Source: Henricia sp. BOLD:AAB3569 (taxonomy: Eukaryota; Echinodermata; Asteroidea; Spinulosida; Echinasteridae). From it: a stretch of 64,000 nucleotides of DNA. A program made the translations under genes and the position numbers. The notes under the pieces are model-generated. The model was not told the DNA's origin and did not search any database. It saw nothing but the letters and a program-made list of their open reading frames with translations. Below are positions 1 through 64,000 of the stretch, in pieces. Positions within the stretch are counted from its first letter, which is position 1. Each line of letters opens with the position of its first letter. The stretch lies in contig JBBELK010000530.1 in NCBI GenBank assembly GCA_037783545.1, forward strand, positions 1 to 64,000, read 5' to 3'.

Positions 1-297
1 TAAACTCTCTATATTGCGCACTTGTCATAAAAAATTGACAGACTTTCGCCGGGAAATGGCAGAGAAATTTCAAAGTTTAGAAAAAACTGGGTTGAGGCTT
101 CCTGACTGCTCTCACGCAAACCGTGGCTGTCTGTACACACCTCTTTGGGGTATTCCTGAGTTGTGCGCATGATCAGTCATTCGGACTGTCGTTAACGCAC
201 CGCAGTTTGGCTCGGCAATTTGGTCAAAGTGTGGTCCAAACGTCGGCAAATTTGGAGGTCGAAAAATGTTCCGACGAACTTCAAATTTTGCATGCCC
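1..297 (+). repeat. Reference monomer with landmarks
   Basis: First monomer, cut arbitrarily at TAAACTCTC. Landmarks: TGCGCA at 15-20; six A at 29-34; palindrome GAAATTTC at 64-71; six A at 81-86; palindrome CGTTAACG at 190-197; palindrome CAAATTTG at 247-254; imperfect dyad GTTC-CGAC-GAAC at 268-279; GCATGC at 290-295. In most monomers CTGAG and CTCAG form inverted arms 11 nt apart (second monomer, 453-457 and 469-473); this first monomer has the rarer variant GATCAG instead. The two halves show faint similarity at an offset of about 150 bp. No Pol III A/B boxes and no CENP-B box are visible in the monomer. Confidence 0.93.
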
Positions 298-3200
298 TAA
301 ACTCTCTATATTGCGCACTTGTCATAAAAAATTGACAGACTTTCGCCGGGAAATGGCAGAGAAATTTCAAAGTTTAGAAAAAACTGGGTTGAGGCTTCCT
401 GACTGCTCTCACGCAAACCGTGGCTGTCTGTACACACCTCTTTGGGGTACTCCTGAGTTGTGCGCATGCTCAGTCATTCGGACTGTCGTTAACGCACCGC
501 AGTTTGGCTCGGCAATATGGTCAAAGTGTGGTCCAAACGTCGGCAAATTTGGAGGTCGAAAAATGTTCCGACGAACTTCAAATTTTGCATGCCCTAAACT
601 CTCTATATTGCGCACTTGTCATAAAAAATTGACAGACTTTCGCCGGGAAATGGCAGAGAAATTTCAAAGTTTAGAAAAAACTGGGTTGAGGCTTCCTGAC
701 TGCTCTCACGCAAACCGTGGCTGTCTGTACACACCTCTTTGGGGTACTCCTGAGTTGTGCGCATGCTCAGTCATTCGGACTGTCGTTAACGCACCGCAGT
801 TTGGCTCGGCAATTTGGTCAAAGTGTGGTCCAAACGTCGGCAAATTTGGAGGTCGAAAAATGTTCCGACGAACTTCAAATTTTGCATGCCCTAAACTCTC
901 TATATTGCGCACTTGTCATAAAAAATTGACAGACTTTCGCCGGGAAATGGCAGATAAATTTTCAAGTTTAGAAAAAACTGGGTTGAGGCTTCCTTACTGC
1001 TCTCACGCAAACCGTGGCTGTCTGTACACACCTCTTTGGGGTACTCCTGAGTTGTGCGCATGCTCAGTCATTCGGACTGTCGTTAACGCACCGCAGTTTG
1101 GCTCGGCAATTTGGTCAAAGTGTGGTCCAAACGTCGGCAAATTTGGAGGTCGAAAAATGTTCCGACGAACTTCAAATTTTGCATGCCCTAAACTCTCTAT
1201 ATTGCGCACTTGTCATAAAAAATTGACAGACTTTCGCCGGGAAATGGCAGAGAAATTTCAAAGTTTAGAAAAAACTGGGTTGAGGCTTCCTGACTGCTCT
1301 CACGCAAACCGTGGCTGTCTGTACACACCTCTTTGGGGTATTCCTGAGTTGTGCGCATGATCAGTCATTCGGACTGTCGTTAACGCACCGCAGTTTGGCT
1401 CGGCAATTTGGTCAAAGTGTGGTCCAAACGTCGGCAAATTTGGAGGTCGAAAAATGTTCCGACGAACTTCAAATTTTGCATGCCCTAAACTCTCTTTATT
1501 GCGCACTTGTCATAAAAAATTGACAGACTTTCGCCGGGAAATGGCAGAGAAATTTCAAAGTTTAGAAAAAACTGGGTTGAGGCTTCCTGACTGCTCTCAC
1601 GCAAACCGTGGCTGTCTGTACACACCTCTTTGGGGTACTCCTGAGTTGTGCGCATGCTCAGTCATTCGGACTGTCGTTAACGCACCGCAGTTTGGCTCGG
1701 CAATATGGTCAAAGTGTGGTCCAAACGTCGGCAAATTTGGAGGTCGAAAAATGTTCCGACGAACTTCAAATTTTGCATGCCCTAAACTCTCTATATTGCG
1801 CACTTGTCATAAAAAATTGACAGACTTTCGCCGGGAAATGGCAGAGAAATTTCAAAGTTTAGAAAAAACTGGGTTGAGGCTTCCTGACTGCTCTCACGCA
1901 AACCGTGGCTGTCTGTACACACCTCTTTGGGGTACTCCTGAGTTGTGCGCATGCTCAGTCATTCGGACTGTCGTTAACGCACCGCAGTTTGGCTCGGCAA
2001 TTTGGTCAAAGTGTGGTCCAAACGTCGGCAAATTTGGAGGTCGAAAAATGTTCCGACGAACTTCAAATTTTGCATGCCCTAAACTCTCTATATTGCGCAC
2101 TTGTCATAAAAAATTGACAGACTTTCGCCGGGAAATGGCAGATAAATTTTCAAGTTTAGAAAAAACTGGGTTGAGGCTTCCTTACTGCTCTCACGCAAAC
2201 CGTGGCTGTCTGTACACACCTCTTTGGGGTACTCCTGAGTTGTGCGCATGCTCAGTCATTCGGACTGTCGTTAACGCACCGCAGTTTGGCTCGGCAATTT
2301 GGTCAAAGTGTGGTCCAAACGTCGGCAAATTTGGAGGTCGAAAAATGTTCCGACGAACTTCAAATTTTGCATGCCCTAAACTCTCTATATTGCGCACTTG
2401 TCATAAAAAATTGACAGACTTTCGCCGGGAAATGGCAGAGAAATTTCAAAGTTTAGAAAAAACTGGGTTGAGGCTTCCTGACTGCTCTCACGCAAACCGT
2501 GGCTGTCTGTACACACCTCTTTGGGGTATTCCTGAGTTGTGCGCATGATCAGTCATTCGGACTGTCGTTAACGCACCGCAGTTTGGCTCGGCAATTTGGT
2601 CAAAGTGTGGTCCAAACGTCGGCAAATTTGGAGGTCGAAAATGTTCCGACGAACTTCAAATTTTGCATGCCCTAAACTCTCTATATTGCGCACTTGTCAT
2701 AAAAAATTGACAGACTTTCGCCGGGAAATGGCAGAGAAATTTCAAAGTTTAGAAAAAACTGGGTTGAGGCTTCCTGACTGCTCTCACGCAAACCGTGGCT
2801 GTCTGTACACACCTCTTTGGGGTACTCCTGAGTTGTGCGCATGCTCAGTCATTCGGACTGTCGTTAACGCACCGCAGTTTGGCTCGGCAATTTGGTCAAA
2901 GTGTGGTCCAAACGTCGGCAAATTTGGAGGTCGAAAAATGTTCCGACGAACTTCAAATTTTGCATGCCCTAAACTCTCTATATTGCGCACTTGTCATAAA
3001 AAATGGACAGACTTTCGCCGGGAAATGGCAGAGAAATTTCAAAGTTTAGAAAAAACTGGGTTGAGGCTTCCTGACTGCTCTCACGCAAACCGTGGCTGTC
3101 TGTACACACCTCTTTGGGGTATTCCTGAGTTGTGCGCATGATCAGTCATTCGGACTGTCGTTAACGCACCGCAGTTTGGCTCGGCAATTTGGTCAAAGTG

Positions 3201-5085
3201 TGGTCCAAACGTCGGCAAATTTGGAGGTCGAAAAATGTTCCGACGAACTTCAAATTTTGCATGCTCTAAACTCTCTTTATTGCGCACTTGTCATAAAAAA
3301 TTGACAGACTTTCGCCAGGAAATGGCAGAGAAATTTCAAAGTTTAGAAAAAACTGGGTTGAGGCTTCCTGACTGCTCTCACGCAAACCGTGGCTGTCTGT
3401 ACACACCTCTTTGGGGTACTCCTGAGTTGTGCGCATGCTCAGTCATTCGGACTGTCGTTAACGCACCGCAGTTTGGCTCGGCAATATGGTCAAAGTGTGG
3501 TCCAAACGTCGGCAAATTTGGAGGTCGAAAAATGTTCCGACGAACTTCAAATTTTGCATGCCCTAAACTCTCTATATTGCGCACTTGTCATAAAAAATTG
3601 ACAGACTTTCGCCGGGAAATGGCAGAGAAATTTCAAAGTTTAGAAAAAACTGGGTTGAGGCTTCCTGACTGCTCTCACGCAAACCGTGGCTGTCTGTACA
3701 CACCTCTTTGGGGTACTCCTGAGTTGTGCGCATGCTCAGTCATTCGGACTGTCGTTAACGCACCGCAGTTTGGCTCGGCAATTTGGTCAAAGTGTGGTCC
3801 AAACGTCGGCAAATTTGGAGGTCGAAAAATGTTCCGACGAACTTCAAATTTTGCATGCCCTAAACTCTCTATATTGCGCACTTGTCATAAAAAATTGACA
3901 GACTTTCGCCGGGAAATGGCAGATAAATTTTCAAGTTTAGAAAAAACTGGGTTGAGGCTTCCTTACTGCTCTCACGCAAACCGTGGCTGTCTGTACACAC
4001 CTCTTTGGGGTACTCCTGAGTTGTGCGCATGCTCAGTCATTCGGACTGTCGTTAACGCACCGCAGTTTGGCTCGGCAATTTGGTCAAAGTGTGTTCCAAA
4101 CGTCGGCAAATTTGGAGGTCGAAAAATGTTCCGACGAACTTCAAATTTTGCATGCCCTAAACTCTCTATATTGCGCACTTGTCATACAAAATTGACAGAC
4201 TTTCGCCGGGAAATGGCAGAGAAATTTCAAAGTTTAGAAAAAACTGGGTTGAGGCTTCCTGACTGCTCTCACGCAAACCGTGGCTGTCTGTACACACCTC
4301 TTTGGGGTATTCCTGAGTTGTGCGCATGATCAGTCATTCGGACTGTCGTTAACGCACCGCAGTTTGGCTCGGCAATTTGGTCAAAGTGTGGTCCAAACGT
4401 CGGCAAATTTGGAGGTCGAAAAATGTTCCGACGAACTTCAAATTTTGCATGCCCTAAACTCTCTTTATTGCGCACTTGTCATAAAAAATTGACAGACTTT
4501 CGCCGGGAAATGGCAGAGAAATTTCAAAGTTTAGAAAAAACTGGGTTGAGGCTTCCTGACTGCTCTCACGCAAACCGTGGCTGTCTGTACACACCTCTTT
4601 GGGGTACTCCTGAGTTGTGCGCATGCTCAGTCATTCGGACTGTCGTTAACGCACCGCAGTTTGGCTCGGCAATATGGTCAAAGTGTGGTCCAAACGTCGG
4701 CAAATTTGGAGGTCGAAAAATGTTCCGACGAACTTCAAATTTTGCATGCCCTAAACTCTCTATATTGCGCACTTGTCATAAAAAATTGACAGACTTTCGC
4801 CGGGGAATGGCAGAGAAATTTCAAAGTTTAGAAAAAACTGGGTTGAGGCTTCCTGACTGCTCTCACGCAAACCGTGGCTGTCTGTACACACCTCTTTGGG
4901 GTACTCCTGAGTTGTGCGCATGCTCAGTCATTCGGACTGTCGTTAACGCACCGCAGTTTGGCTCGGCAATTTGGTCAAAGTGTGGTCCAAACGTCGGCAA
5001 ATTTGGAGGTCGAAAAATGTTCCGACGAACTTCAAATTTTGCATGCCCTAAACTCTCTATATTGCGCACTTGTCATAAAAAAAAT
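1..5085 (+). repeat. Four-monomer higher-order repeat (1188 bp)
   Basis: Marker variants recur at 1188-bp spacing. The first is TATTCCTGAG followed by ATGATCAG (near 151, 1339, 2527, 4309). The second is GGCAATATGG (near 514, 1702, 3484, 4672). The third is GCAGATAAATTTTC with CCTTACTGC (near 950-990, 2140-2180, 3922-3966). Their fixed order defines a four-monomer unit. An extra two-monomer (594-bp) segment sits between about 2527 and 3121, so the marker spacing there becomes 1782 bp. The TGATCA variant creates an in-frame stop in the satellite's open frame, yet it has been amplified with the unit. Confidence 0.85.
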
Positions 5086-8000
5086 GACAGACTTTCGCCG
5101 GGAAATGGCAGAGAAATTTCAAAGTTTAGAAAAAACTGGGTTGAGGCTTCCTGACTGCTCTCACGCAAACCGTGGCTGTCTGTACACACCTCTTTGGGGT
5201 ACTCCTGAGTTGTGCGCATGCTCAGTCATTCGGACTGTCGTTAACGCACCGCAGTTTGGCTCGGCAATTTGGTCAAAGTGTGGTCCAAACGTCGGCAAAT
5301 TTGGAGGTCGAAAAATGTTCCGACGAACTTCAAATTTTGCATGCCCTAAACTCTCTATATTGCGCACTTGTCATAAAAAATGGACAGACTTTCGCCGGGA
5401 AATGGCAGAGAAATTTCAAAGTTTAGAAAAAACTGGGTTGAGGCTTCCTGACTGCTCTCACGCAAACCGTGGCTGTCTGTACACACCTCTTTGGGGTACT
5501 CCTGAGTTGTGCGCATGCTCAGTCATTCGGACTGTCGTTAACGCACCGCAGTTTGGCTCGGCAATTTGGTCAAAGTGTGGTCCAAACGTCGGCAAATTTG
5601 GAGGTCGAAAAATGTTCCGACGAACTTCAAATTTTGCATGCCCTAAACTCTCTATATTGCGCACTTGTCATAAAAAAATTGACAGACTTTCGCCGGGAAA
5701 TGGCAGAGAAATTTCAAAGTTTAGAAAAAACTGGGTTGAGGCTTCCTGACTGCTCTCACGCAAACCGTGGCTGTCTGTACACACCTCTTTGGGGTACTCC
5801 TGAGTTGTGCGCATGCTCAGTCATTCGGACTGTCGTTAACGCACCGCAGTTTGGCTCGGCAATTTGGTCAAAGTGTGGTCCAAACGTCGGCAAATTTGGA
5901 GGTCGAAAAATGTTCCGACGAACTTCAAATTTTGCATGCCCTAAACTCTCTATATTGCGCACTTGTCATAAAAAAATTGACAGACTTTCGCCGGGAAATG
6001 GCAGAGAAATTTCAAAGTTTAGAAAAAACTGGGTTGAGGCTTCCTGACTGCTCTCACGCAAACCGTGGCTGTCTGTACACACCTCTTTGGGGTACTCCTG
6101 AGTTGTGCGCATGCTCAGTCATTCGGACTGTCGTTAACGCACCGCAGTTTGGCTCGGCAATTTGGTCAAAGTGTGGTCCAAACGTCGGCAAATTTGGAGG
6201 TCGAAAAATGTTCCGACGAACTTCAAATTTTGCATGCCCTAAACTCTCTATATTGCGCACTTGTCATAAAAAATGGACAGACTTTCGCCGGGAAATGGCA
6301 GAGAAATTTCAAAGTTTAGAAAAAAATGGGTTGAGGCTTCCTGACTGCTCTCACGCAAACCGTGGCTGTCTGTACACACCTCTTTGGGGTACTCCTGAGT
6401 TGTGCGCATGCTCAGTCATTCGGACTGTCGTTAACGCACCGCAGTTTGGCTCGGCAATTTGGTCAAAGTGTGGTCCAAACGTCGGCAAATTTGGAGGTCG
6501 AAAAATGTTCCGACGAACTTCAAATTTTGCATGCCCTAAACTCTCTATATTGCGCACTTGTCATAAAAAAATTGACAGACTTTCGCCGGGAAATGGCAGA
6601 GAAATTTCAAAGTTTAGAAAAAACTGGGTTGAGGCTTCCTGACTGCTCTCACGCAAACCGTGGCTGTCTGTACACACCTCTTTGGGGTACTCCTGAGTTG
6701 TGCGCATGCTCAGTCATTCGGACTGTCGTTAACGCACCGCAGTTTGGCTCGGCAATTTGGTCAAAGTGTGGTCCAAACGTCGGCAAATTTGGAGGTCGAA
6801 AAATGTTCCGACGAACTTCAAATTTCGCATGCCCTAAACTCTCTATATTGCGCACTTGTCATAAAAAATTGACAGACTTTCGCCGGGAAATGGCAGAGAA
6901 ATTTCAAAGTTTAGAAAAAACTGGGTTGAGGCTTCCTGACTGCTCTCACGCAAACCGTGGCTGTCTGTACACACCTCTTTGGGGTACTCCTGAGTTGTGC
7001 GCATGCTCAGTCATTCGGACTGTCGTTAACGCAGCGCAGTTTGGCTCGGCAATTTGGTCAAAGTGTGGTCCAAACGTCGGCAAATTTGGAGGTCGAAAAA
7101 TGTTCCGACGAACTTCAAATTTTGCAAGCCCTAAACTCTCTATATTGCGCACTTGTCATAAAAAATTGACAGACTTTCGCCGGGAAATGGCAGAGAAATT
7201 TCAAAGTTTAGAAAAAACTGGGTTGAGGCTTCCTGACTGCTCTCACGCAAACCGTGGCTGTCTGTACACACCTCTTTGGGGTACTCCTGAGTTGTGCGCA
7301 TGCTCAGTCATTCGGACTGTCGTTAACGCACCGCAGTTTGGCTCGGCAATTTGGTCAAAGTGTGGTCCAAACGTCGGCAAATTTGGAGGTCGAAAAATGT
7401 TCCGACGAACTTCAAATTTTGCATGCCCTAAACTCTCTATATTGCGCACTTGTCATAAAAAATTGACAGACTTTCGCCGGGAAATGGCAGAGAAATTTCA
7501 AAGTTTAGAAAAAACTGGGTTGAGGCTTCCTGACTGCTCTCACGCAAACCGTGGCTGTCTGTACACACCTCTTTGGGGTACTCCTGAGTTGTGCGCATGC
7601 TCAGTCATTCGGACTGTCGTTAACGCACCGCAGTTTGGCTCGGCAATTTGGTCAAAGTGTGGTCCAAACGTCGGCAAATTTGGAGGTCGAAAAATGTTCC
7701 GACGAACTTCAAATTTCGCATGCCCTAAACTCTCTATATTGCGCACTTGTCATAAATAATTGACAGACTTTCGCCGGGAAATGGCAGAGAAATTTCAAAG
7801 TTTAGAAAAAACTGGGTTGAGGCTTCCTGACTGCTCTCACGCAAACCGTGGCTGTCTGTACACACCTCTTTGGGGTACTCCTGAGTTGTGCGCATGCTCA
7901 GTCATTCGGACTGTCGTTAACGCACCGCAGTTTGGCTCGGCAATTTGGTCAAAGTGTGGTCCAAACGTCGGCAAATTTGGAGGTTGAAAAATGTTCCGAC

Positions 8001-11000
8001 GAACTTCAAATTTTGCATGCCCTAAACTCTCTATATTGCGCACTTGTCATAAAAAATTGACAGACTTTCGCCGGGAAATGGCAGAGAAATTTCAAAGTTT
8101 AGAAGAAACTGGGTTGAGGCTTCCTGACTGCTCTCACGCAAACCGTGGCTGTCTGTACACACCTCTTTGGGGTACTCCTGAGTTGTGCGCATGCTCAGTC
8201 ATTCGGACTGTCGTTAACGCACCGCAGTTTGGCTCGGCAATTTGGTCAAAGTGTGGTCCAAACGTCGGCAAATTTGGAGGTCGAAAAATGTTCCGACGAA
8301 CTTCAAATTTTGCATGCCCTAAACTCTCTATATTGCGCACTTGTCATAAAAATATTGACAGACTTTCGCCGGGAAATGGCAGAGAAATTTCAAAGTTTAG
8401 AAAAAACTGGGTTGAGGCTTCCTGACTGCTCTCACGCAAACCGTGGCTGTCTGTACACACCTCTTTGGGGTACTCCTGAGTTGTGCGCATGCTCAGTCAT
8501 TCGGACTGTCGTTAACGCACCGCAGTTTGGCTCGGCAATTTGGTCAAAGTGTGGTCCAAACGTCGGCAAATTTGGAGGTCGAAAAATGTTCCGACGAACT
8601 TCAAATTTTGCATGCCCTAAACTCTCTATATTGCGCACTTGTCATAAAAAATTGACAGACTTTCGCCGGGAAATGGCAGAGAAATTTCAAAGTTTAGAAA
8701 AAACTGGGTTGAGGCTTCCTGACTGCTCTCACGCAAACCGTGGCTGTCTGTACACACCTCTTTGGGGTACTCCTGAGTTGTGCGCATGCTCAGTCATTCG
8801 GACTGTCGTTAACGCACCGCAGTTTGGCTCGGCAATTTGGTCAAAGTGTGGTCCAAACGTCGGCAAATTTGGAGGTCGAAAAATGTTCCGACGAACTTCA
8901 AATTTTGCATGCCCTAAACTCTCTATATTGCGCACTTGTCATAAAAAATTGACAGACTTTCGCCGGGAAATGGCAGAGAAATTTCAAAGTTTAGAAAAAA
9001 CTGGGTTGAGGCTTCCTGACTGCTCTCACGCAAACCGTGGCTGTCTGTACACACCTCTTTGGGGTACTCCTGAGTTGTGCGCATGCTCAGTCATTCGGAC
9101 TGTCGTTAACGCACCGCAGTTTGGCTCGGCAATTTGGTCAAAGTGTGGTCCAAACGTCGGCAAATTTGGAGGTCGAAAAATGTTCCGACGAACTTCAAAT
9201 TTTGCATGCTCTAAACTCTCTATATTGCGCACTTGTCATAACAAATTGACAGACTTTCGCCGGGAAATGGCAGAGAAATTTCAAAGTTTAGAAAAAACTG
9301 GGTTGAGGCTTCCTGACTGCTCTCACGCAAACCGTGGCTGTCTGTACACACCTCTTTGGGGTACTCCTGAGTTGTGCGCCATGCTCAGTCATTCGGGACT
9401 GTCGTTAACGCACCGCAGTTTGGCTCGGCAATTTGGTCAAAGTGTGGTCCAAACGTCGGCAAATTTGGAGGTCGAAAAATGTTCCGACGAACTTCAAATT
9501 TTGCATGCCCTAAACTCTTTATATTGCGCACTTGTCATAAAAAATTGACAGACTTTCGCCGGGAAATGACAGAGAAATTTCAAAGTTTAGAAAAAACTGG
9601 GTTGAGGCTTCCTGACTGCTCTCACGCAAACCGTGGCTGTCTGTACACACCTCTTTGGGGTACTCCTGAGTTGTGCGCATGCTCAGTCATTCGGACTGTC
9701 GTTAACGCACCGCAGTTTGGCTCGGCAATTTGGTCAAAGTGTGGTCCAAACGTCGGCAAATTTGGAGGTCGAAAAATGTTCCGACGAACTTCAAATTTTG
9801 CATGCCTTAAACTCTCTATATTGCGCACTTGTCATAAAAAATTGACAGACTTTCGCCGGGAAATGGCAGAGAAATTTCAAAGTTTAGAAAAAACTGGGTT
9901 GAGGCTTCCTGACTGCTCTCACGCAAACCGTGGCTGTCTGTACACACCTCTTTGGGGTACTCCTGAGTTGTGCGCATGCTCAGTCATTCGGACTGTCGTT
10001 AACGCACCGCAGTTTGGCTCGGCAATTTGGTCAAAGTGTGGTCCAAACGTCGGCAATTTGGAGGTCGAAAAATGTTCCGACGAACTTCAAATTTTGCATG
10101 CCCTAAACTCTCTATATTGCGCACTTGTCATAACAAATTGACAGACTTTCGCCGGGAAATGGCAGAGAAATTTCAAAGTTTAGAAAAAAACTGGGTTGAG
10201 GCTTCCTGACTGCTCTCACGCAAACCGTGGCTGTCTGTACACACCTCTTTGGGGTACTCCTGAGTTGTGCGCATGCTCAGTCATTCGGACTGTCGTTAAC
10301 GCACCGCAGTTTGGCTCGGCAATTTGGTCAAAGTGTGGTCCAAACGTCGGCAAATTTGGAGGTCGAAAAATGTTCCGACGAACTTCAAATTTTGCATGCC
10401 CTAAACTCTCTATATTGCGCACTTGTCATAAAAAATTGACAGACTTTCGCCGCGAAATGGCAGAGAAATTTCAAAGTTTAGAAAAAACTGGGTTGAGGCT
10501 TCCTGACTGCTCTCACGCAAACCGTGGCTGTCTGTACACACCTCTTTGGGGTACTCCTGAGTTGTGCGCATGCTCAGTCATTCGGACTGTCGTTAACGCA
10601 CCGCAGTTTGGCTCGGCAATTTGGTCAAAGTGTGGTCCAAACGTCGGCAAATTTGGAGGTCGAAAAATGTTCCGACGAACTTCAAATTTGCATGCCCTAA
10701 ACTCTCTATATTGCGCACTTGTCATAAAAAATTGACAGACTTTCGCCGGGAAATGGCAGAGAAATTTCAAAGTTTAGAAAAAACTGGGTTGAGGCTTCCT
10801 GACTGCTCTCACGCAAACCGTGGCTGTATGTACACACCTCTTTGGGGTACTCCTGAGTTGTGCGCATGCTCAGTCATTCGGACTGTCGTTAACGCACCGC
10901 AGTTTGGCTCGGCAATTTGGTCAAAGTGTGGTCCAAACGTCGGCAAATTTGGAGGTCGAAAAATGTTCCGACGAACTTCAAATTTTGCATGCCCTAAACT

Positions 11001-11400
11001 CTCTATATTGCGCACTTGTCATAACAAAATTGACAGACTTTCGCCGGGAAATGGCAGAGAAATTTCAAAGTTTAGAAAAAACTGGGTTGAGGCTTCCTGA
11101 CTGCTCTCACGCAAACCGTGGCTGTCTGTACACACCTCTTTGGGGTACTCCTGAGTTGTGCGCATGCTCAGTCATTCGGACTGTCGTTAACGCACCGCAG
11201 TTTGGCTCGGCAATTTGGTCAAAGTGTGGTCCAAACGTCGGCAAATTTGGAGGTCGAAAAATGTTCCGACGAACTTCATATTTTGCATGCCCTAAACTCT
11301 CTATATTGCGCACTTGTCATAAAAATATTGACAGACTTTCGCCTGGAAATGGCAGAGAAATTTCAAAGTTTAGAAAAAACTGGGTTGAGGCTTCCTGACT
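4863..11400 (+). repeat. Large HOR block, copy A (~6.5 kb, 22 monomers)
   Basis: Block defined by an ordered series of private variants that recurs downstream. The series includes A-runs expanded to 7-8 before TTGACAG or TGACAG (about 5079, 5675, 5972, 6565), CATAAAAAATGGACAG (5386, 6270), GCAGCGCAG with GCAAGCCC (7031, 7125), CATAAATAATTG (about 7751), AGGTTGAAAAATG (about 7982), GAAGAAACTGG (about 8102), CATAAAAATATTG (about 8346), GCTGTATG (about 10825) and CTTCATATTTTG (about 11275). Individual monomers here carry small indels (for example near 9379 and 10055) not found in copy B, so the copies have diverged slightly since duplication. Confidence 0.85.
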
Positions 11401-11404
11401 GCTC

Positions 11405-12295
11405 TCACGCAAACCGTGGCTGTCTGTACACACCTCTTTGGGGTACTCCTGAGTTGTGCGCATGCTCAGTCATTCGGACTGTCGTTAACGCACCGCAGTT
11501 TGGCTCGGCAATATGGTCAAAGTGTGGTCCAAACGTCGGCAAATTTGGAGGTCGAAAAATGTTCCGACGAACTTCAAATTTTGCATGCCCTAAACTCTCT
11601 ATATTGCGCACTTGTCATAAAAAATTGACAGACTTTCTCCGGGAAATGGCAGAGAAATTTCAAAGTTTAGAAAAAACTGGGTTGAGGCTTCCTGACTGCT
11701 CTCACGCAAACCGTGGCTGTCTGTACACACCTCTTTGGGGTACTCCTGAGTTGTGCGCATGCTCAGTCATTCGGACTGTCGTTAACGCACCGCAGTTTGG
11801 CTCGGCAATTTGGTCAAAGTGTGGTCCAAACGTCGGCAAATTTGGAGGTCGAAAAATGTTCCGACGAACTTCAAATTTTGCATGCCCTAAACTCTCTATA
11901 TTGCGCACTTGTCATAAAAAATTGACAGACTTTCGCCGGGAAATGGCAGATAAATTTTCAAGTTTAGAAAAAACTGGGTTGAGGCTTCCTTACTGCTCTC
12001 ACGCAAACCGTGGCTGTCTGTACACACCTCTTTGGGGTACTCCTGAGTTGTGCGCATGCTCAGTCATTCGGACTGTCGTTAACGCACCGCAGTTTGGCTC
12101 GGCAATATGGTCAAAGTGTGGTCCAAACGTCGGCAAATTTGGAGGTCGAAAAATGTTCCGACGAACTTCAAATTTTGCATGCCCTAAACTCTCTATATTG
12201 CGCACTTGTCATAAAAAATTGACAGACTTTCGCCGGGAAATGGCAGAGAAATTTCAAAGTTTAGAAAAAACTGGGTTGAGGCTTCCTGACTGCTC
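11405..12295 (+). repeat. Three monomers of the 4-mer HOR type between the two large blocks
   Basis: These monomers carry the markers of the left-end HOR in order: GGCAATATGG (about 11512), GCAGATAAATTTTC with CCTTACTGC (about 11948-11992), and GGCAATATGG again (about 12105). The 4-mer HOR therefore precedes both copies of the large block, suggesting that the tandemly duplicated unit included part of the 4-mer HOR together with block A or B. Confidence 0.75.
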
Positions 12296-15200
12296 TCACG
12301 CAAACCGTGGCTGTCTGTACACACCTCTTTGGGGTACTCCTGAGTTGTGCGCATGCTCAGTCATTCGGACTGTCGTTAACGCACCGCAGTTTGGCTCGGC
12401 AATTTGGTCAAAGTGTGGTCCAAACGTCGGCAAATTTGGAGGTCGAAAAATGTTCCGACGAACTTCAAATTTTGCATGCCCTAAACTCTCTATATTGCGC
12501 ACTTGTCATAAAAAAAATGACAGACTTTCGCCGGGAAATGGCAGAGAAATTTCAAAGTTTAGAAAAAACTGGGTTGAGGCTTCCTGACTGCTCTCACGCA
12601 AACCGTGGCTGTCTGTACACACCTCTTTGGGGTACTCCTGAGTTGTGCGCATGCTCAGTCATTCGGACTGTCGTTAACGCACCGCAGTTTGGCTCGGCAA
12701 TTTGGTCAAAGTGTGGTCCAAACGTCGGCAAATTTGGAGGTCGAAAAATGTTCCGACGAACTTCAAATTTTGCATGCCCTAAACTCTCTATATTGCGCAC
12801 TTGTCATAAAAAATGGACAGACTTTCGCCGGGAAATGGCAGAGAAATTTCAAAGTTTAGAAAAAACTGGGTTGAGGCTTCCTGACTGCTCTCACGCAAAC
12901 CGTGGCTGTCTGTACACACCTCTTTGGGGTACTCCTGAGTTGTGCGCATGCTCAGTCATTCGGACTGTCGTTAACGCACCGCAGTTTGGCTCGGCAATTT
13001 GGTCAAAGTGTGGTCCAAACGTCGGCAAATTTGGAGGTCGAAAAATGTTCCGACGAACTTCAAATTTTGCATGCCCTAAACTCTCTATATTGCGCACTTG
13101 TCATAAAAAAATTGACAGACTTTCGCCGGGAAATGGCAGAGAAATTTCAAAGTTTAGAAAAAACTGGGTTGAGGCTTCCTGACTGCTCTCACGCAAACCG
13201 TGGCTGTCTGTACACACCTCTTTGGGGTACTCCTGAGTTGTGCGCATGCTCAGTCATTCGGACTGTCGTTAACGCACCGCAGTTTGGCTCGGCAATTTGG
13301 TCAAAGTGTGGTCCAAACGTCGGCAAATTTGGAGGTCGAAAAATGTTCCGACGAACTTCAAATTTTGCATGCCCTAAACTCTCTATATTGCGCACTTGTC
13401 ATAAAAAATTGACAGACTTTCGCCGGGAAATGGCAGAGAAATTTCAAAGTTTAGAAAAAACTGGGTTGAGGCTTCCTGACTGCTCTCACGCAAACCGTGG
13501 CTGTCTGTACACACCTCTTTGGGGTACTCCTGAGTTGTGCGCATGCTCAGTCATTCGGACTGTCGTTAACGCACCGCAGTTTGGCTCGGCAATTTGGTCA
13601 AAGTGTGGTCCAAACGTCGGCAAATTTGGAGGTCGAAAAATGTTCCGACGAACTTCAAATTTTGCATGCCCTAAACTCTCTATATTGCGCACTTGTCATA
13701 AAAAAATTGACAGACTTTCGCCGGGAAATGGCAGAGAAATTTCAAAGTTTAGAAAAAACTGGGTTGAGGCTTCCTGACTGCTCTCACGCAAACCGTGGCT
13801 GTCTGTACACACCTCTTTGGGGTACTCCTGAGTTGTGCGCATGCTCAGTCATTCGGACTGTCGTTAACGCACCGCAGTTTGGCTCGGCAATTTGGTCAAA
13901 GTGTGGTCCAAACGTCGGCAAATTTGGAGGTCGAAAAATGTTCCGACGAACTTCAAATTTTGCATGCCCTAAACTCTCTATATTGCGCACTTGTCATAAA
14001 AAATGGACAGACTTTCGCCGGGAAATGGCAGAGAAATTTCAAAGTTTAGAAAAAACTGGGTTGAGGCTTCCTGACTGCTCTCACGCAAACCGTGGCTGTC
14101 TGTACACACCTCTTTGGGGTACTCCTGAGTTGTGCGCATGCTCAGTCATTCGGACTGTCGTTAACGCACCGCAGTTTGGCTCGGCAATTTGGTCAAAGTG
14201 TGGTCCAAACGTCGGCAAATTTGGAGGTCGAAAAATGTTCCGACGAACTTCAAATTTTGCATGCCCTAAACTCTCTATATTGCGCACTTGTCATAAAAAA
14301 ATTGACAGACTTTCGCCGGGAAATGGCAGAGAAATTTCAAAGTTTAGAAAAAACTGGGTTGAGGCTTCCTGACTGCTCTCACGCAAACCGTGGCTGTCTG
14401 TACACACCTCTTTGGGGTACTCCTGAGTTGTGCGCATGCTCAGTCATTCGGACTGTCGTTAACGCACCGAAGTTTGGCTCGGCAATTTGGTCAAAGTGTG
14501 GTCCAAACGTCGGCAAATTTGGAGGTCGAAAAATGTTCCGACGAACTTCAAATTTTGCATGCCCTAAACTCTCTATATTGCGCACTTGTCATAAAAAATT
14601 GACAGACTTTCGCCGGGAAATGGCAGAGAAATTTCAAAGTTTAGAAAAAACTGGGTTGAGGCTTCCTGACTGCTCTCACGCAAACCGTGGCTGTCTGTAC
14701 ACACCTCTTTGGGGTACTCCTGAGTTGTGCGCATGCTCAGTCATTCGGACTGTCGTTAACGCACCGCAGTTTGGCTCGGCAATTTGGTCAAAGTGTGGTC
14801 CAAACGTCGGCAAATTTGGAGGTCGAAAAATGTTCCGACGAACTTCAAATGTTTGCATGCCCTAAACTCTCTATATTGCGCACTTGTCATAAAAAATTGA
14901 CAGACTTTCGCCGGGAAATGGCAGAGAAATTTCAAAGTTTAGAAAAAACTGGGTTGAGGCTTCCTGACTGCTCTCACGCAAACCGTGGCTGTCTGTACAC
15001 ACCTCTTTGGGGTACTCCTGAGTTGTGCGCATGCTCAGTCATTCGGACTGTCGTTAACGCACCGCAGTTTGGCTCGGCAATTTGGTCAAAGTGTGGTCCA
15101 AACGTCGGCAAATTTGGAGGTCGAAAAATGTTCCGACGAACTTCAAATTTTCGCATGCCCTAAACTCTCTATATTGCGCACTTGTCATAAAAAATTGACA

Positions 15201-18200
15201 GACTTTCGCCGGGAAATGGCAGAGAAATTTCAAAGTTTAGAAAAAACTGGGTTGAGGCTTCCTGACTGCTCTCACGCAAACCGTGGCTGTCTGTACACAC
15301 CTCTTTGGGGTACTCCTGAGTTGTGCGCATGCTCAGTCATTCGGACTGTCGTTAACGCAGCGCAGTTTGGCTCGGCAATTTGGTCAAAGTGTGGTCCAAA
15401 CGTCGGCAAATTTGGAGGTCGAAAAATGTTCCGACGAACTTCAAATTTTGCAAGCCCTAAACTCTCTATATTGCGCACTTGTCATAAAAAATTGACAGAC
15501 TTTCGCCGGGAAATGGCAGAGAAATTTCAAAGTTTAGAAAAAACTGGGTTGAGGCTTCCTGACTGCTCTCACGCAAACCGTGGCTGTCTGTACACACCTC
15601 TTTGGGGTACTCCTGAGTTGTGCGCATGCTCAGTCATTCGGACTGTCGTTAACGCACCGCAGTTTGGCTCGGCAATTTGGTCAAAGTGTGGTCCAAACGT
15701 CGGCAAATTTGGAGGTCGAAAAATGTTCCGACGAACTTCAAATTTTGCATGCCCTAAACTCTCTATATTGCGCACTTGTCATAAAAAATTGACAGACTTT
15801 CGCCGGGAAATGGCAGAGAAATTTCAAAGTTTAGAAAAAACTGGGTTGAGGCTTCCTGACTGCTCTCACGCAAACCGTGGCTGTCTGTACACACCTCTTT
15901 GGGGTACTCCTGAGTTGTGCGCATGCTCAGTCATTCGGACTGTCGTTAACGCACCGCAGTTTGGCTCGGCAATTTGGTCAAAGTGTGGTCCAAACGTCGG
16001 CAAATTTGGAGGTCGAAAAATGTTCCGACGAACTTCAAATTTCGCATGCCCTAAACTCTCTATATTGCGCACTTGTCATAAATAATTGACAGACTTTCGC
16101 CGGGAAATGGCAGAGAAATTTCAAAGTTTAGAAAAAACTGGGTTGAGGCTTCCTGACTGCTCTCACGCAAACCGTGGCTGTCTGTACACACCTCTTTGGG
16201 GTACTCCTGAGTTGTGCGCATGCTCAGTCATTCGGACTGTCGTTAACGCACCGCAGTTTGGCTCGGCAATTTGGTCAAAGTGTGGTCCAAACGTCGGCAA
16301 ATTTGGAGGTTGAAAAATGTTCCGACGAACTTCAAATTTTGCATGCCCTAAACTCTCTATATTGCGCACTTGTCATAAAAAATTGACAGACTTTCGCCGG
16401 GAAATGGCAGAGAAATTTCAAAGTTTAGAAGAAACTGGGTTGAGGCTTCCTGACTGCTCTCACGCAAACCGTGGCTGTCTGTACACACCTCTTTGGGGTA
16501 CTCCTGAGTTGTGCGCATGCTCAGTCATTCGGACTGTCGTTAACGCACCGCAGTTTGGCTCGGCAATTTGGTCAAAGTGTGGTCCAAACGTCGGCAAATT
16601 TGGAGGTCGAAAAATGTTCCGACGAACTTCAAATTTTGCATGCCCTAAACTCTCTATATTGCGCACTTGTCATAAAAATATTGACAGACTTTCGCCGGGA
16701 AATGGCAGAGAAATTTCAAAGTTTAGAAAAAACTGGGTTGAGGCTTCCTGACTGCTCTCACGCAAACCGTGGCTGTCTGTACACACCTCTTTGGGGTACT
16801 CCTGAGTTGTGCGCATGCTCAGTCATTCGGACTGTCGTTAACGCACCGCAGTTTGGCTCGGCAATTTGGTCAAAGTGTGGTCCAAACGTCGGCAAATTTG
16901 GAGGTCGAAAAATGTTCCGACGAACTTCAAATTTTGCATGCCCTAAACTCTCTATATTGCGCACTTGTCATAAAAAATTGACAGACTTTCGCCGGGAAAT
17001 GGCAGAGAAATTTCAAAGTTTAGAAAAAACTGGGTTGAGGCTTCCTGACTGCTCTCACGCAAACCGTGGCTGTCTGTACACACCTCTTTGGGGTACTCCT
17101 GAGTTGTGCGCATGCTCAGTCATTCGGACTGTCGTTAACGCACCGCAGTTTGGCTCGGCAATTTGGTCAAAGTGTGGTCCAAACGTCGGCAAATTTGGAG
17201 GTCGAAAAATGTTCCGACGAACTTCAAATTTTGCATGCCCTAAACTCTCTATATTGCGCACTTGTCATAAAAAATTGACAGACTTTCGCCGGGAAATGGC
17301 AGAGAAATTTCAAAGTTTAGAAAAAACTGGGTTGAGGCTTCCTGACTGCTCTCACGCAAACCGTGGCTGTCTGTACACACCTCTTTGGGGTACTCCTGAG
17401 TTGTGCGCATGCTCAGTCATTCGGACTGTCGTTAACGCACCGCAGTTTGGCTCGGCAATTTGGTCAAAGTGTGGTCCAAACGTCGGCAAATTTGGAGGTC
17501 GAAAAATGTTCCGACGAACTTCAAATTTTGCATGCTCTAAACTCTCTATATTGCGCACTTGTCATAACAAATTGACAGACTTTCGCCGGGAAATGGCAGA
17601 GAAATTTCAAAGTTTAGAAAAAACTGGGTTGAGGCTTCCTGACTGCTCTCACGCAAACCGTGGCTGTCTGTACACACCTCTTTGGGGTACTCCTGAGTTG
17701 TGCGCATGCTCAGTCATTCGGACTGTCGTTAACGCACCGCAGTTTGGCTCGGCAATTTGGTCAAAGTGTGGTCCAAACGTCGGCAAATTTGGAGGTCGAA
17801 AAATGTTCCGACGAACTTCAAATTTTGCATGCCCTAAACTCTTTATATTGCGCACTTGTCATAAAAAATTGACAGACTTTCGCCGGGAAATGACAGAGAA
17901 ATTTCAAAGTTTAGAAAAAACTGGGTTGAGGCTTCCTGACTGCTCTCACGCAAACCGTGGCTGTCTGTACACACCTCTTTGGGGTACTCCTGAGTTGTGC
18001 GCATGCTCAGTCATTCGGACTGTCGTTAACGCACCGCAGTTTGGCTCGGCAATTTGGTCAAAGTGTGGTCCAAACGTCGGCAAATTTGGAGGTCGAAAAA
18101 TGTTCCGACGAACTTCAAATTTTGCATGCCTTAAACTCTCTATATTGCGCACTTGTCATAAAAAATTGACAGACTTTCGCCGGGAAATGGCAGAGAAATT

Positions 18201-20020
18201 TCAAAGTTTAGAAAAAACTGGGTTGAGGCTTCCTGACTGCTCTCACGCAAACCGTGGCTGTCTGTACACACCTCTTTGGGGTACTCCTGAGTTGTGCGCA
18301 TGCTCAGTCATTCGGACTGTCGTTAACGCACCGCAGTTTGGCTCGGCAATTTGGTCAAAGTGTGGTCCAAACGTCGGCAAATTTGGAGGTCGAAAAATGT
18401 TCCGACGAACTTCAAATTTTGCATGCCCTAAACTCTCTATATTGCGCACTTGTCATACAAAATTGACAGACTTTCGCCGGGGAAATGACAGAGAAATTTC
18501 AAAGTTTAGAAAAAACTGGGTTGAGGCTTCCTGACTGCTCTCACGCAAACCGTGGCTGTCTGTACACACCTCTTTGGGGTACTCCTGAGTTGTGCGCATG
18601 CTCAGTCATTCGGACCGTCGTTAACGCACCGCAGTTTGGCTCGGCAATTTGGTCAAAGTGTGGTCCAAACGTCGGCAAATTTGGAGGTCGAAAAATGTTC
18701 CGACGAACTTCAAATTTTGCATGCCCTAAACTCTCTATATTGCGCACTTGTCATAACAAATTGACAGACTTTCGCCGGGAAATGGCAGAGAAATTTCAAA
18801 GTTTAGAAAAAAACTGGGTTGAGGCTTCCTGACTGCTCTCACGCAAACCGTGGCTGTCTGTACACACCTCTTTGGGGTACTCCTGAGTTGTGCGCATGCT
18901 CAGTCATTCGGACTGTCGTTAACGCACCGCAGTTTGGCTCGGCAATTTGGTCAAAGTGTGGTCCAAACGTCGGCAAATTTGGAGGTCGAAAAATGTTCCG
19001 ACGAACTTCAAATTTTGCATGCCCTAAACTCTCTATATTGCGCACTTGTCATAAAAAATTGACAGACTTTCGCCGCGAAATGGCAGAGAAATTTCAAAGT
19101 TTAGAAAAAACTCGGTTGAGGCTTCCTGACTGCTCTCACGCAAACCGTGGCTGTCTGTACACACCTCTTTGGGGTACTCCTGAGTTGTGCGCATGCTCAG
19201 TCATTCGGACTGTCGTTAACGCACCGCAGTTTGGCTCGGCAATTTGGTCAAAGTGTGGTCCAAACGTCGGCAAATTTGGAGGTCGAAAAATGTTCCGACG
19301 AACTTCAAATTTGCATGCCCTAAACTCTCTATATTGCGCACTTGTCATAAAAAATTGACAGACTTTCGCCGGGAAATGGCAGAGAAATTTCAAAGTTTAG
19401 AAAAAACTGGGTTGAGGCTTCCTGACTGCTCTCACGCAAACCGTGGCTGTATGTACACACCTCTTTGGGGTACTCCTGAGTTGTGCGCATGCTCAGTCAT
19501 TCGGACTGTCGTTAACGCACCGCAGTTTGGCTCGGCAATTTGGTCAAAGTGTGGTCCAAACGTCGGCAAATTTGGAGGTCGAAAAATGTTCCGACGAACT
19601 TCAAATTTTGCATGCCCTAAACTCTCTATATTGCGCACTTGTCATAACAAAATTGACAGACTTTCGCCGGGAAATGGCAGAGAAATTTCAAAGTTTAGAA
19701 AAAACTGGGTTGAGGCTTCCTGACTGCTCTCACGCAAACCGTGGCTGTCTGTACACACCTCTTTGGGGTACTCCTGAGTTGTGCGCATGCTCAGTCATTC
19801 GGACTGTCGTTAACGCACCGCAGTTTGGCTCGGCAATTTGGTCAAAGTGTGGTCCAAACGTCGGCAAATTTGGAGGTCGAAAAATGTTCCGACGAACTTC
19901 ATATTTTGCATGCCCTAAACTCTCTATATTGCGCACTTGTCATAAAAATATTGACAGACTTTCGCCTGGAAATGGCAGAGAAATTTCAAAGTTTAGAAAA
20001 AACTGGGTTGAGGCTTCCTG
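12296..20020 (+). repeat. Large HOR block, copy B (~7.7 kb, expanded duplicate of copy A)
   Basis: The variant series of copy A reappears in the same order. The offset starts at 7433 bp (5161 to 12594, 5756 to 13189), rises to 7730 (6054 to 13784), then 8326 (6946 to 15272, 7837 to 16163, 9026 to 17352), and ends at 8623 (10216 to 18839, 11107 to 19730). Each step corresponds to one or two whole monomers (297 or about 596 bp) gained in B or lost from A. This is the signature expected of a segmental tandem duplication followed by local unequal exchange. A chimeric assembly of a long array is the alternative. Confidence 0.85.
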
Positions 20021-20038
20021 ACTGCTCTCACGCAAACC

Positions 20039-22075
20039 GTGGCTGTCTGTACACACCTCTTTGGGGTACTCCTGAGTTGTGCGCATGCTCAGTCATTCGG
20101 ACTGTCGTTAACGCACCGCAGTTTGGCTCGGCAATTTGGTCAAAGTGTGGTCCAAACGTCGGCAAATTTGGAGGTCGAAAAATGTTCCGACGAACTTCAA
20201 ATTTTGCATGCCCTAAACTCTCTATATTGCGCACTTGTCATAACAAATTGACAGACTTTCGCCGGGAAATGGCAGAGAAATTTCAAAGTTTAGAAAAAAA
20301 TGGGTTGAGGCTTCCTGACTGCTCTCACGCAAACCGTGGCTGTCTGTACACACCTCTTTGGGGTACTCCTGAGTTGTGCGCATGCTCAGTCATTCGGACT
20401 GTCGTTAACGCACCGCAGTTTGGCTCGGCAATTTGGTCAAAGTGTGGTCCAAACGTCGGCAAATTTGGAGGTCGAAAAATGTTCCGACGAACTTCAAATT
20501 TTGCATGCCCTAAACTCTTTATATTGCGCACTTGTCATAAAAAATTGACAGACTTTCGCCGGGAAATGACAGAGAAATTTCAAAGTTTAGAAAAAACTGG
20601 GTTGAGGCTTCCTGACTGCTCTCACGCAAACCGTGGCTGTCTGTACACACCTCTTTGGGGTACTCCTGAGTTGTGCGCATGCTCAGTCATTCGGACTGTC
20701 GTTAACGCACCGCAGTTTGGCTCGGCAATTTGGTCAAAGTGTGGTCCAAACGTCGGCAAATTTGGAGGTCGAAAAATGTTCCGACGAACTTCAAATTTTG
20801 CATGCCTTAAACTCTCTATATTGCGCACTTGTCATAAAAAATTGACAGACTTTCGCCGGGAAATGGCAGAGAAATTTCAAAGTTTAGAAAAAACTGGGTT
20901 GAGGCTTCCTGACTGCTCTCACGCAAACCGTGGCTGTCTGTACACACCTCTTTGGGGTACTCCTGAGTTGTGCGCATGCTCAGTCATTCGGACTGTCGTT
21001 AACGCACCGCAGTTTGGCTCGGCAATTTGGTCAAAGTGTGGTCCAAACGTCGGCAAATTTGGAGGTCGAAAAATGTTCCGACGAACTTCAAATTTTGCAT
21101 GCCCTAAACTCTCTATATTGCGCACTTGTCATACAAAATTGACAGACTTTCGCCGGGAAATGACAGAGAAATTTCAAAGTTTAGAAAAAACTGGGTTGAG
21201 GCTTCCTGACTGCTCTCACGCAAACCGTGGCTGTCTGTACACACCTCTTTGGGGTACTCCTGAGTTGTGCGCATGCTCAGTCATTCGGACCGTCGTTAAC
21301 GCACCGCAGTTTGGCTCGGCAATTTGGTCAAAGTGTGGTCCAAACGTCGGCAAATTTGGAGGTCGAAAAATGTTCCGACGAACTTCAAATTTTGCATGCC
21401 CTAAACTCTCTATATTGCGCACTTGTCATAAAAAATTGACAGACTTTCGCCGGGAAATGGCAGAGAAATTTCAAAGTTTAGAAAAAAACTGGGTTGAGGC
21501 TTCCTGACTGCTCTCACGCAAACCGTGGCTGTCTGTACACACCTCTTTGGGGTACTCCTGAGTTGTGCGCATGCTCAGTCATTCGGACTGTCGTTAACGC
21601 ACCGCAGTTTGGCTCGGCAATTTGGTCAAAGTGTGGTCCAAACGTCGGCAAATTTGGAGGTCGAAAAATGTTCCGACGAACTTCAAATTTTGCATGCCCT
21701 AAACTCTCTATATTGCGCACTTGTCATAAAAAATTGACAGACTTTCGCCGCGAAATGGCAGAGAAATTTCAAAGTTTAGAAAAAACTGGGTTGAGGCTTC
21801 CTGACTGCTCTCACGCAAACCGTGGCTGTCTGTACACACCTCTTTGGGGTACTCCTGAGTTGTGCGCATGCTCAGTCATTCGGACTGTCGTTAACGCACC
21901 GCAGTTTGGCTCGGCAATTTGGTCAAAGTGTGGTCCAAACGTCGGCAAATTTGGAGGTCGAAAAATGTTCCGACGAACTTCAAATTTGCATGCCCTAAAC
22001 TCTCTATATTGCGCACTTGTCATACAAAATTGACAGACTTTCGCCGGGAAATGGCAGAGAAATTTCAAAGTTTAG
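20039..22075 (+). repeat. Third partial copy of the HOR block (offset ~2676)
   Basis: Monomers at 17363-19400 recur here in order at +2676 or +2675. Shared markers: CTCTTTATATTG (17840 and 20516), GCATGCCTTAAAC (18125 and 20801), CATACAAAATTG (18455 and 21131), GGACCGTCG (18615 and 21290), CGCCGCGAAATGG (19073 and 21748), and the one-base-shorter CTTCAAATTTGC (about 19306 and 21981). The spacing of nine monomers plus 3 bp gives a local nine-monomer HOR nested in the larger block structure. Confidence 0.82.
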
Positions 22076-24385
22076 AAAAAACTGGGTTGAGGCTTCCTGA
22101 CTGCTCTCACGCAAACCGTGGCTGTCTGTACACACCTCTTTGGGGTACTCCTGAGTTGTGCGCATGCTCAGTCATTCGGACTGTCGTAAACGCACCGCAG
22201 TTTGGCTCGGCAATTTGGTCAAAGTGTGGTCCAAACGTCGGCAAATTTGGAGGTCGAAAAATGTTCCGACGAACTTCAAATTTTGCATGCCCTAAACTCT
22301 CTATATTGCGCACTTGTCATACAAAAATGACAGACTTTCGCCGGGAAATGGCAGAGAAATTTCAAAGTTTAGAAAAAACTGGGTTGAGGCTTCCTGACTG
22401 CTCTCACGCAAACCGTGGCTGTCTGTACACACCTCTTTGGGGTACTCCTGAGTTGTGCGCATGCTCAGTCATTCGGACTGTCGTTAACGCACCGCAGTTT
22501 GGCTCGGCAATTTGGTCAAAGTGTGGTCCAAACGTCGGCAAATTTGGAGGTCGAAAAATGTTCCGACGAACTTCAAATTTTGCATGCCCTAAACTCTCTA
22601 TATTGCGCACTTGTCATAAAAAAATTGACAGACTTTCGCCGGGAAATGGCAGAGAAATTTCAAAGATTAGAAAAAACTGGGTTGAGGCTTCCTGACTGCT
22701 CTCACGCAAACCGTGGCTGTCTGTACACACCTCTTTGGGGTACTCCTGAGTTGTGCGCATGCTCAGTCATTCGGACTGTCGTAAACGCACCGCAGTTTGG
22801 CTCGGCAATTTGGTCAAAGTGTGGTCCAAACGTCGGCAAATTTGGAGGTCGAAAAATGTTCCGACGAACTTCAAATTTTGCATGCCCTAAACTCTCTATA
22901 TTGCGCACTTGTCATAAAAAATTGACAGACTTTCGCCGGGAAATGGCAGAGAAATTTCAAAGTTTAGAAAAAAACTGGGTTGAGGCTTCCTGACTGCTCT
23001 CACGCAAACCGTGGCTGTCTGTACACACCTCTTTGGGGTACTCCTGAGTTGTGCGCATGCTCAGTCATTCGGACTGTCGTTAACGCACCGCAGTTTGGCT
23101 CGGCAATTTGGTCAAAGTGTGGTCCAAACGTCGGCAAATTTGGAGGTCGAAAAATGTTCCGACGAACTTTAAATTTTGCATGCCCTAAACTCTCTATATT
23201 GCGCACTTGTCATACAAAATTGACAGACTTTCGCCGGGAAATGGCAGAGAAATTTCAAAGTTTAGAAGAAACTGGGTTGAGGCTTCCTGACTGCTCTCAC
23301 GCAAACCGTGGCTGTCTGTACACACCTCTTTGGGGTACTCCTGAGTTGTGCGCATGCTCAGTCATTCGGACTGTCGTTAACGCACCGCAGTTTGGCTCGG
23401 CAATTTGGTCAAAGTGTGGTCCAAACGTCGGCAAATTTGGAGGTCGAAAAATGTTCCGACGAACTTCAAATTTTGCATGCCCTAAACTCTCTATATTGCG
23501 CACTTGTCATAAAAAATTGACAGACTTTCGCCGGGAAATGGCAGAGAAATTTCAAAGTTTAGAAAAAACTGGGTTGAGGCTTCCTGACTGCTCTCACGCA
23601 AACCGTGGCTGTGTGTACACACCTCTTTGGGGTACTCCTGAGTTGTGCGCATGCTCAGTCATTCGGACTGTCGTTAACGCACCGCAGTTTGGCTCGGCAA
23701 TTTGGTCAAAGTGTGGTCCAAACGTCGGCAAATTTGGAGGTCGAAAAATGTTCCGACGAACTTCAAATTTTGCATGCCCTAAACTCTCTTTATTGCGCAC
23801 TTGTCATAAAAAATTGACAGACTTTCGCTGGGAAATGGCAGAGAAATTTCAAAGTTTAGAAAAAACTGGGTTTAGGCTTCCTGACTGCTCTCACGCAAAC
23901 CGTGGCTGTCTGTACACACCTCTTTGGGGTACTCCTGAGTTGTGCGCATGCTCAGTCATTCGGACTGTCGTTAACGCACCGCAGTTTGGCTCGGCAATTT
24001 GGTCAAAGTGTGGTCCAAACGTCGGCAAATTTGGAGGTCGAAAAATGTTCCGACGAACTTCAAATTTTGCATGCCCTAAACTCTCTATATTGCGCACTTG
24101 TCATAAAAAATTGACAGACTTTCGCCGGGAAATGGCAGAGAAATTTCAAAGTTTAGAAAAAACTGGGTTGAGGCTTCCTGACTGCTCTCACGCAAACCGT
24201 GGCTGTCTGTACACACCTCTTTGGGGTACTCCTGAGTTGTGCGCATGCTCAGTCATTCGGACTGTCGTTAACGCACCGCAGTTTGGCTCGGCAATTTGGT
24301 CAAAGTGTGGTCCAAACGTCGGCAAATTTGGAGGTCGAAAAATGTTCCGACGAACTTCATATTTTGCATGCCCTAAACTCTCTAT

Positions 24386-24389
24386 ATTG
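24386..24389 (+). other. 21-bp deletion junction in a satellite monomer (copy 1)
   Basis: The 21 bp normally lying between CTCTATATTG and ACAGACTTTC are missing, giving a 276-bp monomer. The consensus has ATTG at both ends of the lost segment, and one ATTG remains here, so the deletion probably arose by slippage or end-joining across a 4-bp microhomology. Confidence 0.9.
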
Positions 24390-25851
24390 ACAGACTTTCG
24401 CCGGGAAATGGCAGAGAAATTTCAAAGTTTAGAAAAAAACTGGGTTGAGGCTTCCTGACTGCTCTCACGCAAACCGTGGCTGTCTGTACACACCTCTTTG
24501 GGGTACTCCTGAGTTGTGCGCATGCTCAGTCATTCGGACTGTCGTTAACGCACCGCAGTTTGGCTCGGCAATTTGGTCAAAGTGTGGTCCAAACGTCGGC
24601 AAATTTGGAGGTTGAAAAATGTTCCGACGAACTTCAAATTTTGCATGCCCTAAACTCTCTATATTGCGCACTTGTCATAAAAAATTGACAGACTTTCGCC
24701 GGGAAATGGCAGAGAAATTTCAAAGTTTAGAAAAAACTGCGTTGATGCTTCCTGACTGCTCTCACGCAAACCGTGGCTGTCTGTACACACCTCTTTGGGG
24801 TACTCCTGAGTTGTGCGCATGCTCAGTCATTCGGACTGTCGTAAACGCACCGCAGTTTGGCTCGGCAATTTGGTCAAAGTGTGGTCCAAACGTCGGCAAA
24901 TTTGGAGGTCGAAAAATGTTCCGACGAACTTCAAATTTTGCATGCCCTAAACTCTCTATATTGCGCACTTGTCATAAAAAATTGACAGACTTTCGCCGGG
25001 AAATGGCAGAAAAATTTCAAAGTTTAGAAAAAAACTGGGTTGAGGCTTCCTGACTGCTCTCACGCAAACCGTGGCTGTCTGTACACACCTCTTTGGGGTA
25101 CTCCTGAGTTGTGCGCATGCTCAGTCATTCGGACTGTCGTTAACGCACCGCAGTTTGGCTCGGCAATTTGGTCAAAGTGTGGTCCAAACGTCGGCAAATT
25201 TGGAGGTCGAAAAATGTTCCGACGAACTTCAAATTTTGCATGCCCTAAACTCTCTTTATTGCGCACTTGTCATAAAAAATTGACAGACTTTCGCCGGGAA
25301 ATGGCAGAGAAATTTCAAAGTTTAGAAAAAACTGGGTTTAGGCTTCCTGACTGCTCTCACGCAAACCGTGGCTGTCTGTACACACCTCTTTGGGGTACTC
25401 CTGAGTTGTGCGCATGCTCAGTCATTCGGACTGTCGTTAACGCACCGCAGTTTGGCTCGGCAATTTGGTCAAAGTGTGGTCCAAACGTCGGCAAATTTGG
25501 AGGTCGAAAAATGTTCCGACGAACTTCAAATTTTGCATGCCCTAAACTCTCTTTATTGCGCACTTGTCATAAAAAATTGACAGACTTTCGCCGGGAAATG
25601 GCAGAGAAATTTCAAAGTTTAGAAAAAACTGGGTTGAGGCTTCCTGACTGCTCTCACGCAAACCGTGGCTGTCTGTACACACCTCTTTGGGGTACTCCTG
25701 AGTTGTGCGCATGCTCAGTCATTCGGACTGTCGTTAACGCACCGCAGTTTGGCTCGGCAATTTGGTCAAAGTGTGGTCCAAACGTCGGCAAATTTGGAGG
25801 TCGAAAAATGTTCCGACGAACTTCATATTTTGCATGCCCTAAACTCTCTAT

Positions 25852-25855
25852 ATTG
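25852..25855 (+). other. 21-bp deletion junction (copy 2)
   Basis: Same deletion and same ATTG junction as near 24386, in a monomer that also shares CTTCATATTTTG. It was amplified as part of the 871-bp HOR rather than arising independently. Confidence 0.9.
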
Positions 25856-26722
25856 ACAGACTTTCGCCGGGAAATGGCAGAGAAATTTCAAAGTTTAGAA
25901 AAAACTGGGTTGAGGCTTCCTGACTGCTCTCACGCAAACCGTGGCTGTCTGTACACACCTCTTTGGGGTACTCCTGAGTTGTGCGCATGCTCAGTCATTC
26001 GGACTGTCGTTAACGCACCGCAGTTTGGCTCGGCAATTTGGTCAAAGTGTGGTCCAAACGTCGGCAAATTTGGAGGTCGAAAAATGTTCCGACGAACTTC
26101 AAATTTTGCATGCCCTAAACTCTCTATATTGCGCACTTGTCATAAAAAATTGACAGACTTTCGCCGGGAAATGGCAGAGAAATTTCAAAGTTTAGAAAAA
26201 ACTGCGTTGAGGCTTCCTGACTGCTCTCACGCAAACCGTGGCTGTCTGTACACACCTCTTTGGGGTACTCCTGAGTTGTGCGCATGCTCAGTCATTCGGA
26301 CTGTCGTAAACGCACCGCAGTTTGGCTCGGCAATTTGGTCAAAGTGTGGTCCAAACGTCGGCAAATTTGGAGGTCGAAAAATGTTCCGACGAACTTCAAA
26401 TTTTGCATGCCCTAAACTCTCTATATTGCGCACTTGTCATAAAAAATTGACAGACTTTCGCCGGGAAATGGCAGAAAAATTTCAAAGTTTAGAAAAAAAC
26501 TGGGTTGAGGCTTCCTGACTGCTCTCACGCAAACCGTGGCTGTCTGTACACACCTCTTTGGGGTACTCCTGAGTTGTGCGCATGCTCAGTCATTCGGACT
26601 GTCGTTAACGCACCGCAGTTTGGCTCGGCAATTTGGTCAAAGTGTGGTCCAAACGTCGGCAAATTTGGAGGTCGAAAAATGTTCCGACGAACTTCATATT
26701 TTGCATGCCCTAAACTCTCTAT

Positions 26723-26726
26723 ATTG
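26723..26726 (+). other. 21-bp deletion junction (copy 3)
   Basis: Third occurrence of the same 21-bp deletion, exactly 871 bp after the second copy, with the same linked CTTCATATTTTG variant. Confidence 0.9.
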
Positions 26727-28355
26727 ACAGACTTTCGCCGGGAAATGGCAGAGAAATTTCAAAGTTTAGAAAAAACTGGGTTGAGGCTTCCTGACTGCTC
26801 TCACGCAAACCGTGGCTGTCTGTACACACCTCTTTGGGGTACTCCTGAGTTGTGCGCATGCTCAGTCATTCGGACTGTCGTTAACGCACCGCAGTTTGGC
26901 TCGGCAATTTGGTCAAAGTGTGGTCCAAACGTCGGCAAATTTGGAGGTCGAAAAATGTTCCGACGAACTTCAAATTTTGCATGCCCTAAACTCTCTATAT
27001 TGCGCACTTGTCATAAAAAATTGACAGACTTTCGCCGGGAAATGGCAGAGAAATTTCAAAGTTTAGAAAAAACTGCGTTGAGGCTTCCTGACTGCTCTCA
27101 CGCAAACCGTGGCTGTCTGTACACACCTCTTTGGGGTACTCCTGAGTTGTGCGCATGCTCAGTCATTCGGACTGTCGTAAACGCACCGCAGTTTGGCTCG
27201 GCAATTTGGTCAAAGTGTGGTCCAAACGTCGGCAAATTTGGAGGTCGAAAAATGTTCCGACGAACTTCAAATTTTGCATGCCCTAAACTCTCTATATTGC
27301 GCACTTGTCATAAAAAATTGACAGACTTTCGCCGGGAAATGGCAGAAAAATTTCAAAGTTTAGAAAAAAACTGGGTTGAGGCTTCCTGACTGCTCTCACG
27401 CAAACCGTGGCTGTCTGTACACACCTCTTTGGGGTACTCCTGAGTTGTGCGCATGCTCAGTCATTCGGACTGTCGTTAACGCACCGCAGTTTGGCTCGGC
27501 AATTTGGTCAAAGTGTGGTCCAAACGTCGGCAAATTTGGAGGTCGAAAAATGTTCCGACGAACTTCAAATTTTGCATGCCCTAAACTCTCTTTATTGCGC
27601 ACTTGTCATACAAAATTGACAGACTTTCGCCGGGAAATGGCAGAGAAATTTCAAAGTTTAGAAAAAACTGGGTTTAGGCTTCCTGACTGCTCTCACGCAA
27701 ACCGTGGCTGTCTGTACACACCTCTTTGGGGTACTCCTGAGTTGTGCGCATGCTCAGTCATTCGGACTGTCGTTAACGCACCGCAGTTTGGCTCGGCAAT
27801 TTGGTCAAAGTGTGGTCCAAACGTCGGCAAATTTGGAGGTCGAAAAATGTTCCGACGAACTTCAAATTTTGCATGCCCTAAACTCTCTTTATTGCGCACT
27901 TGTCATAAAAAATTGACAGACTTTCGCCGGGAAATGGCAGAGAAATTTCAAAGTTTAGAAAAAACTGGGTTTAGGCTTCCTGACTGCTCTCACGCAAACC
28001 GTGGCTGTCTGTACACACCTCTTTGGGGTACTCCTGAGTTGTGCGCATGCTCAGTCATTCGGACTGTCGTTAACGCACCGCAGTTTGGCTCGGCAATTTG
28101 GTCAAAGTGTGGTCCAAACGTCGGCAAATTTGGAGGTCGAAAAATGTTCCGACGAACTTCAAATTTTGCATGCCCTAAACTCTCTATATTGCGCACTTGT
28201 CATAAAAAATTGACAGACTTTCGCCGGGAAATGGCAGAGAAATTTCAAAGTTTAGAAAAAACTGGGTTGAGGCTTCCTGACTGCTCTCACGCAAACCGTG
28301 GCTGTCTGTACACACCTCTTTGGGGTACTCCTGAGTTGTGCGCATGCTCAGTCAT

Positions 28356-28638
28356 GGGCGGTCGGGTTGGCGTACGGGTTCTTTCCTCGACTTTCACCTC
28401 TGGCGTCCCGGGTTCGAATCCGGGGCGTGTATGTAGATTGGGTTTGCAGTCCCTACTTGACCGCGTGGGTTTTCCCCTGGGGCATTTCTCTGGGGGTTTT
28501 CCTCCCACTTCAAAAACTGCAACTCCTTCTTCGTCATCTCAAGTTGATAATATAGTATTGTTTAATCTAAAAAACCGTATAGTTGATGGCTTAAAGGGCC
28601 CTTAGTTGCCGAAGATGCCATAAAATATACAACAACAA
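28356..28638 (+). mobile_element. tRNA-derived SINE, copy 1 (283 bp)
   Basis: A 283-bp non-satellite insert in a monomer, flanked by the direct repeat CATGCTCAGTCAT (28343-28355 and 28639-28651), a target-site duplication of satellite sequence. It starts GGGCGGTCGGG, has an A-box-like TGGCGTACGGG and a perfect B box GGTTCGAATCC (28411-28421), a core with two TTTT/CCCC stretches ending in TTTTCCTCCCAC, the palindrome AAGGGCCCTT, and a 3' tail of AAC repeats. There is no reverse transcriptase or other ORF of its own. Private variant: GTATGTAGATTGG. The monomer downstream has CAAAATTTAG, shared with the one after copy 4. Confidence 0.88.
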
Positions 28639-29840
28639 CATGCTCAGTCATTCGGACTGTCGTTAACGCACCGCAGTTTGGCTCGGCAATTTGGTCAAAG
28701 TGTGGTCCAAACGTCGGCAAATTTGGAGGTCGAAAAATGTTCCGACGAACTTCAAATTTTGCATGCCCTAAACTCTCTATATTGCGCACTTGTCATAAAA
28801 AATTGACAGACTTTCGCCGGGAAATGGCAGAGAAATTTCAAAATTTAGAAAAAACTGGGTTGAGGCTTCCTGACTGCTCTCACGCAAACCGTGGCTGTCT
28901 GTACACACCTCTTTGGGGTACTCCTGAGTTGTGCGCATGCTCAGTCATTCGGACTGTCGTTAACGCACCGCAGTTTGGCTCGGCAATTTGGTCAAAGTGT
29001 GGTCCAAACGTCGGCAAATTTGGAGGTCGAAAAATGTTCCGACGAACTTCAAATTTTGCATGCCCTAAACTCTCTATATTGCGCACTTGTCATAAAAAAT
29101 TGACAGACTTTCGCCGGGAAATGGCAGAGAAATTTCAAAGTTTAGAAAAAAATGGGTTGAGGCTTCCTGACTGCTCTCACGCAAACCGTGGCTGTGTGTA
29201 CACACCTCTTTGGGGTACTCCTGAGTTGTGCGCATGCTCAGTCATTCGGACTGTCGTTAACGCACCGCAGTTTGGCTCGGCAATTTGGTCAAAGTGTGGT
29301 CCAAACGTCGGCAAATTTGGAGGTCGAAAAATGTTCCGACGAACTTCAAATTTTGCATGCCCTAAACTCTCTATATTGCGCACTTGTCATAACAAAATTG
29401 ACAGACTTTCGCCGGGAAATGGCAGAGAAATTTCAAAGTTTAGAAAAAACTGGGTTGAGGCTTCCTGACTGCTCTCACGCAAACCGTGGCTGTCTGTACA
29501 CCCCTCTTTGGGGTACTCCTGAGTTGTGCGCATGCTCAGTCATTCGGACTGTCGTTAACGCACCGCAGTTTGGCTCGGCAATTTGGTCAAAGTGTGGTCC
29601 AAACGTCGGCAAATTTTGAGGTCGAAAAATGTTCCGACGAACTTCAAATTTTGCATGCCCTAAACTCTCTATATTGCGCACTTGTCATACAAAATTGACA
29701 GACTTTCGCAGGGAAATGGCAGAGAAATTTCAAAGTTTAGAAAAAACTGGGTTGAGGCTTCCTGACTGCTCTCACGCAAACCGTGGCTGTCTGTACACAC
29801 CTCTTTGGGGTACTCCTGAGTTGTGCGCATGCTCAGTCAT

Positions 29841-30123
29841 GGGCGGTCGGGTTGGCGTACGGGTTCTTTCCTCGACTTTCACCTCTGGCGTCCCGGGTTC
29901 GAATCCGGGGCGTGTATGTGGATTGGGTTTGCAGTCCCTACTTGACCGCGTGGGTTTTCCCCTGGGGCATTTCTCTGGGGGTTTTCCTCCCACTTCAAAA
30001 ACTGCAACTCCTTCTTCGTCATCTCAAGTTGATAATATAGTATTGTTTAATCTAAAAAACCGTATAGTTGATGGCTTAAAGGGCCCTTAGTTGCCGAAGA
30101 TGCCATAAAATATACAACAACAA
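29841..30123 (+). mobile_element. tRNA-derived SINE, copy 2 (283 bp)
   Basis: Same 283-bp element, same insertion site and same 13-bp flanking repeat (29828-29840 and 30124-30136). It reads GTATGTGGATTGG, the majority state, and TTCGTCATC like copies 1 and 4. It lies 1485 bp after copy 1, with four monomers and a 1-bp A insertion between them. Confidence 0.88.
29852..29906 (+). promoter_or_regulatory. Internal Pol III type 2 promoter of the SINE (A box and B box)
   Basis: A-box-like TGGCGTACGGG lies at 29852-29862 and a consensus B box GGTTCGAATCC at 29896-29906, 33 bp apart, as in tRNA genes and tRNA-derived SINEs. All seven copies keep the B box: 28411-28421, 29896-29906, 39102-39112, 39992-40002, 42968-42978, 44749-44759 and 48015-48025. 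TTTT runs downstream within the element could terminate Pol III early, so present activity is uncertain. Confidence 0.75.
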
Positions 30124-30136
30124 CATGCTCAGTCAT

Positions 30137-31255
30137 TCGGACTGTCGTTAACGCACCGCAGTTTGGCTCGGCAATTTGGTCAAAGTGTGGTCCAAACGTC
30201 GGCAAATTTGGAGGTCGAAAAATGTTCCGACGAACTTCAAATTTTGCATGCCCTAAACTCTCTATATTGCGCACTTGTCATAAAAAATTGACAGACTTTC
30301 GCCGGGAAATGGCAGAGAAATTTCAAAGTTTAGAAAAAACTGGGTTGAGGCTTCCTGACTGCTCTCACGCAAACCGTGGCTGTCTGTACACACCTCTTTG
30401 GGGTACTCCTGAGTTGTGCGCATGCTCAGTCATTCGGACTGTCGTAAACGCACCGCAGTTTGGCTCGGCAATTTGGTCAAAGTGTGGTCCAAACGTCGGC
30501 AAATTTGGAGGTCGAAAAATGTTCCGACGAACTTCAAATTTTGCATGCCCTAAACTCTCTATATTGCGCACTTGTCATAAAAAATTGACAGACTTTCGCC
30601 GGGAAATGGCAGAAAAATTTCAAAGTTTAGAAAAAACTGGGTTGAGGCTTCCTGACTGCTCTCACGCAAACCGTGGCTGTCTGTACACACCTCTTTGGGG
30701 TACTCCTGAGTTGTGCGCATGCTCAGTCATTCGGACTGTCGTTAACGCACCGCAGTTTGGCTCGGCAATTTGGTCAAAGTGTGGTCCAAACGTCGGCAAA
30801 TTTGGAGGTCGAAAAATGTTCCGACGAACTTCAAATTTTGCATGCCCTAAACTCTCTTTATTGCGCACTTGTCATAAAAAATTGACAGACTTTCGCCGGG
30901 AAATGGCAGAGAAATTTCAAAGTTTAGAAAAAACTGGGTTGAGGCTTCCTGACTGCTCTCACGCAAACCGTGGCTGTCTGTACACACCTCTTTGGGGTAC
31001 TCCTGAGTTGTGCGCATGCTCAGTCACTCGGACTGTCGTTAACGCACCGCAGTTTGGCTCGGCAATTTGGTCAAAGTGTGGTCCAAACGTCGGCAAATTT
31101 GGAGGTCGAAAAATGTTCCGACGAACTTCAAATTTTGCATGCCCTAAACTCTCTATATTGCGCACTTGTCATAAAAAATTGACAGACTTTCGCCGGGAAA
31201 TGGCAGAGAAATTTCAAAGTTTAGAAAAAACTGGGTTGAGGCTTCCTGACTGCTC
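30137..31255 (+). repeat. Satellite monomers between SINE 2 and the 8/10-mer HOR
   Basis: About four ordinary monomers. One carries GTCGTAAACG (about 30443) with GCAGAAAAATTTC, one has CTCTCTTTATTG (about 30853), and one has CAGTCACTCGG (about 31021). The last two also occur in sequence within the following HOR blocks, so this is probably a truncated leading copy of that HOR. Confidence 0.8.
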
Positions 31256-34225
31256 TCACGCAAACCGTGGCTGTCTGTACACACCTCTTTGGGGTACTCC
31301 TGAGTTGTGCGCATGCTCAGTCATTCGGACTGTCGTTAACGCACCGCAGTTTGGCTCGGCAATTTGGTCAAAGTGTGGTCCAAACGTCGGCAAATTTGGA
31401 GGTCGAAAAATGTTCCGACGAACTTCAAATTTTGCATGCCCTAAACTCTCTATATTGCGCACTTGTCATAAAAAATTGACAGACTTTCCCCGGGAAATGG
31501 CAGATAAATTTCAAAGTTTAGAAAAAACTGGGTTGAGGCTTCCTGACTGCTCTCGCGCAAACCGTGGCTGTCTGTACACACCTCTTTGGGGTACTCCTGA
31601 GTTGTGCGCATGCTCAGTCATTCGGACTGTCGTTAACGCACCGCAGTTTGGCTCGGCAATTTGGTCAAAGTGTGGTCCAAACGTCGGCAAATTTGGAGGT
31701 CGAAAAATGTTCCGACGAACTTCAAATTTTGCATGCCCTAAACTCTCTATATTGCGCACTTGTCATAAAAAATTGACAGACTTTCGCCGGGAAATGGCAG
31801 AGAAATTTCAAAGTTTAGAAAAAACTGGGTTGAGGCTTCCTGACTGCTCTCACGCAAACCGTGGCTGTCTGTACACACCTCTTTGGGGTACTCCTGAGTT
31901 GTGCGCATGCTCAGTCACTCGGACTGTCGTTAACGCACCGCAGTTTGGCTCGGCAATTTGGTCAAAGTGTGGTCCAAACGTCGGCAAATTTGGAGGTCGA
32001 AAAATGTTCCGACGAACTTCAAATTTTGCATGCCCTAAACTCTCTATATTGCGCACTTGTCATAAAAAATTGACAGACTTTCGCCGGGAAATGGCAGAGA
32101 AATTTCAAAGTTTAGAAAAAACTGGGTTGAGGCTTCCTGACTGCTCTCACGCAAACCGTGGCTGTCTGTACACACCTCTTTGGGGTACTCCTGAGTTGTG
32201 CGCATGCTCAGTCATTCGGACTGTCGTTAACGCACCGCAGTTTGGCTCGGCAATTTGGTCAAAGTGTGGTCCAAACGTCGGCAAATTTGGAGGTCGAAAA
32301 ATGTTCCGACGAACTTCAAATTTTGCATGCCCTAAACTCTCTATATTGCGCACTTGTCATAACAAATTGACAGACTTTCGCCGGGAAATGGCAGAGAAAT
32401 TTCAAAGTTTAGAAAAAACTGGGTTGAGGCTTCCTGACTGCTCTCACGCAAACCGTGGCTGTCTGTACACACCTCTTTGGGGTACTCCTGAGTTGTGCGC
32501 ATGCTCAGTCATTCGGACTGTCGTTAACGCACCGCAGTTTGGCTCGGCAATTTGGTCAAAGTGTGGTCCAAACGTCGGCAAATTTGGAGGTCGAAAAATG
32601 TTCCGACGAACTTCAAATTTTGCATGCCCTAAACTCTCTATATTGCGCACTTGTCATAAAAAATTGACAGACTTTCGCCGGGAAATGGCAGAGAAATTTC
32701 AAAGTTTAGAAAAAACTGGGTTGAGGCTTCCTGACTGCTCTCACGCAAACCGTGGCTGTCTGTACACACCTCTTTGGGGTACTCCTGAGTTGTGCGCATG
32801 CTCAGTCACTCGGACTGTCGTTAACGCAACGCAGTTTGGCTCGGCAATTTGGTCAAAGTGTGGTCCAAACGTCGGCAAATTTGGAGGTCGAAAAATGTTC
32901 CGACGAACTTCAAATTTTGCATGCCCTAAACTCTCTATATTGCGCACTTGTCAAAAAAAATTGACAGACTTTCGCCGGGAAATGGCAGAGAAATTTCAAA
33001 GTTTAGAAAAAACTGGGTTGAGGCTTCCTGACTGCTCTCACGCAAACCGTGGCTGTCTGTACACACCTCTTTGGGGTACTCCTGAGTTGTGCGCATGCTC
33101 AGTCATTCGGACTGTCGTTAACGCACCGCAGTTTGGCTCGGCAATTTGGTCAAAGTGTGGTCCAAACGTCGGCAAATTTGGAGGTCGAAAAATGTTCCGA
33201 CGAACTTCAAATTTTGCATGCCCTAAACTCTCTATATTGCGCACTTGTCATAACAAATTGACAGACTTTCGCCGGGAAATGGCAGAGAAATGTCAAAGTT
33301 TAGAAAAAACTGGGTTGAGGCTTCCTGACTGCTCTCACGCAAACCGTGGCTGTCTGTACACACCTCTTTGGGGTACTCCTGAGTTGTGCGCATGCTCAGT
33401 CATTCGAACTGTCGTTAACGCACCGCAGTTTGGCTCGGCAATTTGGTCAAAGTGTGGTCCAAACGTGGGCAAATTTGGAGGTCGAAAAATGTTCCGACGA
33501 ACTTCAAATTTTGCATGCCCTAAACTCTCTATATTGCGCACTTGTCATAATAAATTGACAGACTTTCGCCGGGAAATGGCAGAGAAATTTCAAAGTTTAG
33601 AAAAAACTGGGTTGAGGCTTCCTGACTGCTCACACGCAAACCGTGGCTGTCTGTACACACCTCTTTGGGGTACTCAAGAGTTGTGCGCATGCTCAGTCAT
33701 TCGGACTGTCGTTAACGCACCGCAGTTTGGCTCGGCAATTTGGTCAAAGTGTGGTCCAAACGTCGGCAAATTTGGAGGTCGAAAAATGTTCCGACGAACT
33801 TCAAATTTTGCATGCCCTAAACTCTCTTTATTGCGCACTTGTCATAAAAAATTGACAGACTTTCGCCGGGAAATGGCAGAGAAATTTCAAAGTTTAGAAA
33901 AAACTGGGTTGAGGCTTCCTGACTGCTCTCACGCAAACCGTGGCTGTCTGTACACACCTCTTTGGGGTACTCCTGAGTTGTGCGCATGCTCAGTCACTCG
34001 GACTGTCGTTAACGCACCGCAGTTTGGCTCGGCAATTTGGTCAAAGTGTGGTCCAAACGTCGGCAAATTTGGAGGTCGAAAAATGTTCCGACGAACTTCA
34101 AATTTTGCATGCCCTAAACTCTCTATATTGCGCACTTGTCATAAAAAATTGACAGACTTTCGCCGGGAAATGGCAGAGAAATTTCAAAGTTTAGAAAAAA
34201 CTGGGTTGAGGCTTCCTGACTGCTC
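31256..34225 (+). repeat. HOR block, ten-monomer version (2970 bp)
   Basis: Ordered markers: TTTCCCCGGGAAATGG with GCAGATAAATTTC and CTCTCGCGCAAACC (about 31486-31562), CAGTCACTCGG (about 31912), CATAACAAATTG, a plain monomer, CAGTCACTCGG with ACGCAACGCAG and GTCAAAAAAAATTG (about 32810-32961), CATAACAAATTG, CATTCGAACTG with ACGTGGGCAAA (about 33400-33470), and CTCAAGAGTTG (about 33673). The length is exactly ten monomers. Confidence 0.85.
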
Positions 34226-36601
34226 TCACGCAAACCGTGGCTGTCTGTACACACCTCTTTGGGGTACTCCTGAGTTGTGCGCATGCTCAGTCATTCGGAC
34301 TGTCGTTAACGCACCGCAGTTTGGCTCGGCAATTTGGTCAAAGTGTGGTCCAAACGTCGGCAAATTTGGAGGTCGAAAAATGTTCCGACGAACTTCAAAT
34401 TTTGCATGCCCTAAACTCTCTATATTGCGCACTTGTCATAAAAAATTGACAGACTTTCCCCGGGAAATGGCAGATAAATTTCAAAGTTTAGAAAAAACTG
34501 GGTTGAGGCTTCCTGACTGCTCTCGCGCAAACCGTGGCTGTCTGTACACACCTCTTTGGGGTACTCCTGAGTTGTGCGCATGCTCAGTCATTCGGACTGT
34601 CGTTAACGCACCGCAGTTTGGCTCGGCAATTTGGTCAAAGTGTGGTCCAAACGTCGGCAAATTTGGAGGTCGAAAAATGTTCCGACGAACTTCAAATTTT
34701 GCATGCCCTAAACTCTCTATATTGCGCACTTGTCATAAAAAATTGACAGACTTTCGCCGGGAAATGGCAGAGAAATTTCAAAGTTTAGAAAAAACTGGGT
34801 TGAGGCTTCCTGACTGCTCTCACGCAAACCGTGGCTGTCTGTACACACCTCTTTGGGGTACTCCTGAGTTGTGCGCATGCTCAGTCACTCGGACTGTCGT
34901 TAACGCACCGCAGTTTGGCTCGGCAATTTGGTCAAAGTGTGGTCCAAACGTCGGCAAATTTGGAGGTCGAAAAATGTTCCGACGAACTTCAAATTTTGCA
35001 TGCCCTAAACTCTCTATATTGCGCACTTGTCATAAAAAATTGACAGACTTTCGCCGGGAAATGGCAGAGAAATTTCAAAGTTTAGAAAAAACTGGGTTGA
35101 GGCTTCCTGACTGCTCTCACGCAAACCGTGGCTGTCTGTACACACCTCTTTGGGGTACTCCTGAGTTGTGCGCATGCTCAGTCATTCGGACTGTCGTTAA
35201 CGCACCGCAGTTTGGCTCGGCAATTTGGTCAAAGTGTGGTCCAAACGTCGGCAAATTTGGAGGTCGAAAAATGTTCCGACGAACTTCAAATTTTGCATGC
35301 CCTAAACTCTCTATATTGCGCACTTGTCATAACAAATTGACAGACTTTCGCCGGGAAATGGCAGAGAAATTTCAAAGTTTAGAAAAAACTGGGTTGAGGC
35401 TTCCTGACTGCTCTCACGCAAACCGTGGCTGTCTGTACACACCTCTTTGGGGTACTCCTGAGTTGTGCGCATGCTCAGTCATTCGGACTGTCGTTAACGC
35501 ACCGCAGTTTGGCTCGGCAATTTGGTCAAAGTGTGGTCCAAACGTCGGCAAATTTGGAGGTCGAAAAATGTTCCGACGAACTTCAAATTTTGCATGCCCT
35601 AAACTCTCTATATTGCGCACTTGTCATAACAAATTGACAGACTTTCGCCGGGAAATGGCAGAGAAATTTCAAAGTTTAGAAAAAACTGGGTTGAGGCTTC
35701 CTGACTGCTCTCACGCAAACCGTGGCTGTCTGTACACACCTCTTTGGGGTACTCCTGAGTTGTGCGCATGCTCAGTCATTCGAACTGTCGTTAACGCACC
35801 GCAGTTTGGCTCGGCAATTTGGTCAAAGTGTGGTCCAAACGTGGGCAAATTTGGAGGTCGAAAAATGTTCCGACGAACTTCAAATTTTGCATGCCCTAAA
35901 CTCTCTATATTGCGCACTTGTCATAATAAATTGACAGACTTTCGCCGGGAAATGGCAGAGAAATTTCAAAGTTTAGAAAAAACTGGGTTGAGGCTTCCTG
36001 ACTGCTCACACGCAAACCGTGGCTGTCTGTACACACCTCTTTGGGGTACTCAAGAGTTGTGCGCATGCTCAGTCATTCGGACTGTCGTTAACGCACCGCA
36101 GTTTGGCTCGGCAATTTGGTCAAAGTGTGGTCCAAACGTCGGCAAATTTGGAGGTCGAAAAATGTTCCGACGAACTTCAAATTTTGCATGCCCTAAACTC
36201 TCTTTATTGCGCACTTGTCATAAAAAATTGACAGACTTTCGCCGGGAAATGGCAGAGAAATTTCAAAGTTTAGAAAAAACTGGGTTGAGGCTTCCTGACT
36301 GCTCTCACGCAAACCGTGGCTGTCTGTACACACCTCTTTGGGGTACTCCTGAGTTGTGCGCATGCTCAGTCACTCGGACTGTCGTTAACGCACCGCAGTT
36401 TGGCTCGGCAATTTGGTCAAAGTGTGGTCCAAACGTCGGCAAATTTGGAGGTCGAAAAATGTTCCGACGAACTTCAAATTTTGCATGCCCTAAACTCTCT
36501 ATATTGCGCACTTGTCATAAAAAATTGACAGACTTTCGCCGGGAAATGGCAGAGAAATTTCAAAGTTTAGAAAAAACTGGGTTGAGGCTTCCTGACTGCT
36601 C
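34226..36601 (+). repeat. HOR block, eight-monomer version (2376 bp)
   Basis: Repeats the preceding block in the same order (TTTCCCCGGG at about 34455, CATTCGAACTG at about 35780, CTCAAGAGTTG at about 36052). It lacks two consecutive monomers, the plain one and the one with ACGCAACGCAG and GTCAAAAAAAATTG. Loss of exactly two monomers fits unequal exchange within the HOR. Confidence 0.85.
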
Positions 36602-39046
36602 TCACGCAAACCGTGGCTGTCTGTACACACCTCTTTGGGGTACTCCTGAGTTGTGCGCATGCTCAGTCATTCGGACTGTCGTTAACGCACCGCAGTTTGG
36701 CTCGGCAATTTGGTCAAAGTGTGGTCCAAACGTCGGCAAATTTGGAGGTCGAAAAATGTTCCGACGAACTTCAAATTTTGCATGCCCTAAACTCTCTATA
36801 TTGCGCACTTGTCATAAAAAATTGACAGACTTTCCCCGGGAAATGGCAGATAAATTTCAAAGTTTAGAAAAAACTGGGTTGAGGCTTCCTGACTGCTCTC
36901 GCGCAAACCGTGGCTGTCTGTACACACCTCTTTGGGGTACTCCTGAGTTGTGCGCATGCTCAGTCATTCGGACTGTCGTTAACGCACCGCAGTTTGGCTC
37001 GGCAATTTGGTCAAAGTGTGGTCCAAACGTCGGCAAATTTGGAGGTCGAAAAATGTTCCGACGAACTTCAAATTTTGCATGCCCTAAACTCTCTATATTG
37101 CGCACTTGTCATAAAAAATTGACAGACTTTCGCCGGGAAATGGCAGAGAAATTTCAAAGTTTAGAAAAAACTGGGTTGAGGCTTCCTGACTGCTCTCACG
37201 CAAACCGTGGCTGTCTGTACACACCTCTTTGGGGTACTCCTGAGTTGTGCGCATGCTCAGTCACTCGGACTGTCGTTAACGCACCGCAGTTTGGCTCGGC
37301 AATTTGGTCAAAGTGTGGTCCAAACGTCGGCAAATTTGGAGGTCGAAAAATGTTCCGACGAACTTCAAATTTTGCATGCCCTAAACTCTCTATATTGCGC
37401 ACTTGTCATAAAAAATTGACAGACTTTCGCCGGGAAATGGCAGAGAAATTTCAAAGTTTAGAAAAAACTGGGTTGAGGCTTCCTGACTGCTCTCACGCAA
37501 ACCGTGGCTGTCTGTACACACCTCTTTGGGGTACTCCTGAGTTGTGCGCATGCTCAGTCATTCGGACTGTCGTTAACGCACCGCAGTTTGGCTCGGCAAT
37601 TTGGTCAAAGTGTGGTCCAAACGTCGGCAAATTTGGAGGTCGAAAAATGTTCCGACGAACTTCAAATTTTGCATGCCCTAAACTCTCTATATTGCGCACT
37701 TGTCATAACAAATTGACAGACTTTCGCCGGGAAATGGCAGAGAAATTTCAAAGTTTAGAAAAAACTGGGTTGAGGCTTCCTGACTGCTCTCACGCAAACC
37801 GTGGCTGTCTGTACACACCTCTTTGGGGTACTCCTGAGTTGTGCGCATGCTCAGTCATTCGGACTGTCGTTAACGCACCGCAGTTTGGCTCGGCAATTTG
37901 GTCAAAGTGTGGTCCAAACGTCGGCAAATTTGGAGGTCGAAAAATGTTCCGACGAACTTCAAATTTTGCATGCCCTAAACTCTCTATATTGCGCACTTGT
38001 CATAAAAAATTGACAGACTTTCGCCGGGAAATGGCAGAGAAATTTCAAAGTTTAGAAAAAACTGGGTTGAGGCTTCCTGACTGCTCTCACGCAAACCGTG
38101 GCTGTCTGTACACACCTCTTTGGGGTACTCCTGAGTTGTGCGCATGCTCAGTCACTCGGACTGTCGTTAACGCAACGCAGTTTGGCTCGGCAATTTGGTC
38201 AAAGTGTGGTCCAAACGTCGGCAAATTTGGAGGTCGAAAAATGTTCCGACGAACTTCAAATTTTGCATGCCCTAAACTCTCTATATTGCGCACTTGTCAA
38301 AAAAAATTGACAGACTTTCGCCGGGAAATGGCAGAGAAATTTCAAAGTTTAGAAAAAACTGGGTTGAGGCTTCCTGACTGCTCTCACGCAAACCGTGGCT
38401 GTCTGTACACACCTCTTTGGGGTACTCCTGAGTTGTGCGCATGCTCAGTCATTCGGACTGTCGTTAACGCACCGCAGTTTGGCTCGGCAATTTGGTCAAA
38501 GTGTGGTCCAAACGTCGGCAAATTTGGAGGTCGAAAAATGTTCCGACGAACTTCAAATTTTGCATGCCCTAAACTCTCTATATTGCGCACTTGTCATAAC
38601 AAATTGACAGACTTTCGCCGGGAAATGGCAGAGAAATTTCAAAGTTTAGAAAAAACTGGGTTGAGGCTTCCTGACTGCTCTCACGCAAACCGTGGCTGTC
38701 TGTACACACCTCTTTGGGGTACTCCTGAGTTGTGCGCATGCTCAGTCATTCGAACTGTCGTTAACGCACCGCAGTTTGGCTCGGCAATTTGGTCAAAGTG
38801 TGGTCCAAACGTGGGCAAATTTGGAGGTCGAAAAATGTTCCGACGAACTTCAAATTTTGCATGCCCTAAACTCTCTATATTGCGCACTTGTCATAATAAA
38901 TTGACAGACTTTCGCCGGGAAATGGCAGAGAAATTTCAAAGTTTAGAAAAAACTGGGTTGAGGCTTCCTGACTGCTCTCACGCAAACCGTGGCTGTCTGT
39001 ACACACCTCTTTGGGGTACTCCTGAGTTGTGCGCATGCTCAGTCAT
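36602..39046 (+). repeat. HOR block, third copy ending at SINE 3
   Basis: Same marker order, starting with TTTCCCCGGG at about 36831. It retains the ACGCAACGCAG/GTCAAAAAAAATTG monomer (about 38171-38307, exactly 5346 bp after its counterpart in the first block) and the CATTCGAACTG monomer (about 38748). Where the other blocks have the CTCAAGAGTTG monomer, this one has a SINE-bearing monomer, so the SINE boundary coincides with an HOR exchange point. Confidence 0.83.
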
Positions 39047-39329
39047 GGGCGGTCGGGTTGGCGTACGGGTTCTTTCCTCGACTTTCACCTCTGGCGTCCC
39101 GGGTTCGAATCCGGGGCGTGTATGTGGATTGGGTTTGCAGTCCCTACTTGACCGCGTGGGTTTTCCCTTGGGGCATTTCTCTGGGGGTTTTCCTCCCACT
39201 TCAAAAACTGCAACTCCTTCTTCTTCATCTCAAGTTGATAATATAGTATTGTTTAATCTAAAAAACCGTATAGTTGATGGCTTAAAGGGCCCTTAGTTGC
39301 CGAAGATGCCATAAAATATACAACAACAA
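39047..39329 (+). mobile_element. tRNA-derived SINE, copy 3 (283 bp)
   Basis: Flanked by CATGCTCAGTCAT at 39034-39046 and 39330-39342. Carries TTCTTCATC (shared with copies 5-7) but keeps TATAGTTGATGG (shared with 1, 2 and 4). It has the private variant TTTTCCCTTGGGG. These mixed states place it between the two SINE subgroups. Confidence 0.88.
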
Positions 39330-39342
39330 CATGCTCAGTCAT

Positions 39343-39923
39343 TCGGACTGTCGTTAACGCACCGCAGTTTGGCTCGGCAATTTGGTCAAAGTGTGGTCCA
39401 AACGTCGGCAAATTTGGAGGTCGAAAAATGTTCCGACGAACTTCAAATTTTGCATGCCCTAAACTCTCTATATTGCGCACTTGTCATAAAAAATTGACAG
39501 ACTTTCGCCGGGAAATGGCAGAGAAATTTCAAAGTTTAGAAAAAACTGGGTTGAGGCTTCCTGACTGCTCTCACGCAAACCGTGGCTGTCTGTACACACC
39601 TCTTTGGGGTACTCCTGAGTTGTGCGCATGCTCAGTCATTCGGACTGTCGTTAACGCACCGCAGTTTGGCTCGGCAATTTGGTCAAAGTGTGGTCCAAAC
39701 GTCGGCAAATTTGGAGGTCGAAAAATGTTCCGACGAACTTCAAATTTTGCATGCCCTAAACTCTCTATATTGCGCACTTTTCATAAACAATTGACAGACT
39801 TTCGCCGGGAAATGGCAGAGAAATTTCAAAGTTTAGAAAAAACTGGGTTGAGGCTTCCTGACTGCTCTCACGCAAACCGTGGCTGTCTGTACACACCTCT
39901 TTGGGGTACTCCTGAGTTGTGCG
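39343..39923 (+). repeat. Satellite monomers between SINE 3 and SINE 4
   Basis: Two monomer lengths of satellite; the SINE starts are 890 bp apart, that is 296 plus 2 x 297. The second carries the private variant CACTTTTCATAAACAATTG (about 39776). Confidence 0.85.
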
Positions 39924-39936
39924 CATGCTCAGTCAT

Positions 39937-40219
39937 GGGCGGTCGGGTTGGCGTACGGGTTCTTTCCTCGAATTTCACCTCTGGCGTCCCGGGTTCGAAT
40001 CCGGGGCGTGTATGTGGATTGGGTTTGCAGTCCCTACTTGACCGCGTGGGTTTTCCCCTGGGGCATTTCTCTGGGGGTTTTCCTCCCACTTCAAAAACTG
40101 CAACTCCTTCTTCGTCATCTCAAGTTGATAATATAGTATTGTTTAATCTAAAAAACCGTATAGTTGATGGCTTGAAGGGCCCTTAGTTGCCGAAGATGCC
40201 ATAAAATATACAACAACAA
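39937..40219 (+). mobile_element. tRNA-derived SINE, copy 4 (283 bp)
   Basis: Flanked by CATGCTCAGTCAT at 39924-39936 and 40220-40232. Carries TTCGTCATC like copies 1 and 2, plus private CTCGAATTTCACC and GGCTTGAAGGG. The following monomer has CAAAATTTAG (about 40430), otherwise seen only after copy 1, so copies 1 and 4 were probably multiplied together with their flanking satellite. Confidence 0.88.
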
Positions 40220-40232
40220 CATGCTCAGTCAT

Positions 40233-42899
40233 TCGGACTGTCGTTAACGCACCGCAGTTTGGCTCGGCAATTTGGTCAAAGTGTGGTCCAAACGTCGGCA
40301 AATTTGGAGGTCGAAAAATGTTCCGACGAACTTCAAATTTTGCATGCCCTAAACTCTCTATATTGCGCACTTGTCATAAAAAATTGACAGACTTTCGCCG
40401 GGAAATGGCAGAGAAATTTCAAAATTTAGAAAAAACTGGGTTGAGGCTTCCTGACTGCTCTCACGCAAACCGTGGCTGTCTGTACACACCTCTTTGGGGT
40501 ACTCCTGAGTTGTGCGCATGCTCAGTCATTCGGACTGTCGTTAACGCACCGCAGTTTGGCTCGGCAATTTGGTCAAAGTGTGGTCCAAACGTCGGCAAAT
40601 TTGGAGGTCGAAAAATGTTCCGACGAACTTCAAATTTTGCATGCCCTAAACTCTCTATATTGCGCACTTGTCATAAAAAATTGACAGACTTTCGCCGGGA
40701 AATGGCAGAGAAATTTCAAAGTTTAGAAAAAACTGGGTTGAGGCTTCCTGACTGCTCTCACGCAAACCGTGGCTGTCTGTACACACCTCTTTGGGGTACT
40801 CCTGAGTTGTGCGCATGCTCAGTCATTCGGACTGTCGTTAACGCACCGCAGTTTGGCTCGGCAATTTGGTCAAAGTGTGGTCCAAACGTCGGCAAATTTG
40901 GAGGTCGAAAAATGTTCCGACGAACTTCAAATTTTGCATGCCCTAAACTCTCTATATTGCGCACTTGTCATAAAAAATTGACAGACTTTCGCCGGGAAAT
41001 GGCAGAGAAATTTCAAAGTTTAGAAAAAACTGGGTTGAGGCTTCCTGACTGCTCTCACGCAAACCGTGGCTGTCTGTACACACCTCTTTGGGGTACTCCT
41101 GAGTTGTGCGCATGCTCAGTCATTCGGACTGTCGTTAACGCACCGCAGTTTGGCTCGGCAATTTGGTCAAAGTGTGGTCCAAACGTCGGCAAATTTGGAG
41201 GTCGAAAAATGTTCCGACGAACTTCAAATTTTGCATGCCCTAAACTCTCTATATTGCGCACTTGTCATAAAAAATTGACAGACTTTCCCCGGGAAATGGC
41301 AGATAAATTTCAAAGTTTAGAAAAAACTGGGTTGAGGCTTCCTGACTGCTCTCGCGCAAACCGTGGCTGTCTGTACACACCTCTTTGGGGTACTCCTGAG
41401 TTGTGCGCATGCTCAGTCATTCGGACTGTCGTTAACGCACCGCAGTTTGGCTCGGCAATTTGGTCAAAGTGTGGTCCAAACGTCGGCAAATTTGGAGGTC
41501 GAAAAATGTTCCGACGAACTTCAAATTTTGCATGCCCTAAACTCTCTATATTGCGCACTTGTCATAAAAAATTGACAGACTTTCGCCGGGAAATGGCAGA
41601 GAAATTTCAAAGTTTAGAAAAAACTGGGTTGAGGCTTCCTGACTGCTCTCACGCAAACCGTGGCTGTCTGTACACACCTCTTTGGGGTACTCCTGAGTTG
41701 TGCGCATGCTCAGTCATTCGGACTGTCGTTAACGCACCGCAGTTTGGCTCGGCAATTTGGTCAAAGTGTGGTCCAAACGTCGGCAAATTTGGAGGTCGAA
41801 AAATGTTCCGACGAACTTCAAATTTTGCATGCCCTAAACTCTCTATATTGCGCACTTGTCATAAAAAATTGACAGACTTTCGCCGGGAAATGGCAGAGAA
41901 ATTTCAAAGTTTAGAAAAAACTGGGTTGAGGCTTCCTGACTGCTCTCACGCAAACCGTGGCTGTCTGTACACACCTCTTTGGGGTACTCCTGAGTTGTGC
42001 GCATGCTCAGTCATTAGTCATTCGGACTGTCGTTAACGCACCGCAGTTTGGCTCGGCAATTTGGTCAAAGTGTGGTCCAAACGTCGGCAAATTTGGAGGT
42101 CGAAAAATGTTCCGACGAACTTTAAATTTTGCATGCCCTAAACTCTCTATATTGCGCACTTGTCATAAAAAATTGACAGACTTTCCCCGGGAAATGGCAG
42201 ATAAATTTCAAAGTTTAGAAAAAACTGGGTTGAGGCTTCCTGACTGCTCTCACGCAAACCGTGGCTGTCTGTACACACCTCTTTGGGGTACTCCTGAGTT
42301 GTGCGCATGCTCAGTCATTCGGACTGTCGTTAACGCACCGCAGTTTGGCTCGGCAATTTGGTCAAAGTGTGGTCCAAACGTCGGCAAATTTGGAGGTCGA
42401 AAAATGTTCCGACGAACTTCAAATTTTGCATGCCCTAAACTCTCTATATTGCGCACTTGTCATAAAAAATTGACAGACTTTCGCCGGGAAATGGCAGAGA
42501 AATTTCAAAGTTTAGAAAAAACTGGGTTGAGGCTTCCTGACTGCTCTCACGCAAACCGTGGCTGTCTGTACACACCTCTTTGGGGTACTCCTGAGTTGTG
42601 CGCATGCTCAGTCATTCGGACTGTCGTTAACGCACCGCAGTTTGGCTCGGCAATTTGGTCAAAGTGTGGTCCAAACGTGGGCAAATTTGGAGGTCGAAAA
42701 ATGTTCCGACGAACTTCAAATTGTGCATGCCCTAAACTCTCTATATTGCGCACTTGTCATAAAAAATTGACAGACTTTCGCCGGGAAATGGCAGAGAAAT
42801 TTCAAAGTTTAGAAAAAACTGGGTTGAGGCTTCCTGACTGCTCTCACGCAAACCGTGGCTGTCTGTACACACCTCTTTGGGATACTCCTGAGTTGTGCG
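40233..42899 (+). repeat. Nine satellite monomers between SINE 4 and SINE 5
   Basis: Contains the TTTCCCCGGG/GCAGATAAATTTC markers of the 31-39 kb HOR at about 41284 (with CTCTCGCGC) and again at about 42182 (with the normal CTCTCACGC). One monomer has a 7-bp tandem duplication at 42009-42022 and another has ACGTGGGCAAA (about 42676). The SINE-to-SINE distance of 2976 bp equals 296 plus 9 x 297 plus that 7 bp. Confidence 0.85.
42009..42022 (+). repeat. 7-bp tandem duplication AGTCATT at the SINE target position
   Basis: The sequence reads CAGTCATTAGTCATTCGG, where all other polished monomers have one AGTCATT. The duplicated heptamer overlaps the last bases of the 13-bp sequence that is duplicated around every SINE. 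Simple replication slippage is the plainest explanation. Confidence 0.9.
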
Positions 42900-42912
42900 C
42901 ATGCTCAGTCAT

Positions 42913-43195
42913 GGGCGGTCGGGTTGGCGTACGGGTTCTTTCCTCGACTTTCACCTCTGGCGTCCCGGGTTCGAATCCGGGGCGTGTATGTGGATTGGGT
43001 TTGCAGTCCCTACTTGACCGCGTGGGTTTTCCCCTGGGGCATTTCTCTGGGGGTTTTCCTCCCACTTCAAAAACTGCAACTCCTTCTTCTTCATCTCAAG
43101 TTGATAATATAGTATTGTTTAATCTAAAAAACCGTATAGATGATGGCTTAAAGGGCCCTTAGTTGCCGAAGATGCCATAAAATATACAACAACAA
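42913..43195 (+). mobile_element. tRNA-derived SINE, copy 5 (283 bp)
   Basis: Flanked by CATGCTCAGTCAT at 42900-42912 and 43196-43208. Carries TTCTTCATC and TATAGATGATGG, the pair that defines the subgroup of copies 5, 6 and 7. The monomer just upstream has the private GGGATACTCC. Confidence 0.88.
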
Positions 43196-43208
43196 CATGC
43201 TCAGTCAT

Positions 43209-44680
43209 TCGGACTGTCGTTAACGCACCGCAGTTTGGCTCGGCAATTTGGTCAAAGTGTGGTCCAAACGTCGGCAAATTTGGAGGTCGAAAAATGTTCC
43301 GACGAACTTCAAATTTTGCATGCCCTAAACTCTCTATATTGCGCACTTGTAATAAAAAATTGACAGACTTTCGCCGGGAAATGGCAGAGAAATTTCAAAG
43401 TTTAGAAAAAACTGGGTTGAGGCTTCCTGACTGCTCTCACGCAAACCGTGGCTGTCTGTACACACCTCTGTGGGGTACTCCTGAGTTGTGCGCATGCTCA
43501 GTCATTCGGACTGTCGTTAACGCACCGCAGTTTGGCTCGGCAATTTGGTCAAAGTGTGGTCCAAACGTCGGCAAATTTGGAGGTCGAAAAATGTTCCGAC
43601 GAACTTCAAATTTTGCATGCCCTAAACTCTCTATATTGCGCACTTGTCATAAAAAATTGACAGACTTTCGCCGGGAAATGGCAGAGAAATTTCAAAGTTT
43701 AGAAAAAACTGGGTTGAGGCTTCCTGACTGCTCTCACGCAAACCGTGGCTGTCTGTACACACCTCTTTGGGGTACTCCTGAGTTGTGCGCATGCTCAGTC
43801 ATTCGGACTGTCGTTAACGCACCGCAGTTTGGCTCGGCAATTTGGTCAAAGTGTGGTCCAAACGTCGGCAAATTTGGAGGTCGAAAAATGTTCCGACGAA
43901 CTTCAAATTTTGCATGCCCTAAACTCTCTATATTGCGCACTTGTCATAACAAATTGACAGACTTTCCCCGGGAAATGGCAGATAAATTTCAAAGTTTAGA
44001 AAAAACTGGGTTGAGGCTTCCTGACTGCTCTCACACAAACCGTGGCTGTCTGTACACACCTCTTTGGGGTACTCCTGAGTTGTGCGCATGCTCAGTCATT
44101 CGGACTGTCGTTAACGCACCGCAGTTTGGCTCGGCAATTTGGTCAAAGTGTGGTCCAAACGTCGGCAAATTTGGAGGTCGAAAAATGTTCCGCCGAACTT
44201 CAAATTTTGCATGCCCTAAACTCTCTATATTGCGCACTTGTCATAAAAAATTGACAGACTTTCGCCGGGAAATGGCAGAGAAATTTCAAAGTTTAGAAAC
44301 AACTGGGTTGAGGCTTCCTGACTGCTCTCACGCAAACCGTGGCTGTCTGTACACACCTCTTTGGGGTACTCCTGAGTTGTGCGCATGCTCAGTCATTCGG
44401 ACTGTCGTTAACGCACCGCAGTTTGGCTCGGCAATTTGGTCAAAGTGTGGTCCAAACGTGGGCAAATTTGGAGGTCGAAAAATGTTCCGACGAACTTCAA
44501 ATTTTGCATGCCCTAAACTCTCTATATTGCGCACTTGTCATAAAAAAATGACAGACTTTCGCCGGGAAATGGCAGAGAAATTTCAAAGTTTAGAAAAAAC
44601 TGGGTTGAGGCTTCCTGACTGCTCTCACGCAAACCGTGGCTGTCTGTACACACCTCTTTGGGGTACTCCTGAGTTGTGCG
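43209..44680 (+). repeat. Satellite monomers between SINE 5 and SINE 6
   Basis: Five monomer lengths (SINE spacing 1781 = 296 + 5 x 297). The segment at about 43660-44330, with CATAACAAATTG, TTTCCCCGGG, CTCTCACACAAACC, TTCCGCCGAAC and TTTAGAAACAACTGG in order, recurs at about 46332-47000 with an offset of 2672 bp. Confidence 0.85.
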
Positions 44681-44693
44681 CATGCTCAGTCAT

Positions 44694-44976
44694 GGGCGGT
44701 CGGGTTGGCGTACGGGTTCTTTCCTCGACTTTCACCTCTGGCGTCCCGGGTTCGAATCCGGGGCGTGTATGTGGATTGGGTTTGCAGTCCCTACTTGACC
44801 GCGTGGGTTTTCCCCTGGGGCATTTCTCTGGGGGTTTTCCTCCCACTTCAAAAACTGCAACTCCTTCTTCTTCATCTCAAGTTGATAATATAGTATTGTT
44901 TAATCTAAAAAACCGTATAGATGATGGCTTAAAGGGCCCTTAGTTGCCGAAGATGCCATAAAATATACAACAACAA
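44694..44976 (+). mobile_element. tRNA-derived SINE, copy 6 (283 bp)
   Basis: Flanked by CATGCTCAGTCAT at 44681-44693 and 44977-44989. Same subgroup as copies 5 and 7 (TTCTTCATC, TATAGATGATGG). I noticed no private substitution, so it is close to the subgroup consensus. Confidence 0.88.
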
Positions 44977-44989
44977 CATGCTCAGTCAT

Positions 44990-47946
44990 TCGGACTGTCG
45001 TTAACGCACCGCAGTTTGGCTCGGCAATTTGGTCAAAGTGTGGTCCAAACGTCGGCAAATTTGGAGGTCGAAAAATGTTCCGACGAACTTCAAATTTTGC
45101 ATGCCCTAAACTCTCTATATTGCGCACTTGTCATAAAAAATTGACAGACTTTCGCCGGGAAATGGCAGAGAAATTTCAAAGTTTAGAAAAAACTGGGTTG
45201 AGGCTTCCTGACTGCTCTCACGCAAACCGTGGCTGTCTGTACACACCTCTTTGGGGTACTCCTGAGTTGTGCGCATGCTCAGTCATTCGGACTGTCGTTA
45301 ACGCACCGCAGTTTGGCTCGGCAATTTGGTCAAAGTGTGGTCCAAACGTCGGCAAATTTGGAGGTCGAAAAATGTTCCGACGAACTTCAAATTTTGCATG
45401 CCCTAAACTCTCTATATTGCGCACTTGTCATAAAAAATTGACAGACTTTCGCCGGGAAATGGCAGAGAAATTTCAAAGTTTAGAAAAAACTGGGTTGAGG
45501 CTTCCTGACTGCTCTCACGCAAACCGTGGCTGTCTGTACACACCTCTTTGGGGTACTCCTGAGTTGTGCGCATGCTCAGTCATTCGGACTGTCGTTAACG
45601 CACCGCAGTTTGGCTCGGCAATTTGGTCAAAGTGTGGTCCAAACGTCGGCCAATTTGGAGGTCGAAAAATGTTCCGACGAACTTCAAATTTTGCATGCCC
45701 TAAACTCTCTATATTGCGCACTTGTCATAAAAAATTGACAGACTTTCGCCGGGAAATGGCAGAGAAATTTCAAAGTTTAGAAAAAACTGGGTTGAGGCTT
45801 CCTGACTGCTCTCACGCAAACCGTGGCTGTCTGTACACACCTCTTTGGGGTACTCCTGAGTTGTGCGCATGCTCAGTAATTCGGACTGTCGTTAACGCAC
45901 CGCAGTTTGGCTCGGCAATTTGGTCAAAGTGTGGTCCAAACGTCGGCAAATTTGGAGGTCGAAAAATGTTCCGACGAACTTCAAATTTTGCATGCCCTAA
46001 ACTCTCTATATTGCGCACTTGTCATAAAAAATTGACAGACTTTCGCCGGGAAATGGCAGAGAAATTTTAAAGTTTAGAAAAAACTGGGTTGAGGCTTCCT
46101 GACTGCTCTCACGCAAACCGTGGCTGTCTGTACACACCTCTTTGGGGTACTCCTGAGTTGTGCGCATGCTCAGTCATTCGGACTGTCGTTAACGCACCGC
46201 AGTTTGGCTCGGCAATTTGGTCAAAGTGTGGTCCAAACGTGGGTAAATTTGGAGGTCGAAAAATGTTCCGACGAACTTCAAATTTTGCATGCCCTAAACT
46301 CTCTATATTGCGCACTTGTCATAAAAAATTGACAGACTTTCGCCGGGAAATGGCAGAGAAATTTCAAAGTTTAGAAAAAACTGGGTTGAGGCTTCCTGAC
46401 TGCTCTCACGCAAACCGTGGCTGTCTGTACACACCTCTTTGGGGTACTCCTGAGTTGTGCGCATGCTCAGTCATTCGGACTGTCGTTAACGCACCGCAGT
46501 TTGGCTCGGCAATTTGGTCAAAGTGTGGTCCAAACGTCGGCAAATTTGGAGGTCGAAAAATGTTCCGACGAACTTCAAATTTTGCATGCCCTAAACTCTC
46601 TATATTGCGCACTTGTCATAACAAATTGACAGACTTTCCCCGGGAAATGGCAGATAAATTTCAAAGTTTAGAAAAAACTGGGTTGAGGCTTCCTGACTGC
46701 TCTCACACAAACCGTGGCTGTCTGTACACACCTCTTTGGGGTACTCCTGAGTTGTGCGCATGCTCAGTCATTCGGACTGTCGTTAACGCACCGCAGTTTG
46801 GCTCGGCAATTTGGTCAAAGTGTGGTCCAAACGTCGGCAAATTTGGAGGTCGAAAAATGTTCCGCCGAACTTCAAATTTTGCATGCCCTAAACTCTCTAT
46901 ATTGCGCACTTGTCATAAAAAATTGACAGACTTTCGCCGGGAAATGGCAGAGAAATTTCAAAGTTTAGAAACAACTGGGTTGAGGCTTCCTGACTGCTCT
47001 CACGCAAACCGTGGCTGTCTGTACACACCTCTTTGGGGTACTCCTGAGTTGTGCGCATGCTCAGTCATTCGGACTGTCGTTAACGCACCGCAGTTTGGCT
47101 CGGCAATTTGGTCAAAGTGTGGTCCAAACGTCGGCCAATTTGGAGGTCGAAAAATGTTCCGACGAACTTCAAATTTTGCATGCCCTAAACTCTCTATATT
47201 GCGCACTTGTCATAAAAAATTGACAGACTTTCGCCGGGAAATGGCAGAGAAATTTCAAAGTTTAGAAAAAACTGGGTTGAGGCTTCCTGACTGCTCTCAC
47301 GCAAACCGTGGCTGTCTGTACACACCTCTTTGGGGTACTCCTGAGTTGTGCGCATGCTCAGTAATTCGGACTGTCGTTAACGCACCGCAGTTTGGCTCGG
47401 CAATTTGGTCAAAGTGTGGTCCAAACGTCGGCAAATTTGGAGGTCGAAAAATGTTCCGACGAACTTCAAATTTTGCATGCCCTAAACTCTCTATATTGCG
47501 CACTTGTCATAAAAAATTGACAGACTTTCGCCGGGAAATGGCAGAGAAATTTTAAAGTTTAGAAAAAACTGGGTTGAGGCTTCCTGACTGCTCTCACGCA
47601 AACCGTGGCTGTCTGTACACACCTCTTTGGGGTACTCCTGAGTTGTGCGCATGCTCAGTCATTCGGACTGTCGTTAACGCACCGCAGTTTGGCTCGGCAA
47701 TTTGGTCAAAGTGTGGTCCAAACGTGGGTAAATTTGGAGGTCGAAAAATGTTCCGACGAACTTCAAATTTTGCATGCCCTAAACTCTCTATATTGCGCAC
47801 TTGTCATAAAAAATTGACAGACTTTCGCCGGGAAATGGCAGAGAAATTTCAAAGTTTAGAAAAAACTGGGTTGAGGCTTCCTGACTGCTCTCACGCAAAC
47901 CGTGGCTGTCTGTACACACCTCTTTGGGGTACTCCTGAGTTGTGCG
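44990..47946 (+). repeat. Ten satellite monomers between SINE 6 and SINE 7, with a 1485-bp HOR
   Basis: SINE spacing is 3266 bp = 296 + 10 x 297. A run of three marker monomers recurs at 1485 bp: GTCGGCCAATTTGG (about 45646 and 47131), CTCAGTAATTCGG with GAAATTTTAAAG (about 45876/46063 and 47361/47548), and ACGTGGGTAAATTT (about 46238 and 47723). The GAAATTTTAAAG variant puts an in-frame stop in the satellite's open frame and was nevertheless amplified. Confidence 0.85.
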
Positions 47947-47959
47947 CATGCTCAGTCAT

Positions 47960-48242
47960 GGGCGGTCGGGTTGGCGTACGGGTTCTTTCCTCGACTTTCA
48001 CCTCTGGCGTCCCGGGTTCGAATCCGGGGCGTGTATGTGGATTGGGTTTGCAGTCCCTACTTGACCGCGTGGGTTTTCCCCTGGGGCATTTCTCTGGGGG
48101 TTTTCCTCCCACTTCAAAAACTGCAACTCCTTCTTCTTCATCTCAAGTTGATAATATAGTATTGTTTAATCTAAAAAACCGTATAGATGATGGCTTAAAG
48201 GGCCCTTAGTTGCCGAAGATGCCATAAAATATACAACAACAA
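47960..48242 (+). mobile_element. tRNA-derived SINE, copy 7 (283 bp)
   Basis: Flanked by CATGCTCAGTCAT at 47947-47959 and 48243-48255. Subgroup of copies 5-7. The satellite right after it has the private GTTAATGCACC in place of GTTAACGCACC (about 48266). It is the last SINE copy in the window. Confidence 0.88.
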
Positions 48243-48255
48243 CATGCTCAGTCAT

Positions 48256-49057
48256 TCGGACTGTCGTTAATGCACCGCAGTTTGGCTCGGCAATTTGGTC
48301 AAAGTGTGGTCCAAACGTCGGCAAATTTGGAGGTCGAAAAATGTTCCGACGAACTTCAAATTTTGCATGCCCTAAACTCTCTATATTGCGCACTTGTCAT
48401 AAAAAATTGACAGACTTTCGCCGGGAAATGGCAGAGAAATTTCAAAGTTTAGAAAAAACTGGGTTGAGGCTTCCTGACTGCTCTCACGCAAACCGTGGCT
48501 GTCTGTACACACCTCTTTGGGGTACTCCTGAGTTGTGCGCATGCTCAGTCATTCGGACTGTCGTTAACGCACCGCAGTTTGGCTCGGCAATTTGGTCAAA
48601 GTGTGGTCCAAACGTCGGCCAATTTGGAGGTCGAAAAATGTTCCGACGAACTTCAAATTTTGCATGCCCTAAACTCTCTATATTGCGCACTTGTCATAAA
48701 AAATTGACAGACTTTCGCCGGGAAATGGCAGAGAAATTTCAAAGTTTAGAAAAAACTGGGTTGAGGCTTCCTGACTGCTCTCACGCAAACCGTGGATGTC
48801 TGTACACACCTCTTTGGGGTACTCCTGAGTTGTGCGCATGCTCAGTAATTCGGACTGTCGTTAACGCACCGCAGTTTGGCTCGGCAATTTGGTCAAAGTG
48901 TGGTCCAAACGTCGGCAAATTTGGAGGTCGAAAAATGTTCCGACGAACTTCAAATTTTGCATGCCCTAAACTCTTTATATTGCGCACTTGTCATAAAAAA
49001 TTGACAGACTTTCGCCGGGAAATGGCAGAGAAATTTTAAAGTTTAGAAAAAACTGGG
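48256..49057 (+). repeat. Third copy of the 1485-bp HOR markers after SINE 7
   Basis: GTCGGCCAATTTGG (about 48615) and CTCAGTAATTCGG with GAAATTTTAAAG (about 48845 and 49032) recur 1484 bp after their previous copies. Here they carry two private changes, CGTGGATGTC (about 48790) and CTCTTTATATTG (about 48970). Confidence 0.83.
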
Positions 49058-52000
49058 TTGAGGCTTCCTGACTGCTCTCACGCAAACCGTGGCTGTCTGT
49101 ACACACCTCTTTGGGGTACTCCTGAGTTGTGCGCATGCTCAGTCATTCGGACTGTCGTTAACGCACCGCAGTTTGGCTCGGCAATTTGGTCAAAGTGTGG
49201 TCCAAACGTCGGCAAATTTGGAGGTCGAAAAATGTTCCGACGAACTTCAAATTTTGCATGCCCTAAACTCTCTATATTGCGCACTTGTCATAAAAAATTG
49301 ACAGACTTTCGCCGGGAAATGGCAGAGAAATTTCAAAGTTTAGAAAAAACTGGGTTGAGGCTTCCTGACTGCTCTCACGCAAACCGTGGCTGTCTGTACA
49401 CACCTCTTTGGGGTACTCCTGAGTTGTGCGCATGCTCAGTCATTCGGACTGTCGTTAACGCACCGCAGTTTGGCTCGGCAATTTGGTCAAAGTGTGGTCC
49501 AAACGTCGGCAAATTTGGAGGTCAAAAAAATGTTCCGACGAACTTCAAATTTTGCATGCCCTAAACTCTCTATATTGCGCACTTGTCATAAAAAATTGAC
49601 AGACTTTCGCCGGGAAATGGCAGAGAAATTTCAAAGTTTAGAAAAAACTGGGTTGAGGCTTCCTGACTGCTCTTACGCAAACCGTGGCTGTCTGTACACA
49701 CCTCTTTGGGGTACTCCTGAGTTGTGCGCATGCTCAGTCATTCGGACTGTCGTTAACGCACCGCAGTTTGGCTCGGCAATTTGGTCAAAGTGTGGTCCAA
49801 ACGTCGGCAAATTTGGAGGTCGAAAAATGTTCCGACGAACTTCAAATTTTGCATGCCCTAAACTCTCTATATTGCGCACTTGTCATAAAAAATTGACAGA
49901 CTTTCGCCGGGAAATGGCAGAGAAATTTCAAAGTTTAGAAAAAAACTGGGTTGAGGCTTCCTGACTGCTCTCACGCAAACCGTGGCTGTCTGTACACACC
50001 TCTTTGGGGTACTCCTGAGTTGTGCGCATGCTCAGTCATTCGGACTGTCGTTAACGCACCGCAGTTTGGCTCGGCAATTTGGTCAAAGTGTGGTCCAAAC
50101 GTCGGCAAATTTGGAGGTCGAAAAATGTTCCGACGAACTTCAAATTTTGCATGCCCTAAATTCTCTATATTGCGCACTTGTCATAAAAAATTGACAGACT
50201 TTCGCCGGGAAATGGCAGAGAAATTTCAAAGTTTAGAAAAAACTGGGTTGAGGCTTCCTGACTGCTCTCACGCAAACCGTGGCTGTCTGTACACACCTCT
50301 TTGGGGTACTCCTGAGTTGTGCGCATGCTCAGTCATTCGGACTGTCGTTAACGCACCGCAGTTTGGCTCGGCAATTTGGTCAAAGTGTGGTCCAAACGTC
50401 GGCAAATTTGGAGGTCAAAAAAATGTTCCGACGAACTTCAAATTTTGCATGCCCTAAACTCTCTATATTGCGCACTTGTCATAAAAAATTGACAGACTTT
50501 CGCCCGGAAATGGCAGAGAAATTTCAAAGTTTAGAAAAAACTGGGTTGAGGCTTCCTGACTGCTCTCACGCAAACCGTGGCTGTCTGTACACACCTCTTT
50601 GGGGTACTCCTGAGTTGTGCGCATGCTCAGTCATTCGGACTGTCGTTAACGCACCGCAGTTTGGCTCGGCAATTTGGTCAAAGTGTGGTCCAAACGTCGG
50701 CAAATTTGGAGGTCGAAAAATGTTCCGACGAACTTCAAATTTTGCATGCCCTAAACTCTCTATATTGCGCACTTGTCATAAAAAATTGACAGACTTTCGC
50801 CGGGAAATGGCAGAGAAATTTCAAAGTTTAGAAAAAAACTGGGTTGAGGCTTCCTGACTGCTCTCACGCAAACCGTGGCTGTCTGTACACACCTCTTTGG
50901 GGTACTCCTGAGTTGTGCGCATGCTCAGTCATTCGGACTGTCGTTAACGCACCGCAGTTTGGCTCGGCAATTTGGTCAAAGTGTGGTCCAAACGTCGGCA
51001 AATTTGGAGGTCGAAAAATGTTCCGACGAACTTCAAATTTTGCATGCCCTAAATTCTCTATATTGCGCACTTGTCATAAAAAATTGACAGACTTTCGCCG
51101 GGAAATGGCAGAGAAATTTCAAAGTTTAGAAAAAACTGGGTTGAGGCTTCCTGACTGCTCTCACGCAAACCGTGGCTGTCTGTACACACCTCTTTGGGGT
51201 ACTCCTGAGTTGTGCGCATGCTCAGTCATTCGGACTGTCGTTAACGCACCGCAGTTTGGCTCGGCAATTTGGTCAAAGTGTGGTCCAAACGTCGGCAAAT
51301 TTGGAGGTCAAAAAATGTTCCGACGAACTTCAAATTTTGCATGCCCTAAACTCTCTATATTGCGCACTTGTCATAAAAAATTGACAGACTTTCGCCCGGA
51401 AATGGCAGAGAAATTTCAAAGTTTAGAAAAAACTGGGTTGAGGCTTCCTGACTGCTCTCACGCAAACCGTGGCTGTCTGTACACACCTCTTTGGGGTACT
51501 CCTGAGTTGTGCGCATGCTCAGTCATTCGGACTGTCGTTAACGCACCGCAGTTTGGCTCGGCAATTTGGTCAAAGTGTGGTCCAAACGTCGGCAAATTTG
51601 GAGGTCAAAAAAATGTTCCGACGAACTTCAAATTTTGCATGCCCTAAACTCTCTATATTGCGCACTTGTCATAAAAAATTGACAGACTTTCGCCGGGAAA
51701 TGGCAGAGAAATTTCAAAGTTTAGAAAAAAACTGGGTTGAGGCTTCCTGACTGCTCTCACGCAAACCGTGGCTGTCTGTACACACCTCTTTGGGGTACTC
51801 CTGAGTTGTGCGCATGCTCAGTCATTCGGACTGTCGTTAACGCACCGCAGTTTGGCTCGGCAATTTGGTCAAAGTGTGGTCCAAACGTCGGCAAATTTGG
51901 AGGTCGAAAAATGTTCCGACGAACTTCAAATTTTGCATGCCCTAAACTCTCTATATTGCGCACTTGTCATAAAAAATTGACAGACTTTCGCCGGGAAATG

Positions 52001-54415
52001 GCAGAGAAATTTCAAAGTTTAGAAAAAAACTGGGTTGAGGCTTCCTGACTGCTCTCACGCAAACCGTGGCTGTCTGTACACACCTCTTTGGGGTACTCCT
52101 GAGTTGTGCGCATGCTCAGTCATTCGGACTGTCGTTAACGCACCGCAGTTTGGCTCGGCAATTTGGTCAAAGTGTGGTCCAAACGTCGGCAAATTTGGAG
52201 GTCGAAAAATGTTCCGACGAACTTCAAATTTTGCATGCCCTAAACTCTCTATATTGCGCACTTGTCATAAAAAATTGACAGACTTTCGCCGGGAAATGGC
52301 AGAGAAATTTCAAAGTTTAGAAAAAACTGGGTTGAGGCTTCCTGACTGCTCTCACGCAAACCGTGGCTGTCTGTACACACCTCTTTGGGGTACTCCTGAG
52401 TTGTGCGCATGCTCAGTCATTCGGACTGTCGTTAACGCACCGCAGTTTGGCTCGGCAATTTGGTCAAAGTGTGGTCCAAACGTCGGCAAATTTGGAGGTC
52501 AAAAAATGTTCCGACGAACTTCAAATTTTGCATGCCCTAAACTCTCTATATTGCGCACTTGTCATAAAAAATTGACAGACTTTCGCCGGGAAATGGCAGA
52601 GAAATTTCAAAGTTTAGAAAAAAACTGGGTTGAGGCTTCCTGACTGCTCTCACGCAAACCGTGGCTGTCTGTACACACCTCTTTGGGGTACTCCTGAGTT
52701 GTGCGCATGCTCAGTCATTCGGACTGTCGTTAACGCACCGCAGTTTGGCTCGGCAATTTGGTCAAAGTGTGGTCCAAACGTCGGCAAATTTGGAGGTCGA
52801 AAAATGTTCCGACGAACTTCAAATTTTGCATGCCCTAAACTCTCTATATTGCGCACTTGTCATAAAAAATTGACAGACTTTCGCCGGGAAATGGCAGAGA
52901 AATTTCAAAGTTTAGAAAAAAACTGGGTTGAGGCTTCCTGACTGCTCTCACGCAAACCGTGGCTGTCTGTACACACCTCTTTGGGGTACTCCTGAGTTGT
53001 GCGCATGCTCAGTCATTCGGACTGTCGTTAACGCACCGCAGTTTGGCTCGGCAATTTGGTCAAAGTGTGGTCCAAACGTCGGCAAATTTGGAGGTAGAAA
53101 AATGTTCCGACGAACTTCAAATTTTGCATGCCCTAAACTCTCTATATTGCGCACTTGTCATAAAAAATTGACAGACTTTCGCCGGGAAATGGCAGAGAAA
53201 TTTCAAAGTTTAGAAAAAACTGGGTTGAGGCTTCCTGACTGCTCTCACGCAAACCGTGGCTGTCTGTACACACCTCTTTGGGGTACTCCTGAGTTGTGCG
53301 CATGCTCAGTCATTCGGACTGTCGTTAACGCACCGCAGTTTGGCTCGGCAATTTGGTCAAAGTGTGGTCCAAACGTCGGCAAATTTGGAGGTCGAAAAAT
53401 GTTCCGACGAACTTCAAATTTTGCATGCCCTAAACTCTCTATATTGCGCACTTGTCATAAAAAATTGACAGACTTTCGCCGGGAAATGGCAGAGAAATTT
53501 CAAAGTTTAGAAAAAAATGGGTTGAGGCTTCCTGACTGCTCTCACGCAAACCGTGGCTGTCTGTACACACCTCTTTGGGGTACTCCTGAGTTGTGCGCAT
53601 GCTCAGTCATTCGGACTGTCGTTAACGCACCGCAGTTTGGCTCGGCAATTTGGTCAAAGTGTGGTCCAAACGTCGGCAAATTTGGAGGTCAAAAAATGTT
53701 CCGACGAACTTCAAATTTTGCATGCCCTAAACTCTCTATATTGCGCACTTGTCATAAAAAATTGACAGACTTTCGCCGGGAAATGGCAGAGAAATTTCAA
53801 AGTTTAGAAAAAAACTGGGTTGAGGCTTCCTGACTGCTCTCACGCAAACCGTGGCTGTCTGTACACACCTCTTTGGGGTACTCCTGAGTTGTGCGCATGC
53901 TCAGTCATTCGGACTGTCGTTAACGCACCGCAGTTTGGCTCGGCAATTTGGTCAAAGTGTGGTCCAAACGTCGGCAAATTTGGAGGTCGAAAAATGTTCC
54001 GACGAACTTCAAATTTTGCATGCCCTAAACTCTCTATATTGCGCACTTGTCATAAAAAATTGACAGACTTTCGCCGGGAAATGGCAGAGAAATTTCAAAG
54101 TTTAGAAAAAAACTGGGTTGAGGCTTCCTGACTGCTCTCACGCAAACCGTGGCTGTCTGTACACACCTCTTTGGGGTACTCCTGAGTTGTGCGCATGCTC
54201 AGTCATTCGGACTGTCGTTAACGCACCGCAGTTTGGCTCGGCAATTTGGTCAAAGTGTGGTCCAAACGTCGGCAAATTTGGAGGTCGAAAAATGTTCAGA
54301 CGAACTTCAAATTTTGCATGCCCTAAACTCTCTATATTGCGCACTTGTCATAAAAAATTGACAGACTTTCGCCGGGAAATGGCAGAGAAATTTCAAAGTT
54401 TAGAAAAAAACTGGG
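49058..54415 (+). repeat. Three-monomer HOR (893 bp) and derivatives
   Basis: Monomers at 49078, 49971 and 50864 are 893 bp apart (3 x 297 + 2). The unit has a plain monomer, then one with GGAGGTCAAAAAA in place of GGAGGTCGAAAAA (about 49519, 50412, 51305, 51602, 52496, 53686), then one ending with seven A before CTGGGTTG. Linked variants CCTAAATTCTC (about 50156, 51049) and CGCCCGGAAATGG (about 50502, 51393) mark individual units. Toward the right the monomers converge on one sequence; rare private changes include GGAGGTAGAAAA (about 53092) and ATGTTCAGACG (about 54292). Confidence 0.84.
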
Positions 54416-57400
54416 TTGAGGCTTCCTGACTGCTCTCACGCAAACCGTGGCTGTCTGTACACACCTCTTTGGGGTACTCCTGAGTTGTGCGCATGCTCAG
54501 TCATTCGGACTGTCGTTAACGCACCGCAGTTTGGCTCGGCAATTTGGTCAAAGTGTGGTCCAAACGTCGGCAAATTTGGAGGTCGAAAAATGTTCCGACG
54601 AACTTCAAATTTTGCATGCCCTAAACTCTCTATATTGCGCACTTGTCATAAAAAATTGACAGACTTTCGCCGGGAAATGGCAGAGAAATTTCAAAGTTTA
54701 GAAAAAACTGGGTTGAGGCTTCCTGACTGCTCTCACGCAAACCGTGGCTGTCTGTACACACCTCTTTGGGGTACTCCTGAGTTGTGCGCATGCTCAGTCA
54801 TTCGGACTGTCGTTAACGCACCGCAGTTTGGCTCGGCAATTTGGTCAAAGTGTGGTCCAAACGTCGGCAAATTTGGAGGTCGAAAAATGTTCCGACGAAC
54901 TTCAAATTTTGCATGCCCTAAACTCTCTATATTGCGCACTTGTCATAAAAAATTGACAGACTTTCGCCGGGAAATGGCAGAGAAATTTCAAAGTTTAGAA
55001 AAAACTGGGTTGAGGCTTCCTGACTGCTCTCACGCAAACCGTGGCTGTCTGTACACACCTCTTTGGGGTACTCCTGAGTTGTGCGCATGCTCAGTCATTC
55101 GGACTGTCGTTAACGCACCGCAGTTTGGCTCGGCAATTTGGTCAAAGTGTGGTCCAAACGTCGGCAAATTTGGAGGTCGAAAAATGTTCCGACGAACTTC
55201 AAATTTTGCATGCCCTAAACTCTCTATATTGCGCACTTGTCATAAAAAATTGACAGACTTTCGCCGGGAAATGGCAGAGAAATTTCAAAGTTTAGAAAAA
55301 ACTGGGTTGAGGCTTCCTGACTGCTCTCACGCAAACCGTGGCTGTCTGTACACACCTCTTTGGGGTACTCCTGAGTTGTGCGCATGCTCAGTCATTCGGA
55401 CTGTCGTTAACGCACCGCAGTTTGGCTCGGCAATTTGGTCAAAGTGTGGTCCAAACGTCGGCAAATTTGGAGGTCGAAAAATGTTCCGACGAACTTCAAA
55501 TTTTGCATGCCCTAAACTCTCTATATTGCGCACTTGTCATAAAAAATTGACAGACTTTCGCCGGGAAATGGCAGAGAAATTTCAAAGTTTAGAAAAAACT
55601 GGGTTGAGGCTTCCTGACTGCTCTCACGCAAACCGTGGCTGTCTGTACACACCTCTTTGGGGTACTCCTGAGTTGTGCGCATGCTCAGTCATTCGGACTG
55701 TCGTTAACGCACCGCAGTTTGGCTCGGCAATTTGGTCAAAGTGTGGTCCAAACGTCGGCAAATTTGGAGGTCGAAAAATGTTCCGACGAACTTCAAATTT
55801 TGCATGCCCTAAACTCTCTATATTGCGCACTTGTCATAAAAAATTGACAGACTTTCGCCGGGAAATGGCAGAGAAATTTCAAAGTTTAGAAAAAACTGGG
55901 TTGAGGCTTCCTGACTGCTCTCACGCAAACCGTGGCTGTCTGTACACACCTCTTTGGGGTACTCCTGAGTTGTGCGCATGCTCAGTCATTCGGACTGTCG
56001 TTAACGCACCGCAGTTTGGCTCGGCAATTTGGTCAAAGTGTGGTCCAAACGTCGGCAAATTTGGAGGTCGAAAAATGTTCCGACGAACTTCAAATTTTGC
56101 ATGCCCTAAACTCTCTATATTGCGCACTTGTCATAAAAAATTGACAGACTTTCGCCGGGAAATGGCAGAGAAATTTCAAAGTTTAGAAAAAACTGGGTTG
56201 AGGCTTCCTGACTGCTCTCACGCAAACCGTGGCTGTCTGTACACACCTCTTTGGGGTACTCCTGAGTTGTGCGCATGCTCAGTCATTCGGACTGTCGTTA
56301 ACGCACCGCAGTTTGGCTCGGCAATTTGGTCAAAGTGTGGTCCAAACGTCGGCAAATTTGGAGGTCGAAAAATGTTCCGACGAACTTCAAATTTTGCATG
56401 CCCTAAACTCTCTATATTGCGCACTTGTCATAAAAAATTGACAGACTTTCGCCGGGAAATGGCAGAGAAATTTCAAAGTTTAGAAAAAACTGGGTTGAGG
56501 CTTCCTGACTGCTCTCACGCAAACCGTGGCTGTCTGTACACACCTCTTTGGGGTACTCCTGAGTTGTGCGCATGCTCAGTCATTCGGACTGTCGTTAACG
56601 CACCGCAGTTTGGCTCGGCAATTTGGTCAAAGTGTGGTCCAAACGTCGGCAAATTTGGAGGTCGAAAAATGTTCCGACGAACTTCAAATTTTGCATGCCC
56701 TAAACTCTCTATATTGCGCACTTGTCATAAAAAATTGACAGACTTTCGCCGGGAAATGGCAGAGAAATTTCAAAGTTTAGAAAAAACTGGGTTGAGGCTT
56801 CCTGACTGCTCTCACGCAAACCGTGGCTGTCTGTACACACCTCTTTGGGGTACTCCTGAGTTGTGCGCATGCTCAGTCATTCGGACTGTCGTTAACGCAC
56901 CGCAGTTTGGCTCGGCAATTTGGTCAAAGTGTGGTCCAAACGTCGGCAAATTTGGAGGTCGAAAAATGTTCCGACGAACTTCAAATTTTGCATGCCCTAA
57001 ACTCTCTATATTGCGCACTTGTCATAAAAAATTGACAGACTTTCGCCGGGAAATGGCAGAGAAATTTCAAAGTTTAGAAAAAACTGGGTTGAGGCTTCCT
57101 GACTGCTCTCACGCAAACCGTGGCTGTCTGTACACACCTCTTTGGGGTACTCCTGAGTTGTGCGCATGCTCAGTCATTCGGACTGTCGTTAACGCACCGC
57201 AGTTTGGCTCGGCAATTTGGTCAAAGTGTGGTCCAAACGTCGGCAAATTTGGAGGTCGAAAAATGTTCCGACGAACTTCAAATTTTGCATGCCCTAAACT
57301 CTCTATATTGCGCACTTGTCATAAAAAATTGACAGACTTTCGCCGGGAAATGGCAGAGAAATTTCAAAGTTTAGAAAAAACTGGGTTGAGGCTTCCTGAC

Positions 57401-57456
57401 TGCTCTCACGCAAACCGTGGCTGTCTGTACACACCTCTTTGGGGTACTCCTGAGTT
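54416..57456 (+). repeat. Homogenised core: ten apparently identical 297-bp monomers
   Basis: Ten successive monomers (landmarks every 297 bp from 54436 to 57109) give identical 99-residue translations in the main frame and identical opposite-strand frames, and I saw no base differences by eye. This is the most uniform stretch in the window. Either it was amplified or converted very recently, or it is an assembly product (consensus smearing) next to the error-rich end that begins at 57457. Confidence 0.85.
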
Positions 57457-60400
57457 GCTGCGCATGCTCAGTCATTCGGACTGTCGTTAACGCACCGCAG
57501 TTTGGCTCGGCAATTTGGTCAAAGTGTGGTCCAAACGTCGGCAAATTTGGAGGTCGAAAAATGTTCCGACGAACTTCAAATTTTGCATGCCCTAAACTCT
57601 CTATATTGCGCACTTGTCATAAAAAATTGACAGACTTTCGCCGGGAAATGGCAGAGAAACTTTCACAAGTTTAGAAAAACTGGGTTGAGGCTTCCTGACT
57701 GCTCTCACGCAAACCGTGGCTGTCTGTACACACCTCTTTGGGGTACTCCTGAGTCTAGTGCGCAATGCCTCAGTCATTCGGACTGTCGTTAACGCACCGC
57801 AGTTTGGCTCGGCAATTTGGTCAAAGTGTGGTCCAAAACGTCGGCAAATTTGGAGGTCGAAAAATGTTCCGACGAACTTCAAATTTTGCGAATGCCCTAA
57901 ACTCGTCTATATTGCGCACTTGTCATAAAAAAATTGAACAGACTTTCGCCGGTGAAATGGCAGAGAAAATTTCAAAGTTTAGAAAAAACTGGGTTGAGGC
58001 TTCACTGAACTGCTCTCACGCAAACGTGGCTGTCTGTACACACCTCTTTGGGGTACTCCTGAGTTGTGCGCATGCTCAGTCATTCGGACTGCCGTTTAAC
58101 GCACCGCAGTTTGGCTCGGCAATTTGGTCAAAGTGTGGGTCCAAACGTCGGCAAATTTGGAGGTCGAAATATGTTCCGACGAACTTCAAATTTTGCATGC
58201 CCTAACTCTCTATATTGCGCACTTGTCATAAAAAATTGACAGACTTTCGCCGGGAAATGGCAGAGAAATTTCAAAGTTTAGAAAAAAATGGGTTGAGGCT
58301 TCCTGACTGCTCTCACGCAAACCGTGGCTGTCTGTACACACCTCTTTGGGTACTCCTGAGTTGTGCGCATGCTCAGTCATTCGGACTGTCGTTAACGCAC
58401 CGCAGTTTGGCTCGGCAATTTGGTCAAAGTGGCTGGTCCAAACGTCGGCAAATTTGGAGGTCGAAAAATGTTCCGACGAACTTCAAATTTTTGCATGCCC
58501 TAAACTCTCTATATTGCGCACTTGTCATAAAAAATTGACAGACTTTCGCCGGGAAATGGCAGAGAAATTTCAAAGTTTAGAAAAAACTGGGTTGAGGCTT
58601 CCTGACTGCTCTCACGCAAACCGTGGCTGCCTGTAACACACCTCTTTGGGGTACTCCTGAGTTGTGCGCATGCTCAGGTCATTCGGAACTGTCGTTAACG
58701 CACCGCAGTTTGGCTCGGAAATTGGTCAAAGTGTGGTCCTAAACGTCGGCAAATTTGGAGGTCGAAAATGTTCGGACGGAACTTCAAATTTTGCCATGCC
58801 TAAACTCTCTATATTGCGCACTTGTCATAAAAAATTTGACAGACCTTTCGCCCGGGAAATGGCAGAGAAATTTCCAAAGTTTAGAAAAAACTGGGTTGAG
58901 GCTTCCTGACTTCTCTCACGCAAACCGTGGATGTCCTGTACACACCTCTTTGGGGTACTCCTGAGTTGTGCGCATGCTCCGTCATTCGGACTGTCGATAA
59001 CGCACCGCAGTTTTGGCTCGGCAATTTGGTCAAAGTGTGGTCCAAACGTCGGCAAATTGGAGGTCGAAAATGTTCCGACGAACATCAAATTTTGCATGCC
59101 CTCTAACTCTCTATATTGCGCACTTGTCATAAAAAAATGACAGACTTTCGCCGGAAATGCAGAGAAATTCAAAAGGTTAGAAAAAACTGGGTTGAGGCTT
59201 CTGACCTGCTCATCACGCAAACCGGGCTGTCCTGTACCACCTCTTTGGGGTACTCCAGGAGTGTGCGCATGCTCAGGTCATTCGGACTGTCGTTAACGCA
59301 CCGCAGTTTGGGCTCGGAATTTGGTCAAAGTGTGGTCCAAACGTCGGCAAATTTGGAGGTCGAAAAATGTTCCGAGAACTTCAAATTTTGCATGCCCTAA
59401 ACTCTCTATATTGCGCACATGTCATAAAAAATTGACAGACTTTCGCCGGGAAATGCAGAGAAATTTCAAAGTTTAGAAAAAACTGGGTTGAGGCTTCCTG
59501 ACTGCTCTCACGCAAACGTGGCTGTCTGTACACACCTCTTTGGGGTACTCTGAGTTGTGCGCTATGCTCAGTCATTCGGACTGTCGTAACGCACCGCAGT
59601 CTGGCTCGGCAATTTGGTCAAAGTGTGGGCCAAACGCGGCAAATTTGGAGGTCGAAAATGTTCCGACGAACTTCAAATTTTGCATGCCCTAAACCTCTCT
59701 ATATTGCGCACTTGTCAAAAAAAATTTGACAGACTTTCGCCAGGAAATGGCAGAGAAATTTCAAAGTTAGAAAAAAACCTGGGTTGAGGCTTCCTGACTG
59801 CTCTCACGCAAACCGTGGCTGTCTGTACACACCTCTTTGTGGTACTCCTGAGTTGTGCGCATGCTCAGCATCGGACTGTCCGTTAACGCACCGCATTTTG
59901 GCTCGCAATTTGGTCCAAAGTGTGGTCCAAACGTCCGGCCAGATTTGAGGTCGAAAAATGTTCCGACGAACTTCAAATTTGCAAGCCTAAACTCTCTATA
60001 TTGCGCACTTTTCATAAAAAATGACAGACTTTCGCAGGGAAATGGGCAGAGAAATTTCCAAAGTTAGAAAAAACTGGGTTGAGGCTTCCTGACTGTCTCT
60101 CACGCAAACCGTGGCTGTCTGGTACACACTCTTTGGGGTACTCTGAGTTGTGCGCATGCTCAGTCATTCGGACTGTCGTTAACGCACTCGCAGTTTGGCT
60201 CGGCAATTTGGTCAAAGTGTGGTCCAAACGTCGGCAATTTGGAGGGTCGAAAAATGTTCCGACGAACTTCAAATTTTGCATGCCCCTAAACTCTCTAATT
60301 GCGTCACTTTGTCATAACAAATCGAAAGACTTCGCCGGGGAAATGGCAGAGAAATTTCAAAGTTTGAAAAAACTGGGTGAGGCTTCCTGACTGCTCTCAC

Positions 60401-63400
60401 GCAAACCGTGGCTGTCTGTACACACCTCTTTGGGGGTACTCTGAGTTAGTGCGCATGCTCAGTCATTCGGACTGTCGTTAACGCACCGCAGTTTGGCTCG
60501 GCAATTTGGTCAAAGTGTGGTCCAAACGTCGGCAATTTGGAGGTCGAAAAATGTTCCGACGAACTTCAAAAATTTGCATGCTCCTAAACTCTCTATATTG
60601 CGCACTTGTCATAAAAAAATTGACAGACTTTCGGCCGGGAAATGGCAGAGAAATTTCAAAGTTTAGAAAAAACTGGGTTGAGGGCTTCCTGACTGCTCTC
60701 ACCAAAACCGTGGCTGTCTGTACACACTCTTTGGGGTTACTCCTGAGTTGTGCGCATGCTCAGTCATTCGGACTGTCGTTAACGCACCGCAGTTTGGCTC
60801 GGCATTTGGTCAATGTGTGGTCCAAACGTCGGCAAATTTGGAGGTCGAAAACATGTCCGACGAACTTCAATTTAGCATAGCCCTAAACTCTTCATATTGC
60901 GCACTTGTCATAAAAAATGACAGACTTTCGCCGGGAAATGGCCCAGAAATACAAAGTTTAGAACAAACTGGGTTGAGGCTTCCTGACTGCTCTCACGCAA
61001 ACCGTGGCTGTCTGTACACACCTCTTTGGGGTACTCCTGAGTTGTGCGCATGCTCAGTCATTTCGGACTGTCGTTAACGCACCGCAGTTTGGCTCGGCAA
61101 TTTGGTCAAAGTGTGGTCCAATCGTCGGAAATTTGGATGGTCGAAAATGTTCCGACAAACTTCATAATTTGCATGCCCTAAACTCTCTATATTGCGCACT
61201 TGTCATAAAAATTTGACAGACTTTCGCCGGGAAATGGCAGAGAAATTTCAAAGTTTAGAAAATACTGGGTTGAGGCTTCCTGACTGCTCTCACGCAAACC
61301 GTGGCTGTCCTGTACACACCTCTTTGGGGACTCCTGAGTTGTGCGCATGCTCAGTCATTCGGACTGTCGTTACGCACCGCAGTTTGGCTCGGGCAATTTG
61401 GTCAAAGGTGGTCCAAACGTCGGCAAATTGGAGGTCGAAAAATGTTCCGACGACTTCAAATTTTGCATGCCCTAAACTCTCTATATTTGCCACTTGTCAT
61501 AAAAAATTGACAGACTTTCGCCGGGAAAATGCAGAGAAATTTCAAAGTTTAGAAAAAAACTGGGTGAGGCTCCTGACTGCTCTCACGCAAACCGTTGGCT
61601 GTCTGTACACACCTTTTGGGGGGGGGGACTCCTGAGTTGTGCGCATGCTCAGTCATCGGGACTGTCGTTAACGCACCGCAGTTTTGGGCTCGGCAAATTA
61701 GGTCAAAGTGTGGTCCAATCGTCGGCAGATTTGAAGGTCGAAAAATGTTCCGACGAACTTCAAATTTTGCATGCCCTAAACTCACTATATTGCGCACTTG
61801 TCAATAAAAAATTGACAGACTTTCGCCGGGAATGGCAGAGAAATTTCAAGTATAGAAAAAAACTGGGTTGAGGCTTCCTTGACTAGCTCTCTCGACAAAC
61901 CGTGGCTGTCTGTACACACCTCTTTGGGGGTACTCCTGAGTAGTGCGCAATGCTCAGTCATTGGACTGTCGTTAACGCACCGCAGTTTGGCTCGGCATTT
62001 GGTCAAAATGTGGTCCAACGTCGGTCAAATTTGGAGGGTCGAAAAATGTTCCGACGAACTTCAAAATTTGCATGCCCTAAACTCTCTATATTGCGCAATT
62101 TTCATAAAAAATTGACAGACTTTCGCCTGGAAATGCAGAGAAATTCAAAGTTTTAGAAAAAACTGGGGATTGAGGCTTCCTGACTGCTCTCACGCAAACC
62201 GTGGCTTCTGTACACACCTCTTTTTGGGTACTCCTGAGTTGGCGCATGCTCAGTCATTCGGACTTGTCGTTAACGCACGCGCTTTGGCTCGGCAATTTGG
62301 TCAAAGTGTGGTCCAAACGTCGGCAAAATTTGGAGGGTCGAAAAATGTCCCGGACGAACACTTCAAATTTGCATTCCCCTAAACACTCTAATATTGCGCA
62401 CTTGTCATAAAAAATTGACAGACTTTCGCGGGAAATTGCAAGAGAAAATTCAAGTTTAGAAAAAACTGTTGAGGCTTCCTGACTGCTCTCACGCAAACCG
62501 TGGCTGTCTGTACAACCCTCTTTGGGGTACTCCTGAGTTGTGCGCTATGCTCAGCATGCGGACGTCGTTAACGCACCGCAGTTTGGCTCGGCAATTTGGT
62601 CAAAGTGTGGTCCAAACGTCGCAATTTGGAGGTCGAAAAATGTTCCGCGAACTTCAATTTTTGCATGCCTAAAACGCTCTATATTGCGCACTTGTCATAA
62701 AAAATTGACAGACTTTCCGCCGGGAAATGGTCAGAGGAAATTTCAAAGTTTAGAAAAAACTGGGTTTTGAGGCTTCCTGACTGCTCTCACGCAAACCGTG
62801 GCTGTCTGTACACACACCTCTTTGGGGTATCCTGAGGTTGTGCGCATGCTCAGTCATTCGGACTGTCGTTAACGCACCGCAGTTTGGCTCGGCAATTTGG
62901 TCAAAGTAGTGGTCTCAAACGTAGGCAAATTTGGAGGTCGAAAAATGTTCGACGAACTTTCAAATGTTGCATGCCCTAAACTCTCTATATTGCGCACTTG
63001 TCATAAAAAAATTGACAGACTTTCGCCGGAAAAATGGCTAGAGAAATTTAAGTTTAGAAAAAACTGGGGTTGAGGCTCCTGACTGCTCTCACGCAAACCG
63101 TGGCTGTCTGTACACACCTCTTTGGGGTACCCTCTGAGTTATGTGCGCATGCTCAGTCATTCGGGACTGTCGTTAACGCACCGCAGTTTGACTCGGCAAT
63201 TTGGTCAAAGTGTGTCCAAACCGTCCGGCAAATTTGGAGGTCGAAAAAATGTTCCGACGACTTCAAATTATGCATGCCCTAAACTCTCTATATTTGCGCA
63301 CTTGTCATAAAAATTGACAGACTTTCGCCGGGAAATGGCAGAAAATTTCAAAGTTATAGAAAAAACTGGGGTGAGGCATCCTGACTGCTCTCACGCAAAC

Positions 63401-64000
63401 CGTGGCTGTCTGTCCACACCTCTTGGGGTACTCCTGAGTTGTGCGCATGCTCAGTCATTCGACTGTCCTTTAACGCACCGCAGTTTGGCTCGGGCATCTT
63501 TGATCAAGTAGTGGTCCAAACGTCGGCAAATTTGGAGGTCGAAAAATGTTCCGACGAACTCAAATTTTGCATGCTCTAAACTCTCTATTTTGCGCACTTG
63601 TCATAAAAAAATTGACAGACTTTCGCGGGCGGGAAATGGCAGGAAATTTCAAGTTTAAAAAAACCTGGGTTGAGGCTTCCTGACTGCTCTCACGCAAACC
63701 GTGGGCTGTCTGTACACACCTCTTTGGGGGTACTCCTGAGGTTGGCTCATGCTCAGTCCACGGACTGTCGTTACGCACCGCAGTTTTGGCTCGGCAATTT
63801 GGTAAAGTGTGGTCCAAACGTCGGCAGATTTGAAGGTCGGAAAAATGTTCCGAGAACTTCAAATTTTGATGCCCCCTAAACTCTCTATATGCGCACTTGT
63901 CATAAAAAATTGACAGACTTTCGCGGGAAATGGCAGAGAAATTTCAAAGTTTAGAAAAAAACTGGGTATGAGGCCTTCCTGACTGCTCTCACGCAAACCG
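57457..64000 (+). repeat. Error-rich satellite: same monomer with dense private indels
   Basis: About 22 monomers of the same family, at a mean spacing near 299 bp. From 57457 (an extra C in GAGTTGCTGCGC) onward nearly every monomer carries several single-base insertions or deletions and some substitutions, at positions not shared with other monomers. Examples are GAGTCTAGTGCGCAATGCC (about 57751), GTACCACCTC (about 59234), a ten-G run (61618-61627) and CGCGGGCGGG (about 63625). Upstream of 57457 variants are shared across HORs and mostly substitutions. The abrupt change fits raw or unpolished long-read sequence at a contig end. Short frames here are fragments with no meaning. Confidence 0.88.

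Follow-up and report, generated by a model that had tools for sequence, protein, structure and literature searches.

Seven SINE copies in a 297-bp satellite array of Henricia sp.: a probable single insertion multiplied as part of satellite DNA

Results

The window (the whole stretch of DNA analysed, 64,000 nucleotides, positions 1 to 64000) covers the first 64 kb of the 118,686-bp contig C530 and is filled throughout by a 297-bp tandem array (TRF period 297, 215.4 copies). The assembly was searched genome-wide (740.7 Mb, 2,104 contigs), and the empty-site pattern gave 235,917 matches at ≤3 mismatches, which at 297 bp each corresponds to a satellite share of about 9.5% of the assembly. With this number of matches and a continuous head-to-tail array of 64 kb, the repeat was classified as satellite DNA. 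The mitochondrial COX1 of the assembly has in-frame TGA, and AAA stands in the place of an N of the conserved start motif; together with the arrangement and strand of the tRNA genes ahead of COX1, these features agree with an echinoderm and, by mitochondrial code and gene order, suggest a sea star. The 13-mer CATGCTCAGTCAT occurs 210 times in the window at ≤2 mismatches, against a shuffle mean of 1.12, and each SINE-free monomer has one, the empty target site (for example, 28046 to 28058 on the plus strand, in the monomer preceding SINE copy 1). Neighboring monomers differ by a mean of 3.01 of 297 positions. Near-identical runs of at least five monomers number 22 in the window; eight lie wholly inside the first 166 units, more than when these units were shuffled 100 times (mean 0.78, maximum 6), so block duplication does occur in this array. 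The monomers at 24244, 25710, and 26581 are 276 to 277 bp long, about 21 bp short, and from 57463 to 64000 the monomers diverge and the anchor spacing is irregular (gaps of 590 to 608 bp, units of 294 to 305 bp).

Seven SINEs of 283 bp each, all on the plus strand, start at 28356, 29841, 39047, 39937, 42913, 44694, and 47960. CATGCTCAGTCAT stands immediately 5' and 3' of the SINE in 7/7 copies, the first target-site duplication beginning at 28343 and the last one ending at 48255. With their two 13-bp duplications, the copies occupy 28343 to 28651 (copy 1, SINE 28356 to 28638), 29828 to 30136 (copy 2, SINE 29841 to 30123, one difference from copy 1), 39034 to 39342 (copy 3, SINE 39047 to 39329), 39924 to 40232 (copy 4, SINE 39937 to 40219), 42900 to 43208 (copy 5, SINE 42913 to 43195, identical to copies 6 and 7), 44681 to 44989 (copy 6, SINE 44694 to 44976), and 47947 to 48255 (copy 7, SINE 47960 to 48242). 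The original prediction of seven 283-bp SINEs at the same monomer base with the same 13-bp duplication is thus confirmed. Pairwise, the SINEs differ at 0 to 4 of 283 positions (6 variable columns, 5 haplotypes), and their mean divergence of 2.29 of 283 (21 pairs) is not above the 3.01 of 297 for neighboring monomers, which leaves the description of the insertion as ancient unsupported. Consecutive SINEs are irregularly spaced at 5, 31, 3, 10, 6, and 11 units. The SINE plus one duplication amounts to 296 bp against a 297-bp monomer; each insertion therefore adds almost exactly one monomer, and the period is kept. The variant CAAAATTTAG is found exactly twice in the window, at 28839 (28839 to 28848, plus strand, downstream of copy 1) and 40420, each 483 bp past the start of a SINE (copies 1 and 4).

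In 7/7 copies, an internal pol III A box (TGGCGTACGG, base 13) and B box (GGTTCGAATCC, base 56) were assigned by their motif strings. A (CAA)n 3' tail and the 13-bp duplications are likewise present in 7/7 copies, a set of features that places the element among tRNA-derived SINEs (SINE2 type); it is the two boxes that point to the tRNA origin. ARAGORN (bacterial code) predicted 0 tRNA genes in the window, and an Rfam search of positions 27000 to 49000 (E up to 1) gave no hit for the SINE head. The family is dispersed, with 4,579 genome matches to a 38-bp body pattern (≤3 mismatches, satellite copies included). Solo SINEs with different target duplications, which had been proposed as a check, were found: they are 99 to 100% identical to the query copy L071 and have their own target duplications, so the family has been active recently. 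A duplication of at least 10 bp was seen at 25 of 29 full-length solo loci and was not clear at L069, L090, L095, and L116. Similarity to the monomer over 40 bp (E 1e-3) was found in none of the 18 solo SINE loci of the L071/L091-L124 set; the monomer is not made of SINE sequence, and a SINE-derived satellite was rejected. At L041 (1985 to 2018) and near the end of L180, a SINE head of 31 to 34 bp is joined to another monomer position and followed by other sequence; this is perhaps a second SINE family with a common head.

The majority sequence of the seven SINEs differs from L071 in 10 aligned columns. Lineage W was defined by the motif AGTATTGTTTAATCTAAAAAACCGTATAG, which has 48 genome matches at ≤2 mismatches (21 plus, 27 minus) on 9 contigs, 7 of these matches lying in the window; as a local count, "seven-fold" amplification therefore stands, but genome-wide it understates the lineage. 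In cross-checked lists, the 3' junction is CATGC in 48/48 matches, and the 5' junction is exact in 47/48; at the exception, C247:116908 (L023), the 5' flank is another monomer part. No W body was found elsewhere than at this junction among the 48 genome matches (≤2 mismatches), and exact 5' junctions lacking a W body were seen at C1265:17171 and C1267:42866 among the matches listed. GGCTTAAAGGGCCCTT is present in 76/78 W rows versus 0/116 other full-length rows (repeat fetches included), and copy 4 has one further change within it; no conclusion was drawn from counts of TATAGTT, a string present twice in the SINE. A 93-row SINE tree unites the 13 W rows with L023 in a clade of support 97/95 (bootstrap not settled). 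The copies in C530 do not form a clade of their own: copies 3 and 5 to 7 group with copies from C1596, C247, C569, and C1486, and this intermixing shows that the spread was not confined to the present array. Another W copy lies within 10 kb for 47 of the 48, where 0.014 neighbors per copy would be expected if the copies were scattered over monomers.

Beyond lineage W, the CATGC site has a 5' junction pattern with 134 genome matches and a 3' junction pattern with 359, junction details being taken from 100 listed matches in each case. The non-W SINEs fetched at this base have the 5' junctions CATGCTCAGTCA before G or A, CATGCTCAGTCAT before AA or GA, CATGCTCAGTCATTC, and CATGCTCAGTCATTCG; a 5'-truncated non-W copy (L125, C385) is found there as well. 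Their bodies are scattered among solo copies in the 93-row tree, where the label of these SINEs needs at least five changes on well-supported branches, three being the number that a single gain with two losses can give. Several SINEs therefore inserted at this satellite base. The 13th junction base was discarded as a sign of separate insertions, as C1267 L051 (G) and L149 (T) have identical bodies and share an odd tail.

From the 40 main matches to L071, 34 loci were fetched in addition to the query locus, and the 5 omitted are further copies in sampled clusters. Of these 35 loci, 18 are solo and 17 are in the satellite, the latter spread over 10 distinct sites other than CATGC, with both orientations represented. 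The satellite thus holds 10/28 insertion events, more than its 9.5% share (p 1.5e-4), in a sample biased toward the best-matching copies. The solo copies, and the insertions in either orientation at ten further positions of the satellite, rule out a site-specific retroelement; for this SINE family, CATGC can be no more than a favored target. The AACTCTC site has 84 3' junctions on 31 contigs (68/84 with a neighbor within 10 kb), and the CACCTC site has 28 on 10 contigs (22/28 with a neighbor within 10 kb); each has more than one 5' junction. A single control site (n = 1), chosen without C[A/T] context, had 0 SINE junctions. Other insertions of the family seem to have been multiplied by satellite copying, too. 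Seven 3' junctions of the AACTCTC site lie outside the window at C530:95677-108977, and GTCGG microhomology is present at the 5' joint in two of three SINE copies read in L151 (C530). A hybrid SINE, L162 (C1506:32790-33290), combines a CATGC-type 5' flank (CATGCTCAGTCATTCG) with an AACTCTC-type 3' flank, and 1,187 bp from it lies a second SINE that shares this 5' junction and has CATGC as its 3' flank. This is the only clear hybrid among the loci read. Its simplest explanation is an exchange between two SINEs located at different points of the satellite, the alternative being an insertion that deleted target sequence.

A 4,768-bp block with SINE copies 1 and 2 (26856 to 31623, plus strand) recurs three times in contig C247; along some 4,767 bp, the three matches have 10, 12, and 19 mismatches and 2 to 3 gap openings, against a background of 29 to 52 mismatches and 10 to 18 gap openings in 20 monomer-phased comparisons inside the window array. 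The SINE pairs of C569 and C1206 have a spacing close to that of copies 1 and 2, yet differ from the window block by 44 to 45 mismatches, within background. Further near-identical W loci appeared in closest-pair tables over eight monomer-length blocks. Inside the window, 0/22 near-identical runs contain a SINE; the spread there is thus not visible as a recent block duplication, and short conversion tracts would fit too. The flanks of the seven copies were compared at 11 offsets. Offset +1 alone is low (1.33 vs 3.06, a value that 2.1% of random sets reach or undercut, uncorrected), and -3 exceeds the chance level (5.80, with 99.7% of random sets at or below it). Among 33 W loci, flank distance tracks SINE distance at +1 only (r 0.20, 78/2000 permutations, uncorrected), and the +1 monomer is the most alike (mean distance 1.62; next -1, 2.69). 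As monomers differ by only about 1%, flank tests have low power. The congruence of SINEs and flanks, a check put forward with the original prediction, is weak, +1 alone agreeing and -3 in the window running opposite. That flanking variants travel with the SINEs holds for CAAAATTTAG after copies 1 and 4 and for the C247 blocks, but coupling is otherwise weak.

Discussion

The seven SINEs are best explained by one insertion that was then propagated as part of satellite DNA, a reading to which we give a probability of roughly 0.93. This was the main event of the original prediction, and it is borne out by private changes in the SINE body, 48 common 3' junctions, and the 97/95 clade. The argument originally offered, that repeated insertion at the same base is very unlikely, fails genome-wide: other SINEs stand at this base, with duplications of 12 to 16 bp, and ten further satellite sites were used, so the shared base alone would mislead in this genome. 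With some 236,000 monomers, a common insertion base is no proof of a single insertion; private mutations in the insert are. Recurrent insertion at this base does occur elsewhere in the genome, with 12-, 13-, 15-, and 16-bp duplications, different bodies, and the tree changes given above, and it lends some substance to the proposal that the seven copies are independent arrivals at a retrotransposition hot spot. These seven, however, have identical junctions and fall in one supported clade, their motif always comes with the CATGC 3' junction in its 48 occurrences, and seven jumps would need a W-type source that left no copies elsewhere. Independent insertion was ruled out for them on the motif, the junctions, and the clade, and the hot-spot account is extremely improbable. 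SINEs with other target duplications in the satellite, which were to count against a single insertion, do exist, but their bodies are non-W, and the claim stands.

By the single-insertion reading, a tRNA-derived SINE would have retroposed once into a satellite base, yielding the CATGCTCAGTCAT duplication, probably through target-primed reverse transcription by a putative LINE partner that left the (CAA)n tail. The founder of lineage W would have carried or acquired the private body changes, and W would then have spread solely within satellite DNA by duplication of multi-monomer blocks, older exchange or conversion having parted it from its original neighbors. The history of W is read as older scattering plus recent block duplication, with unequal exchange presumably outweighing conversion. 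That balance could be reversed if W spread mainly by short-tract gene conversion between monomers. There is little coupling of the SINE to its flanks past the first monomer, flank similarity across the 33 W loci is highest at +1, and the near-identical runs of the window are free of SINEs, all of which would suit conversion. Such tracts would have to copy 296 bp absent from the recipient monomer, though, and blocks with two SINEs were duplicated between contigs, while the hybrid junction in C1506 is easiest to obtain by exchange; on balance, we regard predominant conversion as unlikely, though a serious alternative. Much less probable is an amplification less extensive than it seems, with haplotigs and false duplication in the assembly inflating the copy number. 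Arrays of this kind are hard to assemble, C569 and C1206 align over 4,657 bases without a mismatch and with 5 gap openings, and the three mitochondrial COX1 copies that C955 carries with a period of 16,221 bp are an assembly concatemer. Given the possible haplotype or overlap redundancy of C569 and C1206, the 48 W copies are an assembly count. False duplication would not easily produce five SINE haplotypes at six columns within the window or the irregular spacing of the copies, and we consider inflation of this extent very unlikely.

A broader reading would make the satellite a standing amplifier of SINEs, one that takes insertions above its genome share and repeatedly at preferred bases and then multiplies those that stay in register (about one 297-bp period), the SINE serving both as an additional monomer and as another stretch of homology through which out-of-phase arrays could exchange. 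Spacings below 12 kb deviate by at most 15 bp from a multiple of 297 in 32/39 cases for W and 13/16 for CACCTC, but in only 23/46 for AACTCTC. For the 5'-truncated copy L125 in C385, the matches listed include another CATGC 3' junction 500 bp downstream, and this pair suggests that keeping register (296 vs 297 bp) is not required for amplification. We think the amplifier reading rather improbable.

In a satellite that otherwise offers no landmarks, every SINE insertion is an unambiguous marker. Several are available here (the 48-match lineage, the sites with 84 and 28 junctions, and hybrids), and through them one can measure how large the satellite exchanges between arrays are and which route they take, a usually difficult task. 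Among the titles and abstract openings listed from an open-access library, we saw neither the satellite nor its SINE described, and no precedent was drawn from the part of a report on human centromeres that was available (PMC11062924). The comparisons below likewise refer to the available parts of the reports cited. The rye satellites pSc200 and pSc250 resemble the present case in that mobile elements in contact with the satellite expand with it through recombination (PMC4857426); there, the elements are in array-flanking regions, whereas here the SINE is inside the monomer and is followed through its shared junction and the private changes of its body. In squamate reptiles, SINE-derived satellites likewise couple SINEs to tandem amplification (PMC10702118), but their tandem unit is built from SINE portions, while the present monomer is not SINE-derived and SINEs are its rare guests. 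PcH-sat of Patella caerulea is also a marine invertebrate satellite linked to a tRNA-derived SINE; unlike here, its Nin-SINE fragment belongs to the monomer (PMC11121367). The U2-targeting Utopia non-LTR retrotransposons likewise enter a single base of a repetitive sequence again and again (PMC4640811), but they are target-specific, whereas the present SINE is also found at unique loci and at ten other satellite sites. Set beside these systems, the process is known in kind and is unusually well marked here, and the value of the case is in having several marked insertions in one satellite.
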